A stretch of DNA of 64,000 nucleotides from Diplonema papillatum (lineage: Eukaryota; Euglenozoa; Diplonemea; Diplonemida; Diplonemidae), in NCBI GenBank assembly GCA_030068145.1, contig JAPJBO010000412.1:1-64000 (forward strand). Reading direction: 5' to 3'. The notes under the pieces are model-generated. The model ran no database searches, was not told where the DNA came from, and was given only the letters and a program-made list of their open reading frames with translations. Of the stretch, positions 1 to 64,000 are shown piece by piece (within the stretch, counting starts at the first letter, position 1; each line of letters opens with the position of its first letter). The position numbers and the translations under genes are program-made.

Positions 1-47
1 CTGGAGCGCAGCAGACTGAACTGTACGATCTCGACAAGAGTCTTGTG

Positions 48-98
48 AAATAAGACGAGTGCACGTTTGTACCAATTAAGAAAATAAGACGAGTGCAC
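48..98. repeat. 17-bp direct repeat pair
   Basis: The same 17 bases occur at 48-64 and 82-98, separated by 17 bases. They lie beyond the 3' end of the minus-strand retroelement fragment that starts at 341. They could be remnants of a target-site duplication or a short tandem repeat; no poly-T run, expected at the 3' end of a minus-strand retroelement, is seen between them. Nothing else was recognised in 1-340. Confidence 0.5.
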
Positions 99-340
99 AT
101 TTCGCTCAGCGGTTAGCCTGCGTCCTCTTCTGGCGATGCGTACGAAGCGCGCGCTGGACGCGGAGCCTCAGTCGGGCTGCGCGGGGCGGTGCGGCGTCGT
201 CCGGCGTCGACGGCGACGTGCTGCGAACTGCGAGAGCACCGTGGCAGGTGACGGGTTCAGGATGGCCGGCGCGAGAGTACCCAGGCCCCGGCGATCCCCT
301 GCCTCGGACTGCAGCCGCTGCGTGGACGGGTGACGTTGCC

Positions 341-1171
341 TCACATGATGGGCACGAGCCCGTACTCGTGGTTCGGGGGGGCTTCGTCCTTGTCAGACTC
401 CACAAGGACTTGGAAGGGTGGGAGGGCGCCAGCTCTCTGGAGGTAGAACAGGGCGTGCTCGGGATGGACGAACAGGTAGTACCAGAGGGATTCGATCGGA
501 CCGCCTGGGTCCTTTTTGATCCGCCTCGTGATATCATGTCGCATCGCCGCCCTCAAGGGTGCCGTTATTAGGTCACGGCAGTGTACGAACAAGTGCAGCA
601 GGGGGCTGGTAGAGCGGACCCCGCAGACCGGACACGGGAGGAAATGGGACTGCAACTCGGCCTCGCTGAAGGAGCGCCAGTCCGTGGCGTACAGCGTCAT
701 GATCAGGCGGTGGTGCCCGGTCCTCAGCTGGCGCACTTCGCGTTCAGCCCTCGGCGTGAGATGACGGCGTCGGGGGATCGGCCGGCCATGAACAATCCGG
801 GCAAACGGCGAGAGGTTCCCGTGGCCGTCCGCGCGCTCGAATGCTTCCTTGGCACCTGCCTCGCTGCTGTTCAGCCGCAGATACGTCCGATAGCGGCAGA
901 CTGCACCAGCGACGGTTAGGGGGAAGGGCTCGGGGTGATCCGAGGAAGAGGCCCCGGCGGCCCGTCGGTACCCGAGAGCTGCAGCTTTGGCCAGCACGTC
1001 CGCCGCGTCGTTGCCTTCCAGCCCGCAGTGCCCGTACACGAAGTGCAAGGTGACGTCGTATCCCCTCGCCTCCATTTCCGACAGGATTGTCCAGCACTCT
1101 ATCGCCAGTGGTTCGACTTGTGAATGGGGGCCGGCGCTGAGAGTTTCTAAAGATGAGAAAGAAGTACTCAT
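341..1171 (-). pseudogene. Non-LTR retrotransposon fragment, RNase H plus zinc knuckle
   Basis: This 276-aa reading frame is the C-terminal end of a non-LTR retrotransposon polyprotein. Near its N-terminus FVYGHCGLEGNDAAD is the last catalytic block of an RNase H domain (the G-H-C-G...G-N-x-x-A-D signature). Around residue 185 CPVCG, followed by a His and then HC, forms the CCHC knuckle usual after RT in Ingi, I and L1Tc-like elements. The earlier RNase H motifs, RT and endonuclease are absent, so the copy is 5'-truncated at about 1150-1171. There it abuts an oppositely oriented fragment of a related element. The first Met is an artefact of the truncation. Assignment to an RNase-H-bearing clade is firm; the exact clade is inferred. 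Confidence 0.8.
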
Positions 1172-1176
1172 GAAGT

Positions 1177-1908
1177 GACACCTCCACGCGCCTTGACCTG
1201 CAGTCTGCCAAAGCGCGAATCTCCGAAATGCTATCCAGCAACTGGCTTAGCGCTCGTCCTAGAAATTTGCACTTTGCAGCAACACGAGGACTCCTGCCCA
1301 CAAAACTGCCAACGGTACTGTCCAGGCAAGCTGAACTACAACTTTTTGCTTTGCGCACTGGCCATACACCCTTGAACAAGCACTTCCTTCGGAACGACGA
1401 TAGATGCTATGACCTTCTCCAAGGTCTATGTTGGCATTGTCACCAAAACACGAGTAAACCCATGCTTGAACACATTGTTCTCCACTGTCCGTCGATAGAC
1501 AACTTCAGACGTGACTGCCTTAGATTCCCCTACCCCACGCTCCTGCCCCATGTGTTCACAGCTAAGAATTGTATAGGACTCCTACTCTTCCTACAGATGT
1601 CGCGGGACTTACCTGTGTTCCCCATTCTCCAGTTAAAATTGAAGCAACCTGACCAGTTGTAAAAACCAACAACTCATGTAAATGACCCACCGCTATCTTC
1701 AACGATAGAGTGAAACTAGAAACTCCATTGACTTCCGCACTGTTTTGCTAACGTTCTCAGGGGAATTGCCCCCATGTCCAGGTCAGCTTCTGGTGTATTC
1801 GATACTTCGCTTGCCCCAGTCTCCCAACTGACCGCTGGCTTTCCAGCCACGTCTCGTTAAATCGTCATGCTGCTGGGAAGTCAGTCCCGAAAAAAAAAAA
1901 AAAAAAAA
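1177..1908 (+). mobile_element. 5'-truncated Ingi-like element with poly-A tail
   Basis: This is a short 3' piece of the family whose long copy lies at 8.6-13.5 kb. The reading frame to 1662 aligns with the last ~145 residues of that protein: compare TRLDLQSAKARISE here with TPLDFQSSRARINE there, and LRTGHTPL with LRTGHSPL. It includes the CWHC...H...C knuckle. An in-frame stop at 1171-1173 marks the 5' breakpoint. A ~230-base 3' UTR shares a GCTTTCCAGC-containing block with the long copy and ends in 19 A residues (1890-1908). The fragment is not functional. It touches the minus-strand fragment on its left and the RLE element on its right. Confidence 0.85.
1228..1662 (+). pseudogene. C-terminal zinc-knuckle fragment of Ingi-like polyprotein
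   Basis: The open frame encodes 144 residues from the first Met; the homologous frame starts upstream at about 1177. It carries CWHC-x(14)-H-x4-C, the knuckle that closes Ingi-type polyproteins. Length and content match the last tenth of the 1485-aa protein at 8626-13083, so this is a dead-on-arrival 5' truncation rather than a host gene. Confidence 0.8.
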
Positions 1909-1925
1909 TCGTTGAGAACACACGC

Positions 1926-2813
1926 ATGGCCGCCCCCGACCCGGGGGGTGGCGGGCCCCCCGCTCCGGCGGGCGGGGCGGGAGGACGGGACGCCGCCCTC
2001 GGAGCAGGGACGGGCAGCCGGGAGCTGGCCGCTGCCTTCTCGGCAGGGGCAGCGGCCCTGTCGACGGCCGGGTGGCCGGGGTTCACGTGCCCCGCCGCCG
2101 CGACACGGACACCGACGGACGCCGCTGCGTTCGCCGCGTCTCTCCGGGCCGCCCCCCGGACGTTCGCTGAGGCGGTCGCGCGGGGAGAGGACGCTTCCGC
2201 CGCCGCCGCTGTCGATGCCGCCGTCGATGCCGCCGTCCCGACGTTCGCCGAGGCGCTGAGGCAGGGAAGACGCGCTCCCGCCGCAGCCGCAGTCGCCGCA
2301 GCCGCAGCCGCCGACACCCGTGTGAACACGGCGCAGCCCGCAGGCCGGAAGGAGGAAGTCTGTCGGAACTTCAACTTCCGGCGCGCAGGCTGTCGTCGTA
2401 GCCAGTGCCGGTACGAGCACCGGTTGCTCCCCATTTGCCCTGCCTTCAAGCAGGGTAGGTGCCGGAACACCAGCGCGCGGGGGAGGTACGCCCCTTTTTT
2501 TCAAACAACAAACCCACAGCGCCGTTTGCGAACCGCTCGTACCACCCCCCCCCTTTGCGAACCAAACAAACACACACAGCACAGACAACCGGGCCGAGGC
2601 CTGCACGCTCCAGCAAGGGTGTGCAGGCCACGGCGCTACACGCCGTCGACGAGCTCCCGGAGGGACCGCAGCTTCCCGCGGTTCTGGACGCTTGGGCGAG
2701 AGTCCGCCGGGCGCAGGCGGAGGCGGAGGCGCTGGAGGAAGAACACCTCCAGTGGTTTCGCAGCTGGGCCGCCACGCCGGTGGTGGCCCTCTGTGGCCTT
2801 TGCGGGCGGTTGA
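1926..2813 (+). CDS. N-terminal part of RLE element, CCCH zinc finger
   Basis: The N-terminal part opens 17 nt after a poly-A run. It is rich in Ala/Pro/Gly and contains two related TFAEA motifs. Around residue 146 a CCCH finger is visible (C-x8-C-x4-C-x3-H, ending CRYEH). A second finger begins CPAFKQGRC but loses its last Cys and His where the sequence turns into a T-rich then C-rich, non-coding-looking stretch (about 2478-2600). Sense coding resumes in another frame at about 2600. The remainder of this open frame to 2813 is therefore probably not translated as such. A missed intron, an insertion or a deletion could explain the break. CCCH fingers in retroelement proteins usually bind nucleic acid. 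Confidence 0.55.
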   Translation: MAAPDPGGGGPPAPAGGAGGRDAALGAGTGSRELAAAFSAGAAALSTAGWPGFTCPAAATRTPTDAAAFAASLRAAPRTFAEAVARGEDASAAAAVDAAVDAAVPTFAEALRQGRRAPAAAAVAAAAAADTRVNTAQPAGRKEEVCRNFNFRRAGCRRSQCRYEHRLLPICPAFKQGRCRNTSARGRYAPFFQTTNPQRRLRTARTTPPLCEPNKHTQHRQPGRGLHAPARVCRPRRYTPSTSSRRDRSFPRFWTLGRESAGRRRRRRRWRKNTSSGFAAGPPRRWWPSVAFAGG

Positions 2814-3505
2814 GCGCCTCCGCCGGCGAGGCCGCTCAGCACGCCTCCCAGCACCGCAGGGAGACCGCGAGTCGGGGCTACGACGAGCTCGTCGTAGCCC
2901 ACGTCGCCGAGATGGACGCATCTCTCGGCGAGATGCAGGAGATCTTGCGGGGGCTCGCCCCACAAGAGGAGGCCGAGAGGGCACTGGTGCCGAGCGCACC
3001 GCGGGCGGCGAGGGTGCCCCACCAGGGGTTTGCGTTCCTCCCGCCGCCAGTAGCCCCTGGGCCAAAGGAGCCGGCCGGAAGGGACGCTGGGATGCGTGAG
3101 GCATCCGAGGCCCCCCAGGCCGGCGATCTGCCGGTGGGGCGCCGCCTCTTTGACGAGGAGGTGGACTTCCCGAGGTCGTCGGCGGCGTCCTCGCCGGCGA
3201 CTCCTCGGGACGTCGAGCTAGTCCCGGCGGGGCGTCCCAGGGCGCAGTCGTTGCCGGCAAGCAGGGAGGGCGACCAGGCCCAGGCTGACCCCGTTGCCGT
3301 CCAGGCAGAACCCGCCGCCGCCGGGTGCGAGGCCGTTCAGGCCGACCTCGTCGCCGCTTGTGGCGAGGTCGACCTGGCTGACCCCGCAGATGCCAGGGTG
3401 CGAGGCCGTCCAGGCCGACCTCGTCGCCGCTTGTGGCGAGGTCGACCTGGCCGACCCCGCAGTCGCCAGGTGCGAGGCCAGCCAGGCCGACCCCGTCGCC
3501 GCTAG
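2459..3505 (+). CDS. Middle part of RLE element, second frame
   Basis: From about 2600 to 3398 this frame carries plausible coding sequence: Glu/Ala-rich helices, a C-x2-C pair (LCGLCG, about 2790-2805) followed by two His, then an acidic linker. It ends in the first 72-bp repeat unit. At about 3398 one extra G relative to the next unit moves the open frame to that of 3399-8501. The segment therefore belongs to the same polyprotein. The reading after 3398 and before about 2600 is not meaningful. Confidence 0.5.
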   Translation: MPEHQRAGEVRPFFSNNKPTAPFANRSYHPPPLRTKQTHTAQTTGPRPARSSKGVQATALHAVDELPEGPQLPAVLDAWARVRRAQAEAEALEEEHLQWFRSWAATPVVALCGLCGRLSASAGEAAQHASQHRRETASRGYDELVVAHVAEMDASLGEMQEILRGLAPQEEAERALVPSAPRAARVPHQGFAFLPPPVAPGPKEPAGRDAGMREASEAPQAGDLPVGRRLFDEEVDFPRSSAASSPATPRDVELVPAGRPRAQSLPASREGDQAQADPVAVQAEPAAAGCEAVQADLVAACGEVDLADPADARVRGRPGRPRRRLWRGRPGRPRSRQVRGQPGRPRRR

Positions 3506-6500
3506 TGGCGAGGTCGACCAGGCCGACCGAGCAGCGGCCGCCCGGGCCGAACCCGCGGCCGCCGGAGGCGAGGGAGTCCGGGCCGACCACGTCGCGGCTG
3601 GCGGCGAGGCCGGCCCGGCCGCCCTCGCAGGCGCCGCCCAAGCCAGCTCGGCACGGGACCGGCGGCAGAGCCGGAAGTTCAGGCACGGGGTGGACCTGAG
3701 CGCCCTGCGAGGGAGCTCGGAGGCGAACCCCTTTCCGGATTCCGAGTCCGGGACTGGCTCTGGACCGGGCGAGGACGGGTCGGATTCGGGCTCCGAGTCG
3801 GACGACGAACTGGCTCAAGAGGGGGCGGGTGCTCCGCGGGCCGACGGGGGGGACAAGGGAGGCCCCGACCCCGGAGACGGGGGCGCGGGGGCGGGCGCAG
3901 CGCCGCCGAGCCAGCCGTCGGCCGAAGCGCCAGCAGCGGAGGGAGGGTCCGATCAGCGAGAACCCCCGGGAGGAGGCTGCCGGGAAGGAGCCCAGCAACC
4001 GGGCCAGGCCGAGGCGCCGGCCGGGGGCTCTGAAGCCCACCAGGGGCAGGGGGCCAAGCGCCCCGCATCGCGGTCCCCGGTCGGTACGCCGGCGGCCGTG
4101 CGCCGCAGACGGCCGGGAGGCCCCGAGGAAGGGTGGGAGACCCCCCCGTCCGGGCTCACCTGGGGGTACGTGCCGTCGGAGCCCAGCTTCCTGTCGGAGG
4201 GGGCCGAGGCGATGGATGGAGGCTTCCTTCGGCCGGGTTCGCCGGCGCCCGGGCCGAGCCAGCCGGCGCAGGGTTCGGAGCAAGCCTCGGCCTCTGAGCA
4301 GCGAGACGTCAGCGGCGGATCCGGCACCCCCGCTCCGGGGGTCGGATCACCGGAACCGCAGCAGCGACCCCCGGTAGACGCGGCGAGCCAACGCCTTCTG
4401 GAGAGGGTGTGCGGGGCCACGCTTGGGACTCCGGCGACTGGAGCCAAGCGCCCCGCGTCACGATCGCCCGTCGGGACGCCGGCCCCGGTGAGGCAGAAGC
4501 CCGACACGGGCCTGGGGAGGGGCGCGGGCCTGGTCGCCTCAGTGCGAGCCATCGCCGCGCGGGTGAAGGACAGGTTGGCGCAGCCCGGCCAGGGGAGGGG
4601 AGCGGCCATGGAGAGCCAACCCCCGGGTCCCCCGCAGTCCAGCTGGCCACTTACGCCCGTCCTGTTCCCGGACAGCGTGAGGGTGGCGCACGCGGCCGGG
4701 ATAGCAAGCCCGGACCCGGAGATTCACGTCTCCTTGGGAAGGGGCGGCGACGACCCGTGCGACGACGGGGACGTCCCCCGGCACCCGGGCCCACGAAGGA
4801 GGGGCCGACAGGCTCACTGGGCGGCCACAGGGATGGATGACTCCGCCGCCGCACAGGTCGTTTCCTCCGGGCGCGGAGGAGACGACCTGTGTTGCGACGG
4901 GGACATCCACCCCAATCCCGGGCCGCCAGGGGAGCCGCCCGCGGCCCCGCCCGTAGTAATTCCTGTCGTGCCACCGGTACCTCCGCCACCGGTTAGGGCT
5001 CAGCCGGCCGGGCCGCAAGGAGGAGCGGCGGTCTGCATCTGCAGGGATGCGGCGGGACCCGGGGAGCGGAGGGGCAGGCATTGCAGTTGGTGCCCCCGCT
5101 CCCGGGCCTACCAAGGTCGAGTGGCCGCTGGGCTGGAGCCAGTGCGGAGGCCCCCGCCCCCCCCGGCCCCGGGGGGGCAGGCGGCCCCAGGGGGGGAGGC
5201 GGCCCCGGGGAGATGGTTTCAGGGGGCGGCGCTCCCGTTCACCTTTGCCCAGGTAGCCGCGGCCAATGTGCCCACCCTGAACAGGGTCCCCACAACGGCG
5301 AAACCGCAGGTCGCCGCCCTGTTTGAGACTGTGCTCCGGGGGGCATCTGACGACGCGGGGTGGCTGCGGGTATATGCCTTCGCCCCGCTCATCTTGGCGG
5401 CCACCACTCGGGGAGGACGCAGAGCGGTGACAGAGGCCCTCCGCCGCCGGGTCAGACTCTGGAGGGACGGCCTGTTCGGGACGCTCTGGTCGGAGGCCTT
5501 GGCCATCACGGCTGGGAAGGCTCAAGGTCGCGCGCGCCGGCGTGCCTACCCGGTCGAGGACAACGACCACAGGGTCGAGCTCCAGACGGCGGTCAGGTCA
5601 GTGGATGACCTGGACGCCCCCACCGTGCGCCAGGTCATCAAGCGGGCGCGGGACCGGTGTTACTCGCGGGCGGTGTCGGCGCTTTCGGCAGCGCAGACGG
5701 CCCCGCCAGACGAGGCCACCATGGCGCAGCTCAGGGCCCTCCACCCGGCTGCCGAGGAGTGGCAAGGCGACCCGGCGATGCAGGGCCTGAACGTGGCACG
5801 GCCCTCGCCGAGTGCGGTTCGGAGACTGCTGAAGAAGATGCCGAAGGGCACGGCGGCCGGCCCCTCCGGGCTCTCTGCGCAGCACCTGCTGGACCTCTGG
5901 GACAGCTCCGGCTCCTTCAAGGAGGCTGTGGCAGACGCGGTATGGGCCCTCTCGTCCGGGAGGGTTTCGGCGGCGGCCAGGCCATACCTCTACGGGGCCA
6001 AGCTGGTCCCACTGGTGAAAAGAGGGGGCGGCATCCGACCCATCGCCTGCGGCGAGATTCTGCGGAGGGTGGCCGGAAAGGTCCTCGCGTCCGACCGGGT
6101 GGTAAAGGAGCTCGGGCAAAGCGTGCTCCTGCGAAGCGGGCAGGTCGGTGTCGGGGTGAAGGCCGGAGCGGACGCGGGAATTCTCGCCGTCCGTAGGGTG
6201 GCGGCCATGTACCGCAGGGAAGGCGGGGCGGGCAAGGGCATCCTCCAGATCGACCTGGCGAACGCATTCAACTCCCTGCAGAGGGAGGCGATCATTCAAA
6301 GCGCCAGCAGGCATGCCCCCCAGGTCTTGGCGTACACCATGGCGGCATACGGGAAGCACTCCATACTGCAAGTTGGAGACCAAACGCTCACTTCCGAGCG
6401 TGGGGTGCAACAGGGGGACCCCTTGGGGCCTCTCCTCTTCAGCCTGGCGCTGCAGGACGTCATCGCGCCGCCGCCGCCGCCGGCCGAGGCTGCGGCAGCG

Positions 6501-8501
6501 CCACAGGTCGGCCCGGCAGTCCAGCCGGCGCCGGAAGAGGCCCCGGGGGCGGGCGCTCAGGCTCCGCGGCCGGAGGAGCCCGCGGACCCCGCAGGAGCCG
6601 TGGAAGGCGGAGAGGGCCCTCCTGAGCAGGGGCCACCGCCACCGCACGAGCCGGGGCCAGCGCAACCGCCACCCGAGGACCCAGCCCACGGCGGGGGCCC
6701 GGCGGAGCCCGGAGAGCCGGCCCTCGCGCCCCCGGGCCCGATTCCGCCGGCGCCGGTGGCCCAGATACCGCGAGGCGCCCCCGAGGATCCGGAGGGCGCC
6801 GGGCCAGTAGCACAGGAGCCGGCACCTCAGGAGCAGCCGGAGGCCGCGCCCAACCACTCAGCGCTGAGCCAGGCCAGCCTCGAGCTCCTGACGTTCTACC
6901 TCGACGACGGGGTAACGGGCGGGGAACTCGACTCGATCGCGCGATGGCTGTGCGAGTTCGAGCGGCGAGCCGCAGCAGTCGGTCTGAGCCTCAATAGGGG
7001 CAAGTGCAGACTGGCGATTGCCCCGGGCGCCGAGGTACCGGCGGGCCTAGACGGCATCGAGACGTGCTCCCTCGATGAGATCGAGCACCTGGGTGTGCCG
7101 TGCGGATCGCCGGAGAAGATCCGCGCGTTCGTTGAGCGGGTGGCACAGGGCGCCGAGAGGAAGCTGAGGGTGATCGCGTCCCTACCTGACGCGCACGTGG
7201 CGCTCACGCTGACGAAGTTCTGTGCCGGCTTCGTTGGAGTGGTGCACCTCATGCGCGCGACAGGGCCCGTCTTCGACTACGCGGGCATCGACCGCGTCAC
7301 CCAGTCCTGTCTCGCGACGATCACCGGGATCGAAACCGATGACGCGTCGTGGACACAGGCGTCACTCCCCGTCAGGATGGGCGGCCTCGGCCTCCACAGC
7401 TGTGCGGACGTGAGCGGGATTGCCCACATCGCCGCGGCGCTGGACGGGGGGCCGCATCTCCCCGCCCTCGTGGCCCCGGCCCTGCTGCCACACCTCACGT
7501 GGCAGCAGGACGACACCGTCCAAGCGTCCCTCGTCGACCCGCGCCTTGCAACCTATGAATCCGTCCTGGAGAAGATCCAGGACGTCATGCAGGCACGAGC
7601 CGAGTACGAGGGGCGAGGACAGAAGGCATGGTCGTCCGCCTTGGCCACCGAGAAGAGGAAGAACCTTCTCGAGTCGCTGACGGAGGAGCTCGGCCACTCC
7701 GGCCAACTGCAGGGTCAGGCCCTGACCCGGGCTCAAGACCGGATCCGGGCGCGGATCCAAAGCGGCTCCGGCAAGCACGCTTCGGCGTGGTTGTACGGCA
7801 ACCCTGAGGCGGATACCGCAATGTGGTTGTCTCCGGCCGAGCTGGCGGTGGCAGTCCGGCTTCGGTTGGGGCTTCCAATTGCGGCCGCGCCGGGGGAGTG
7901 CCGCCTTTGCGGACACGGTGCGACCGACGTCAACGGATCGCACGCCCAGACGTGTTTCGGCAGCGGCCGCCGAACGCGCCTTCACAACGCGCTGCGCGAC
8001 ATCGTCGCCGACTTCGCTCGACGAGGACTGCTCGGTCCTTCCATCGAGCGAGCCGTGTTCGCTAACGCGCGGCGCAAGCGCCCGGACATCAGCTACGTCC
8101 GGGATGGCACCACCGTCCTACTTGACGTCGCTGTCACGTACCCCCTACAACTCTCGCAGCCGCACTACGCAGCCCGGGCGGCGGCAGAGCCAGGGGGCGC
8201 AGCAGCCGCGTACGCTGTAGCCGTCAAGGAGCGTGTCTACAACGCAATCATCGCCAATGAGCCAGACCCGCGGGAATGGAAGGCGGTGCCGCTAGTTGTA
8301 GACACGTTCGGGGCCTGGTGCCCAGGAGCAATCACGGAGCTGCGGCACATTGCCCGCGCCAACGCCCTCCGTGAAGACCGGACCGTTTCGGCCGCCTGCC
8401 AGGACCTCTTCCACCGCTTGAGCTTTTCTATAGCCCGAGGGGTGGCAAGGATCGTCATTGCATCTGGTGGGGCGCGACCGGACGAAGCAGATCCACCCTG
8501 A
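3294..8501 (+). CDS. RLE non-LTR polyprotein: 2A, reverse transcriptase, endonuclease
   Basis: 1735 codons from the first in-frame Met, itself probably internal to a longer protein. Residues ~35-120: 24-aa repeats. ~130-170: Ser/Asp/Glu-rich. 492-500 and 536-544: two 2A-like motifs, the second GDIHPNPGP. RT motif A is QIDLANAFNSL (~984) and motif B is GVQQGDPLGPLLF (~1036). Motif C is FYLDDG (~1200), with Leu where many elements have Ala. About 130 residues of Pro/Glu/Ala-rich sequence separate motifs B and C. A CCHC knuckle (CRLCG...H...C, ~1536) precedes RRKRPDI...LLDVAV (~1593-1610), the PD-(D/E)xK core of an R2-type endonuclease. The protein should nick target DNA and prime reverse transcription there. 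Motifs A, B and C are all intact. Confidence 0.88.
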   Translation: MPSRQNPPPPGARPFRPTSSPLVARSTWLTPQMPGCEAVQADLVAACGEVDLADPAVARCEASQADPVAASGEVDQADRAAAARAEPAAAGGEGVRADHVAAGGEAGPAALAGAAQASSARDRRQSRKFRHGVDLSALRGSSEANPFPDSESGTGSGPGEDGSDSGSESDDELAQEGAGAPRADGGDKGGPDPGDGGAGAGAAPPSQPSAEAPAAEGGSDQREPPGGGCREGAQQPGQAEAPAGGSEAHQGQGAKRPASRSPVGTPAAVRRRRPGGPEEGWETPPSGLTWGYVPSEPSFLSEGAEAMDGGFLRPGSPAPGPSQPAQGSEQASASEQRDVSGGSGTPAPGVGSPEPQQRPPVDAASQRLLERVCGATLGTPATGAKRPASRSPVGTPAPVRQKPDTGLGRGAGLVASVRAIAARVKDRLAQPGQGRGAAMESQPPGPPQSSWPLTPVLFPDSVRVAHAAGIASPDPEIHVSLGRGGDDPCDDGDVPRHPGPRRRGRQAHWAATGMDDSAAAQVVSSGRGGDDLCCDGDIHPNPGPPGEPPAAPPVVIPVVPPVPPPPVRAQPAGPQGGAAVCICRDAAGPGERRGRHCSWCPRSRAYQGRVAAGLEPVRRPPPPPAPGGQAAPGGEAAPGRWFQGAALPFTFAQVAAANVPTLNRVPTTAKPQVAALFETVLRGASDDAGWLRVYAFAPLILAATTRGGRRAVTEALRRRVRLWRDGLFGTLWSEALAITAGKAQGRARRRAYPVEDNDHRVELQTAVRSVDDLDAPTVRQVIKRARDRCYSRAVSALSAAQTAPPDEATMAQLRALHPAAEEWQGDPAMQGLNVARPSPSAVRRLLKKMPKGTAAGPSGLSAQHLLDLWDSSGSFKEAVADAVWALSSGRVSAAARPYLYGAKLVPLVKRGGGIRPIACGEILRRVAGKVLASDRVVKELGQSVLLRSGQVGVGVKAGADAGILAVRRVAAMYRREGGAGKGILQIDLANAFNSLQREAIIQSASRHAPQVLAYTMAAYGKHSILQVGDQTLTSERGVQQGDPLGPLLFSLALQDVIAPPPPPAEAAAAPQVGPAVQPAPEEAPGAGAQAPRPEEPADPAGAVEGGEGPPEQGPPPPHEPGPAQPPPEDPAHGGGPAEPGEPALAPPGPIPPAPVAQIPRGAPEDPEGAGPVAQEPAPQEQPEAAPNHSALSQASLELLTFYLDDGVTGGELDSIARWLCEFERRAAAVGLSLNRGKCRLAIAPGAEVPAGLDGIETCSLDEIEHLGVPCGSPEKIRAFVERVAQGAERKLRVIASLPDAHVALTLTKFCAGFVGVVHLMRATGPVFDYAGIDRVTQSCLATITGIETDDASWTQASLPVRMGGLGLHSCADVSGIAHIAAALDGGPHLPALVAPALLPHLTWQQDDTVQASLVDPRLATYESVLEKIQDVMQARAEYEGRGQKAWSSALATEKRKNLLESLTEELGHSGQLQGQALTRAQDRIRARIQSGSGKHASAWLYGNPEADTAMWLSPAELAVAVRLRLGLPIAAAPGECRLCGHGATDVNGSHAQTCFGSGRRTRLHNALRDIVADFARRGLLGPSIERAVFANARRKRPDISYVRDGTTVLLDVAVTYPLQLSQPHYAARAAAEPGGAAAAYAVAVKERVYNAIIANEPDPREWKAVPLVVDTFGAWCPGAITELRHIARANALREDRTVSAACQDLFHRLSFSIARGVARIVIASGGARPDEADPP
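3326..3542 (+). repeat. 72-bp coding repeats with one 73-bp unit
   Basis: Three units encode variants of EAVQADLVAACGEVDLADPA. The TGCGAGGCC landmark falls at 3326, 3399 and 3471, giving spacings of 73 and 72 bases. The extra base lies in the GGG at 3396-3398, exactly where the open frame changes. More divergent half-units continue to about 3640. Confidence 0.85.
4767..4793 (+). other. Degenerate 2A-like peptide motif
   Basis: Encodes GDVPRHPGP. The canonical 2A core is D(V/I)ExNPGP; here the Glu and the Asn are replaced, so activity is doubtful. The preceding residues GRGGDDPCDD repeat almost exactly upstream of the better motif 44 codons later, so the module has been duplicated in tandem. 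Confidence 0.6.
4899..4925 (+). other. 2A-like ribosome-skipping motif in RLE element
   Basis: Encodes GDIHPNPGP at residues 536-544. Everything after the Glu position of the 2A consensus is intact (NPGP). Motifs of this kind separate N-terminal leaders from polyproteins in trypanosome L1Tc and some animal non-LTR elements. Skipping would release the zinc-finger and acidic N-terminus from the RT/endonuclease part. His in place of Glu leaves the efficiency uncertain. Confidence 0.7.
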
Positions 8502-8625
8502 TGCAGGGGGTAGAGTCACTGCATCGCGGGTTTTTTTACCGGGTCGGACCTGTTAGCAGTCACGCGCAGGCCAGTCCCGTGTCGCTGTGAGACAGGCGTT
8601 CACAGTGTGCTGAAGAAGCATTTCT

Positions 8626-11600
8626 TTGGACTACCGCTCCGGAAGCAACCGGATACCGGCAGCCCCGCTGTACCAACATGGCAAGTACAGTGTCCCGCGC
8701 TCCAAAAAAAAGAAATCCGAAAAATCTCTCATCGACCAATGCTCCAGCAAAGATGGCCTCTTCCTCTGGTCCTGTACCACATTCAAGCCCACGTCCGAAA
8801 CCAGATCTCAGCGGCAACCTCCACAACCAACCCCAAGCAGTTCTGCACCCTCCTCGCTGTGTGCCTTAACCAGACTCGCTGCACGCCCTCGACGCTCTTC
8901 ACCCCACGGACGCCTCCTGACCACCTGCGGGGACATCCATCCTAACCCGGGCCCTCATCGTGACGGAACGCTGCGTGTCCTCTCGTTCAACTGCCACAGC
9001 TGGAAGGTTCGAATGCGTTACATCTTGTTCATTCTCGCGAAATACAACGTGGATGTCGCATTGCTTCAAGAAGTGTTCGTGCGGCCCTCCGACCCGATTA
9101 TTGTGCCTGGGTACCGTACCGAATGGCGAGAGAGATCAGTACCGAGAAACTCACACACGCCTTCCGCCATAGCCTCTGGTGGTCTGCTGACGTTGATCCG
9201 CGACGGCATCGTCTACTCACGAAAGACGGACGTTGCACTTTCAAGCCCAACCGACCCAACCGAGAGGCTCGATATCGAAGTCACCCTATCGAACAACACC
9301 CCTCTACTTCTAATCAACATCTACCGACCGCCTATAGTGCATCGCAACGCGGGGGAGACTCGGACTGACCAGTTCAACGCAGCACTACTTCCGACCGCCA
9401 ATGCTATTATAGCGGGGGACTTCAACTTTCATCACCCGATGTGGGAGAACGGTGCTGACGAACGAGACGTGAAGAGCCGCAAATTCGCAGAATGGATCTT
9501 GTGCTCTGACCTCGTCTGTCTCAACGATCCCGATGTTCATACTCGGCCCTGTTCAAAAACGTCACCTGATATCTTCCTTGTTCCTGCTCAACTTGAATCA
9601 GGGTGGAGGACTCTTGACACTGGCGGGTCAGATCACGCACCAATGCTGGCCTCCCTCACTTATGCTCATTCCACGGCTGGTGGGAAAGCAAGGTCGTTCG
9701 ACTGGGCGAAGGCGAAATGGGAAGACTTCACTAGCCAGCTCGACCACCTGCAGCTTCACTTATCCAACGTCCACGACACGAACAAGCTGGCACGCGCCTT
9801 CGCCCACGCCATGAGGTCCGCTAGAAACAAATGCGTCCCACTGGAAAGCAAGAGGCGAGGTAAGCCCTGGTTCAACCCAGAGATAGAGGATGCTATTGCC
9901 TTGCGAGACCGCCTCAGGATCCGCTTAGCTGAGCTGAAGAACGTGAACTTGTGCACGAGTGAGACAGAGGCCTCCATTGCTGCGACTCAGAGTAGGATTA
10001 ACATGCTGATTTCTGATTCCAAAAGGGCTACGCTGGAGCGTTCGACCAAGCATCTGTCGCGGCTTTCAAATACCAAGCAGGCGTTCACCGCTATAAAACG
10101 CCTGGACGGTCGTACGACCGACCTACACATACCGCCCTTATACGTCAACGGTACATTGGAATTCGACGATGCCCGCAAAGCGAACGCGATGGGGAATCAT
10201 CTAGCTAGCGTATGTTCTGGTGCGCCAACCCCTCGTCTCGTTGACTCCTCATCTCACCGCACCCACGACAAACCATTCACCATGCATGAGCTAGATAGAT
10301 GCATCTCTGCTCTTGATCCAACTACCAGCTGCGGGCCTGATGGTATCAATAATGTCATGTTGCAAAACCTAAGCCAGCCTACGCGTTCCACCCTCCTGCG
10401 CCTCTTCAACCTCTCATACGAAAATGGGGTGGTACCTGCGGTCTGGCGCGATGCGCACATGATGATGCTCCTGAAGCCGGGGAAAAGTGCAGATCAACTT
10501 GACGCCTACCGCCCGATTGCACTGACCAGTTGTATCGCGAAACTACTGGAACGCCTCGTCAACAACCGTCTGTCGAACCTGTTGGAAGGAAGACTACACC
10601 CGGCACAAGCGGGCTTCCAGAAGGGTAGATCAGCAGAGGAACAGATCTCAGCCGTGCAGCTCTCTCTGCAGGCGGCCAAAGACAACGGCAAGCGCTCTGT
10701 TCTCCTGCTCTTTGACATCACCAAGGCCTTTGATAGGGTCGTCAAAAGCATTCTCACGGGAGAACTTCGGAAAAAAGGTGTCTGCGGTCGCATGTTACGT
10801 TGGATCTGCGAGTTTCTTCGCAAGCGGCGCGCAGCGGTCAAGGTCAACGACAGGCTGGGGAAGTATTACGACTTCGAGAAAGGGGTTCCACAGGGGACTG
10901 TCCTCGCCCCAGCACTGTTCTTGTGCTACATTGACTCCCTCGCTCTCGAACTCGAAATGCTGTTCCCGGGCATCACGCTTTCATTATTTGCCGATGATCT
11001 GGCAGTCGTTCTGAGTCATCTAAACCTATCGGAGCTAAAAGTGAAAACACAAGCGGTTGTTGACGCTATCGACAAGTGGGCCAAACGATTTGTCCTGAAC
11101 ATTTCCTTCGAGAAGACGAAGCTGATGTACATCCCATCGCACGCGGAAACGAACATCGAGAACGTCACCGTCTTCTTCCCGTCCTCCTCCCGCGACACAA
11201 TAATCGACAAGGACAAGCTAAAGAGTCTCAATCTCGTTCCAACCGACTTATTTGATGGCACCAACCTGTTGTTCGACCTCACCGACAAGGCGACTCGTAC
11301 ACGCGACCAGCAGCTGTTAACCCTGGACGGCCGTAAAATAGTCGAGTGCAATGGCTTAGGCATCTCCAACTACTCCCACCTGATGTCATGTATTCGATCC
11401 TTTGACAAAGTGCTCTTCACCACCTGCGCCTGCATTCCGAACGTGACTTCCGCGCGCTTCCTCGGCGTCACCTTCGACAGCTTCCTTAGCTTCGAGGTAC
11501 ATGCGACGAAGGTACGTCAGCGCTTCAACGCAAGGCTCTCGGTACTGCGCCTGCTGTCGTCGGCCATGAGAAGCTCTCAATTGCATATACTGCGACCGGT

Positions 11601-13083
11601 TTATCTTTCATACGTCCTTCCCGTCCTCAACTATGGTGCTGCCGTATACAGTGCTTCGCTCAGTCCGGATACGATACAGGCCCTCGCTCGTGATCAGAAT
11701 AGAGCACTTCGTCTCATCTCAGGGCTTCCGCAATCCACGCCTCTACAAGCTCTACATCTCGAAACCGGCACTCTTCCGCTCGAACTCTGCTTCTCGAAGC
11801 TCAGAGCAATCCTCTACGAAAGGCTCATCCGGCAACCTGGCACCAGCGCCCACAACATCTGCAAGTCCATCGTCACCACATCCCCATCACACAAAACCGC
11901 CGCCATCGAGCTCATAGCCGACGCAGGACTACTCGACGTCGCACGACAGGATTTGCGCTGCCGCCCAGTCGATCATGACTATGTTGACTCTCCTTTTGCC
12001 TCTTTTCATACAGCCATACACGGCGTAGCAAAAAAAAAGTCGAAGTCAGAGAACAAGCGTCTAACCCTGATCAGGCTAGCAGAACTGGGCCGGGCAGATT
12101 TTGAAGCCTATACAGACGGCTCCAAATCAACCGGCAAAGACCGGACCGGTTGCTCCTGTTACATCAGAGTTTCGAACCCTGACCTGCTGTGCGTCGAAAA
12201 GTTGAAAACGCTCCCAAGGATAGTTCTAGGAAGCATCCGCCTCCTTGTATGGAGGAGATCACCCACCGAGATAGCGATAGGAGCGGATGGTGGTGCTTAT
12301 GCCACTACTTGCAGAGCTGAGATGATCGCCCTTCTCATTGCTTCCCATGCGCTACTCCACTTGACGGCCAACGCACAACAACCGAGAATTGTAGTTCTCT
12401 CTGACTCACAATCAGTCCTCACGGAGCTCAGTAAGGGCACACACGCACTCTCTGATCTTGTTGCATGTAGTATTCGCAAACAATTCAATCAAATAGCATT
12501 TGCAACAAAGGCCAAAATAGACGTCCAATACGTCCCAGGACACTGTGGAGTAGAGGGCAACGAGTACGCCGACACGGTCGCTAAGCACATGACCAAGATC
12601 GTGACTCCAGCTTCACACCCAATTCCTAGAACCCCCCTAGATTTCCAATCCTCCCGAGCTCGTATCAACGAGTTCGTCAAACAACGCTACATCTCCAATC
12701 GAGAGCAGAATTACTACTTTGTAGCGACAGCGGCATCTCTGCCAGCCAAACTACCCACAACACTCTCGCGTATGGCAGAAGTAGCTGTTCTCCAGCTACG
12801 TACGGGCCACTCCCCGCTCAGTAAGCCTTTTCTCTGTACAGACGCCAACAAAAAAGAACACTTGCTGAAGTCCGAATGCTGGCACTGTGGTGCACCCGTC
12901 AAAAATAACGTACTGTACCACATCCTCATGTCTTGCCCAGTAATCGCCCCGTCCCGATCGGCACACCTTTGCAACCCAGCCCCCAAGAGATTGAGTGATG
13001 TTTTCCTCCCCGGTAACTGTGCGAACCTCGTTAGATTTCTCCAACAGACCGGAGATCTGAAAGAGTTCCCGGCAGAAGAGTAG
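8626..13083 (+). CDS. Ingi-type polyprotein: APE, RT, RNase H, zinc knuckle
   Basis: 1485 aa, close to L1Tc in length. Residues 102-110: 2A-like GDIHPNPGP. ~116-340: apurinic-like endonuclease with VLSFNCHSW, LLQEVF (catalytic Glu), IAGDFNFHHP and GSDHAP. ~540-830: RT with FDITKAFDRV (motif A, ~696), KGVPQGTVLAP (motif B) and LFADDLAV (motif C, ~788). ~1160-1320: RNase H with EAYTDGSK, CRAEM, LSDSQS and GHCGVEGNEYADTVAKH. ~1419-1440: C-x2-C...H-x4-C knuckle. All catalytic residues expected for these domains are visible. The protein would nick DNA, copy its RNA at the nick and remove the template. The Met at 8626 is the first in frame; initiation elsewhere is possible. Confidence 0.93.
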   Translation: MDYRSGSNRIPAAPLYQHGKYSVPRSKKKKSEKSLIDQCSSKDGLFLWSCTTFKPTSETRSQRQPPQPTPSSSAPSSLCALTRLAARPRRSSPHGRLLTTCGDIHPNPGPHRDGTLRVLSFNCHSWKVRMRYILFILAKYNVDVALLQEVFVRPSDPIIVPGYRTEWRERSVPRNSHTPSAIASGGLLTLIRDGIVYSRKTDVALSSPTDPTERLDIEVTLSNNTPLLLINIYRPPIVHRNAGETRTDQFNAALLPTANAIIAGDFNFHHPMWENGADERDVKSRKFAEWILCSDLVCLNDPDVHTRPCSKTSPDIFLVPAQLESGWRTLDTGGSDHAPMLASLTYAHSTAGGKARSFDWAKAKWEDFTSQLDHLQLHLSNVHDTNKLARAFAHAMRSARNKCVPLESKRRGKPWFNPEIEDAIALRDRLRIRLAELKNVNLCTSETEASIAATQSRINMLISDSKRATLERSTKHLSRLSNTKQAFTAIKRLDGRTTDLHIPPLYVNGTLEFDDARKANAMGNHLASVCSGAPTPRLVDSSSHRTHDKPFTMHELDRCISALDPTTSCGPDGINNVMLQNLSQPTRSTLLRLFNLSYENGVVPAVWRDAHMMMLLKPGKSADQLDAYRPIALTSCIAKLLERLVNNRLSNLLEGRLHPAQAGFQKGRSAEEQISAVQLSLQAAKDNGKRSVLLLFDITKAFDRVVKSILTGELRKKGVCGRMLRWICEFLRKRRAAVKVNDRLGKYYDFEKGVPQGTVLAPALFLCYIDSLALELEMLFPGITLSLFADDLAVVLSHLNLSELKVKTQAVVDAIDKWAKRFVLNISFEKTKLMYIPSHAETNIENVTVFFPSSSRDTIIDKDKLKSLNLVPTDLFDGTNLLFDLTDKATRTRDQQLLTLDGRKIVECNGLGISNYSHLMSCIRSFDKVLFTTCACIPNVTSARFLGVTFDSFLSFEVHATKVRQRFNARLSVLRLLSSAMRSSQLHILRPVYLSYVLPVLNYGAAVYSASLSPDTIQALARDQNRALRLISGLPQSTPLQALHLETGTLPLELCFSKLRAILYERLIRQPGTSAHNICKSIVTTSPSHKTAAIELIADAGLLDVARQDLRCRPVDHDYVDSPFASFHTAIHGVAKKKSKSENKRLTLIRLAELGRADFEAYTDGSKSTGKDRTGCSCYIRVSNPDLLCVEKLKTLPRIVLGSIRLLVWRRSPTEIAIGADGGAYATTCRAEMIALLIASHALLHLTANAQQPRIVVLSDSQSVLTELSKGTHALSDLVACSIRKQFNQIAFATKAKIDVQYVPGHCGVEGNEYADTVAKHMTKIVTPASHPIPRTPLDFQSSRARINEFVKQRYISNREQNYYFVATAASLPAKLPTTLSRMAEVAVLQLRTGHSPLSKPFLCTDANKKEHLLKSECWHCGAPVKNNVLYHILMSCPVIAPSRSAHLCNPAPKRLSDVFLPGNCANLVRFLQQTGDLKEFPAEE
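8929..8955 (+). other. 2A-like motif at the N-terminus of the Ingi polyprotein
   Basis: Encodes GDIHPNPGP, residues 102-110, immediately before the APE domain, as in L1Tc. If active it would release a ~109-aa leader. The nonapeptide is identical to the one in the unrelated RLE element at 4899-4925, although the codons differ. Confidence 0.7.
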
Positions 13084-13529
13084 ATAAACGAACACACCTG
13101 CCCTAGATACGGCCAGAACGAGCCACACTTGTGACTACCTACCCTAACAATTACCCCACGACGAGAATAGAATGTGTAGCACCGCCCCCCTGTAAAGACC
13201 TTGCTGAACAAGCAACAAGATTACAAAAGACATAAGATGAAGGCCTAACGTCAGTACACAAAAGAGAGTAAATGACACACCCGCAATTGTGAAGCCCCAA
13301 CCATAGACTAGATGTACAGAGGACATCCCACCCCCCACCCGTTGCTACCTCCCACAGTACACCAGTACTGCTAGAAGGAATTACCCTTCAGTCAGGCCAG
13401 CCTCCAATTTATCGTTCACTCGTCTAGATTGGTTTCCCACCTGGTCGCCAGCTTTCCAGCTGAGACTCCGTTCGTTCGTTGCTTCAGTAGCCAAGTTGGT
13501 CGGGAATTGAAAAAAAAAAAAAAAAAAAA

Positions 13530-14074
13530 CGGAAAAAGCCAGCTCCGAACTATTATCTAGTTCAAAAACAATACACTTTTTAGTGTAGAGAAAAGTGGGG
13601 TTGGCTCGAATAGAGGCTATTCACATTGCATGTTCATAGGACCTCCAGTCTCGAAAAAAAAAAAGGTGGCTGCAGCCCAGGGGTGTTTCTAAATCGGGAC
13701 CCGGTACCCGCTTTTCCTGGAAAAAACTTTTTTTCCCGGTTTCGTTGCTGGGGGCTTCGTAACCAAAAAAACTCTTTTCCCCGGTTTCACTCTCCTTGGT
13801 ATTACCCTTTTCCCCCAATGTTTTTTAGCCAAAAAAATATTGTATCCACTCAACTTTGTTGTTGCGGACGCAATCGTCCAATCGAAGAAACAGAAACGCC
13901 TCGTTTTTGGGCTCAGCCCGCCGCGTTGTGGACGAGGGGGTTGTATGCCTGCCGGGTTATTTGCATTGCATATAGCCTGTCTGTGTCCGGTGTAATAGAG
14001 ACATAGTCGAGCAAGCCGCTATAATCGGGGCAACCCAGGCGTGGTCAACTAAACTCAGCTTCAGCGGGGGGTAG
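13530..14074. other. Intergenic stretch with hAT-like terminus and shared repeat module
   Basis: No gene is recognised. At 13590-13655 lies a module (AAGTGGGGTTGGCTCG... then a CCAGTCTCG block) that recurs before the minisatellite at 21496. CAGGGGTGTTTCTAA at 13678-13692 resembles a hAT terminus and recurs inverted at 58366-58380. GGGGGTAGGTGGATTGGCTC near 14067 is nearly repeated at 39086, just past the end of element C. Confidence 0.4.
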
Positions 14075-14749
14075 GTGGATTGGCTCAACAAGCTCTGTGC
14101 AGCATCCTCTGTGGCATTCATTACGGTAGGTTATTCCCTACTTCCCATCACACGAACAATCATAGAGAGGGGTAACACCAACACAATTACCGGGTATACC
14201 AAATGGTGCGCAGGACAGCTCTCTCCGTCTAGTGTCGTTGTTGAAAGTGCCTTCTCCTTGCTCAGAATGCTGCGTGGTTTGTACAGAACCACTGTTGGTG
14301 CGCAGACGATCTCACAGGAGCTGGTAATTTGCTGCCTCCTGCCGCAAGGCGCTGCCGAGCGCACGGAGCTGTTTCACGAAGCCACCACTGCCTTTCTTGT
14401 TCAGAAGCCCCGCCGCTTTACAAAGCGCAGGTCTCAAGGAGTACTCTCTGGCACTGGCACAGTGGACTACAACGAAGCTATCAACATCCTCTACCCAGTT
14501 CCACAGGCCCAGGAAGACGAAGACCCGTATGGCCTCGCCGCCGAACCCGATGGTTCTGACTTGGAAGATGATGCCTTGTCCATCGTAAGCCTCGCCACGA
14601 CTGACTTCGATGACACAGCTCCCTCGCAAGGGCAACGAGAGACAACAGTCTCCCAGCCACGTGTGACCTTCTCACAAGTTTTGGACGAGGACGAGAGTGA
14701 TGACGAGCAACCGGAAAAGCGGAGACGCACTGCACCCTCTTCCGAATAG
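14075..14749 (+). CDS. Unidentified 224-aa protein, possibly hAT-derived
   Basis: An open frame of 224 aa whose C-terminal half is acidic and Ser-rich, ending in DESDDEQPEKRRRTAPSSE, as in nuclear proteins. Residues ~50-85 (SSVVVESAFSLLRMLRG...) loosely resemble the C-terminal dimerisation helix of hAT transposases. A hAT-like terminal motif lies 400 bases upstream, but no 8-bp target duplication was found. A fragmentary transposase is one reading; a host protein exon is another. A stop precedes the 83-bp tandem repeats that begin 17 bases later. Confidence 0.3.
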   Translation: MDWLNKLCAASSVAFITVGYSLLPITRTIIERGNTNTITGYTKWCAGQLSPSSVVVESAFSLLRMLRGLYRTTVGAQTISQELVICCLLPQGAAERTELFHEATTAFLVQKPRRFTKRRSQGVLSGTGTVDYNEAINILYPVPQAQEDEDPYGLAAEPDGSDLEDDALSIVSLATTDFDDTAPSQGQRETTVSQPRVTFSQVLDEDESDDEQPEKRRRTAPSSE

Positions 14750-14765
14750 GCGCATTCTTGCGCGC

Positions 14766-15055
14766 CTGGCGGGGGCTTGTACACCCCCCTCCCCCTTGGA
14801 GCCTTGGCGTCCAGCAGACACAAAATCAGGCCCAAATTAGCCCGAATTACCACCGCGGGGGCTTGTACACGCCCCCCCCCTTGGAGCCTTGGCGTCCAGC
14901 AGACACAAAATCAGGCCCAAATTAGCCCGAATTACCACCGCGGGGGCTTGTACACCCCCCCCCTTGGAGCCTTGGCGTCCAGCAGACACACAATCAGGCC
15001 CAAATTAGCCCGAATTACCACCGCGGGGGCTTGTACACCCCCCCCTTGGAGCCTT
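14766..15055. repeat. Tandem repeat, 82-86 bp unit, about 3.5 copies
   Basis: Units begin with GCGGGGGCTTGTACACC and contain CCTTGGCGTCCAGCAGACAC; starts are near 14768, 14856, 14939 and 15021. Length differences lie mostly in the C-run. The last unit is cut in its middle, where sequence related to the RLE element follows. Confidence 0.9.
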
Positions 15056-15142
15056 GCAGCGCCCATTTTGCACTGGCGAAACCGGGAAAAAAACCGGGAC
15101 CCGCATCGCCTAAAACCCAAAATACCCCCGGAACCCCGGGCA

Positions 15143-15433
15143 CCCCTGCTGCAGCCGCCCGGCCGTACCTGTTCGGGGCGAGGCTCGTCCCGTTGGTTAA
15201 GAAGTCCGGCGGCATCAGGCCCATTGCATGTGGGGAGATCCTGCGCCGGGTGGCCGGCAAGGTCCTCGCATCCGACCGGGCAATCAAGGACCTGGGGGCG
15301 AACGTCCTCCTGCGGAGTGGGCAAGTCGGTGTCAGTGTCAAGGCGGGGGCCGACGCAGGCGTGCACGCCATCCGCAGGGTTGCGGCCCTGTACCGCGACA
15401 GAGACGTGACCGACAGGGGCATTCTGCAGACAG
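15143..15433 (+). pseudogene. Reverse transcriptase fragment of the RLE family
   Basis: About 97 codons aligned with residues ~893-985 of the RLE polyprotein: AARPYLFGARLVPLVKK here, AARPYLYGAKLVPLVKR there; GEILRRVAGKVLASDR is common to both. It covers the RT fingers region and stops at GILQ, just before motif A. Both ends are truncated, so this is an internal fragment rather than an ordinary 5'-truncated insertion. Codon differences are mainly synonymous, indicating a second lineage of the same family. Confidence 0.85.
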
Positions 15434-15445
15434 TGTGGCTTTTGT

Positions 15446-15580
15446 GTACACAAAATTACACATTGTGTACACAAAATTACACAAAGCATTACACAAAATT
15501 ACACAAAAAATTACACAAACTTACACAAAGCATTACACAAAATTACACAAGAATTACACAAGAATTACACAAAGGATTTC
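15446..15580. repeat. AT-rich minisatellite, TTACACAAAA-type unit
   Basis: About a dozen imperfect copies of a 10-16 base unit containing AATTACACAA start directly at the end of the RT fragment. The two first copies are longer (TTGTGTACACAAAATTACAC). No coding signal is seen. Confidence 0.85.
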
Positions 15581-15710
15581 ACAGTGTATTTGGGCTCGAA
15601 ATCGCTTTCGGAACCTTTTTCGCGACTTTCCCGTCACATTTTGGCCTCAGCTTTGCCCCGTGAGTGAATTTAGATGTCTTTCGAGAAATTCATCTGGCAG
15701 ACGAGTCTTC

Positions 15711-15740
15711 CCCACCACCACCACCACCACCACCACCACA
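15711..15740. repeat. (CCA)n microsatellite
   Basis: About ten CCA triplets without interruption. Confidence 0.9.
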
Positions 15741-16070
15741 TCAGACTTTAGCCACCTCCTTGTCACGAACTTTCCTGCACGGCCAACCTTAATAAGGTCC
15801 TTATCGAGGCATCGTTTCAAGGAGAATGGCTTGCACTGAATTTGCCTCACTGGCCGCGGTAGCGCTATGTGCGTACTGAGTAGGTTCGGGTGTCAAGAAG
15901 AGTGAGAGTGTGAGTCGACATAGGCCGCAGGCGAGACCCAACGTGACTTCGTTGTCATCTACAAGAACGAACACTTCCGTGTGACTCTGAGTCAGAAAGG
16001 GGCGCTGGAAAGATCTTGCGCAGAATTCTTCTACCCGGAACTTCTCTTTCCGGATGTGCCGAAGCGGGCT
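15741..16070. other. No recognisable gene
   Basis: Short antisense frames only. The stretch ends in the first partial copy of the tRNA-related repeat described at 16070. Confidence 0.4.
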
Positions 16071-16170
16071 GGTGCCCATTACAGCACTCACGACCTTCAG
16101 ACCTTCCTCTGCATTGTGACTGTGACATCCACATTTTGGACGATGGACAATGGGCTGTCACCAGGCATAG
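16070..16170 (-). repeat. Partial copy of tRNA-related SINE S1
   Basis: Read on the minus strand, the sequence matches the region at 17570-17680 (ACAGCCCATTGTCC..., AAGGTCTGAAGGTCGTGAG). The full copies carry a B-box-like GAGTTCGAGT. Confidence 0.7.
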
Positions 16171-16319
16171 CTGTCAGCCACAAAGTAGCCACAACCTTGT
16201 GGACACCTTTGTGGCCAGGTGGACACCTTCAGTCTGTCAGAAGTTCAGATGAGGTTGACGGGTTTTAGGGCCAGCATTTGGGCCAGCTGCTACGCCGTTT
16301 CTGGCTGAAATTCTGCTGA

Positions 16320-16440
16320 ATCATCCCAATGGCACCTTCGTAGTCGCCACACGGGCACTGCCGCAGCGACGATGTAGTGACACACTGCAGGCGCAGCGAC
16401 GCATTCCGTTCGCATCCCGCATCCACCTGAATGATGAGTG
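16320..16440. repeat. Repeat shared in inverted orientation with 21050-21200
   Basis: CACTGCCGCAGCGACGATGT and CCAATGGCACCTTCGTAGT recur as reverse complements at about 21060-21095 and 21172-21195. The family is not identified. Confidence 0.6.
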
Positions 16441-16474
16441 TCCGAATCAGCTACCCGTATCCATTAGTCAGTGT

Positions 16475-16605
16475 GACTGTCAAGTTTTGGGTCTGGAACC
16501 AAGCTTAGTTCAAGTTTTGGGTTCTCAATTTGGTTCCCGGTTTTGGCACCATTTGGGTCCAAGTTTTGGGTCCAAGTGTTGTAGGTTTTGGGTTCAAGTT
16601 GCGGC
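16475..16605. repeat. Degenerate minisatellite, CAAGTTTTGGGTYC unit
   Basis: Six or more imperfect units of about 14-20 bases containing AAGTTTTGGGT. No gene signal. Confidence 0.7.
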
Positions 16606-17560
16606 CCCTTCGCCAGGCTGACGTTGCATTTTCTGCGGAGCAAAACCCCTCGCCATTTTCACCGCCCCCTGCCAGCTTCGACCATACCTTTTCTTTGCAG
16701 CTTTCTAGTATCATTCAAATCGGACTGGCTGGTGGTACTTTACCGCTCTCTGCGGCGGTGTCTGCCTCCTCCTCGAGACCGCCGGTCGCTGGTTCTGAAG
16801 AGGCTATCGGACAGAAATCGTAAGAAGAAGTGGAAGTTATACTACAGAACTGTAGAACGGGTCTGTCACCCGCGCGAACTGAATTATGCACGAATCTGTG
16901 TGCATAATTCCTACTACTACCGGGACAAGGGACCACCGAACGGTGAACGTGCAAGCAATATGGACGGACGGCGCCTTGCTCCCAGCGGAAGCGCGACGCG
17001 AGACGCAACGACGAGCAAGTAGGGGGAAGCGCCCGCAAGAAGCCGAGGCCGCAGCAGCCGCCTGCGAACGAGAAGCAGATGGCCGCCCACGAACCCACTG
17101 TTACCCAGCTCGTCTCCGCGGCTCCGAAGACGAGCAGGTGAAACAAAACACAGGGGAGTCGAGATCTCGGCCGCGGGGACAGTGGGAGAAAAGGAAGTGC
17201 GCCGAATCATCTGGTGGTTCCTCGAGCTCGTCGTCAAACTGCACATCGGGACGTGAAGCGCAAACAGTACGCGGGGCAATAAGCGACCGAAGCAAAATGA
17301 CACGACGCGTGCAAAGAGGTAGTCTGTTGCGGCTTGTGCAGTCTTCACAGGCATCGTCACAGATTGTTGCTGCATATCAAGTTCAACCTACTACTACAGA
17401 GGTTTAGTAAACCGTTTACCGCCAATGAGTGCCGCACCAGGATACCGAGCCCGGTGTAGCAGCTCCGTCCAAAACCCCATCTGAAGTTGTGTCCGCCAGT
17501 CGGTTTGTGGCTACTTTGTGCCCGCCACAAAACGAGCCACAAGGTTTGTGGCTATTGTGT
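16606..17560. other. Unassigned region with broken protein-like segments
   Basis: No continuous gene. A stretch near 17020-17120 reads as a plausible polar peptide (NEKQMAAHEPTVTQLVSA) in one frame but is closed by stops on both sides. It could be an exon or remnant of an element. Nothing else was recognised. Confidence 0.3.
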
Positions 17561-17569
17561 GGTTAGATG

Positions 17570-17860
17570 GGGCAGATATGCCCAGTGACAGCCCATTGTC
17601 CGTCGTCCAAAATGTGGATGTCACAGTCACAATGCAGCGGAAGGTCTGAAGGTCGTGAGTTCGAGTTCTGCATGTAGCACTTTTTCGGGGACGAACCCTG
17701 CAAGTGACACTTTTTGAGGCACCGAATGGGCAAATCTAAGAAAACCGTGCTGTAATGGGCACTCGAAAACACCGAATGGGCAAATCTAAGAAATCCGTGC
17801 TGTAATGGGCAAATCTAACAAAACCGTGCTGTAATGGGCACCAGCCCGTGCCGAAGCCTG
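17570..17860 (+). repeat. tRNA-related SINE S1, near-complete copy
   Basis: This strand carries a Pol III B-box-like GAGTTCGAGT, then a tail with repeated GGGCAAATCTAA...CCGTGCTGTAAT units. The same sequence appears reversed at 20555-20825 and partly at 16070-16170. No cloverleaf can be folded, so this is a tRNA-derived SINE-like repeat rather than a tRNA gene. Copies lie in both orientations. Confidence 0.65.
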
Positions 17861-18307
17861 TGGCGAAGGTCCTGCCACTACTGTAGTTACTGGAGAGGCG
17901 GGATCACGGCCGCTGAACACAAGGCCCCACGCACGAGAGCAGACAGCAAGGAAGGCCGGTGAAAAGGTGCGCGCCGTGCCGCAGGCGACTCCGCAAAGCT
18001 GCCACCTCGTACGGCAGGCTCCGCCCACAGGAACTACTCATCGGAATGGCAACGCAAGCAGGCCCGATGGAAACACGAAGTGAAGCGCGAGAGACGGACT
18101 ACAGAGACGGGACGCGAGCCGTGCCAAGTGAAGACCGGGCGTTGGGAATCGTCAATGATCGTGCGAAACCGGAAGAAGTCCAAAAACGAAGCAGCATCGA
18201 CATGGAAGCACAATCCAAGGAGAGCCAAGCAGGCCTCCCAGGGCAGGGGAACCTACGGCGGTGAAATAGCGAAGCTCACTCGAGCGAATACCAACGACGG
18301 TAACATG

Positions 18308-18509
18308 CAGGGTCAAAACCTTGTGTCTTTTTAAAACGCTCCCGCGGGGCCGATGGAGCCCTAAAATTTTTTTTGGAAAAAAAAAATTTTGCTCAACTTC
18401 CTCAAAAATTACTGCAGAGTTTGTTCCAAACTTTTAAAATTCAAAAACCCCAATTTTTTCCGGAATTTTTTTTTTGCCATTTTCAAAAAGACACAATGTT
18501 TTGACCCTG
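18308..18509. mobile_element. 202-bp MITE with 29-30 bp terminal inverted repeats
   Basis: The left end CAGGGTCAAAACCTTGTGTC and right end ACACAATGTTTTGACCCTG are inverted repeats that extend about 30 bp with a couple of mismatches. CATG flanks both sides (18304-18307, 18510-18513), consistent with a 4-bp target duplication. The interior is A/T-homopolymer-rich and non-coding. It sits inside family X copy 1; the superfamily is not determined. Confidence 0.8.
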
Positions 18510-18822
18510 CATGGTAACACGCATGCACAATGCCGGATGTTAGCGTCTGTCAAGAGCATGCGTGGCACAGCCGTGTCTTAAAGGTGAGATGAGAGGCATT
18601 GGCTCACTCTGTCCATACCACTACTATAGTTACTGGCTCACATGGTTGAAGGGAAACTCTTTTTGGTTCGACTCACGGTTCTGGGACCGTTGTCGCTTCA
18701 TTGCGAAGGTATCCTGGGGGGACGTGGGCCCGATCCGGGAGGGCAAGTTCTCAAGATCAGTCGCTGTTGTTGAAGATCCATTGATCGGGAAATCCTTCTT
18801 CAGAACCATGCGATTCAACTCG

Positions 18823-18860
18823 CGTGATGCTCGTTCTCGGACCCGAGAACGAGCATCACG
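18823..18860. repeat. Perfect 38-base palindrome, 18-bp arms, 2-nt loop
   Basis: The left arm CGTGATGCTCGTTCTCGG (18823-18840) and its exact reverse complement (18843-18860) are separated by AC. It can form a cruciform or a strong hairpin. No tail of T residues follows, so it is not a terminator of familiar type. Confidence 0.95.
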
Positions 18861-18979
18861 TATCCAACACCCAGTTATGCTGAGACAGTGCGTGATGATC
18901 ACTCGGGCTGGGGGCTGATTTCACCGTCAAATTTGATGCCATGATGAGAACGCGAAACCGGCGGGTGCGGCTCCGAGCA

Positions 18980-19490
18980 GCACCAACCCTCAAACGTCAG
19001 TATTGGTCATCGAAAAAAGTGGGACAACCCTCAAACGTCAGTATTGGTGATCCAAAAAAGTGGGACAACCCTCAAACGTCAGTATTGGTGATCCAAAAAT
19101 GTGGGACAACCCTCAAACGTCAGTTTTCGTGATCCAAAAAGTGGGACAACCCTCAAACGTCAGTATTGGTGATCCAAAAAAGTGGGACAACCCTCAAACG
19201 TCAGTATTGGTGATCAAAAAAGTGGGACAACCCTCAAACGTCAGTATTGGTGACCCAAAAATGTGGGACAACCCTCAAACGTCAGTTTTGGTGATCCAAA
19301 AAGTGGGACAACCCTCAAACGTCAGTTTTAGTGACCCAAAAAAGTGGGACAACCCTCAAACGTCAGTATTGGTGATCAAAAGTAGTGGGACAACCCTCAA
19401 ACGTCAGTATTGTGGGACAACCCTCAAACGTCAGTCTTGGTGACCCAAAAGAGTGGGACAACCCTCAAACGTCAGTATTGGTCATTGAAG
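18980..19490. repeat. Minisatellite array, ~40-bp unit, about 13 copies
   Basis: Each unit contains GTGGGACAACCCTCAAACGT then CAGTATTGGTGATCCAAAA with small variations. The unit's frame happens to stay open, which creates a repetitive but meaningless ORF. A related seven-unit array lies at 21496-21770. Units are adjacent without unique spacers. Confidence 0.95.
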
Positions 19491-19539
19491 TACATTTGCG
19501 CCGGTAAAGACCGGCGCCCAGCGAGACTAGAGGCAGCAG

Positions 19540-20440
19540 CTAAAGTTCGGGAACAGTAAAGTTCGGACGAAGCTAAGTTCGGGAGAAGCAAGGCAAAGTT
19601 CGGGTGAAGGCAAAGTTGGGCGATGCTAAGTTCTGGCGAAGCAAAGTAAGTTCTGCTGAAGCGAAGCAAAGTTCTGGTGAAGCAAAGTTCGGGCGATGCA
19701 AAGTTCTGGTGAAGCTATGTTCGGCGAAGCGGTTCTGGTGAAGCAAAGTTCGGGCGAAGCCAAGTCAAAGCAAAGTTCGGGTGAAGCTAAGTTTTGGGGA
19801 GGCTAAGCTCTGGTGAAAGCAAAGTTCGGGCAAAGCAAAGCAAAGTTCGGGTGAAGCTAAGTTCTGGTGAAAGCAAAGTTCGGGCGAAGCAAAGTCAAGT
19901 TCGGGCGAAGCTGAGTCAAAGCAAAGTTCGGGCGAAGCTAAGTCAAAGCAAAGTTCGGGTGAAGCTAAGTTCTGGGGAGGCTAAGTTCTGGTGAAAGCAA
20001 AAATCGGGCGAAGCAAAGCAAAGTTCGGGCAGCTAAGTTCTGGTGAAGCTAAGTTCGGGCGAAGCAAAGCTGAGTTCTGGTGAAGCTCTATTGGGGCGGG
20101 TAAGTTCGGCAAAGCAAGCATGAGGCTAAGTTCCGTCCGGGCCTCAAGTGGGCGGAGCGTAACGGTCAGGAAGTTTCCCCCCCTGGAAATGACACCGTGA
20201 TGGCAGAGTGAACAGCGCAAGGCTTCAGGGCTGGACTCCAGCCTGGAGGTCCCGAGTTCTAACCCGGGCGAGCCACTTTTCCGGTCGAACATGATTTTCG
20301 GGGTTTGTTTCGGATAACAGTAACGTTCGGGTAAAGCTAAGTTCGGGCGAAGCCAAGCCAAGTTCGGACGAAAGCAAAGTTCGGGTGAAGCTAAGTTCTG
20401 GTGAAGCAAAGTTCGGGAGACGCCAAGTTCGGGTGATGCT
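19540..20440. repeat. Degenerate minisatellite, AAGTTCGGGCGAAGC-type unit
   Basis: Dozens of short irregular units alternate AAAGTTCGGGCGAAGC and TAAGTTCTGGTGAAGC. The array is interrupted at about 20130-20320 by a tRNA-derived repeat. No gene is present. Confidence 0.9.
20150..20310 (+). repeat. tRNA-derived SINE S2 inside the minisatellite
   Basis: A-box-like TGGCAGAGTG (about 20200) and B-box-like GAGTTCTAACCC (about 20254) are spaced as in tRNAs. The anticodon-like stem GGGCT/AGCCT folds, but position 33 is not T and the acceptor ends do not pair. The 3' part CACTTTTCCGGTCGAA recurs after a B-box in the 21230-21350 copy. I therefore call it a SINE, not a functional tRNA gene. Confidence 0.6.
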
Positions 20441-20554
20441 TAGTACTGGTAGACTAGCTCAATTCCCGGGGTGACCAATAACCGTGAGACATTGGGAACT
20501 CTGCAAAAAACGCAAATTTCGGGCACATACGACCCCGAAAACCGACAAATTCCA

Positions 20555-20825
20555 AAACCCGGGCTGGTGCCCATTACAGCACGGTTTTGTTAGATTTGCC
20601 CAATACAGCACGGTTTTCTTAGATTTGCCCATTCGGTGTTTTCGAGTGCCCATTACAGCACGGGTTTCTAAGATTTGCCCATTCGGTGCCTCAAAAAGTG
20701 TCACTTGCAGGGGTCGTCCCCGAAAAAGTGCCACATGCAGGACTCGAACTCACGACCTTCAGACCTTCCGCTGCATTGTGACTGTGACACCCACATTTTG
20801 GACGACGGACAATGGGCTGTCACTT
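20555..20825 (-). repeat. tRNA-related SINE S1, second near-complete copy
   Basis: Reverse complement of 17570-17860. It contains the GCCCATTACAGCACGG units and, on the minus strand, the B-box-like GAGTTCGAGTCC. It ends beside a T-run at 20824-20833. Confidence 0.65.
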
Positions 20826-21230
20826 TTTTTTTTCATCAGCGCCCCCGTTAGAAGTCCGGTTGGGGAGCTTCTTTCTGGCTCGTGCCGTGGCCCGAGAGGG
20901 GAAGTTCAGGGAGAGAATGCTGGAGCAGTTGCACGCTCTTTCGTTTTTCTTGGGGGTGGATTCCTCCCCGTGTGTCGCCTCTTGCTGTGGTTTGCTTGGG
21001 GCTTCTCTGCTGTTTTCGTGCGGTTCTGCCCCAGCATTCTCGTTTTTCGCACGAGTGTGTCACTACATCGTCGCTGCGGCAGTGCCGCAAGTGTGCAAGG
21101 CGGTCACCGCCGCGGTGAGTGGAGAGCTTCGGAATGCGTGCCCGTCAAGTGCGCGGAACACGCGAAGCGTGCGGCCACTACGAAGGTGACATTGGGATGA
21201 TTTGGCCCGGAATTTTGGATGAATGTTGAC
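20826..21230. other. No recognisable gene; end of an inverted repeat family
   Basis: Several overlapping short frames on the plus strand, none with recognisable domains. The 21050-21200 part is the inverted partner of 16320-16440. Confidence 0.4.
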
Positions 21231-21350
21231 AACAACTGCCATTTTCTTTCGGTCTTCCAAAACCCATTTTCGACCGGAAAAGTGTCCTCGGCCGGGTTCG
21301 AACCCGGCGGTTGCAGACCTGAAATCTTGATGCAAATAGCCCTTTTCCAG
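21230..21350 (-). repeat. tRNA-derived SINE S2 copy
   Basis: On the minus strand GGGTTCGAACCCGG is a perfect B-box, followed by CACTTTTCCGGTCGAAAAT as in the copy at 20150-20310. No A-box with correct spacing and no acceptor pairing are seen. Confidence 0.6.
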
Positions 21351-21495
21351 TCACGGGGCAAAAAAAACCTGGATCGAGGGAATTGACTGGATCATATTTT
21401 TGGGCCTAAAAAAGTGCCCTCGGGCTTCGCCCGCGGACCCCCCAAAAAGTGGGGTTGGCTCGATAGAGCTATTAGCATACCTCTAGTCTCGGAAA

Positions 21496-21770
21496 AAGTG
21501 GGACAACCCTCAAACTTCAGTATTGGTGATCCAAAAATGTGGGACAACCCTCAAACGTCAGTATTGGTGATCCAAAAAAGTGGGACAACCCTCAAACGTC
21601 AGTATTTGTGATCCAAAAAAGTGGGACAACCCTCAAACGTCAGTATTGGTGACCCAAAAAAGTGGGACAACCCTCAAACGTCAGTATTGGTGATCCAAAA
21701 GAGTGGGACAACCCTCAAACGTCAGTATTGGTGATCCAAAGAAGTGGGACAACCCTCAAACTGACGTTTC
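21496..21770. repeat. Minisatellite array, ~41-bp unit, seven copies
   Basis: Same unit as the array at 18980-19490. It is preceded by the GTGGGGTTGGCTCG module also found at 13590. Confidence 0.95.
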
Positions 21771-21774
21771 CGGA

Positions 21775-22050
21775 CCGGTCACGGACCACTGTCACCGATG
21801 GTTTCAGTGGTCGGAAATGGCGAACCCAAAAATGGCTGGGGTTTTTTGGATGTATGGGTGGTGAGTTCGAAACCCACCCTGGGCAAATTTCAATGTTCGA
21901 GAATGGGCAAAAAGTTAGGCGACTGTTCGAGAATGGGCAAAAAGTTAAAAAGTGTTCGAGAATGGGCAAAAAGTTAGCGAGTGTTCGAGAATGGGAATTA
22001 GCCCTGCGGGAAAATCTGGTAAAAAAATGACTTTGGCGGGATTCGAACCT
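21775..22050 (+). repeat. SINE-like B-box copies and a 29-bp tandem repeat
   Basis: GAGTTCGAAACCC (about 21862) and GGGATTCGAACC (about 22038) are B-box-like and each is followed by a repeat boundary. Between them GTTCGAGAATGGGCAAAAAG occurs three times, with a fourth partial unit (21895-22000), in a 29-30 bp tandem array. Non-coding. Confidence 0.55.
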
Positions 22051-22522
22051 GTGCCGGAAGGGGTTCCCCAACACGAAAAGTGGGTGTGCCACGAGCACCA
22101 AAAGGTGAAGTGCGACGTCTGCAAGCGCCGGGGCAAGTCGGTGGCGTGGTGCTGTAAGGCCCACCACAAGGAAGACGACGGCCTTGCGGTGAAGTTCTGC
22201 GCGCAGCACCGCCTGACGCAATGCGCGACGTGCAAGACGATCGCGGAGTGCTGCCGCAACGGACACCACCGGTGCCTTGATCATGGCATGCCGACGTGTG
22301 CGCACTGCAGCCGGCTCGCGGATTTGCGGAGTCGAAGGCCCAAACTGTGCTGTCGGAAGGGGCACCACCGGGCGGCCGTGGCGAGAGGTGAAGAATCAAC
22401 GACGAAGAAGAGGAAGGCGGAGCCGGAGGGCCCCGCGCCAGCGCCGAGACAGGCGAAGCGAGAGAACGTGGTGCTCGTTCTGCCGGAAGCAGCGGAAGGC
22501 GAGCAAGAGCCCGCAACATCAA
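22051..22522 (+). pseudogene. Triple Cys/His module, truncated copy
   Basis: Encodes almost the same Cys/His-rich segment as 38290-38620: three modules of the form C-x2-H-x4-C-x2-C-x(5-13)-C-C-x(2,3)-H-H, then a Lys/Arg/Pro-rich linker. The frame is open from upstream SINE sequence, so the apparent start codons are accidental. After ACATCAA the sequence enters the nested (TC)n-tailed element. All metal-ligand residues are retained, so the truncation is recent or the segment is conserved. Confidence 0.75.
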
Positions 22523-23690
22523 GAGAGAGAGAGAGAGACGAGTTAGAGTGCAGGGACCATCTCTCCGGGGAGTTTCCGGTCTCCTCACTTCTCTTCGCAC
22601 TGCTACGGCGGGCGTAAGTCGCTCCGGAGGCGCGCTGCAGGTTGCGGCTCTGCTACAGTGAGTGGCGGCACCGGAGTTGGTGCTGCAGCGGGCGCTCTGG
22701 CCGGCGGGCGAGCTCGTCTCGCGGGGGATCGCCGCCTTGTAACGCTGCGGGCCCTCTTCTTCCTCGCGACTGCGCGGCCTACGGCGGCGGCTAACACCTT
22801 GATGGGAAACTTCAGCTTCCATTGAGCGAAGGCTACGTCCTGAGGGTACACGGGTTTGGCGTCATTCCAGCTGTCTTTGGAGCAAACTGCTACTATGCCG
22901 TTTAACATCGCCTCTGTCCTCCGTCCAGCCGCAAAACGTGGACGGTGTGTGAATCCCGGCATTGCCGGCGCACCCAGACAGCGTAAAGAGCATACACCCT
23001 GACGCCACTTCCCGGGGAAGGCTGAGGCCCCCGTGTCAGCAAAGCTTAGGTCGTTGATGGCTCGTGTTAGATATCCTATCTGCAACCCTTTTTCGGCAAA
23101 CGTTTCCCCAGGCAGCTTGGATCGCGTGTAGGCCTCAAAATCCAAAGCGAGTTCCACGCCGGTCGTAGGGAGAGGGGGGGTGTTGACCCAACGTAGATTC
23201 CTTAGCCAGTAGACTAGCGTCGCCGCGAAGCGCGTCCCGATCTGCTTCGTGAGGAGCTCACGGCTGTCCCTTGCCAGCTCAACGTCATATCTCCCTGCCG
23301 CGGCGGAGGCAAGCTCCCAGGGGCGCGTCGTCGCGATATTACGCTGCGCTTGCGCCATCTCGATGGAGATGGTCCCGATCAGCTTCTGGACCCTCTCCAC
23401 GAGTACCGGCGGGGTTCCGATGGGGGGAATCCCCCGTGTGCTCAGGCATAGGGGCATATTCTGTGCCGCCACTCCTGCGACGTCGAGTCGGCAACGTAGA
23501 TTGACCCACCTGCCCCCCGGTCCCGGGCATTCCCAGAAATAGTGCAGCAGGGTCCCCGGCGTCCCACCGTCGCAGAACTCGCATACGCCGTCATCCGTTC
23601 CCCATTTTCTGTTGCACCACTCGCGAGAGTACACCGCTCCTGCGATGCATTTGCGGATTGCAAAGCTGAGCCTGTCCTCCGTCGCGTGGC
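22523..23690 (-). mobile_element. (TC)n-tailed, 5'-truncated non-LTR retrotransposon
   Basis: A 1168-base minus-strand insertion flanked by the 7-bp duplication ACATCAA (22516-22522 and 23691-23697). The uninterrupted site exists at 38733-38739 in element C, so both boundaries are exact. Its 3' end, read on the minus strand, is a CTCTAACTCGT motif followed by a run of TC dinucleotides instead of poly-A. Related 3' ends occur at 26646-26770 and 56232-56730. The coding part is homologous to the C-terminal region of element C. Confidence 0.88.
22603..23690 (-). pseudogene. C-terminal part of (TC)n-tailed element polyprotein
   Basis: The open frame on the minus strand enters from host DNA at 23690 and runs to 22603. 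It contains a zinc knuckle (CEFCDGG...H-x4-C, LLHYFWECPG) and then a region that aligns with element C (ALDFEAYTRSKLPGETF here, AIDFEVYTGLDLPGNVV there; SLRCLGAPAMPGF here, SLRTVGAPPCLTGY there). It ends in an Arg/Pro/Ala-rich tail. RT and endonuclease are missing through 5' truncation. Where the frame extends beyond 23690 it reads flanking DNA. Confidence 0.85.
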
Positions 23691-24079
23691 ACATCAACAC
23701 CGACGTCAGCAGCGAAGGTCGGGAAGACGGCACCAACGCCAGCGAAGAAGCGGCAATTGGACTCCGCGGCGGAGCCAGTACCGAAAAGACGCAAAGGACG
23801 CGTCGATGTGCCACGACCATCGACGATTACGCTCGCTTCGATGCAGATTATCGCCACAGATTCTTTGCATTCTAATCCAAACGATTACGCTCTATTACAC
23901 TCGATCAACATTTGGGTGAATTGGGGGGGTACTGCAGTAATTGATTAAAGGCGTAACACTCGGCCAATTTTGATAGCCGGTTCAACGGGCCCACTAACGC
24001 ACCTTCTTCGGGCTAAAAAGGTGCTGATGACAGGATATTGAAATTGGAATAAAAACAAGAATATTAGTCTGAAAAAATG

Positions 24080-24946
24080 ACCGCGACAGGCAGTGCAGCT
24101 GGAGACCAGGAAGTTCGGGCTGACTGACGGAAGCAGGCTGTCGCGTGTGTACGGGCTCGGGTACCGCTATCTCGCATTAGCTCGTCTTCTTGTTGCGTTA
24201 GTATAGTCCTTTGACAGAGTGAGCCGGTGCCTCTCATCTCACCTTTAAAACACGGCTGAGTCACGCATGCTCTTGACAGACGCTAGCGTCCGACATTTCG
24301 CACGCGCGTCGCAGTCGATTGACAAGGGGTTTCATCGGACACTCGGATGAGCTTCCGCAGGTCCCTGCCCTGGGAGGCCCGCTTGGCTGCCTTCGAGTTG
24401 CGTTTCCGCGTTGGTGTTGTTGCTTCGCTTTTGGACTCCTTCTTCGACTTCGCACGGTCCCAACGTCCTGGTCTGCCCTTGGTGCACGTCTTGCGCTCAG
24501 TCTGCGCAGTTCGTCTCTCCTGCTTGACTTCGTGATTCCATCGAGCCTGCTTGCGCTCCCATCCCGACGGGTAATGCGTCTGCGGTCGAAAACTGCCATT
24601 CAGTGTTGCAGCTTTGCGGAGCCCAGCCTGCGGTACGGCTCGCACCTTGTCGCCGGCCTACTTCGCCGTCTGCTCTCGTGCGGCGGCTTCGTAGGCGCGC
24701 ATCACAGCTTCAAACGCCTGCTGGTTTGCTATTTGTGGTCTCTTGTTGAGTCCGGCCATGTTCCCGCCTCCGAGAGACGTCAGGACGTTGACTTGCATCT
24801 CAAGCGCCGGGTGAATCGGCGTCTGCACGACTCGTCAGCCGTCGCATCGCGCTCTTCATCGCGTACGATTTCGCGGTCGCCGAGTCCCGATACTCGGCTG
24901 TCGCTCGTCTCTGAACCTCATCCATCGCGTGATTCGGCGTCTTCTT
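24080..24946 (-). mobile_element. Family X copy 2
   Basis: On the minus strand two coding-like segments occur. One (about 24815-24660) ends ...GGGNMAGLNKRPQIANQQ... then AYEAAAREQTAK and a stop. The other is a basic segment around 24570-24300 (QARWNHEVKQERR, GRPGRWDRAKSKKESKSE). The distal end shares CTGTCAAGAGCATGCGTGAC and AAAGGTGAGATGAGAGGCA with copy 1. Both ends adjoin pieces of palindromic repeat P in the same orientation. Function unknown. Confidence 0.5.
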
Positions 24947-25012
24947 GTTGCGTCAGTGGGGAGTCATTTGCATGCAAATGAGTACCACACTATCTCGCAT
25001 TAGCTCGCATAT
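24946..25012. repeat. Palindromic repeat P
   Basis: Consensus CTTGTTGCGTTAGTGGGGAG, then the perfect 16-base palindrome CATTTGCATGCAAATG, then GAGTACCACACTAT. Other copies: 25762-25835, 26226-26262 (partial), 31278-31350, 31398-31424 (partial) and a diverged one at 45495-45535. The palindrome includes the octamer ATTTGCAT on both strands. Confidence 0.8.
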
Positions 25013-25120
25013 ATTAAATTTAGCGCAGTTAGTACTTGAGCCTTTAGGCATTCCGTGCGGGCCAGTTCCAGGCGATAGGGTGTTCGCCGAGCGCTTGGTA
25101 GGCACCTTGTCCTCGGTGAC

Positions 25121-25442
25121 ATGGAGTTTCTGCTCCGGCTTGGGGGTGGTGACTTCGTCATTGCCGGGGATGCAGGAGAGCTTCCGGGGAGCAAAGATAT
25201 CCTCTGCCTGACGTTCTCGTACCTGGACACGATGGAGCAGAGATGGAGGATGCGGCTTGTGCTTGCAGCACTTGTGCGGCAGAAGGATCCAGCAACGACA
25301 ACCAAGTATCTCCAGTACGTGCTGGATTACTTTCAGAAGCTGCAAGAGTCGCTCCTTGCCTTGGGGTTCGATCTCCCTGGCGATGCACTGATCCCAAGGA
25401 TGAAAAAGGTGGTTACAGACAGAGGCCTCTTCACGACGGCTA
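25121..25442 (+). CDS. Probable exon of an unidentified gene
   Basis: The frame from the ATG at 25121 encodes about 107 residues of well-formed globular sequence (FVIAGDAGELPGSKDILC; YLQYVLDYFQKLQESLLALG; PGDALIPRMKKVVTDRG) unlike the surrounding repeats. At 25443 a GTGAGT splice-donor-like hexamer occurs, after which the translation loses protein character, although no stop appears until 25594. I read it as a 5' or internal exon, or a captured gene fragment. No family is recognised. Confidence 0.35.
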
Positions 25443-25528
25443 GTGAGTGTACGCCTGTGGGGCCGTTGACGAGGTCATCATGGAGCCCGTGCATCGCCTG
25501 CACCTTGCTGACAAAGCCGTCCAAAAAT

Positions 25529-25572
25529 GTCTGGCTACCGACCTTCCTTTCAAGGAAGGTCGGTCGCCAGAC
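25529..25572. repeat. Near-perfect 44-base palindrome, 21-bp arms, 2-nt loop
   Basis: Arms 25529-25549 and 25552-25572 are complementary except for one mismatch (T at 25536 opposite G's partner); the loop is TC. The core is ACCGACCTTCCTT/AAGGAAGGTCGGT. It lies just after the putative exon at 25121. Confidence 0.95.
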
Positions 25573-25761
25573 AAGGACCTTTGCGATCACTTAGCGCTTC
25601 TTCTTTTTTTCATCATCATTCATCATCCCGTCTTGCTAGGCTGCTCACAGTCGCTCGAAGATCTTTCTGTGGGGTGGTCATGGTCATCGGGTCGACGGGG
25701 GGAATCACAAATTGTCATGGGTCAACTTTTGGAATCCCAAAAAATCAATCCAAATCGTCGT

Positions 25762-25835
25762 CTTGTTGCGTTAGTGGGGAGTCATTTGCATGCAAATGAG
25801 TACCACACTATGCCAGCTTTTCGCTACGTGACTCC
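25762..25835. repeat. Palindromic repeat P, second copy
   Basis: It matches the 24946 copy, including CATTTGCATGCAAATG, and adds the 3' part GCCAGCTTTTCGCTA. Preceded by an A-rich AATCAATCC motif. Confidence 0.8.
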
Positions 25836-26200
25836 AGAAGGGTCACTTTTTCCGCGCTTTCGGCGCGGCGCAACTCTAGTCGGCTGCAACTGTTGTTGCA
25901 GTTGCTCACGATCTCATAATCCGAAAAGGAATCGGAGTCTTCGCTTTCTCGCTTGCGCCGATAGGCACGCCGCGATGCGGAGGACGCGAGTAGCCGAGCC
26001 GGCGGGAGGGCGCGATCGTTGTGTGACCCGTGGAGGGCCGGAACCAGAATCAGTAAAAGGGCCCGAGTCAGGGCCTGCCATCGAAGAGGGCCGGGCGGGG
26101 CCGGGTGGGCGCGGTGTGTTCGGGCCGGCGAGGCCAGTGCCGTCGTCGCCGAGATCGGCGCGTCGTCGTCGTCGTGCAAATCCAAATCACAAAAAATCAA
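25808..26200 (-). CDS. Unidentified acidic/basic protein fragment
   Basis: 130 residues on the minus strand. The C-terminal part has a basic run then a Ser/Glu/Asp cluster (RRKRESEDSDSFSDYEIV), a composition typical of structural or regulatory proteins. The N-terminal part is low complexity. It begins in A-rich repeat sequence and ends inside a P repeat, so it may be a chance frame or an element fragment. Confidence 0.2.
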   Translation of the reverse strand: MIFCDLDLHDDDDAPISATTALASPARTHRAHPAPPGPLRWQALTRALLLILVPALHGSHNDRALPPARLLASSASRRAYRRKRESEDSDSFSDYEIVSNCNNSCSRLELRRAESAEKVTLLESRSEKLA

Positions 26201-26279
26201 GAAAAATCACATAATATCGCATAAGGTCGTCGTCTTGTTGCGTTAGTGGGGAGTCATTTGCAAGCATAAGGTCAATCCA

Positions 26280-26887
26280 AATCAGAAATAACGCAGAGGA
26301 TCACAAAACAACGCAAAATGCAGGATTCCTTCAAACCTGCCTACCCTGCTGTATCTATCACCTGTCAGTTGTGGCTTACCACGTTGTGACGTTGCAAGAA
26401 GTGTAGACTGCTCACGCAGCAGGCATAGTGGGCGTGCAGAAACGCAACTTTCTGGGCAGGAGACGACATGACTGGGGCGTCTATGCGTTAGGAAGGCTGA
26501 ACTCTTCGCATTCCTTCGGGCACATCGGCCTTGGCGAAGTAGTAGCGCAAGTCAGACAAAGAGGAAGGGGTAAGATAAGCGGCACGAAACTCTCGAATTC
26601 TTGACTAGCCGGACAGATCGGAGGACGACAGAGTAAACACGAAGAAAGCGCGACTACGGCGGGCGGAAGTCGCTACGTCGGAGGCGCGGCGCGAACCGCG
26701 GCCCTGTCACAGAGGATGACTGCGCCGATAGTGCCGCAATCGGAGGCGTTCTGGCTGGCAGGCTGACGGCTGGTTCAATCAAACCCGAAATTAGTACTCG
26801 GAGGAAAAGTCGTAGTTTAGTGTTCGGGGCAGATTTCCCAGGTTTACTCTCCCTTTAGCCCCTTTCACCCAAAAAGACTTGATGACC
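26280..26887. other. No gene; fragment of a (TC)n-tailed element 3' end
   Basis: Bases 26646-26770 align with 56432-56550 and, less well, with 22600-22700 (CTACGGCGGGCG..., CGGCCCTGTCA..., GGCGTTCTG). This piece lacks the GA run. Nothing else was recognised. Confidence 0.55.
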
Positions 26888-27012
26888 GGACAAAAGTTGG
26901 ACCGCACGACGACAAACCAATTGGACCATTTTGTCCGGCCTACCTTATTTCCGCCCGGGCACGTTTCCACTTAGTCGGGGTTGGGCCGAGGGGCATCAGG
27001 TGAAAGTAAGAA

Positions 27013-27475
27013 ATGTCTCTTGCCAAATGGGTAGTCGAACGCGAGAGATGCGAAGCACTCGAACAAGCCGTGGCAGGAAACGGCGCGGTGACAAAGAAGC
27101 AGGCGTTGGCGATCCAAGCAGAAGTGCGCGACAAGAACAAGGCAAAGGGCACTTCGCCACGGCAAGAAGGGGGTGGAGTGGTGCGAAACCGACAAGGAAA
27201 AGATCGTGAACGTAAGGGCGTACGTGAACGGTGCAATCAGGCAGTGGTCAGCGGACGGGAACGAGAGACCGCTGTCCAAAGGAGGCGCGAAGCGGTTTTA
27301 TGACGAATCTGTCAAACTCGATGACGGGAAGACAGTGGCGGGGAAAAAGGGGCCGTCCGGCCCTGTTGTCAGAAAAGCAGCTGTTCAGGCTGCTTACTGT
27401 TGCCCGGGTGACTGGCGCTGTGACTACGTCCTTCGTCAGCAACACAGCATGAGGAATAGTGAAGGCGTCTGCTGA
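27013..27475 (+). pseudogene. Broken ORF inside the 1.1-kb repeat-bounded unit
   Basis: The first frame gives MSLAKWVVERERCEALEQAV...KKQALAIQAEVRDKNKAKG. After about 27165 coding character continues in another frame as VEWCETDKEKIVNVRAYVNG...KRFYDESVKLDDGK. Joining needs a one-base shift. The protein is charged and helical at the start. No known domain is recognised. Confidence 0.35.
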
Positions 27476-27617
27476 ACCGGAGTGCTTAGAAAGTGCAAAC
27501 ACTCTGTCGGTAGACTGGGCTCATACTTTTTCCTTCACTGTCAGCCAACCTCGATCCACCCCGTTTACACTCTGCATTTTTGCGTTTGCTCTACCAAAAG
27601 CAATGGGCCCTCGGCAC

Positions 27618-27845
27618 GACAACCACAACCGATCGCGATCAAGCACTTTCGCTTGTGATTACCTACCACAGGGCCATGGCTACCAATGGTTGGTGCTTGA
27701 TGGGACACGGCGGGGTACGCAGTGCCGCAGTGACAACCACAACCGATCGCGATCAAGCACTTTCGCTTGTGAGTACCTACCACAGGGCCATGGCTACCAA
27801 TGGTTGGTGCTTGATGGGACACGGCGGGGTACGCAGTGCCGCGCA
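27618..27845. repeat. 114-bp tandem duplication
   Basis: Two adjacent copies starting at 27618 and 27732 (GACAACCACAACCGATCGCG), nearly identical, each containing CAAGCACTTTCGCTTGTGA. Confidence 0.95.
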
Positions 27846-28415
27846 GTGTTCTAGAACACCGGTGGCGGGCTCATGCGCGACGATATCAAACTACGGAGGT
27901 GAAGCGAGTGCTGTTCAGTGGCCAGCCGCGAGATTTCACTAAGTACACAGGACCCCCCGAAAAAGTTGGACCGCGAGAGCTCAAAATAGGTGAGTTGGCG
28001 TTTTGTCCGGTCCAACCTATTTCTGTTTACGGTATCTGCTACTTGCGGATGCTGGTTCCTTTGCTCGTCTGCTGAGTGGCCGGCGACTTCTGTCTTTTGG
28101 CGCCTGCTTCTTTGGCCTCGTCTCGAAGTCTTTTCTTCGCCTTTGGGGATAACTGCCAGGGACACTTTTTCGTCAACCCAGGTGAGGCTACGCTCTGTCG
28201 CACAATTGTCGTTGTTGTACGCCATAGCATGCAACAAGTTATTCGCCCCTTTCATCACATCGAGATCTCGCCGGTTCATCACCGAACATGTCCCGCACGA
28301 GTTGCCGCTCACTGCAGAAGTCCCCTGGCGCGGAAGCAGCTGCAGCAAACTGCGCAGCAACGAAAAGCCAAAAGTTCCTCGATGTCTGAGGACAACTCGG
28401 CTCAAAAACTGTGAC

Positions 28416-28431
28416 GCGACGGGCCCGTCGC
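28416..28431. repeat. Perfect 16-base palindrome
   Basis: GCGACGGGCCCGTCGC is its own reverse complement. No functional assignment. Confidence 0.9.
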
Positions 28432-28494
28432 ATGAGCCCGTCGGTGAACATGTAGGAATCTCATTGGTCCATTCATGCGCGTCTTTAATTAGAA

Positions 28495-28528
<34 letters not shown>

Positions 28529-28529
28529 A

Positions 28530-29301
28530 CTAGATGAGGCTCAAAACGTGGTTCACGCGGTCTGCAAAAAACTTTTGCAGCGCAGGCACAGACTTACCTC
28601 GTGCGCCACTGACAGCAATCCACGACAAAGCCCATTCAAACATGCGCTTGTCCCCGACAACACGCGTGAGCGCGTAGGCTGCAGCCGTCAGTCCACCGAA
28701 CCGAATGCCGCTCACTTTCTCCCAGAACAAGGAACCTTGCAGAACAACGGACTTTTTACGCAGCCACTGCGTGAAAGCCGCGTTGTCGTGGACGTAGCCG
28801 GACAGCTGCTTTAGCTTTGAAGCGAAGTCGCTGTCGCTGCCCCTGTCTACCTCCGTACCGCACCCCAGCCCTGTAGAGCGGGTACGACATGTTTTTGCCG
28901 GTCTTGGCATCGGTCCAAGTGGCAGTACTGCGGTACCCGCTTTTGCTCCAGCTCAGAGGAGTGGCAGCTGTTTCCAGTCCAAGAACTGCCGTTCCGACAA
29001 GGCGGGAGAAGAGCGCGTCTCGCAGGTACAGCTCTCGCAGGCAGAGAGCTCGTGCGGTGTGCCGCGTCAGGCTTTGTATTCTTATCGGGATACCTTCGTC
29101 TGCGCATTCCTGCGCCAAATAATCTGCTGCGCGTACAGCTTGTCGTGTGCTGAGGGGACATGCACTGAGGAGACTCCGACCGAGAACGTCTGCAGGAAAG
29201 GGGACAACGGGAATCGTAGATGCTGAAGCTGAACGAGAGTGCACAGGGTCCTGCAATACGACGCGGCTGAAGCAGGAGAAGGGAATACTGGATCCCAACA
29301 A
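28530..29301 (-). pseudogene. Unidentified protein, frameshifted
   Basis: Two minus-strand frames join into about 250 residues of plausible globular protein. 29301 to about 28845 contains AADYLAQECADEGIPIRIQS, LRELYLRDALFSRLVGT and WTDAKTGKNMSYPLYRAG. From about 28845 to 28530 it contains SDSDFASKLKQLSGYVHD, FTQWLRKKSVVLQGSLFW and a stop after NHVLSLI. One base must be gained or lost at the junction. A further minus-strand segment at 28170-28039 (SPKAKKRLRDEAKEAGAKRQ) may be another exon. No family is recognised. Confidence 0.4.
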
Positions 29302-29779
29302 TACTCACTCGTCACCGTTGTAACCGAATACAGTCCCAGAAGAAAGCTCCATCCCCAACAATTCGGAGAACAGATCTGCCCAATCCATGCACCCCACTCT
29401 CATCTGGATACCGTTGCACGTGACCGCGACGTGCGTAACCGGTTCGGCAGGGCTGCGACATTGGCTGGGTCCATGGTGCAGAAATCATCCTCTTTTTTCC
29501 AAAAGTGGTTGTGGTAACCAGGGCTTACGCTCCGTTTTCGGTCTCAGAGAAAATACGTGTGGTCCACATGGGGACGCGTAAAGTTCGGGGGGGGAAAAAA
29601 CCTTTCCCTATGTGCGGCGGGCAAAAAAACAGCGCCACCACGGACTTGGCTGTGCAACACTTGGCGGCCTTGGTCGTTGGTGGCACTCCTCGGCCGACCG
29701 AAAGCAAGACTTTTCCGAGCGGCTTTGGCAGATCGTGGTGTGACCTTGCGACGATGACTTCTGTGGCTTGAGCGCCAAG

Positions 29780-29905
29780 CCCCAAGGTGCGCCAAGCCTT
29801 GATGCTTTAGTTTGGGAAACGGTAGCCACTTGACCCTGGCAGTACCACCGAACACGTGAAGCTTGGCTCCCGTGTAGCAGGCTTTCCCTGGTACCGTGGT
29901 CGCGG
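29780..29905 (+). repeat. Dispersed ~130-bp repeat, copy 1
   Basis: Shares CCCCAAGGTGCGCC, CTTGATGCTTT, CGGTAGCCACTTGACCC and ACACGTGAAGCTTGGCTCCC with 58938-59075 in the same orientation. Identity unknown; length and dispersal suit a SINE-like repeat. Confidence 0.75.
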
Positions 29906-29939
29906 GTGTCTCTGCATTGGGTCAAACAGGGGGGGTGTG

Positions 29940-30460
29940 ACACAGGAAGCGGAAGAGGGGACAAGAGGAAGGGCAGCAGGTGGTGGACTCGGCAACCGCG
30001 AAGTCGTACGCGATGAAGAGCGCGATGAGGCTGACGAGTATTGTGCAGACGCCGATTCACCCGGCACTTGAGATGCACGTCAACCTGACGTCTCTCCGAG
30101 GCGGGAACATGGCCGGTCTCAACAAAAAGCCATAAATGGCGAGCCAGCAGGCTCGCCATTTAGCTTGGCCGCGAGCAGACGGCGAAGAAGGCCGGCGACA
30201 AGGTGTGAGCCGTACCGCAGGCTGGGCTCCGCAAAGCTGCAACACCGAATGGCAGTTTTCATTCTCAGACGTATTACCCGTCGGGATGGGAGCGCAAGCA
30301 GGCCCAATGGAAGCACGAAGTCAGGCAGGAGAGACGAACTGCGCAGAACGAGCGCAAGACGAGCACCAAGGGCAGACCAGGACGTTGGGACCGTGCGAAG
30401 TCGAAGAACGAGTCCAAAAGCGAAGCAACATCACCTCATCCGACCGCACGCAATTCTATG
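29940..30460 (+). mobile_element. Family X copy 3
   Basis: It aligns with copy 2 in opposite orientation: GGGAACATGGCCGG, then CGTACCGCAGGCTGGGCTCC, then the basic segment. Upstream it encodes REVVRDEERDEADE, matching REIVRDEERDATADE of copy 2. At 30133-30162 it has a perfect 13-bp-arm hairpin where copy 2 has only a quasi-palindrome. The right end stops before the shared terminal block. Confidence 0.5.
30133..30162. repeat. Hairpin with 13-bp perfect arms, 4-nt loop
   Basis: TAAATGGCGAGCC, then loop AGCA, then GGCTCGCCATTTA. In family X copy 2 the equivalent bases form imperfect arms around the same AGCA. Confidence 0.9.
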
Positions 30461-30469
30461 CAGCTTTAG

Positions 30470-31275
30470 GATCGGGATGGACCGTATAGTGTGGTACCGA
30501 ATGACTCCCTAATGCAACAAGACATGGGGCAGCATCGCGATTGGGGCAGCATCGTGATTACGTGTCGCCCCTGCTGGATCACGACAGGTGAGTGGTGACA
30601 CCTCCCCCGGGCAGGTGACACCTCCCCCGGGCAGCAGGTGGGTCTGTGACCTTTGAGATCCCTGGAGTCCGGCATGTGTGCCATTACGGGATACATATCG
30701 GCGTGGGGACCAAGGTAGGCACTCTCACACCTCAAACACAGAGCAAACCACCAACACAACGAGACGTCCTATCAACTCGTCGGGTGTCTGAGTGGTGAAG
30801 TAGCTCATCCGAGTGTCTGATGAACCCCTTCGATTCGATGGTCGGCTTAGCTGACATACCACCACTGGAGTCACCTGCCTGAGTCTTCTCCTTTCGGTCG
30901 AGCGGGCCTTTCCTGGGCCCGTGTCAGACCGACTGGGTCGCCGGTGAGCCCTTCCTGGGCCCCTGTCCAACACTGGACTTCCCTGCATGTGGACCTACCT
31001 GTGGGTCCACAGGTGGAAGCACATGTGGAGAAAAAAAAAACCACGTGTGGATTTACATGTGGTTCCACATGTGGAATAACACGTGGAAGAAAAAAAAACC
31101 GAACAAAATTAGCGTGTGGAAATCCACACGTTCCACACGTGGAGCGTAAGAGCGTAAGCCCTGGTGTAACACTCTCTAAAAAAAAACTGGCCACAGGTAA
31201 CCCGCTAAAACAGGTGCACTACAGCATCTGCCTGCTCACAGAAAATCGTTCTAGATCGCAAGAAATCAGTAAAAA
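30470..31275. repeat. Non-coding stretch with CACATGTGGA-type repeats
   Basis: No gene. Bases 30598-30635 contain two 19-bp copies (GGTGACACCTCCCCCGGGCA). Bases 30985-31145 hold about ten copies in both orientations of ACRTGTGGA/TCCACAYGT, which can pair with one another in many ways, interspersed with A9-10 runs. Confidence 0.6.
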
Positions 31276-31277
31276 TC

Positions 31278-31424
31278 GTCGTCTTGTTGCGTTAGTGGGG
31301 AGTCAGTTGCAAGCAAATGAGTACCACACTATGCCAGCTTTTCGCTAGTAAAAATCACAAAAAAATCGTTCTAAATCACAGAAAATCAACAAAAATCGTC
31401 GTCTTGTTGCGTTAGTGGGGACAA
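31278..31424. repeat. Palindromic repeat P, two tandem units
   Basis: One full unit (31278-31350; the palindrome is mutated to CAGTTGCAAGCAAATG) and the first third of another (31398-31424), about 120 bases apart with A-rich AAATCACARAAAATC between them. Confidence 0.75.
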
Positions 31425-31732
31425 AAATCACACGGAATCACAACAGATCACATGACAGCCCATGATAATTTGTGATCCTCCCCGTCGACCCGATGACAAT
31501 GGCCACCCCATTCTGTCCCTTTTCGCCAACCCGCCTGCAGTCCCCGTGCTCTTCATCTCGAGAGCTTCCGGTCTCATATGCACATCGCCCACTTGCCTGC
31601 GGTTTCCGTCCCTCGTATGCTTATGCTTGGCACTTCTTGGGCCAGACAGTGGTCAACATGGTCGCCCATGGGCCAGTCAGGGGTCCACCAGTGGTCGAAC
31701 CCAAAATACTAGTGTCAATCTCGATCACACTC

Positions 31733-31797
31733 TACAATGCTCTACTACACTCTGCTACACTCTGCTACACTCTGCTACACTCTACTACACTGTACTT
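31733..31797. repeat. TACACTCTGC decamer tandem repeat
   Basis: Five to six imperfect copies of CTACACTCTG lie just upstream of element C. A similar TTACACTCGAT motif ends element C at 39085 and its truncated copy at 23907. Confidence 0.8.
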
Positions 31798-31973
31798 TAT
31801 TGGTGTCTTGCCGTGGACACTCTCGAAGGAGAGCGGCACCGGGATCCGTCCCGGTAAAGGAAGCACCAACAAAGTATCAGGAGGACGAAGACAACAGAAG
31901 AAAACCGACGACACACGGACACGCACACACACACACACACATACACACAAAGCAGTACACCCGTGAGCGCGCA

Positions 31974-33887
31974 ATGACGGATCCGGGGTTCAGGGAACTC
32001 GCCGCCCAAGTGCAGGCTCAGGGCCAGCAGATGGCGACCCCGATGGCTGCCGTCAACGGCCTGGTAGAACAGACCCGTTCGGGTGGTGCACGGATGAGGG
32101 ACGCTCGCTCCATCTGGTTGGACGAGGAGGGCGAGGAGGAAGCCGAGCGGGGAATCGACCCAGACGGAACCGACGGGGAGGTGGAGGGCTCGGAGATGCA
32201 AGGAAAGCGTTCGAAGGCAGAGGACACGGGCGGAAGAGGCGGAAAGGGCAAGACGAATGCAGGTGAGAACGACGACACCAGCGGCGGCGGGAACGGCGTG
32301 GCGAAGCAAGAGGCGTCGGGTGGAAAACAGGGCAAAAAGAAGAAGAAGCGCAACGGAGGCTGGATAGAGGTGTCGGGTAGGAAACCGACGGCCGCGCGCG
32401 CGATGGAAGAGAAGAAAGTACAGGAAGATTGGGGAGTGCCGGTGGTTGACCACACCGAGTTGGCGGAAGCGACGGTGGCATTCGCGCCCATGGCGAGCGC
32501 ACGCAGGATACGACGTGAAGGGATGCCAGAGGGCTCGGCGGTGGTCACGGTGGCGGCTCTGGAGGGCAGCAGGCGGACGGACGTGGTGTGCCGAGTTGAC
32601 GGCGCGGAGAAAGTGCTACCGGGGTACGTGACGAGGTCCCCGGAGGGAGACGTGGTGTACGCGCCCGCGGACGTGAAGAAGGTTGACCGCCCGCCGACAT
32701 CGACGGTGCTGATTTGCGCCGAGATAGATGCACGATGGTGCGGGGCAGAGACGTTGGCGGCCCTGCAGGAGCCATCGGGGGGGCGGGTGCTGAAGGCGGA
32801 GTGCAGGCGGCTCGCGGGAGAGGCGAAGGTGGACCTGAGTCCGCACAGCATGTTCAACGTGCGGCGGGTAAACCGCGTATTTCAGATGATGGTGCGCGTC
32901 GAAGAGGAGCAGGTCGGGAGATTGCTGAGAATTTCGGGCAGGAGGGGTCTCTTTCTACGCATACCGCGCTGGAAGGAGGGGTCGGAGACGAGCGACGTCG
33001 TGTGGCTAGCTGACGAGGAAGCATCGCTGAAGAGCGCTCTCGTGCTCGCGCAGGGGAAAGGCTGCCTGGGCCTTGCTCGTAGTCGCGCGCGGCTGGGGGT
33101 GAGGGTCGAAGACGGCATGTCCGAGCGGGTGCGGGAATTGCTGGGCGAAGCGGCGGCGAAGCAGGGGCCGCCCGCGATGCATTACCTGGTGAGGGGGGCA
33201 CAGGCGCGCGATGCCGCTTCGGATCTTGAGGCGACCATGAAGGCGGCGGGATGGACATGTCGCCAAGTCGCGTCCTACCGGAGCAAGACGCATGGGGACA
33301 CGCGCGTCGTCGCCAGCGAGGAGTCGCCCCCGCATCGACTGATAAGCGCGGGAGGTGCGCTGATGAAGGTCGATGACGAGACCGAGGAAGACAGGTCCGG
33401 ACGGCGGCCGAAATCGCAGGTGTGGGATGCGAGGGCGGAGAGGACGCCGAAGGTCTCGTCATATCTCGAGGCGATGCGACGGCAGGATCAGGAAAAGACG
33501 AGCATACCCGAGCAACCGAAGGGCGCAGGCGACAACAATGGCGCGGTGCGACAGCTCAGGGCGGAGAACGCGGAGCTACGCGCGAAGAACGACGCGCTGC
33601 GAGGTGACATCGCAGCACTCAGTGCTCAGATGGCGAAGCTGACTGAGATGGTCGCGACGATGAGGCCGAAGACACCCCCGGCGATGCCCGTAGACCGAAC
33701 CCCGATCAAGAAGAAGGCGCCGAAGACGCCCGTCGCCACACCGACGAAGCAGAGGACGGGACGGGTCGAGGCTCCGTCTGAAGACGTCCACATGACGCAA
33801 CCGAAGCGTCCGCTGGGGACGCCGGGGAAGTCACCATCGGCGAAGACGAAGAAAGCGCACCAACCGGCGTCGGCGAAGCGTTCGTGA
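31974..33887 (+). CDS. Element C ORF1 protein
   Basis: 637 aa from ATG 31974; the open frame extends upstream through microsatellite sequence, but this Met is the first sensible start, after a (CA)n-rich leader. Residues 1-140 are acidic and Lys-rich. About 165-430 is the conserved-looking globular part (VVTVAALEGSRRTDVVCRVDG, STVLICAEIDARWCG, RRVNRVFQMMVRVEEEQVG). About 523-565 is a heptad-patterned coiled coil (LRAENAELRAKNDALRGDIA). The tail is Lys/Pro-rich with repeated KTP and PKR motifs. By position and composition it is the nucleic-acid chaperone and trimerising ORF1 of a non-LTR element. No CCHC knuckle is visible. Confidence 0.7.
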   Translation: MTDPGFRELAAQVQAQGQQMATPMAAVNGLVEQTRSGGARMRDARSIWLDEEGEEEAERGIDPDGTDGEVEGSEMQGKRSKAEDTGGRGGKGKTNAGENDDTSGGGNGVAKQEASGGKQGKKKKKRNGGWIEVSGRKPTAARAMEEKKVQEDWGVPVVDHTELAEATVAFAPMASARRIRREGMPEGSAVVTVAALEGSRRTDVVCRVDGAEKVLPGYVTRSPEGDVVYAPADVKKVDRPPTSTVLICAEIDARWCGAETLAALQEPSGGRVLKAECRRLAGEAKVDLSPHSMFNVRRVNRVFQMMVRVEEEQVGRLLRISGRRGLFLRIPRWKEGSETSDVVWLADEEASLKSALVLAQGKGCLGLARSRARLGVRVEDGMSERVRELLGEAAAKQGPPAMHYLVRGAQARDAASDLEATMKAAGWTCRQVASYRSKTHGDTRVVASEESPPHRLISAGGALMKVDDETEEDRSGRRPKSQVWDARAERTPKVSSYLEAMRRQDQEKTSIPEQPKGAGDNNGAVRQLRAENAELRAKNDALRGDIAALSAQMAKLTEMVATMRPKTPPAMPVDRTPIKKKAPKTPVATPTKQRTGRVEAPSEDVHMTQPKRPLGTPGKSPSAKTKKAHQPASAKRS

Positions 33888-33902
33888 CTGACGAACGACG
33901 AG

Positions 33903-34430
33903 ATGCGTGGCGGAGGAAAGACGCTCGAAGCGCTGGGGTCTCGGTTGAAGGAAGCGGCGGACGCGATGGGAGCGAGTATGCAGGAGATCCCTGGGGACGG
34001 TGCCTGCCAGTTCGCAGCGGTCGTGGCCGGGCTGCCGGGATGGTCGGTAGGGGGGCTTCGTGCGCGTGTTGTGGACGCGATGTTGGAGGACCCGACGTTC
34101 GAGGCCCACTTCGCGCCGTCCGAAAGGTACGGCAGCTGGGACGTATACGTGGAGGCGATGCGGGGACCGTACGAGTACGGGGACGAGATGACGCTGACGG
34201 CAGCCGCAACGGTCACCGGGACGACAATCTGGGTACTGGACAGCAGGAGACCGCACATCCTGCGACGATACGCACCTCGCGCGGGCGCTACAGGGGAGCA
34301 GGCGGTAATCACGTATGTGCCGGAACACTACGACCGACTCCTACTCCCGGGCAGCGCTATGGCAGAGTGGCGCGACGTACAGACACGGTGGAAACTGCGG
34401 CATTGCGCATTGAAGACGCGGGGAGGATGA
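33903..34430 (+). CDS. OTU-family cysteine protease encoded by element C
   Basis: 175 aa, start 15 nt after the ORF1 stop and end 25 nt before the APE/RT frame, all on one strand. The OTU signature is clear: IPGDGACQFAAV supplies the Asp/Cys pair (D32, C35), SWDVYVEAMRG...YGDEMTLTAAATV is the central helix-strand segment, and YVPEHYDRLL supplies His142. Spacing between Cys and His (about 107 residues) fits OTU domains. OTU enzymes cleave ubiquitin or ubiquitin-like isopeptide bonds. In a retroelement the domain could process its own proteins or remove host ubiquitin marks; which one cannot be told from sequence. The triad is intact although the RT downstream is ruined. Confidence 0.85.
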   Translation: MRGGGKTLEALGSRLKEAADAMGASMQEIPGDGACQFAAVVAGLPGWSVGGLRARVVDAMLEDPTFEAHFAPSERYGSWDVYVEAMRGPYEYGDEMTLTAAATVTGTTIWVLDSRRPHILRRYAPRAGATGEQAVITYVPEHYDRLLLPGSAMAEWRDVQTRWKLRHCALKTRGG

Positions 34431-34455
34431 AAGAGCGAGCGCCGAGTCACGGAAG

Positions 34456-37153
34456 GTGCCACCGAAGTGGGATGGCGGAGTGTTGCAACGAGAGGAAGGG
34501 AAAACACTGAGATTTGGAACGCTCAACATGACCTCATTGGGTGGAAGGGCGCACTTCTTGGACTGTGCCGCGGTAGACATTCTGGCGGTACAGGAGACGC
34601 TCTTGACCGATTGGGGTCAGAGGGAATTCGAGGACGGCGTCAGCCAAAGCTGGAAGTCGCTGTGGGGGGAACCGTGTCGGGAACGGCTTGACCGGCAGGG
34701 TAAGGCATCACCGTGGGTTGCGGAAGCCGGCGGAGCGGGTGTCGCAGTTTTTGCGAAGAAACCGACGCCGGCCTTCGTGGTCGGGAAGCCATCACTGAGC
34801 CGAAGATGGGTGCACGTGGCCGTTGGACTTGGAAAAGGGAGCCAGTTCTTGCACATATTCACTCTATACGCGAATTCTGGGGACAAGGCTGCGTCGGAGA
34901 GGGAGAGGATCATTGCGGACACCGGGAAGCATCAAGTCTCGGGCGGGTGCCAGTGGTTGTGGCCGGGGATTTCAATGCAGAACCCTCGTCGTCGGCGGCG
35001 ATGTCGAGCATGCTGCGGTCGGGATGGTACGACGCCGCGGAAATCTGCTCCGCTGGCGGTGCCCCGAAGACGTACGAGAAGGCAGGCACGCGAGGCACAC
35101 GCATCGACCACATCTTGTTGAACGACGTCGCGATGCAGGCACTGGTAGCGAGCGAGACCACCGTCGTCGTGGACGGGGAGGGGCAGCGGGTGCCCAGTCA
35201 CAAGATGGTAACGGTGGAGTTGGACATCGCCGCGTTCGCAGACACGTGTGAGAGGTTTCGGATGCCGAGGTCACTGCGGCAAATGAGCAAGGTGGACGAG
35301 GGGCGAGCAGCGGCAAGAGCGGAAGAGTTGTTGGTGAAGAATCGCTTCGGCGATGCGGCACCAGGGAACGTGGAAGCACTCTGGCTGTCGGCGACGAAGG
35401 CGTGCGAGCAGTTTCTGATCGAGCTGGCAGAGGAACAGGGGCTGCTCGACGGGCCCGTTGCCGCCTATCGAGGAAGAGGTGAGACGAGGGTGCCCAAAAG
35501 GGTGCGAATTGCATCTGCGATGGACACCGGGACGGGCGCAGACACATATGCCTCGAGCAGAGTCCGGAAGGCGATGAACGGCCTCGACGCGTATATCCGA
35601 GGGTTGCAAGCTCTGAATGGGGAAGGACCTGGGTGCATGCCGAGGTCGCTGGAGAAGACGTGGCAGAACGTGGTGTCTGGTCTGGATTCTATGGCCGGAC
35701 AAATACCGAAGGTGCGCAATTTGCCGCGGCGTCCACCGGACTTGAGCGTCGCCCAGACCGTCAGGCAGAAGCTGGAAGCGAGAAGCCGTACACTGACGGC
35801 ACAAGCGCGTAAAGGGAGGATTGCACAGCTGGAGAACAAGATGCAAAACCTCCAGCGCGAACAAAGCGCAGTTGCTACCGTGGTGCAGGAAGAAGAGGGC
35901 GGATGGCCTGGTGTGGAGGGGCAGTACACGGCGAACGCACGGCAGATCGATGCGGCGTTGCAGAAGGAGTGGGCGCCGGTTAACCGGATGTACGAGGGCA
36001 AACAGGAGCCGAGCTATGAAGCGTTCCGGACGGAGTATGCGGAATATATCGAACATCGTCCGATGGAATGCCGAGATTTGACGGGCGAGGATCTGAAAAG
36101 CGTTCTTGGAAAGAAGAGGGATGGCGGTGTCCCAGGTGTGGACGGATGGGACACAGCGGAGCTGAAGAAGCTGTCATTGCCGCTACTGAACGCCCTGGTA
36201 GCGGTGTTCAACGCGATAGAAGCGACCGGAACGTGGCCAGACGCGTTGTTGGAAGCCGCGGTCACATTGATCCCGAAGGACGAAACTCTTGACCCGCTGG
36301 CGTTGCGGCCGATCACCGTCACAAGTGCGATCTATCGCTTGTGGGCGAGTACGCGGCTCAGGGACGTCGTCCAGTGGCAGGAGAAATGGATAGCGGATAG
36401 CCAGCACGGATTCAGGCCCAAACACGGGACCGTGGACGTGGTATTCGAAATAGCCTCGCAGATCGAAGAAGCGCTCTTGAGGTGTCTTCTTGCGGTTCTA
36501 CCGGCGGCGACGTACGGCTCCGAGTTCGCGCTCCCGACGGTGCGAGGGCTGGGGAAGTTCACCGCAGCACTAGTCAGAGGCGTCTGGGACCCGGTGAGGA
36601 TGCATAGGGCGCAGGAGGCCGTGTGGGCATTCTCAACAAGTTGCGAAGTGCCACTTACTCGACCCATACGCAGTGCTGCCGTATCGGTCACTCGGCATGA
36701 TCGCAGAAGTGTGCCGAAAAAGGCCGGCGTGGAGGGCCCGCGTCGCAACAGTTCGACGGGCGTATGGCAGCAGAGTCCGCGCGTGGGGACCGGTCGGTAT
36801 TGCGGCCGAGCATGCAAAAAAGCTCGGTATACGATGGACGGAAGATTTCGACGACGCCGAGGACGGGGCAGGGAATGTGCTGAGGCTGGTACGGCAAAGC
36901 AAGGGGAGCGAGGGCACACCCTGAGAAAGGCGATTCACGGCTGGCGACTAGGGGAGCTTGAGAAGAGGCGCGCAGACTTCGGAGGGGTACGGGCAGGTGT
37001 AGACTTCAACGCGACGAATGCCTACGGGCTGAAGGCGTCGACAACGCTGACGGCCGCGCGGGACGTTGCCGAGGTCGTGGCTGGGTCAGTGATGACGGAA
37101 TCACATGCTGCCAAGCTGTGGGAGGCGACGGGCTGTGCAGACGCTGTGACGAG
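34456..37153 (+). pseudogene. Element C APE endonuclease and reverse transcriptase, damaged
   Basis: The APE domain begins in one frame (TLNMTSLGG; DILAVQETLL with catalytic Glu; HIFTLYANSG). It continues in another after a shift near 34910-34950 (VVVAGDFNAEP; RGTRIDHILL; VPSHKMVTVEL). A coiled-coil linker follows (about 35750-35900). RT finger motifs follow (GVPGVDGWDTAEL; LALRPITVTSAIYRLW; DSQHGFRPKHGT). At about 36478 the sequence jumps to the post-RT region (LPAATYGSEFALPTVRGLG), so motifs A, B and C, including the catalytic Asp pair, are deleted. Near 37130 a shifted frame gives LCRRCDEATEE, the start of a zinc knuckle. Non-functional. Confidence 0.85.
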
Positions 37154-37417
37154 GCGACGGAAGAAATGTGAAAACGGGGTTTTGCCTAGAGGCTTTTCGT
37201 GTTATTCTGCAGATGCTTTGGGCTATCTTTGTGTCTATGCTTTCAGTTGTCTTCTTAACCATTGTTAAGTGCGCAAATGGTGTCAGCCGAAGCTGGTAAA
37301 GCTTCGGCGCCGCCCACGTTATGTTTGTATAGCATTGAGTTCTTTTAAGTACATGAACCACGTGGATTAACATGCACTTGTTTAGCAGCAGCTGCACAGC
37401 CCGTCGCCTCCCCACAG
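37114..37417. repeat. Foldback insert bounded by a 27-bp inverted repeat
   Basis: AGCTGTGGGAGGCGACGGGC...CAG at 37114-37140 recurs as its reverse complement at 37391-37417 with one extra base. The left arm is element C coding sequence; the ~250 bases between are AT-richer and unrelated. They contain a GCCGAAGCT/AGCTTCGGC hairpin (37286-37308). Coding resumes directly after the right arm (LKLIWWQCRAYE), completing the zinc-knuckle region that was interrupted. Confidence 0.85.
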
Positions 37418-38894
37418 CTGAAACTCATTTGGTGGCAGTGCCGGGCGTACGAACGAATCCGAGGGCAACACCAATATGCCGAAATTGTTGGCGCGGATCG
37501 CTCGACTTGGCCCCCGTGCCTGCAAGAACACGGGATTCTGCCGAAGGGAAGTCGAGTCAGCATCGAAGTGCTGCACACGTTCATGGCGGAGACGACGGCT
37601 GGAGAGAGAAGGAAGAGACCGGGCGGTCGGCCACCCCTGGAGACAACTGCACCCTGACGACTGCCCCCCGCGCCGGCTGAATTTCGAAGCGATCGCTGGA
37701 CCGGGGACCTTCACGGCGGTCGGAGGAGAGAGGTGGTTCCGGGCGCTGCAACATTGGCTGGATGGGATGTGCTGGTCGGTGGCGGGTGACGTGTCGACGG
37801 CAGAGCTCGCCATCGACTTTGAGGTATACACCGGATTGGACCTTCCAGGCAATGTCGTAGCAACGACGGACGGGACACCGTTGAGCATGCGTGCGAGGGT
37901 ACTCGCAAGGCTTTTGAAAACCGTCGGGGATGCGCTGGAGCGAAACGGCGACGAACCGCCTCTGCCGGGAAGGAAACTGGGGACGATAGGGTCGCTGAGA
38001 ACGGTGGGAGCCCCGCCGTGCCTCACGGGGTACGAGATGAGGCCAATCTTCCGTGGTGGTACGGAGACGATGGAAGTGCTCGAGACGCAGCTGACGACGG
38101 CTCGGCACGGATTCAACGGCGAGGCGTGGGGGATGGATCTTTTCCCGACGTACGGAGGTGGAAGGGCGGAGCGTGCGGCGAGATGGGCGGTGTTCAACGA
38201 CGCTACGGAGAAGAAGAAAGGCAAGAAGTCGGCAGTCGTCGGAGGGGATCCGTGGTACGTGCCGGAAGGGGTTCCCCGACACGAAAAGTGGGGTGAGCGG
38301 GTGTGCCACGAGCACCAAAAGGTGAAGTGCGACGTCTGCAAGCGCCGGGGCAAGTCGGTGGCGTGGTGCTGTAAGGCCCACCACAAGGAAGACGACGGCC
38401 TTGCGGTGAAGTTCTGCGCGCAGCACCGCCTGACGCAATGCGCGACGTGCAAGACGATCGCGGAGTGCTGCCGCAACGGACACCACCGGTGCCTTGATCA
38501 TGGCATGCCGACGTGTGCGCATTGCAGCCGGCTCGCGGATTTGCGGAGTCGAAGGCCCAAACTGTGCTGTCGGAAGGGGCACCACCGGGCGGCCGTGGCG
38601 AGAGCTGAAGAATCAACGACGAAGAAGAGGAAGGCGGAGCCGGAGGGCCCCGCGCCAGCGCCGAGACAGGCGAAGCGAGAGAACGTGGTGCTCGTTCTGC
38701 CGGAAGCAGCGGAAGGCGAGCAAGAGCCCGCAACATCAACACCGACGTCAGGAAGACGGCACCAACGCCAGCGAAGAAGCGGCAATCGGACTCCGCGGCG
38801 GAGCCGGTACCGAAAAGGCGCAAAGGACGCGTCGATGTGCCACGACCATCGCCCAGGCGCCGAGAAAAAGCAGAAATCGACGCGCAACCGATGA
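37418..38894 (+). pseudogene. Element C C-terminal region with triple Cys/His module
   Basis: It starts with LKLIWWQCRAYERIRGQHQY, the second half of the post-RT zinc knuckle, in one frame to about 37640. It continues in another with ALQHWLDGMCWSV, AELAIDFEVYTGL and GTIGSLRTVGAPPCLTGYE, homologous to the (TC)n-tailed element. At 38306-38590 lie three modules C-x2-H-x4-C-x2-C-x(5-13)-C-C-x(2,3)-H-H, very likely zinc-binding. A Lys/Arg/Pro/Ala-rich tail follows. Each module has eight potential ligands; the domain is not one I can name. It may bind nucleic acid, or ubiquitin in the manner of B-box or UBP-type fingers. Confidence 0.75.
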
Positions 38895-39122
38895 ACCTCG
38901 ACGAGCAATCGAAGAACAAGCGAAGCACCAAACGCGCGCCTGAGCGCGACGATCAAGACGAGCTAAAGAGGCGAAAGCATGACACTTCACGTGCGAAGAG
39001 ATAACCGCGCAGTCGGCGATGCAGATTATCGCCACTGATTCTTTGCATTCTAATGCAAACGATTACGCTCGATTACACTCGATCAGGGGGTAGGTGAATT
39101 GGCTCAATTTATCGGAAACAAA

Positions 39123-39159
39123 AAAATATTTATCGGAAACAGTTTCCGATAAATATTTT
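39123..39159. repeat. Perfect 37-base palindrome, 18-bp arms, 1-nt loop
   Basis: AAAATATTTATCGGAAAC, then A, then the exact reverse complement. It lies 38 bases past the end of element C. A short TATCGGAAAC-like echo occurs around 39113. Confidence 0.95.
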
Positions 39160-39781
39160 CCCGACTTAAGTGCTTCCCTTATGGTTTTCTCCGAAAATAC
39201 AATAATTCTTGGTCGGCGGGGGAAATACAATAATGTACAATAATCCATTCGTTTCACAACCGTGGTTATTGCTCGCATGAGAACCCGAGACTTTAGAGTC
39301 TCCGGGTGACCTTCGTCGAATGGGCTATTCTAAAGCCGATACGTACTGGGAGGGTTTGGGGGGTTTTTGTGGGCCTCGACAAACGGGTCAAGCTGGCCCG
39401 ATTGTCTTACAACCAAGACCCCTGAATGAGTCTGTCGCGGGGGTGATTTAGGGCACTTCACCGGTTACGACTCGACACCTTGCAGTTTGTTGCGCAATTG
39501 AAAGTGAGCTCCTCCGAATTCGAAGCTGCGAATTTCCAACCGCCAATTGCGCCGCGGTCTACCTTCTAGAAGTCGAAGAGCACAAAAAGGTGTGAAGAAG
39601 AGGCATCGGTACGGTACGTAGTCAGCAACGCAGCAAGAGTGTGACTACAGCGGAATGAGACTACAGCGGAATGAGATGCCAGAAACGATAAGCTGGCTGA
39701 TGTACAAGCGTAATACCGGAAGAAGTCGGTGAGCTATGAGCTTTTCGTACCTCCTTCGCAGTTCACAGGTTTTTTCTCGGT
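39160..39781. other. 3' flank of RPS17 copy B, repeat shared with an intron
   Basis: No gene. Bases 39218-39266 (GGGGGAAATACAATAATGTA...) resemble 42848-42898 inside the second intron of RPS17 copy A at roughly four of five positions. Confidence 0.55.
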
Positions 39782-41352
39782 CTACTGCCTTTTCTTTACC
39801 CTCAGGTTGTGGAGGTTTTCCATGCTCATATCCCGCAGCATAGTGAGAACCAGTTCATCGACTTCGATGCCGTCCGCAATCACCTGGTCCACTGCGGAAA
39901 CCTGTGGCAGTGGGTTGACTCTGCTCCACGTTGAGGCGGATCTTCCGGGAAAGGCGCGGGTGCTGTCGTTAGCTCTAAGAAGGCAGATTCTGGCCGGCAA
40001 TCCTCAGGAAACACGCCGTCCGATTGGTCGACGTCATTGGACATTGGAATGGACTCTCGGATCAACACAAATTTCCTGGGGCCTGGCATCGGTGGTACCT
40101 TTTTTCGGGTGATCACACCAGTGTTTGCACCCTTTTGGTCACATGCTGAACTTGAACCCCCGGGAGCGAACTTTCATTCACTAGTAACCGTATTAGGAAT
40201 AATGCGTGTAAGGAATATGTTGAAGTGACCATTCCGGTGTCCCCGCTCAATGCAACGCAAAAACTCGATCGGCAGCATTGCTTGGTTGCTTTTCCCAAGC
40301 TGGGCGGTGTGTACGAATGGCAGGGACGTAATACAAGCTGATGATTCTGCTTGATAATTGATAATTGCAATAATTGATCCTCATCACGACACAAGTTCCA
40401 AAGATTTCCCATCCTCTTCAAGATAGGTAGCCGGGGGTTTTACCCTTCAAGAACGAGAGCGGGGATCCTATACGGCTTAAAACGGGGAATTTTACTAGAC
40501 TGGGACATGGCGCGCATGGCCGCTCCTAGTTGGTAGATTTGTCGGGTTATTTCCGTTAACGAACGAGATCTCGACCCGGCGTCGTTGTGGTGTCTTTTGG
40601 TACCGGCGGCTTGCTGCTGACCCGAGATGCGCACCACTTCTTGAGGGGACTCTGCGCGTGCGATGATGACGCGCGGAAAAGCAAGCCAATAGCAGTCGGT
40701 CTACTGGCGCATTAAACGAGTTTGAGAGCCTTGGGACACCCAGCTCCATTTTCGGGTTCCAGGTTTTACCTGCTTCAATACTAATCTCAATACGATGAGT
40801 CAAGCCCGCGACGCAAATTTGTGGCGTTTATTTTTCCATCGAGATACATTTACAGTTGAAGACATTGCATTCGCTGTAGAACTACATACTTCGGGTACGA
40901 AGTCCATGCGTCGTTCCCGCTCTTCTTCCTGTAGCTTCAGGGAGATGCCGCGCACGGGGCCGCGCGAGATCCGTTTCATAAGATGAGTTGTGAAGCCGGC
41001 AATCTTGTTGCGCAGCCGCTTCGATGGTATCAAGCTAACTTCCTCAGTGACCTGTGTGCTTTTATGACAGCGTTTGGGACAATGAGCGGGGCTTCGGTTG
41101 GACGGTTATCCACTCAGCATTGGTGCAGGTGGCATGCGGTCACGGCTAGCGTTTCCTTTCATGTCATCTATCGGAAGATTCGTGACAATGCTGGTGATGA
41201 TGATGGCAATTGCTGGCTGGGATCGGGTTTCATCAATACCCCTTCTGGCATACCTTTTTGTTCACGTGGAAATCCATCGTCAGCTTCGTATAGTACTTCT
41301 CGACAAGAGTTCGCGAGGCTCTTTTGACGGTCTTAGTGCGAACCTTCCCCAT
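39782..41352 (-). CDS. RPS17: Ribosomal protein eS17, copy B (three exons)
   Basis: Cytosolic small-subunit protein eS17. Exons on the minus strand: 41352-41254 (33 codons, [13 protein letters not shown]...), 41051-40890 (54 codons, [44 protein letters not shown]) and 39901-39782 (39 codons plus stop). Total 126 aa, near the family's usual 125-140. Both introns are phase 0 (202 and 988 bases), with donors GTATGC and GTATGT and acceptors CAG. The C-terminal part ([18 protein letters not shown]) matches the conserved end. It lies directly downstream of copy A in the same orientation, so the pair arose by tandem duplication. No lesion is seen. Confidence 0.95.
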
Positions 41353-41830
41353 TTTCCCTGCCTTTCGGGCTTAACCTTTTTGTGGCGATTTGCTTCAGCA
41401 GAGAGAATAGGGTAGTACCTCCGCGAACGGGGCATGTGTTCCAATGTTGGCAGTTTTCCCCTTGCAAGTTCACCGGTCTGCTCCAAAACAGACAGCGGCG
41501 GGAAAATTGTAGTGCAATGTTTGGACAGGATACTGCCTTTGGGGTCCGAGGTGAGGAACTCCAATCCCGCTAGACAGACCTTCGGGGTTGTGTTCATCTT
41601 GCGACCTGCACGCTGTCGCGTCTTAGTTGCAACAGACCTCGTTTACTTTGCTCACGCTGAAGAACTGAAGTGGAAACTGAAGACTCGGGCAGACGTATGC
41701 ATGAAAAGAAAATGGAAGAGACAGAGTGATCGAAAGGAAGCGCACAAAAAGAAAGCTTCACCGCGCTCTGTGTGTCTTACACCCTAGAGGGCAGAGTATA
41801 ATGTCCACCCTTCCGCCTTTCAGACAGCTC

Positions 41831-43725
41831 TCAGTGTCTCGTGGTCTTTTCCCTCTTCAGGTTGTGAAGGTTGCCCATGTTCATGTCTCGGAGCATCTCG
41901 AGCACAAGGTCATCTACAACAATACCGTCCTGGATAGCCTGGTCGACAGCGGAAACCTGCGTAGTTGCAATATATATGGGTTTCGATGTTCTGTTCTGAT
42001 TGGCATGCCGAGCTGTGCTCGGACCTTTTTGGTTAGAGAAACCATTTTGCCCAGTTGGCGTTTGTTGTGTGAGGTCTTCAAGTTCCAACAGGATGGCCCC
42101 GGATCAGACATGGATTGAAAGCATCTTTGGTAGACCAAGTTTGAGGCGAGGATGGTGGGTGTATGGACCGCGACAGCATTTTTACCTGCGGTACAGTAAC
42201 TTACCACAACGGGCATCACGGGGGGACTGTGGGCTGCGCCCTTCATCCAGGAGTTCCTCCTCACCGCTGTGCGGCCGGCACGGCGAGAGACCTAGTCGGC
42301 ATGAGTCGGCGATAACCCCCGCCAAGTCCTGTGAGCTTGTTCCTCCGGTGGTAAATCCGGTGTGCTCATTCGCGGGCGGTCGCTGCGGCTTCGGCTTCTG
42401 CCTGCTCGCATCGTGTCCGCGCTTTTGCGGAGGGCACACGCGCGTCGTCGGTTCTCGTCCTCCGTTGGTGGTCCCGCGGTCGCTTGTCCCGACGCGCGTT
42501 CGGTCCATTCGTTTTTGGACCTGTGGCGGCGGCTTCGGCCCCAGCACCCTCGCCCTGTCGACAGGCTCTCGCTTTACGGCAGCTCATGTAGTAGCAATTG
42601 TCGAACTGCCGAAGCAGCTGGAGACAGCGCAGGGCTTAGGTGTGCACTCAGCCATCAGAGCCCCAGAGCTCGCCACTTGGCCTGTCACAGCTGCTACCCT
42701 GGCGGTGGCAATGAAGGCGCGCGCAGCTATCTAGCTAGATGTACGTAGACAATTTAATACAACAGCCGCACCGGACGCAGGTTGATCCGAGAGCTCACTA
42801 CGGGAGGTGGCGCTGCTCGCCTGTCAATCTCATAATTTACAATGATGTGGGGGAAATCCAATGATGTACAATAATCTTTTCGATTCACGACCGTATTTCA
42901 CGGTAGTGGGTCAGCGACTTCACGACGGCATACCTCCGGGACGAAATCCATGCGCCTCTCGCGTTCCTCCTCTTGCAGCTTGAGGGAAATACCACGGACC
43001 GGACCACGCGAGATGCGCTTCATGAGGTGCGTCGTGAAACCGGAGATCTTGTTCCGGAGTCTCTTGGACGGAATGTCGCTGACTTCCTCAATTACCTGTG
43101 ACAGTGAATAAGTGCATTTCAAACCCTCAGAAGCAGGGCACTCCGAACCAACTTAGTTAGAATACTGGTTGGCCAGGGTTTAACTTCCTGTTCGAAATTC
43201 CGTAAGCACATCGGCGAGTGGATGCAAGGTCGCAAAAACTCTTCACTTCTGGTGAAAACGTCGTCAGCTTTTCAGCGTTTGTTGTTTTGTCACACAACAC
43301 GCGGAATGTGTCACACGTACCTACCCGGGTGCGGAGGGACGGTCGTCATCAAGACTACCACACCCTTCCTCTCTGCTGAAATAGCTGACCTTCGTAACGA
43401 ATTGAGAGGGACGCAAGTGCACCGAATGCCGTGGTAATCCAGCCGGTGTTACTGATCGTACACAAAGATGCAGTACCCTCAAACTTCGACCGCTGCCAAA
43501 TTGTTGGTACGATGGCCATGTCTACTTGCAACATAGACAATTTGCAGTAAACTGAACCTGTTGAAGACACGCTGAAGGAAGCAGCTACACGACTCCACAC
43601 TGAATGACATCAAGAAAAAATCATACCTTCTTGTTCGTGTGGAAGTCCATCGTCAGCTTTGAGTAGTACTTCTCAACGAGCGTCCTCGAGGCTCTCTTGA
43701 CGGTCTTAGTACGCACCTTTCCCAT
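41831..43725 (-). CDS. RPS17: Ribosomal protein eS17, copy A (three exons)
   Basis: Exons on the minus strand: 43725-43627 (33 codons), 43095-42934 (54 codons) and 41956-41831 (41 codons plus stop), total 128 aa. Intron positions and phases are the same as in copy B; introns are 531 and 977 bases with donors GTATGA and GTATGC. Differences from copy B are concentrated in exon 3 ([20 protein letters not shown]) and in a few exon 2 residues ([13 protein letters not shown] against [13 protein letters not shown]). Most of the ribosome-binding core is identical, so both copies appear functional. The second intron holds a GC-rich block (about 42180-42720) and the repeat shared with 39218-39266. Confidence 0.95.
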
Positions 43726-44393
43726 TGTTGATGAGTCTCTTTGTTGCTTCCTAAGACTGAAAAACGAGTGAGGGCGGTACACGACGGCATAGCCCTCGAA
43801 TATCAGGGCATAATACGGGTAGTGGCCCACCAAAATAGTCTGCGTCGCATGACGTCTTTCGAAACATGTGATCCACCAGCAGGTGGCGCACAGCCGCGGC
43901 ACGAAGAACTAGAGTCGGCATGAAGTGGCACATATCCTCACACCAGAGTTGGTGGTGGGATTTCAGCCACACGCCTGCTCTTTGCGCTGCCGTCGGCTAC
44001 CTCTCGAGCTTTCCCACACCTGCCACATTTCGCAGGGCGACTGCCCTCCCGCGATTTTGTCAGCGGTTTTCGTGCAGAGACTTGCGATAGGTGAAGGAAC
44101 GGGTGAACATGTGAAAAACGGGTTGAAAGAAAGCCGAGGAAGGAAAAGACAGTTCCGAGAGGGCGGGGGGTATAAGAACGTGCTTGGAGTGGCTGGGTGC
44201 GGGGGGTCAGAAGCTGTGGAAACGCGTCATCTGTGTTTCCGACGATCTCGTGTGGGCACTACTTATTATATGCGGTCCACCATCTACCCTTGACGAATTG
44301 CCTCCCCCTATCCCCTGGAGCTGCATAGAACCAAAGAATGTGGCGATCTAAATTTTCAGCTATAAATTCGTTGCATTCCATCACAGTGCACCA
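43726..44393. other. RPS17 copy A upstream region
   Basis: The immediate 5' flank of copy A. No TATA box or other promoter element can be asserted. No gene is recognised. Confidence 0.35.
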
Positions 44394-44594
44394 TGACTCG
44401 AGCAGAATTCCAAAGACGCAGAAGATCCACTCCGGAATGCGGCCCGCCAGTGGCCCCGTCCCGTCGCCAGCAAAACGAAGACGGGGGGACCCCTCAACGG
44501 AAAAAGAAGTGTCCAGAGCAACGCGTGAACATCGAAGGCAGGGTTTGCAGAAGCATACACACACACCGGCAAGGACGGGAAAAGACCGCGTGAA
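44394..44594 (+). CDS. Small basic ORF, 66 aa, unidentified
   Basis: MTRAEFQRRRRSTPECG... is Arg/Lys/Pro-rich and short. A competing minus-strand frame over the same bases (44630-44259) starts with a hydrophobic, signal-like stretch (ALALILLIVF). Neither can be assigned. It is listed only because the interval between the host genes otherwise lacks candidates. Confidence 0.15.
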
Positions 44595-44662
44595 GACGAT
44601 GAGTAGAATGAGTGCAAGCGCCTGAAGCACTACACGGTACGTAAAGCACGGCCTATCGGGAG

Positions 44663-44821
44663 ATGGACCAGCTTGCAGCAGTCATTCTGGCGACCGAGAA
44701 ACCCGAAAAAGACCCGTGGCCGGACGAGGCGACAATTGCCGTTCGCGGAGCAGTGGAGAAAATAGGGAAGCTTCGGCCAGTTTCTTTTAGAGCTGCGACT
44801 CTCAAGCCCGACAGCAGGTGA
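44663..44821 (+). CDS. Possible first exon of a small plus-strand gene
   Basis: 52 residues with good protein character (MDQLAAVILATEKPEKDPWP, ...VRGAVEKIGKLRPVSF). The frame ends at ...GACAGCAG|GTGAAG, a consensus splice donor, with the stop only just beyond it. If real, it would be a plus-strand gene among minus-strand neighbours. No second exon was identified. Confidence 0.25.
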   Translation: MDQLAAVILATEKPEKDPWPDEATIAVRGAVEKIGKLRPVSFRAATLKPDSR

Positions 44822-45454
44822 AGCCCGACAATGAAAGTCATACGTCCCTCGAGCATTCCGGACCGCTGCACAAGAGATGGGCTTTTTGGGACTTTCTGCC
44901 CTCCCGTTGAAAGGCTTTCGGTATTGGCTTCTTTCGTGCTCCGGTACCGGACATCAAGTCTACAAAAAGGGTATCCCAGTGTGCCTTTCTGATCATGAGG
45001 ACCACAGAATTTACTCCAGGCAGGAGGAGGGGGTAAAAAGCTGTAAACGTAAAGAGCGGAGAAGCGGTGTGGAAGGAGGGGGCAAAGGTGACGGAATGTA
45101 AATGATGCGTGTGACACGTCCATAATAGAGAACGATGTTCGAGTTTTCTTTTTCAGAGCCTGAGAGGGCTCCTGTTCTCTAATACAGTCTGCCGAGCGCT
45201 AGCGCACGCGACGACAGAAAAAGACAGCACCGACAGCACTTGGCGTTTAAATTGGCCCAGATAAAACCCGATGCACCAATGTTTGGCACTTCCGACAGCG
45301 TCACGCCACCAGCAGCGCATGAAAATGCGCCACGGGGTTTGTGGATTGCCGGAAATTTCATGACAGGGGTGGGGAGAAGTGTGGAAAGCAGAGAAAGTCA
45401 CCTTGAGCCAGAAGCTCTGTGTCCGGTATTCGGTATTGTGTCGCGCTGGTGATG

Positions 45455-45545
45455 TTCAGAGAGAGCCGATGCCTCTCATCTCACTTTTAGCGTCGTGCGC
45501 TAGTGGGGGAATCATGCACAAATGAGTGCTATTATCGATGTATCC
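45455..45545. repeat. Family X terminal block joined to a diverged P repeat
   Basis: GAGCCGATGCCTCTCATCTC matches the X end at about 24225. It is followed at once by GCTAGTGGGGGAATCAT and CAAATGAGT, a decayed P repeat. X ends and P repeats also adjoin at 24180 and 24946. Confidence 0.55.
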
Positions 45546-45745
45546 GAAACAGTGCCGCGCCCGCAGCACCTCGGCTGACCGATGCGCTGTACCGCAGTCC
45601 AGCAAGTCCCGTGGCTATTTATTGTTTTTTCCGACACCGACCCCAACAGGTCACACGTGCGTTACTGCGCTGCGCGTTGCTCTGGGGTCTCAGTTTCTTC
45701 TGTTTCGCGGTCCTGTGTGTGCGTGCCCAGCAGCGCGGTGATGCT

Positions 45746-47353
45746 TCAACGACGAGAGCCGGAGACAGCTGTGTCACCAGATTGAGATTGGCCTGCACTT
45801 GTACCAGACGAGGATTCGTAGCACTGTTGAGAGCAGACGTTGCTGGAAGAGCCGGTTTGCACAGGACCGATGTGGATGGCACACCAAGGGTCGGCCATGG
45901 GCGGAGTAGCAAAGATGGCAACGACGGCTGCATCCACGGTGAGAGGGACAACGACGGACAGGCCGGCTTCTAACTGACCGTGGAATGCAACCATCGGCTG
46001 CTGGGTATTGTCCGTGCTGCCGGCTTCCGCGAATGAAGGGGCGCAGGATCCAGGGCTCCAACCTTGCAACTCCAGAGCGACGGGAAGGCCTCCGTTCTTT
46101 GCGGATGTCGCGCATCCGTCGCAACGGTAGAAGGCCACAACAACGTCGCACGCCTCGGAGCTACAGCAGAAGAGGGTGATGTCCGTCTGGGCTGCGATGG
46201 GGAGGGACGGCACGAACGCGTGGCCCCCGACGTAACTCGGAGGAACATGGAAAAAGTTGAGTCCACCTGCAGACAGCGGCGACTGGGCATCGACGGCCAC
46301 CGGCGACACAGCGTCGGAGCCGACTTGAACTGTCACACCGGCAGGAGGACACACGGGCGCAGGCTGGGGGCGGGTGCCGCCTGCCATCGCGTCTGTGTCT
46401 TGTGGTGGAGTCGGCGTCGAGTTCGACGACGGAACGCACGACTCGACGGCAATGCTGAATTCAGTCGGTGACTCGCTGACGGCGACAACACCGCTAGGAG
46501 CTTCACCGCACTGCTCTTCGCAGAAGTTCCATGACAACCCGTTCAGAAACTGCAGCGTGTACTTGCCGGATGCTGTGACGTTAATCACCATCCGCGCTGA
46601 GTGCTCGAACATGTCATCGCTGTCCGAGGACACAACGCCAACAGCGCTCGTGCTGCAGTCACTGCATTGCGACAGGTACCTCTCGTTTGAAGTTTGGAAC
46701 GCGTAGCTGTGGCTACCGATTGCGTGCACAGTGAACTGTACATCAGAAGCATCTGACGACGCGGAGGTCGCCTTCTGCGTGAGCACACCGTCCGACGTGC
46801 CGCGGCACGTGGCGTCCTTGCACCAGTGCATGAGCAAACCCTCTACGCTAAAAGACACCGTCCAGCCTGCCTGCGGAATATTCATGGAGCCATCGAAGTT
46901 TCCCCCAGAACAGACAGGGCACGACACGGTGACGACGCGGAAATGACAGGACGAGTCATCCAGCTCGGTACCCTGTACCCCAACCATCTTGTCAAGTGGG
47001 TCGACTGACAAATACTGTCCAACGGAAGTCGACTTGATCACATACATCCCCTGAAATGCCACCAACTTGAACTGAGCCGTTCCCCAATGCGCACTCGGAC
47101 CTGTTGTCGTCAGCGCAGTCCCCAGCTGGGACAAAAAGGTGCCTGTCCAACTTCGCAGAGCGAGCTGGCCGTCGTCGACGTAAACGACTGTGAACTGCGC
47201 ATCTTTGGTGGTCCTTGACCCAGTTGCGGCTGCGTAGCCCGATGCATCTGGTCTCACGTACGTTCTGGAGCCCACTGATAATAACGCGATCTTGCAGCCA
47301 GGTGCAAATTGCGCTGTCGCTGCGGCCAGCACGGTGAGTATGAGGAGCGCCAT
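45746..47353 (-). CDS. Secreted protein with two beta-trefoil-like domains
   Basis: 535 aa, no intron. The N-terminal MALLILTVLAAATA is a signal peptide. Residues ~20-145 look like a fascin/ricin-type beta-trefoil (LALRSWTGTFLSQLG; MYVIKSTSVGQYLSV). About 150-315 is a second, Cys-containing trefoil-like domain (SFSVEGLLMHWCKDATC; SYAFQTSNERYLSQC; YTLQFLNGLSWNFC). A Pro-rich linker follows (~320-340), then a C-terminal beta-rich domain (~340-505; ITLFCCSSEACDVVVAFYRC), and a Ser/Gly/Gln-rich tail. Paired Cys imply an extracellular, disulphide-bonded protein. A carbohydrate- or surface-binding role is inferred from fold only. The ATG is the first in frame and gives a proper signal peptide. Confidence 0.6.
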   Translation of the reverse strand: MALLILTVLAAATAQFAPGCKIALLSVGSRTYVRPDASGYAAATGSRTTKDAQFTVVYVDDGQLALRSWTGTFLSQLGTALTTTGPSAHWGTAQFKLVAFQGMYVIKSTSVGQYLSVDPLDKMVGVQGTELDDSSCHFRVVTVSCPVCSGGNFDGSMNIPQAGWTVSFSVEGLLMHWCKDATCRGTSDGVLTQKATSASSDASDVQFTVHAIGSHSYAFQTSNERYLSQCSDCSTSAVGVVSSDSDDMFEHSARMVINVTASGKYTLQFLNGLSWNFCEEQCGEAPSGVVAVSESPTEFSIAVESCVPSSNSTPTPPQDTDAMAGGTRPQPAPVCPPAGVTVQVGSDAVSPVAVDAQSPLSAGGLNFFHVPPSYVGGHAFVPSLPIAAQTDITLFCCSSEACDVVVAFYRCDGCATSAKNGGLPVALELQGWSPGSCAPSFAEAGSTDNTQQPMVAFHGQLEAGLSVVVPLTVDAAVVAIFATPPMADPWCAIHIGPVQTGSSSNVCSQQCYESSSGTSAGQSQSGDTAVSGSRR

Positions 47354-47848
47354 ATATTGCGTTCTTGTTGGGTGGGGATGCTGATAGGGTAGGGTCCTAC
47401 TGTGTTTTGGAAATTAAGCGTGATACAGTTCCGTAAGTCAAGAGTGCTACCAGAACGCTGAATAGTGAATGCTTGACAACAGCAGGATTCAGACGGGTTC
47501 CTACTGTTCTCATCCAGTTCCCGTATTCTTCCAGCCGACATTGACCTACGAGTCCGATTAACTTGCAACCCCTCTGTCGACACGTGTCGCATGCAGCAAG
47601 ATGGGGTTGTGAAAAAACGCGAACGCGAGGACTCGTGGTACGACGTTGGTGGTGAGCAAATGGACCCTGTAAAGGGATCCATTTGCAAGATTGGTTGGTT
47701 CGCAATGGGGAAGAGTCGCAGGTACACGCTGCTACGAAGAGAGGTCATCGAAAGAGCGTGCAGAGAAAGAAAAGTTGGCACGGTGCAAGAGATGGAAATC
47801 GTGTGTCGTGTGAGCGAGGAGCCGCTTGCCATGTACTGCCGCATGCGC

Positions 47849-49663
47849 TCAACCATCACCTCGTTGGGACGCCGGACATAGCACGGACACTTCCTTTGAG
47901 GCTGTCGGGTCAGGCGAGAGCGGCGGACGATAGGCAACGATCCGCTGTGTGCCGAGTTTGTCCGTTTGCGTTGCAAACGAGAGGGCGGGCGACACTCGGA
48001 AGAGCTCCGTGAGCGACGACAACGGTGCTCGCCCCAAAGAGTCGTATACCATGCCCGAGGCTACTGCGTTCAGTGCAAGGCTGATGCTCTGGAACTTGGG
48101 ATCTTTCTGATAGGCAGCTCCGACGCTGCGATGGATTACGGCGAGAAGCATCTCACACTCGTACTTCGTCACGTACCTCGGCATTCGTGAGCCGCAGTGA
48201 AGAAGGTTGTAGAAGTACTGCACCGCATGCTCCGGCGTACTGAGTTCAAACAAAATAGCGAAACCAGCAAGACAGTCGCGTGCGCTGACGTCAGCGTTGT
48301 CCTGCTGGTCAATGAACCCGAACAGCGTGTCGCTGATGTGTTGCGACGCGTCGCGCTTGCAGATCGAGCGCATGAAGGCGTGGAATGTTGTCTTGTTCAA
48401 CCGGTCCTTGTCGTTGCTGAACCGCGACAAATGCGCCGCGATTTCGTCGAACGCGCGGCGCTGCTGTATCGATTTAATGACCGCCGCATCCTGCAGCTGC
48501 ATGCGACGGAACAACGCCGTCGCCAACAGCGGCGGTGCAATCGGACGCGACGAAGCGATGCGCCGCTGAACGGACCGATCGAACGTCTCGACGTCACATT
48601 TGAAATACTCGGCTCCGGCTACACCCGACACGGGCATGTCACAATCCAGCCCATCATCAGCTCCCGCGTAGTACCCAGCGACTTCGTCGTTGATAGCGCT
48701 GGTAGGCGACACGTTGCTTGGGTTCAGCCGTCTGGATTCCGAGTGCAGAGTGTTCCGATACTCCGAAGGTGTAGCCCGTGGAGTCACGTCATCGTTCGTG
48801 TCTTCGTCGTCTCCCGGTTCCACTCCGTCTCGTTGGCGGCCACCCTGTTCTTTACGCGATAGTTCGTCAGGTGTCTTCGCACGTGTTGCGTCGTCGTGCT
48901 GTTGCGACGGCAAAGCACAAGAGTCGCCAAGCGACAAAAAGCTGGTCAATTCCGGCGACGGCCGCCGATCTTCGGACAAACCAGCCACCAGGTCGTCGCA
49001 GTACGGCTCACTGAGGGACCCACCGCGACGCAGCCCCGCGCGAAGCGTCCCCACGCTGCGCTGCGGAATCGACGACGGCGGCCCCAAGGCGGCCGTCCCC
49101 CGGCACGAAGGGGACCCCCCCGCGTGGACCCGGTCTTCGGTCGGAGCCCGGCGGCTTCCGGCTGGGCCCTCGCCGCCGGCGGCGCGCCCGCTCGAAGCGC
49201 ACGTGCCGGCCGGCATCCAGCGGCACGCGAACGGGGGCGTCGCCTGCGCGTCTGCGACTGGCTGCGGGCCGATCCCGGGAGCAGGCCCGGGCAGCATGCG
49301 GCACAAGCGGGGGAGTCGTTCCTTGGCGCACTTCGCGCCGACGGTCTGCCGCTGGGCCAGCTCCCTGCGGGTTTCGAAGGCGCGGATTGCGTGGATGGTG
49401 CGGACGCCGGCGCCCGGGTCGCCGCCGGACGCCATGCCTTCGAAGGTGAACCCGAGGCGCAGGTTCCTCGTCGAGCTTTTGTTGCTTACCATCTGCGCGT
49501 TCACTGCCCGACCGCCGCTGGCGTTGGGCGAAGCGAGGCACGCCCAGCTGAAGGTTCGGTCCGTCGGGAGGACCGTGTTCCTGTAAAACGACCCCAGCGG
49601 CGGCAGCAGCCGGCTGCCCAGCGACGGCGTGCTGCTTTCCGATTCCGCCGCGTGCGTCATCAC
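47849..49663 (-). CDS. EF-hand-like protein with disordered N-terminus
   Basis: 604 aa, no intron. Residues 1-330 are polar and probably disordered, GC-rich between about 48990 and 49480. Residues ~395-530 form paired helix-loop-helix motifs like those of calcineurin-B or calaxin-type EF-hand proteins: LSRFSNDKDRLNKTTFHAFM, TLFGFIDQQDNADVSARDCL, then HAVQYFYNLLHC...YVTKYECEMLLAVIHRSV. Several loop positions that normally bind Ca are not acidic, so at least some sites may be dead. No membrane segment or signal peptide is seen. A scaffold or flagellar regulatory role is possible but not shown. The Met at the start is followed by a second (MMTH), so initiation there is likely. Confidence 0.5.
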   Translation of the reverse strand: MMTHAAESESSTPSLGSRLLPPLGSFYRNTVLPTDRTFSWACLASPNASGGRAVNAQMVSNKSSTRNLRLGFTFEGMASGGDPGAGVRTIHAIRAFETRRELAQRQTVGAKCAKERLPRLCRMLPGPAPGIGPQPVADAQATPPFACRWMPAGTCASSGRAAGGEGPAGSRRAPTEDRVHAGGSPSCRGTAALGPPSSIPQRSVGTLRAGLRRGGSLSEPYCDDLVAGLSEDRRPSPELTSFLSLGDSCALPSQQHDDATRAKTPDELSRKEQGGRQRDGVEPGDDEDTNDDVTPRATPSEYRNTLHSESRRLNPSNVSPTSAINDEVAGYYAGADDGLDCDMPVSGVAGAEYFKCDVETFDRSVQRRIASSRPIAPPLLATALFRRMQLQDAAVIKSIQQRRAFDEIAAHLSRFSNDKDRLNKTTFHAFMRSICKRDASQHISDTLFGFIDQQDNADVSARDCLAGFAILFELSTPEHAVQYFYNLLHCGSRMPRYVTKYECEMLLAVIHRSVGAAYQKDPKFQSISLALNAVASGMVYDSLGRAPLSSLTELFRVSPALSFATQTDKLGTQRIVAYRPPLSPDPTASKEVSVLCPASQRGDG

Positions 49664-50863
49664 TCACTGCGGACGCCTGCCTCGTCCGCGCATACAGCAC
49701 GGCTTGTTCAGGATGGCTTCGTTTGAGATTGCGCGAGTTTAGCACCTCCGGGTTTGGCACAAGCGTTGGATTTTGACGCGAGACTCTTGCTTTTCAGCTT
49801 TCAGAGAGTGAAATTTGCCCTTTTTTGATGGCGAGGACGTCTTGTGTGCTGTCCCGGTGGACGTTTCTTGAATGTGTCTTTGCTTCCTTTTCTCTTGATT
49901 TTGTTTTGAGTTGCCAATGATGTTTGACGTACATTCTGGTGTATTTTGACTTCTAGATTTATTGATCTTCAGCTGTGTATACCTACAGTAGCTATACACG
50001 CGATTGTCCCCGCTGCAAAGCTTGGCGACCCGACTAGGTCCAGATGTCGCAAACAGAAGCACATGGGGTGCAATGTGGCGGACTTGTACACAGTCGGTTC
50101 GGTTTCCGAAACCGATGCAGGCTTCTCACAGAAGCGCTGCTGAAGCTGGCAGGGACTGCTGAAAAGCTGGCACGAGCGGTAGCAATGATACAGAACTACT
50201 GGTCTATCGTTGGTACGGTGTGACGGGGCTAGGTTGCACGGCTGCCTCCTGGTAGTTGGGGCGCTCTGTTTGAAACGCGGACGTCCTTCGTCGCAGGAAA
50301 GGCCGCATCAGGGCGACGATTAGAAAACGGCGGTCCTTTGCTAGACTTTCATCGACGCGAGTCTGCAATGAGAAGACCTGAAGTCAGCTCCATCGTTGGT
50401 TCACTGCAACGATGCTAGACGGCCTCTTGTTCGCCTGGGCGCTTCTGTTTTCAAAGCGTGCATCCTTAGCCGCAAGACAAGCAACCGACCAGGATTCTAC
50501 GTTCGGTAAAACCAAGCTCACGCCCATACAGAATCGAAGAAGCGATCTCTGGAATGACCAGGGCACCGCTGAAACAGGTTCGTTGCTGCAAGGTACCACA
50601 GAGTCCCGCGTTCACAACACCTTTACGTGGCCCGCGCGCGCTAGAGGTAAGAAGCACACGACTGCATAAACAGCGACGAATACCGAATACGCGGCGATGG
50701 TCTGTGTTTTTTTGTTGAATAAGCATCCTTGGAAAAAATACTCGAGGAGCGGCTGCCAGTTGCGACTTTCATAGGTTTCACCTCAACCGCGACAAGAGCC
50801 CGATTTATGAGGAGGAACCGTGCTGCAACTCACACGAAATACTGGTCTGGTGACGGATGTGCG
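49664..50863. other. Intergenic interval, no gene recognised
   Basis: Only short unsupported frames on both strands. It separates the EF-hand-like gene from the TMEM147-like gene. No repeat family from this window was recognised in it. Confidence 0.4.
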
Positions 50864-51520
50864 TTAAACACGACGTGGTGCGCCGACAAGTCTCCGTCGT
50901 TGCAGCTGACTAAAGAGAGGTGGGTTGAAAGCGCAGACCTCGAAGTAAGACAGTTCGAGGAACGAGCCCAAGAACATAGCGCACGACGGGGCGCAGCACC
51001 GCAGAGCGACAAGGAACGCCGGCAGGACAGCGGCGGACTTTTTCCCCATGACCCAACTGAGAACCGCCGATGCGAAAGCGGATTCGAAGAGAAGAGAGAC
51101 GTTGAGATTGAAGGCCGATACGAGGGTCAGGAAGCCATAAGCCATTCCGGTCTGCGCGGAAAGCAGCGGCAACTTCGTGAAGAAGGCGTCAGCCAGCGAC
51201 CACATGAGCCCCACGCCCACAATCATGGGCATGGGTCCGGCCTGTCGCACCCGCTTCAGCTCGAACAAGATGCTGATTGCTACAAAGTCGACGACGCGGA
51301 CTGCCGTCGCTGCAGCTTCGTAGCCCCAGTCAAACTCGGGCGGCTCCATGCCGATGCACCACTTCACCATCAGCATTTGAACGGTCTGCGACAGAAACCA
51401 TGCGACCGCGCACGACAAGAATACGTCCCCCGCATCTTCGCCTATGTACTTCTTGTACACAATCGCCGCCGGTCCCGCGCTGAGGAGCAAGCTGTTCACC
51501 AAGCGGACGAGCGGGGCCAT
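50864..51520 (-). CDS. TMEM147: TMEM147-like ER membrane protein
   Basis: 218 aa, hydrophobic throughout, with about seven membrane segments, as in TMEM147 (about 224 aa). The segment MIVGVGLMWSLADAFFTKLP, followed by LLSAQTG and NLNVSLL, lines up with the centre of TMEM147 (conserved small/Trp-Ala-Glu/Asp pattern, a Cys/Leu-Pro turn, then Asn-x-Ser-Leu). TMEM147 is a subunit of the BOS complex beside the Sec61 translocon, which helps insert multispanning membrane proteins. The match is by eye and the C-terminal 30 residues are divergent. Single exon; it lies 198 bases downstream of the SWI3-like gene in the same orientation. Confidence 0.55.
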   Translation of the reverse strand: MAPLVRLVNSLLLSAGPAAIVYKKYIGEDAGDVFLSCAVAWFLSQTVQMLMVKWCIGMEPPEFDWGYEAAATAVRVVDFVAISILFELKRVRQAGPMPMIVGVGLMWSLADAFFTKLPLLSAQTGMAYGFLTLVSAFNLNVSLLFESAFASAVLSWVMGKKSAAVLPAFLVALRCCAPSCAMFLGSFLELSYFEVCAFNPPLFSQLQRRRLVGAPRRV

Positions 51521-51718
51521 TGGTCAAAACCCGCTCCCTCCTTTGTGTGTTGTCAATTTAATCGTAAACATTCGGACACGGCGCCCCGCATTGCCGGCCG
51601 AACTGTGCAAAGCCCTCGTTGGAAAGGAAAGGGGGGAGTCTCTTTCTCTGATGTCAAGAAGAAGACGATGAGCGATGGGTGTGCGAATAGTTTCGCACAG
51701 TGTTTAAGATGAGTGCAG

Positions 51719-53680
51719 TCACCCCTCTTTCTGCAGGGCGGGCGCATATGACAGAGGCGCGCCTTGACGAGGCGAGTTGGCAGCATCTCCCTGGTCGTCT
51801 CCACTCGCTGGAGAATCCGAATGGTACTCACTGAGTTGAATCAGCCGTACACGAGTCCTGTAGTGCTCCGTGTACATTGTCACCCATTGTGACGGCAGTG
51901 CCTCAAGTGCGTATTCACTATCCTTTCGCAAGAACGAAATATCACCCAACAGGTGATTGATCTTGGCAACTTGGAGATTCAACGCCCGGCGCAGTAAAGC
52001 ACGCACGAGAGCTCGCTCCTCCTCAACCATAAGGGCAGCCTTTGCTTGGACGATGCCAAGGGCGGCTGATGCAAGTTGAGACACGGTGCAAGTTGATGTC
52101 TCCGATGCCGTGTCAGAAGAAGATAGCGCCAGGAGGGTGCGATCAACAACGCTGCGAGGCGCACACTCCTCTAAGAAGAGCTGCGTTCGCGCAACGAGTC
52201 GCTGCAGGGCCGACGAACCATCCGGTGCTTCTTTGCGGGGTGTATCCTCCCCCAAATTGTTGTCAAGAACGAGCTTGAGGGCCACATAACGAATCATGCA
52301 CTCCTTAGCTGACCGTCTTGGAACCTGGTGCTTTGCGTAGGCTCCAAGTTCCTCCCCAAATGATTCAGGGGTGCGAAGGAACTGGACCGCGTGGAGGATG
52401 CCGATGTCGTCGTCTAATACGTCGGGTGTTGTCGAACCTGTCTGATCAGCTGAAATCGGCACCTTGAGTGTCGGTAATTCGTCCTCGGCAGTCGGGATAG
52501 CAGGAGATACCTCCGACGCGTGCCCAGCTGCGTCCAGCTGGTAGTTGATCAGGCCCCATTTCTCAAGGAACCTGAAAATCACCTGCAACTTGAATATGTC
52601 ACCGGAGGCAGCTCGCCGGAAGCCTGTAAAACTGAGGTACGCCCCCGGTGTGGCGCGGTAACAGCGGACAATCCAGTCTCGCGTGTCTACATAACAACTG
52701 TCAAGCGGGACAAGTTGGCTGTAATTTTTCCCCGCAATGAGCGGGACTTCTTCGCGCTCGATCGGATGCACAATGCCGGGGCTGTACCAAGTTGAGTACA
52801 AGGGAATCACCACCACGCGGCGCTCACTCGGCAAAACCGCGCGGCTTGGTTGTGGAGGGAGAGACGCCGCGGTACGGTCAACATCCTCGCCGCGCGGTGC
52901 TGCCGGCTGCTGCACTGCTTCACTGTCGCCAGTCTTCTTAAAGCGGGACGCTAAAGCCGACTGCAGCTTCTTCATTCTCTTCCTCGTGGCCTCGGAAATG
53001 GTTCGGTCATCTGCACTGTCAGGTGCTCGCTGACGCTTGCCCTCCTTTTCCTTTTGCGGAAGCGGTGCTGATCGCCCGGCTTTGTGGAGCTGCAAGGGAA
53101 GCTCGACGCAACGAATGTCAGAAAGAATCCGTGTTCGGGTATCCGTCGGCTCGGAAGAAGAACAGGTTGCTGCAACTGCGTAATCACGAGGATCTAACCA
53201 TTCACCGAACTCGAAGCTGTCGAGCGCGTACGTGACGGGCAACGAGACAGGGAAACCGTCGTTCCGGAGATGGTTCAACAATTCGCAGACGTCGACTCCG
53301 CCAGCGGATTCCAACTGAGCGTCGAGTATCCCCTTTTCCGGAGCACGCAGCGCTTCAGCTACGTTTGCGTCGCGCAGCGAATCGAGCTTCTCCTGCGTGG
53401 TCCACACATCTGTGGAAGGCGGAGCGAACACCTGATGGAGACGCACGAGACGCCTGTCTTTCGTATCGTCCACAGAACCGAGACGAAAGAGAAACGGATA
53501 TTGGTCACAGAGCAACGCCGTGCCATCACCCACTGCCGGCCGGTCGATGCACGCGGACGCTGCGTGCTTCAATGCGGTGGTCTTTCCGCCGAGTGCTTCT
53601 ACTATATCGTCCACGTGAAGTGCGTGGGCGCCGACGTCGAGCCAGAAGACGGGTTGCACACCCTGCTTGGCTTGCGACAT
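51719..53680 (-). CDS. SWI3: SWI3/SMARCC-like SWIRM-SANT chromatin remodelling subunit
   Basis: 653 aa, no intron. Residues ~287-383 are a SWIRM domain: VVVIPLYSTWYSPGIVHPIE, then YRATPGAYLSFTGFRR, GDIFKLQVIFRFLEKWGLIN and YQLD. Residues ~425-470 resemble a diverged SANT domain (FGEELGAYAKHQVPRRSAKE-CMIRYVALKL). Residues ~540-610 are the Ala/Leu-rich helical C-terminus typical of SWI3/SMARCC (VQAKAALMVEEERALVRALL). A basic nuclear-type stretch (RKRMKKLQ, ~240) precedes SWIRM. The N-terminal ~230 residues may be the BRCT/chromo-like module of SMARCC but are not clear. The protein would be a core subunit of a SWI/SNF remodeller in the nucleus. Confidence 0.88.
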   Translation of the reverse strand: MSQAKQGVQPVFWLDVGAHALHVDDIVEALGGKTTALKHAASACIDRPAVGDGTALLCDQYPFLFRLGSVDDTKDRRLVRLHQVFAPPSTDVWTTQEKLDSLRDANVAEALRAPEKGILDAQLESAGGVDVCELLNHLRNDGFPVSLPVTYALDSFEFGEWLDPRDYAVAATCSSSEPTDTRTRILSDIRCVELPLQLHKAGRSAPLPQKEKEGKRQRAPDSADDRTISEATRKRMKKLQSALASRFKKTGDSEAVQQPAAPRGEDVDRTAASLPPQPSRAVLPSERRVVVIPLYSTWYSPGIVHPIEREEVPLIAGKNYSQLVPLDSCYVDTRDWIVRCYRATPGAYLSFTGFRRAASGDIFKLQVIFRFLEKWGLINYQLDAAGHASEVSPAIPTAEDELPTLKVPISADQTGSTTPDVLDDDIGILHAVQFLRTPESFGEELGAYAKHQVPRRSAKECMIRYVALKLVLDNNLGEDTPRKEAPDGSSALQRLVARTQLFLEECAPRSVVDRTLLALSSSDTASETSTCTVSQLASAALGIVQAKAALMVEEERALVRALLRRALNLQVAKINHLLGDISFLRKDSEYALEALPSQWVTMYTEHYRTRVRLIQLSEYHSDSPASGDDQGDAANSPRQGAPLSYAPALQKEG

Positions 53681-54427
53681 GTGACAAAATCGGGGGGGTC
53701 CTAGATGATCCGCCGTTCATAGATCGTGGCTCGCACCGACTCTCTTTTTGCCCACAGTCCAAAAAAGATCCTGTTCGTTTTGCACTCGTTCGTAAACCTT
53801 GCGTTTGCAGGTTGACCCTTCGGTACTTCGGCCCTTCTCCGGCTGTGTCGCGTCCACGATGAGGACCGTTTTCGCATAACCGCTGGCGCTACTCGGTCTG
53901 AGGATGCAGAGAGAGGGAACGGTTGCAGTGGCGTTTGTGCCTAAATGGATGTCCTCGAGAGGGTGCCTCCTCTTTCTTTGAAACTCAACTTTTGCTTTTT
54001 TCCCTCCCGACGAAACCGTATGGCCAAATAAATAGCGGCGAGAAAAAAGGGAGAGGGTACGGATGCAAGAGTTCGCAAGAGCCTCAGATACTCACCAGAG
54101 TGTGACAAGCAAAATGATAGGTAGTTGTTCGACTCTCGCTCAGCATTCCTTTTGCACTCAACCGAAGGTTGTGGGTTCAGGCAAGACACTGAAACTGAAA
54201 GGGATTTTTTGTGGTTTCCGGCAAAAAATCGCTCAGCCACTTGTCTGTGGCGGCATTCTTTTGTTTGGAACTCAGGGTTTCCCCCCGCAGAACGGAGGCC
54301 AGGGCTTCCGCTCACGTTTACGCGGAGCCGGAGGATTCATATTTTCTTGGCGGCAACACAGCCCGTTCTCCGATGCTTAAAGCGTTCCACCCGAGGTGTC
54401 ACACACGGCACTTTGACACCGTTTATC
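53681..54427. other. Upstream of SWI3-like gene; possible tRNA-derived repeat
   Basis: No gene. Around 54165-54185 GGTTGTGGGTTCAGGC is a weak B-box-like sequence. The interval ends at the TTAA that borders the piggyBac-like insertion. Confidence 0.35.
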
Positions 54428-54483
54428 TTAACCCCTTACCGACCAGCGTCCACAGGGGTCGCTAAATAGCCCATTTCTTAGAT

Positions 54484-55746
54484 ATGCCGTTGACCTTTCT
54501 GTCGATTCATCGTGGGAATGCTAAGCGCGTAACGAACCACTCTCTAGGAAGGTGTTGGGCACCGGATTCAAAGGAATCAGACAACAAAAGCGGTTTTTAC
54601 GGCGTAGAAGTTCCGCGGGGGGCCCGGGATGCCTTTCGCTTCCAGGACGACGCAGGCGATTGGTGGGAGCTCACCCGCCTGCCGATGGGCCACACGTGTG
54701 CACCGGAATTGATGCACACGTTGACTTCGACGATCGCCGGGCACCCCGATTTCGTTAAGACGGTGCATGCGGTGCCAGCGGCTGTGACGGTGCACACGTG
54801 GGTCGACAACGTGCGTTACGCGGGGTCCCGGAAAGACGTGCTCGAAGCGTCCCGCAAGGTCGACGAATTGGCAGCTCGTTCGAAGGTTACGTGGAAGGAC
54901 GCCGACACGAGAACCGCCAGCACCCGGTACGAGTTTATCGGGGTGGACTGGGACCACCAGAGCGGGAAGGTCGGCATTTCGGCAAGGTTGTCGAAGAAAT
55001 TGGCACGGGATCTGGTAGAGGTGCGCAAGGGTGCGATGTCCGCGTCCGGTCTGGAGACGCTGGGTGGTCGGTTGCTGCACGCGTCGGCCATCGTGGGTGT
55101 TTTCGTCGGCGAGTTCTACTTCGCCTTGAAGTTTCTTCGCCGGTTGACGAATGCGCTGAACCGGGGCGAGAAGGCCGTCGACCAGACGGTTCGCCTCTCG
55201 GGTAGTGTGCAGCGGCTACTCGACGGCTGGGTTCGCGCGGTGTTGGAGAAGCGAAGAATGCCAGTGACGGCCCGGGTGCCGTCGCTCACCGTGTTTGTGG
55301 ACGCAAGTCTCGAGGGATGGGGCGGCGTGCTGGTTGACGTCGCCACCAACGCGATCGAAGTTCTGGGCTCGCGGTGGTCCAGGAAAGAAAAGGGCCTTCA
55401 CATCAACGAGCTGGAGGCCCTTGCATTTGAACTTTGTGTGTCGGCAGTGCCTGACAAGTACGCGGGCGGCACGGTCACCGCCGTGGTCGACAACACGACG
55501 GTGCAGGGTGTTGCTCGGAAAGGGGCATGTCTGCGATCGCAGACTTTGAACGATGCCGTGGTGAACGGGCTCACACGCCTGCGCCACATGAACATTTCCT
55601 TATCTGTGCGCTGGGTAAAAAGCGCCGGGAATCCTGCTGACCTTCCGTCACGGGTTCCGTTATCGGCAATTTCCGATAAGAATGTGGCCGACATGGCACT
55701 TGCAGTTAGGCAGTTCCTGACTGGCGATATGGGTTTGGTGGTGTGA
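54484..55746 (+). pseudogene. RT (partial) and RNase H of tyrosine-recombinase-type retroelement
   Basis: 420 codons, but the first ~36 come from repeat A1 and are not natural protein. RT begins at FYGVEVPRG...FRF, just after where motif A should be, and continues LTRLPMGHTCAP (~64) and HTWVDNVRYAG (~106), the VDN form of the catalytic motif. RNase H follows with VDASLEGWGG (~272), INELEALAFE (~308), AVVDNTTVQG (~334) and NPADLPSR (~383), giving the D-E-D-D set. VDN in place of YADD is usual in VIPER/TATE-like and DIRS-related elements. Without motif A the RT cannot work, although the RNase H residues are intact. The stop lies at the start of repeat B1. Confidence 0.8.
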
Positions 55747-55893
55747 CCTCCTGGGCTAGCCTGTTTCTCTCACCATTCAGCGGCTATCTCGGGGGGTTAC
55801 CCCATCGTAAGTGCAATTCGTTTAATTTTCTTCCTTTCGCGTTCATTATCATTGAACTTATCACTGTCACCGAGTGAAGCGCACAAAGCATTC
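55743..55893 (+). repeat. Split direct repeat B1
   Basis: 151 bases from GTGACCTCCTGGGCTAGCC to ACAAAGCATTC, repeated at 56079-56229. It overlaps the RT/RNase H stop codon at its left edge and repeat A2 by three bases at its right edge. Confidence 0.92.
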
Positions 55894-55985
55894 TGTCGAT
55901 TCATCGTGGGAATGCTAAGCGCGTAACGAACCACTCTCTAGGAAGGTGTTGGGCACCGGATTCAAAGGAATCAGACAACAAAAGT
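55891..55985 (+). repeat. Split direct repeat A2
   Basis: 95 bases starting TTCTGTCGATTCATCGTGGG, the same as 54497-54590 except for one extra A. It follows B1 directly; about 93 unique bases separate it from B2. Confidence 0.92.
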
Positions 55986-56078
55986 TCCCACCCACCCACA
56001 CCGGTTTGCTTGTCTTGTTTTTCGTGTCCGCGTTCAGCGCGAGGTCCAGGGGACCTGGGTTCCCGCCCTCCGTCCCCC

Positions 56079-56229
56079 GTGACCTCCTGGGCTAGCCTGT
56101 TTCTCTCACCATTCAGCGGCTATCTCGGGGGGTTACCCCATCGTAAGTGCAATTCGTTTAATTTTCTTCCTTTCGCGTTCATTATCATTGAACTTATCAC
56201 TGTCACCGAGTGAAGCGCACAAAGCATTC
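56079..56229 (+). repeat. Split direct repeat B2
   Basis: Second copy of B; its end is the right terminus of the mini-element. The next bases are the GA run of the (TC)n-tailed retrotransposon. Confidence 0.92.
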
Positions 56230-56730
<501 letters not shown>

Positions 56731-56893
56731 CCAGCTGAAAAGATATGTGGCGTATCTCTTTATTCCCGCCCTTGAACCTAGGAAATCCCGCTCCCCCCCT
56801 CGAGGAGTCTACAAGGTGCCAACCTGACGTGACCAGGATTTAGACCCGTAACCCCGGAAAAAAGCCGATGGTGCCCGGTCGGTAAGGGGTTAA

Positions 56894-58365
56894 GACGTCC
56901 TTTCCACATTGCAGAAGCTCTTTGCTGGATTCGTTTTCAGTTGGTTGTTTTTTGTGTTACCGTCGATCCCGAAGGACGATCAGTTTGGTGGTTTTTTTTT
57001 TTTCATTTTGGCATGCTTGAAATGGAAGGTACTGGGTGAGGGGCACGTGTAAATCGGCATCACATAGATAGCTTGCGTGTTTGGAATTGTTGTACGGTTG
57101 TTTGCTTGAGAGAAAGTAGGCCTGCTCATTGTCTGGCGACCGTCGTTTCAGATTTGCTTGATTGCTTGCGACGCCTCGGCAGATTTTTTGTTTTCCGGTC
57201 ATGCTTCTGGAAACTTGTCGGAGCGGCTCTTTCTGTCGCTTGTCTTTCTGGCGACTCTCGCCCTATCGGCTGTCTTATGCCGTTGCTGGTACGACGTTTT
57301 AAGTTTCGGTAAAGTTCGCGGCCAACTGCCCCCTTGGAAGGAACCTGACGACCCCTGTCTGCGGTGGGGTGGCGCGGCAGAACGCCGACACGATAGTCCG
57401 TAGCCTTGGCTCAGTTCTCGAGCTTCGGGCTGGAGGTCATTGGGCACTTGAAAACGTGCTCATCAGTGCCGATGCCAACAGAAAAGTACGGCACTGGAAA
57501 ATGCTCGAAAGGTGCGGGAGCATCCTGCACGAGAAGGAAGACTCGAAAAAACGAGAGCACTGCTGGGCTAAAAAGTTATTTTTCCACCTGCCCGCCGACT
57601 TTTCTACTGTTTCCACTGCTTGTAGGCTACTTTTCTTCACTGTAAGCGGACTTTTCTTCACTGTAGACACTTTTGGTTTTCCGTCCCAATTCAGGCACTT
57701 CCAACACGATCTCAGGGGGGAGGATGCCAAAGACAAAGAAAGATGTTGCGAAACTCGCCGTCGAAGATCGGGAAAACGAGTTGCTGGGATGGCGAGCCAG
57801 GCAAAGTACGAACAGCGCTACACTGGCCTGATCTCGTGCATGAGAACCTTGCGCCGGATCTGGGCAAAGGACCCAAAGGTCCTGTGCCACAAGCCGTGCC
57901 CACGGTCGTGTACAACATTACAGTAGACAGCGGTGCCACACTGAACTTCAACACTCAAGACGCATCTGAATCACACCCCAAGTGCAGCGTTCATTTGACA
58001 CTGACTCGTGCTCTTCTTCGAGTAGATCAGTGTGCACACCAAACCCTTATTTCTTCTTTCATCACAGATCAGGCGTACGCAAATACGGCATTTTTCGCAT
58101 CGTTCTTGTCCCTAAAAGTAGCCTCTCGCAGTGTGTCAAGGTCGTCTGGCAGGTGGAAAAGCCATCTTCTTGCCTCGAGAAGAAGAGCCGGGGGGCCCTC
58201 GTGGCAATCCGGAAAACTCGAGTGCAAGAAAACAACTTTTCTCTCGAGCAAAAAATAGCTATTTCTTAGTTTTTAGTACTGCTTCTGGGTGTGGCGAGGT
58301 ATGCTGTTTTTGTCGCACGGTATTTTTTTTCCACGCAAAGCCGGAGATGCCCCGTGGGCAGCGAC
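56894..58365. other. Non-coding or unassigned stretch
   Basis: Two overlapping plus-strand frames (57369-57926 and 57743-58258) lack domain character and disagree in frame over 57750-57920. I do not call them genes. T-runs and KKS/ACAAAAAG-type motifs are frequent. Confidence 0.4.
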
Positions 58366-58380
58366 TTAGAAACACCCCTG
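58366..58380 (-). repeat. hAT-like terminal motif
   Basis: Reverse complement CAGGGGTGTTTCTAA matches 13678-13692. The hAT terminal consensus begins with a similar CARGGGTG. No partner end or 8-bp duplication was located. Confidence 0.4.
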
Positions 58381-58855
58381 GCGGCAGCCCTTCATGATTG
58401 ATTTTGCAGGAAAGTTCAGTCAGGGCAGGCTCGACCTGCGCCCTACTAGCCGAAACCTACGAGAGGAGAATTAATGCCAACCACGGCAAAGAGAGAGAGA
58501 GAGAGAGGGAAGCTATGGATGCCACATTGTGCTCACGTAAGACCGTGGCTCAAGTGCTTCCTTCCATTGGTCAATTGTCCACAGGCAGAGACTCATGTTC
58601 CTGGCTGAGCAGTCTCTCTGTTTACGGAGGTAACGAGTTCGCTACCCAAAGAACGTTCGCCTTGAGCAAGAGGTCTGGCATCATAGAGGGCATCATTATA
58701 TCCTCGCAGCCCCAGGCTACGGGCACACTATCGTGATATCTATCGGGATGATACGAAGTGCTTTTGAACCCAAGGGATACTGCGGGGAGAGTTGTTCCTT
58801 CGCTTTTAATTGTTGCAGTTGTGCGGGGTCATGGCACCATGCCCGCGCGAATATG

Positions 58856-58938
58856 AAGAAGAAAGGCGTAGTTTTGTTTTATTCTTTTACTTGTATGAAG
58901 AAGAAGAAGAAGAAGAAAAGAAGAAGAAGAAGAAGAAC
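58856..58938. repeat. (GAA)n-rich microsatellite
   Basis: Runs of AGAAGAAG and GAAAAGAAGAAG, with a short GA run nearby at 58490-58507. Confidence 0.9.
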
Positions 58939-59075
58939 CCCCAAGGTGCGCCGCGCCTTGATGCTTTGGTTTGGGAAATCGGTAGCCACTTGACCCGTGG
59001 GCCCGTGGCTCTGCAGTACCGCCGAACACGTGAAGCTTGGCTCCCGTGTAGCTTTCCCTGGTACCGCGCGAATAT
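58938..59075 (+). repeat. Dispersed ~130-bp repeat, copy 2
   Basis: Counterpart of 29780-29905. Contains CTTGATGCTTTGGTTTGGGA and ACACGTGAAGCTTGGCTCCC. It follows the GAA microsatellite directly. Confidence 0.75.
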
Positions 59076-60167
59076 GAAAGAAATGCGTAGTTTTGGTTTA
59101 TCATTTTGCTTTTCGCTTCATCGCTTCGCTTCATCGACGACCAACCGGGGCTTTTTACAGTTACTACGGGGCCCTGCTTGGAACGTCTCTTGGAGCTCAT
59201 TACTTTGAGCACTCCGTGGGGGATAGACCCAAAACGAGATGCAGCACAGGATCTAGTCCAGTGTGAGAATACCGTGACGAACATAGCCACAGTAGGTGCA
59301 TCCAGTACGCCGCAACCTGTGCTGTATGCGCAGCCGGCTGAGCAAACCCCGTAACTTTCAGACAGCAGCGCGAAACCAGTCGCGCTGATGCTGACTTTGA
59401 ATCCAACAGCGCCAGTATCAGCTGGTTACGTGTGCGCGCCGCTGCTGCCCATGTGCAAAGCGCAAAAACAGCAGAATGCATCGGCTCCATTCAGACAATT
59501 CACATCGGTCATGGGTCCAGCTATCATGGCACTTGCGGCAAAAAGAAAGGTAGCCTAACCCGTTCACGGACGGGGGGCACACATGTCGACAATGCGCCTC
59601 CAGGCTCCAGGATGAAACCACGCCGAAAAAATCACTGTTTACTGCTCCAATGCGTCCCAGGTAGGAAACTCGTGTCGCATAGTTTGCACGGAAACGTTTC
59701 GTCGCCCGCAAACACCCTGCTTCCTACAACTTGTGGGGCCGGAGCACTGCGGTCTTCGCAAAAAGGGAGAAGCGAACAAGGCCCCGTAAGCTAGGAACTG
59801 CAGTTCCAGGGTCCAATCCTCTGCTCCTCCTTCGCTCGTCGCGTTTCGCTCGTGTGCCTTTTCAAGTGCACACACCATTTTTTGGTTGGCCGCTACCTGT
59901 CACTCTTTCTTCGTCGGCTTCAAAACAAAGGGGGGGTTTGCTTGTGGTGCAGAACGCGCAGTCCTCTAGCTTTCGATACGAAGCCGCATGATTGTTGCAG
60001 CATCCCGTCGCCAACGTCATTTCCGACCAGACCTGCACTTCGAGAAGTTATTCATTTTTTTTTTGCCGATGAGCGCCGAAACGCAAGGTTGCGCTGAACG
60101 CGGGGTGTCCGTGCTGCGATTTCCTCGTTTCTCAGCCTCTTTGTTCCGGCGGGTTCGCAGATTTGTA
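59076..60167. other. Intergenic interval, no gene recognised
   Basis: Short frames only. It includes two long T-runs near the 3' end of the Cys-rich gene (about 60052-60063). No family match within this window. Confidence 0.4.
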
Positions 60168-61160
60168 TCATAGCACGACCTGACACTTTTGGCGACGGCT
60201 GTCGCAACTTGCCAGGCACTGCGCGTAGTACGGGTTCTGCTGGTAGCACTTGCTCGGGTAGGCGCAACAGCTGGGTGTGTGCGTGCACGTTGCGTAGTTG
60301 GCGAGGTAGAATCGGCATGACGGCACCCTCGGTGTGGGAGCGGCGACGTACTGCAGGTTGCGGCACGTCCACCAGCGGTTGGGGCTGCACGACGGGAGAC
60401 AATGCGCGTTGTAAATGCTTTGTTCGTAACACGAAAGGCCACGCCCGCAGCAACCGGGGGAGTGTCGGCAGCTGGACCAGATTCTTAGCCTGTATCCGTA
60501 GCACCCAACAGAGGGTGGTGTTGGTGCGGGCGCAGGCGGTGACACTGGTCTTGCCGGCGGGCACGCCGGACTCGGGACAATAGAGGGCTTCGGAGGCGTA
60601 CGCGTTGCGGGGGCACTCGTGCTAGGAGGGTCCGTAGCCGGGGCCGAAGTAGGCGGGGCGCCCGTTGGAGGAGTCAGTGTACCTGGAGCTTGTGTCTCAG
60701 GCGGACGAGTCTCGGGGGATGGAGTTCCGGGTGCTAGTGTCTGGGGTGAGGGAGTTGCCGGTGCTAATGTCTGGGGTGAGGGAGTTGCCGGTGCTAATGT
60801 CTGGGGTGAGGGAGTTGCCGGTGCTAATGTCTGGGGTGAGGGAGTTGCCGGTGCTAATGTCTGGGGTGAGGGAGTTGCCGGTGCTAACGTCTGGGGTGAG
60901 GGAGTCGTGGGAATAGGTACAGCGGTTTCAGGCAGTGGTGTTGCTGTTCCGGTCCACAGGGTGCATGTTACTATATCCGTTCGACACTCGGGGTTACACA
61001 CCCATACAACAATATCTGGTTGCACGATAAGTGCCTCGCGATAGCACGTCAGCCCGGACACACAGCACCCCGGTCGCAGCTTGCAGTTCTCTCCTTGCCC
61101 GCATTGCTCGTCCGCCATAACTACGCATACAGACGCAGTCAGCAGAGTCCAGAACCGCAT
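60168..61160 (-). CDS. Secreted Cys-rich protein with Pro/Thr decapeptide repeats
   Basis: 330 aa, no intron. Signal peptide MRFWTLLTASVCVVMA. Three Cys modules at ~19-60, ~238-280 and ~285-325 share the pattern C-x(8-10)-C-x(4,5)-C-C-x(4,5)-C-Y-x(6-12)-C-x3-C (e.g. CCGRGLSCYEQS; CCAYPSKCYQQ). Between modules 1 and 2 lie six copies of ATPSPQTLAP (nt 60741-60910) and a mucin-like Pro/Thr/Ala linker. The Tyr-x-x-x-Cys ends recall fungal cellulose-binding modules (CBM1) or knottins, but spacing does not match either exactly. A wall- or mucus-associated adhesive or polysaccharide-binding role is an inference. Repeats at DNA level are 30 bp and nearly identical. Confidence 0.7.
   Translation of the reverse strand: MRFWTLLTASVCVVMADEQCGQGENCKLRPGCCVSGLTCYREALIVQPDIVVWVCNPECRTDIVTCTLWTGTATPLPETAVPIPTTPSPQTLAPATPSPQTLAPATPSPQTLAPATPSPQTLAPATPSPQTLAPATPSPQTLAPGTPSPETRPPETQAPGTLTPPTGAPPTSAPATDPPSTSAPATRTPPKPSIVPSPACPPARPVSPPAPAPTPPSVGCYGYRLRIWSSCRHSPGCCGRGLSCYEQSIYNAHCLPSCSPNRWWTCRNLQYVAAPTPRVPSCRFYLANYATCTHTPSCCAYPSKCYQQNPYYAQCLASCDSRRQKCQVVL
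60741..60905. repeat. 30-bp coding minisatellite
   Basis: About six near-identical 30-base units (plus strand GAGGGAGTTGCCGGTGCTAA...) encode the ATPSPQTLAP decapeptide on the minus strand. Unit number is likely to vary. Confidence 0.95.
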
Positions 61161-61715
61161 TGCCTGGAAATCAAATGGGGAGGCTGGGCAAGAACTGAAT
61201 CACGTGCGAATCCAAAGCGCGCACTGCTTTCGCTTCCCAACCTTAAATTTACTATTCTCTTGTTAAGAAGTGGGGGGGTGGTGAGTCACCTGCGAGGATG
61301 AAGTTTTGTTCTGTGCGTGAAGTAAAATTGCAGTTGTCCCGGTCTGGCTTGGTCGACGGGTTAGTCCCGGTATCGCCTCTAGTCGAGTTGTAGAGACATG
61401 CCTTTGTCGTGTAGGGCACGGTTTTCGCGTTGTCCCAAACAGGAGTGCGCTAACTTCGCGTGGGGGTATCGCAGACTCGTCTTCGAGTTTTCTCAAGTCA
61501 CTGTCTGCTATGAGCCTATTTCCTGTGGTACCGAACGGGAAGCAGCAGGTCGATGGTTGCTTTGCGGCTAGAGCAGTGCCAAGGTCACACTGGGTGTCTT
61601 GACTGAGCAACGGTAACGAAGATCTGGTCCCTACTGGGAGTGCCAGCCAGGACCAAGGCCCGTAACTTCGGGAAAAGGGTTTGCGCTTAGAACGCAGCGC
61701 ATCTCATCACCGCGG
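61161..61715. other. Intergenic interval between two minus-strand genes
   Basis: 555 bases with no recognisable gene. The sequence just before the Cys-rich start codon, read on the minus strand, has a TTTGATTTCCAG|GC block that could serve as a splice acceptor. This is weak evidence. Confidence 0.35.
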
Positions 61716-63728
61716 CTACGGTGAGAACGAGTCAACGTCTGAATTGTCAACCTCGCCGTCGCAAGGCAAGCACGTGTCCTCCGCCTTCCGCCGAAAAGCC
61801 GCAGCAGTGCTGCGGCTGCAACGTTTTCGCTTGAGGCCGGCTCGATGCTTTTTAGATGCGCAGTGCAGTTCCCATTGCCGTGTTCCGGATACAACAGGGT
61901 GCCCGGAGCACGTTTCGCATTCGTGAAGTGACGGGTTGAGCTCGGCTTTCAGCTCATTGCGCGCAAGACGATCCTGAAAGATGACAGATGGTGCACGGCC
62001 CTCTAGATACGAATTCACGATTGCCGTCGAAGGGTCTCCTACTCGGGTGGACCACTCCTTGACGTCCGTACTGTCTACGCGGAAAATGGGCACCTGTTCC
62101 CGAGTGGCAAATCGGTTGCGAATCCACTGCACTTGCTGCTTCGCGTATCGTCTGGTGTTCGTCTTCAGCGTCTGTATGCAGGTTTCCAGCGGCGCGACGC
62201 CGGCGAGAAAGGGGTGGAACTCCTTGAAACCGATGGCCCCGAGCAACCCCTTCACGCCGAGGTCGTCTGTGCACTGCGCAGCGCGGACTTTTTCCCAGAA
62301 GCTCGTCGCTTCTCGCTGGATGCCGTTTGCGACCATCTTGTCCACCCTCGCGTCCAAGCGCGGGTACAGCACCGAGCGCTCGCAGTCGACCCACAACACC
62401 AGGTTCCGCCCAGCCGGCAGGTACCGCGGCTCCTCCTTGTTTTGATCACGAATCACGTCACTCTGCGGCACACCTTCTTCAGAATACACCTCCAACGATC
62501 GCCTGACCCGCCGCGTATCCCGCGGGTGATACCGCCCCGCCATAAGAGGGTCCACCTGCTGCAGCAGCATGTGCAGATCTTCAGCGGTTCGTATGCTCGT
62601 CGCCACCGACACGTCGACCACGCTGCTCGGCAGTCGGCCTGACTCACCACCTTCGCTTGCCTTTTCTGCTGCAGTTGCTGCGCTTCCCTTCATGGTCAGA
62701 GCACGGGTGAACTCACCCGCCGTCTCTCCATCCTCCGGATGCTCTCGGAGGTAGCGTTCGAGTTCCTTCTTCGCGTTTTGCACGTCGTTCGCGTGCACTT
62801 TTTCGCCGGCAGCCGGGCACACCTTCTTCAACAGCAAGTAAAGCGGGCTTGCGGCAACGCGCTGCTTCTTCGGTGCTGCGGTGCTACGGTCAAACTGACA
62901 CAGAGCTTCGGCCACCTGTGCGCAAGACGGCCTGCCAGAAGAAGCTGCTGTTGCAGGCCCACCGCTTGGCTTGGCGTGTGGCACACTGTCATCACTGCCA
63001 CCAGGCAACAAGCTGGAATCTGCCTCGTTACTCGCTTTGGGCTGCGGTTTGTCTTCTTTCGCCGGCGCTTCGGAGACAAGTTGGTCCCGGAAGAGAAGAG
63101 CTTGGACGTAGTAGTTGCTGCCGCCGCATACAATGGGGACGACGTTGCGTTTGACCATGTCGTCGATTAACAGTGAAGCATCACGCGTAAACTGAACTAC
63201 ACTCGCCTCTGGCCCCTCCAAGGGGTCCAAGTACCCTAGCAACCGGTGTTTGACACCGTGGTCCTCGTCGCCGGTGACCTGGTTGGTAGCGACGGGGAGG
63301 CCTTTGTACATCTGCATGGCGTCAGCGTTGATGATCTCTGCTTCAAGACCCTTCGCATCACGGAGCCACGTCGCCAGGTGCACCGCAAGCTTTGACTTTC
63401 CGGTCCCTGTGCTGCCGATGACGAAAATGATAGGAACGTCCTGGGGAGGCGGGGTTTCGGCAGCGCACTCAACCGCGCTGCCATCTTCGGCGTGCATGTT
63501 TCTGCCACAAAACACGAGCCCGTCTGTCTCCCGCACCCCTCCCCGGGGGGGGGCTTCACAAAATGTCGTGTCTGCGGTACCTGCCGATGTGACCAATGGT
63601 CGGACGCGTGCAAGCTTTGCCAAAATTGGATATCCGAGTTTTTTTTGTGTCGTGCTCAAAAAATTTAGCACAAAGCACCTCTCCGTGCTGAGCTGTCTTA
63701 CCCGATGATCTGTGTTCTCAAGAGGCAT
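61716..63728 (-). CDS. TRIT1: tRNA dimethylallyltransferase (tRNA isopentenyltransferase)
   Basis: 670 aa, no intron. Transfers a dimethylallyl group to A37 of tRNAs reading codons that begin with U. P-loop GSTGTGKSKLAVHLA (~100), then EIINADAMQMYKGLPVATNQ (~130), HRLLGYLDPLE (~157) and VPIVCGGSNYYVQALLF (~195) are the conserved MiaA/Mod5 motifs. PRDTRRVRRSLEVY (~428) and GAIGFKEF (~520) follow. A C-terminal zinc finger (C-x2-C-x14-H-x5-H, ~603) and a basic tail mark the eukaryotic Mod5/TRIT1 type. A polar, probably disordered insertion (~230-400) makes it longer than the usual 420-470. The first ~75 residues may be an organelle leader; Met77 (MHAEDGS) is an alternative start. Confidence 0.93.
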   Translation of the reverse strand: MPLENTDHRVRQLSTERCFVLNFLSTTQKKLGYPILAKLARVRPLVTSAGTADTTFCEAPPRGGVRETDGLVFCGRNMHAEDGSAVECAAETPPPQDVPIIFVIGSTGTGKSKLAVHLATWLRDAKGLEAEIINADAMQMYKGLPVATNQVTGDEDHGVKHRLLGYLDPLEGPEASVVQFTRDASLLIDDMVKRNVVPIVCGGSNYYVQALLFRDQLVSEAPAKEDKPQPKASNEADSSLLPGGSDDSVPHAKPSGGPATAASSGRPSCAQVAEALCQFDRSTAAPKKQRVAASPLYLLLKKVCPAAGEKVHANDVQNAKKELERYLREHPEDGETAGEFTRALTMKGSAATAAEKASEGGESGRLPSSVVDVSVATSIRTAEDLHMLLQQVDPLMAGRYHPRDTRRVRRSLEVYSEEGVPQSDVIRDQNKEEPRYLPAGRNLVLWVDCERSVLYPRLDARVDKMVANGIQREATSFWEKVRAAQCTDDLGVKGLLGAIGFKEFHPFLAGVAPLETCIQTLKTNTRRYAKQQVQWIRNRFATREQVPIFRVDSTDVKEWSTRVGDPSTAIVNSYLEGRAPSVIFQDRLARNELKAELNPSLHECETCSGHPVVSGTRQWELHCASKKHRAGLKRKRCSRSTAAAFRRKAEDTCLPCDGEVDNSDVDSFSP

Positions 63729-64000
63729 CGGCCCTAGCTACAGCAAATCTTCGATCACTGGAAACGGGCATAAGGGTGAAGAACTCACAAAGCGCGACGG
63801 AAACCAGGACCTGCGGCAAGGCCAAGAAAACTATTCCAACCATTCGGTTACTGATGACGCAATGAAATGTTAGAAAACAGGGCAGTGAAGGCAGGGTACG
63901 GTGGAGAGCTCGAGTGTCAGGTGGCTGCCAGGGTTCCGCCGCCTGTCCACCGACCCGCCCTTCGGGGGGACAGAAAACGATGGGCCTCAGACGGCGTGGA
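63729..64000. other. Upstream flank of the tRNA modification gene
   Basis: 271 bases, no gene recognised. Read on the minus strand, CCGTTTCCAG about 35 bases before the start codon is a possible splice acceptor, which would fit cis- or trans-splicing of the leader. Not proven. Confidence 0.3.

Follow-up and report, generated by a model that had tools for sequence, protein, structure and literature searches.

OTU proteases are encoded together with the polymerase in RNA viruses, as in the nairovirus L protein, the arterivirus replicase and the PRO/DUB of turnip yellow mosaic virus. Among mobile elements, the nearest precedents for the arrangement described here are NeSL and Utopia-1_TSP, non-LTR elements whose reverse transcriptase (RT) protein starts with a ubiquitin/SUMO-removing cysteine protease (PMC4640811). 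There, however, the protease is Ulp1 and the endonuclease is restriction-like, whereas in the lineage of our locus (lineage A, with lineage B as its sister) an OTU is combined with an APE endonuclease, and Utopia is described as one protein, whereas lineage A has two ORFs. Pfam lists no Ulp1 or restriction-like endonuclease family for three intact ORF2s, and for comparison with Dualen/RandI (APE plus restriction-like endonuclease), APE alone is listed as significant on the intact ORF2s. Ginger1 and the Helentrons also carry an OTU domain, in Helentrons along with an AP endonuclease (PMC2836005, PMC4067079, PMC6431247), but they are DNA transposons for which the accessible text describes no LINE-type RT, and the OTU lies at the C-terminus of the Ginger1 transposase and in an additional ORF in Helentrons rather than at the N-terminus of ORF2, as in lineage A. 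2A-like sequences of the motif D[V/I]ExNPGP are described in L1Tc and in sea urchin APE-type non-LTR elements (PMC4981915), whereas here a 2A divides an AlkB or OTU module from APE and lineage A is without one. A Gypsy retrotransposon of Phalaenopsis carries an AlkB m6A demethylase with activity shown in vitro (PMC9289625), but that is an LTR element with the enzyme in a separate ORF, whereas here AlkB occupies a slot in a LINE-type ORF2 that can also hold an OTU. In the literature we searched, with Repbase and most subscription journals outside it, we found neither domain, OTU or AlkB, reported from APE-type non-LTR elements, and an earlier description in those other sources is possible; the accessible parts of PMC11943222 and PMC12747079 contain nothing on either domain in APE-type LINEs.

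The window copy and its intact relatives

The window (the whole stretch of DNA analysed, 64 kb) holds a 175-aa ORF at 33903-34430 that a sequence-only reading had described as a free-standing OTU protease ORF in the middle of an APE-type non-LTR retrotransposon. Translation of the window bears out the ORF and its ATG start, as well as the spacing of 15 nt from the ORF1 stop (which ends at 33887) and of 25 nt to the next listed ORF, whose GTG at 34456 stems from a bacterial start-codon list and does not count as evidence of a start. The separateness of the ORF did not survive comparison with other copies. It almost certainly represents the N-terminal domain of an ORF2 polyprotein, encoded by a LINE-like non-LTR retrotransposon of the APE type with two ORFs, and it became detached from APE and RT when this dead copy lost the frame; judged against its relatives, the separate OTU ORF is a decay artefact. 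The parts of the window copy, many of them delimited by comparison with the closely related copy L017, are as follows:

31596..39108, + strand: lineage-A non-LTR element copy, from blastn to L017 (5' boundary approximate; may extend further 5')
31974..33887, + strand: ORF1, start codon uncertain, stop TGA followed by CTG
33903..34370, + strand: OTU domain, the N-terminal domain of ORF2, with D32, C35 and H142-Y-D (Pfam, alignments, PDB profile)
34371..34430, + strand: tail of the 175-aa ORF, read out of frame and ending in a 10-nt deletion (alignment)
34573..35135, + strand: APE endonuclease domain of ORF2 (PF03372), split over two frames here
36274..36479, + strand: remaining N-terminal part of RT (tblastn of intact ORF2)
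37167..37425, no strand assigned: foreign insertion in ORF2 (blastn)
37427..39001, + strand: C-terminal part of ORF2 with the Cys/His-rich repeat region, holding the listed 472-aa ORF 37476-38894
39002..39108, + strand: stop and 3' UTR, with the fixed 3' end (copy comparison)

In an alignment with 11 copies, the window departs from their frame near residue 156 and lacks 10 nt a short way further on, leaving the last ~19 residues of the 175-aa ORF out of frame; the OTU looks free-standing here because the frame is broken at 34371..34430. Blastn aligns the window with L017 over 31596-36480, 36492-37166 and 37426-39109 at 96-97% identity. PF03372 matches fall in two window ORFs, one of the two below the cut-off, and by tblastn the copy has lost ORF2 residues 869-1078, the RT palm among them, between 36479 and 36489, while the C-terminal part is recovered as residues 1307-1374, 1366-1752 and 1756-1840. 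Around the insertion, 37309-37378 corresponds, on the minus strand, to the end of lineage-B elements at their 3' side, 37161-37382 has an 82% match to a stretch downstream of the element in copy L022, and 37386-37419 repeats a short part of the window element in inverted orientation. Over OTU codons 1-150, the window copy differs from intact L017 by no synonymous and one non-synonymous change, and on this comparison it is dead but young. It had been argued that the OTU stayed open while the RT palm was deleted, and so is well preserved. The palm is indeed lost and the domain is indeed conserved among copies, but openness in this copy is not evidence of selection: it reflects youth rather than preservation, because the sequence is nearly identical to that of intact L017.

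Our search for copies covered the window's own genome only (271 Mb, 2910 contigs), and 150 of 883 candidates were scored. The OTU lies in a frame of at least 1700 aa in 76 of these 150, in one of at least 300 aa in 138, and in one of at most 200 aa in 4, the window included. In 148 of the 149 other scored copies (again of 883 candidates), the match ends at or before residue 157, and the window alone reaches 175; the exception, C442, is matched to residue 167 and is itself a 169-aa frame. Among 20 copies fetched, chosen mostly for long frames, the OTU is found at the expected position in every one, fused each time as the start of a longer ORF2 frame; from its ATG, this ORF2 runs for 1762-1851 aa in 17 copies and for 240, 1230 and 1553 aa in the other three. 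The closest copies, L017, L018 and L014 (97-98% DNA identity over 4.4-5 kb), have the OTU, APE and RT regions in one frame, and this intact ORF2 confirms that the OTU-type protease belongs to an APE-type non-LTR element, as first proposed.

The order in intact lineage-A ORF2s is OTU, APE, RT and a Cys/His tail, all in one frame. In L017, Pfam places the OTU at residues 30-119 (15.5 bits, below cut-off), APE at 228-416 (Exo_endo_phos, 43 bits) and RT at 800-1010 (RVT_1, 77.8 bits), and the best PDB matches of the RT are LINE-1 ORF2p (2.8e-18) and then R2 (3e-17). A zinc-finger-like stretch and a Cys/His-rich repeat region, both read from the sequence, follow the RT. The repeated units, of CC-x-x-HH type, are common to the C-termini of lineages A and B, and Pfam assigned them to no family in three intact ORF2s. 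ORF1 has no Pfam family at cut-off, with only weak coiled-coil-like matches. The ORF1/ORF2 junction is the same in all 20 fetched copies, with TGA, then CTG, and the ORF2 ATG in frame 15 nt after the stop; the frame upstream of the ORF1 stop is open for 313-793 aa in four copies and for 724 aa in the window. No 2A motif was seen in the lineage-A copies fetched.

The element's 3' end (...GTAGGTGAATTGGCTCA) is common to copies with different flanks. It is fixed in nine of the 11 lineage-A copies inspected (L011, L012, L015, L016, L017, L022, L024, L027 and the window), and the stretches inspected for L010 and L018 do not show it; the differing flanks make these nine independent insertions. No LTR was seen in L017 and L016, which align over 9.2 kb with no second match longer than 300 nt, in a comparison whose stretch may not contain the true 5' end. 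Near position 9200 of L010, two elements are head-to-tail neighbours, the 3' end of one directly abutting an ORF1-OTU piece, truncated at its 5' side, from another subfamily. Elsewhere in the window, 22012-22521 and 23691-23822 (+ strand) are fragments of the same ORF2 C-terminal part, corresponding to residues 1574-1748 and 1747-1790.

OTU identity and selection

The residues first named as the OTU motif, D32, C35 and H142, are present in the window ORF and invariant in 11 aligned copies, within an Asp-Gly-x-Cys nucleophile motif (D32-G-A-C35) and a His-aromatic-Asp motif (H142-Y143-D144); we take C35 to be the catalytic nucleophile and H142 the catalytic His. The profile evidence is weaker for the window ORF than for related element families. 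Against the window protein, the Pfam OTU profile (PF02338) scores 20.6 bits (E 6.7e-4) with a curated cut-off of 23.3, matching residues 30-119 to profile positions 1-94 of 128; this coverage ends before the catalytic His, and the His half is supported by an element-family profile. On the intact lineage-A and chimera ORF2s, PF02338 gives 14.8-15.5 bits, below cut-off. A PDB search with the window sequence alone returns OTUD3 at 0.012 and an unrelated chain at 0.75, and a single-sequence AlphaFold2 model of the window OTU has a pLDDT of 39.1 and is unusable. From the window alone, the OTU identity is thus a fair reading, short of proof.

The window OTU region is 35% identical (2e-18) to the OTU of another element family, L037, and the OTUs of L037 and three further element families score above the Pfam cut-off, at 35.5-59.6 bits. 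A profile of eight element OTUs matches OTUD3 (1.5e-7), OTUD5 (4.6e-7) and OTU1 (1.5e-6) in the PDB, with matches that extend as far as the HYD motif, which aligns with its counterpart in OTUD3. The same profile finds viral L-protein OTU chains from 1.9e-6. The PDB chains matched include 'RNA-directed RNA polymerase L' and 'Replicase'. Element and viral OTUs are alike in being encoded with a polymerase, the latter in RNA viruses.

Selection on the OTU was estimated by the Nei-Gojobori method, which ignores transition bias, in what is essentially one contrast between the subfamilies L017 and L016; lineage-A copies are mosaics, and dS between these two is 0.41 in the OTU and 0.08-0.09 just after RT. 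For OTU codons 1-150, dN/dS is 0.17 (Sd 36.5, Nd 22.5), with a synonymous excess of p ~1e-8 in a simple binomial without correction for transition bias. The corresponding ratios are 0.11 for APE, 0.10 for RT, 0.38 for the linker at residues 151-205 and 0.45 for the tail. The comparison of copies proposed along with the original reading therefore finds the OTU under purifying selection, at least between these subfamilies. The arrangement behind the original reading, an OTU as a selected, movable front domain of a LINE-type ORF2, is real and broader than a separate ORF.

Probable exchange of ORF2 front modules

A genome search with PF02338 gave 656 candidates, and 87 of the 150 scored lie in frames of at least 1700 aa. 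Five families were read as 4-kb pieces, and in four of them (L037-L040) OTU, APE and RT are above Pfam cut-offs in one frame. NPGP motifs are absent from L037-L040 in the stretches read. The ORF2 of L040 starts with two tandem OTUs:

G000:C7:257322-261321, 341-769 and 1031-1459: tandem OTUs before APE-RT in L040

The first OTU of L040 with its N-terminus is 57% identical to L037 over 241 aa, and its OTU2-APE-RT part is 43% identical to L039 over 1009 aa; by these similarities, L040 is another instance in which a front block has been placed on a different body. The D-G-x-C-x-F and H-Y-D motifs are invariant across eight element OTUs, and in an alignment of ten OTU rows, G and C are invariant and D is replaced by N in L041 only. 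This last match, on C45 (G000:C45:196692-200691, 3244-3654, minus strand), was rejected as a member of the OTU-LINE families: the OTU there is close to the C-terminus of a frame that is listed at 1544 aa and unlike LINE ORF2s, perhaps from another class of mobile element. The C-terminal ends of ORF1 in L033 and L040 read RQSTLAGFV and RQSTLVGFM, which we take to resemble a PCNA-binding (PIP) box.

In the chimeras L009, L019, L020, L021 and L025, ORF1 and the OTU are shared with the window at 92-94% DNA identity over 1.5-2 kb, ending at 34402, yet L009 and L017 have only 39% identity when their ORF2s are compared as a whole, and between lineage A and chimera dS is 0.078 in the OTU and ~2.5 in APE. 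Duplication of contigs or segments may account for some copies; L019 and L021, for example, share flanks and may be one insertion. A search with the B-type APE scored 114 of 1613 candidates, with 12 matches starting from the first residue, at the junction, and the other 102 beginning no earlier than residue 8; of the latter, 53 are in frames of at least 1900 aa. An A-type OTU lies directly upstream in 11 of the 12 junction-starting matches, and the twelfth, on C85, has none among the OTU matches listed. Four further places (C64, C144, C226 and C471) have an OTU followed by a 2A, and at least 15 places are chimeric, with an A-type OTU on a B-type body.

The two elements read from the 102 B-type matches are without an OTU, and have instead an AlkB-type dioxygenase, a canonical 2A sequence (AGDVEQNPGP or AGDIEQNPGP) and then APE:

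G000:C7:504389-506888: AlkB-2A-APE element L046
G000:C571:73300-75799: AlkB-2A-APE element L047

The AlkB family PF13532 scores 49.2 and 48.7 bits in L046 and L047 (cut-off 31.2), and the best PDB match of the L046 domain is ALKBH8 (3.9e-7); genome-wide, 150 of 250 PF13532 candidates were scored, many of them in frames of ~2000 aa. In both elements, ORF1 ends in TGA-CTG in frame with ORF2, and there is no in-frame ATG before the AlkB domain. Because the first in-frame ORF2 methionine (residue 263 in L046, 207 in L047) lies inside the AlkB match (215-311 and 158-255), the sequence suggests that ORF2 is started by read-through or from a non-AUG codon.

A DNA pattern for the 2A has 186 matches in the genome and none in a reversed control. 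Among the 100 of these 186 places that were listed, the canonical E stands in 92 and a G in 8; an AlkB match lies upstream within 400 nt in 65, a lineage-A OTU in 11 (5 with E, 6 with G), and neither is found among the matches listed in 24. One of the five with E is the chimera L048, whose order is OTU-...-LITAGDVEQNPGP-APE, and L009, L019, L020, L021, L025 and L045 have a 2A with G. The G form may be weakened, because the published motif, D[V/I]ExNPGP, has E (PMC4981915); in chimeras with the canonical 2A, a separate OTU protein is predicted if the 2A works. The slot before APE is thus very probably modular, filled by an OTU, two OTUs or an AlkB, with the lineage-A OTU block joined to the body of another lineage.

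Proposed role and alternatives

The account that we favor combines this anatomy, the exchange of front domains and a deubiquitinase role, and we consider it probable as a whole. Translation of ORF2 would either reinitiate at the ATG 15 nt past the end of ORF1 or read through the in-frame TGA, and the OTU would act in cis, as a deubiquitinase, on the RNP that contains ORF2, stripping off host ubiquitin so that the polymerase is degraded later; where an A/B chimera has kept its 2A intact, the OTU would be released and act in trans. That the OTU protects the element's own proteins in this way is the most likely of its possible roles, though we put it forward tentatively. More broadly, and with our judgment evenly balanced, the ORF2 N-terminus in this host genome could be an exchangeable counter-defense slot, holding an OTU (ubiquitin removal), two OTUs, or an AlkB (probably nucleic-acid demethylation). 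Blocks of ORF1 and front enzyme at the 5' end would be passed between lineages by recombination or template switching, and the 2A would mark one joint, letting a new front enzyme dock and be released without harming the polymerase.

Two alternatives were rejected. The window itself reads as if the OTU were a true separate middle ORF in its subfamily, but this is hardly credible when the domain is fused in L017, L018 and L014, which are nearly identical to the window copy, and when only 4 of the 150 scored copies (of 883 candidates) have a frame as short as 200 aa; as a family property, an independent OTU gene is refuted by the fused close copies. A captured fragment of a host gene, carried as a neutral passenger, is very improbable. 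The genome does contain two likely host OTU genes (L029 and L030) that are detectably similar, L029 with 31% identity to an element OTU at 9e-9. However, each element OTU scores higher with other element OTUs than with L029 or L030, by a small margin for L037 (62 vs 58 bits) and the first OTU of L040 (61 vs 57 bits), and five diverged ORF2 families have an OTU with D-G-x-C and H-Y-D invariant. We rejected the passenger on the strength of purifying selection.

Other alternatives concern what a functional OTU would act on. It might remove ubiquitin from chromatin or DNA-repair proteins at the insertion site (e.g., histone or PCNA), aiding target-primed reverse transcription or integration. Mobile elements that are otherwise unrelated (Ginger1, Helentrons and NeSL/Utopia) repeatedly carry OTU or Ulp1 domains, and for Ginger1 a role linked to repair has been put forward (PMC2836005, PMC4640811), but our sequences contain no pointer to a chromatin target, and we regard this role as doubtful. 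Somewhat less likely still is a polyprotein-processing protease that cuts ORF2 in the linker between OTU and APE and frees APE-RT. The N-terminal OTU adjoins a fast-evolving linker with relaxed selection, AlkB elements and chimeras have a 2A at the matching place, as though there were a benefit in separating the front module, and protein cleavage is one option proposed for Helentron OTUs (PMC4067079). Yet the linker is poorly conserved across lineage-A subfamilies (65% identity in the 75-column block in which it lies), which fits a spacer better, and an OTU and a 2A together in the chimeras would be redundant.

With these results, the OTU is no longer a curious extra ORF of one dead copy but a recurrent, selected domain of several diverged LINE-like families, in which a ubiquitin-acting enzyme and a nucleic-acid-acting enzyme are naturally swapped at the same place. 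This offers a testable system for how non-viral retroelements meet host control by ubiquitin and by RNA or DNA methylation, and it shows clearly that LINE lineages exchange modules at the 5' side.

The 64-kb window gave no matches in Rfam and tRNA scans, and a search of the genome for COX1 yielded a single weak match, below the cut-off and interrupted by stops. The rest of the window contains two other retroelements on the + strand, one at 3294-8498 with an RVT_1 frame of 1735 aa and one at 8626-13080 with a 1485-aa frame carrying APE, RT and RNase H, and host-like genes on the minus strand: a Fascin-like gene (45749-47353), a SWIRM-domain gene (51722-53680) and an IPP transferase gene (61719-63728).
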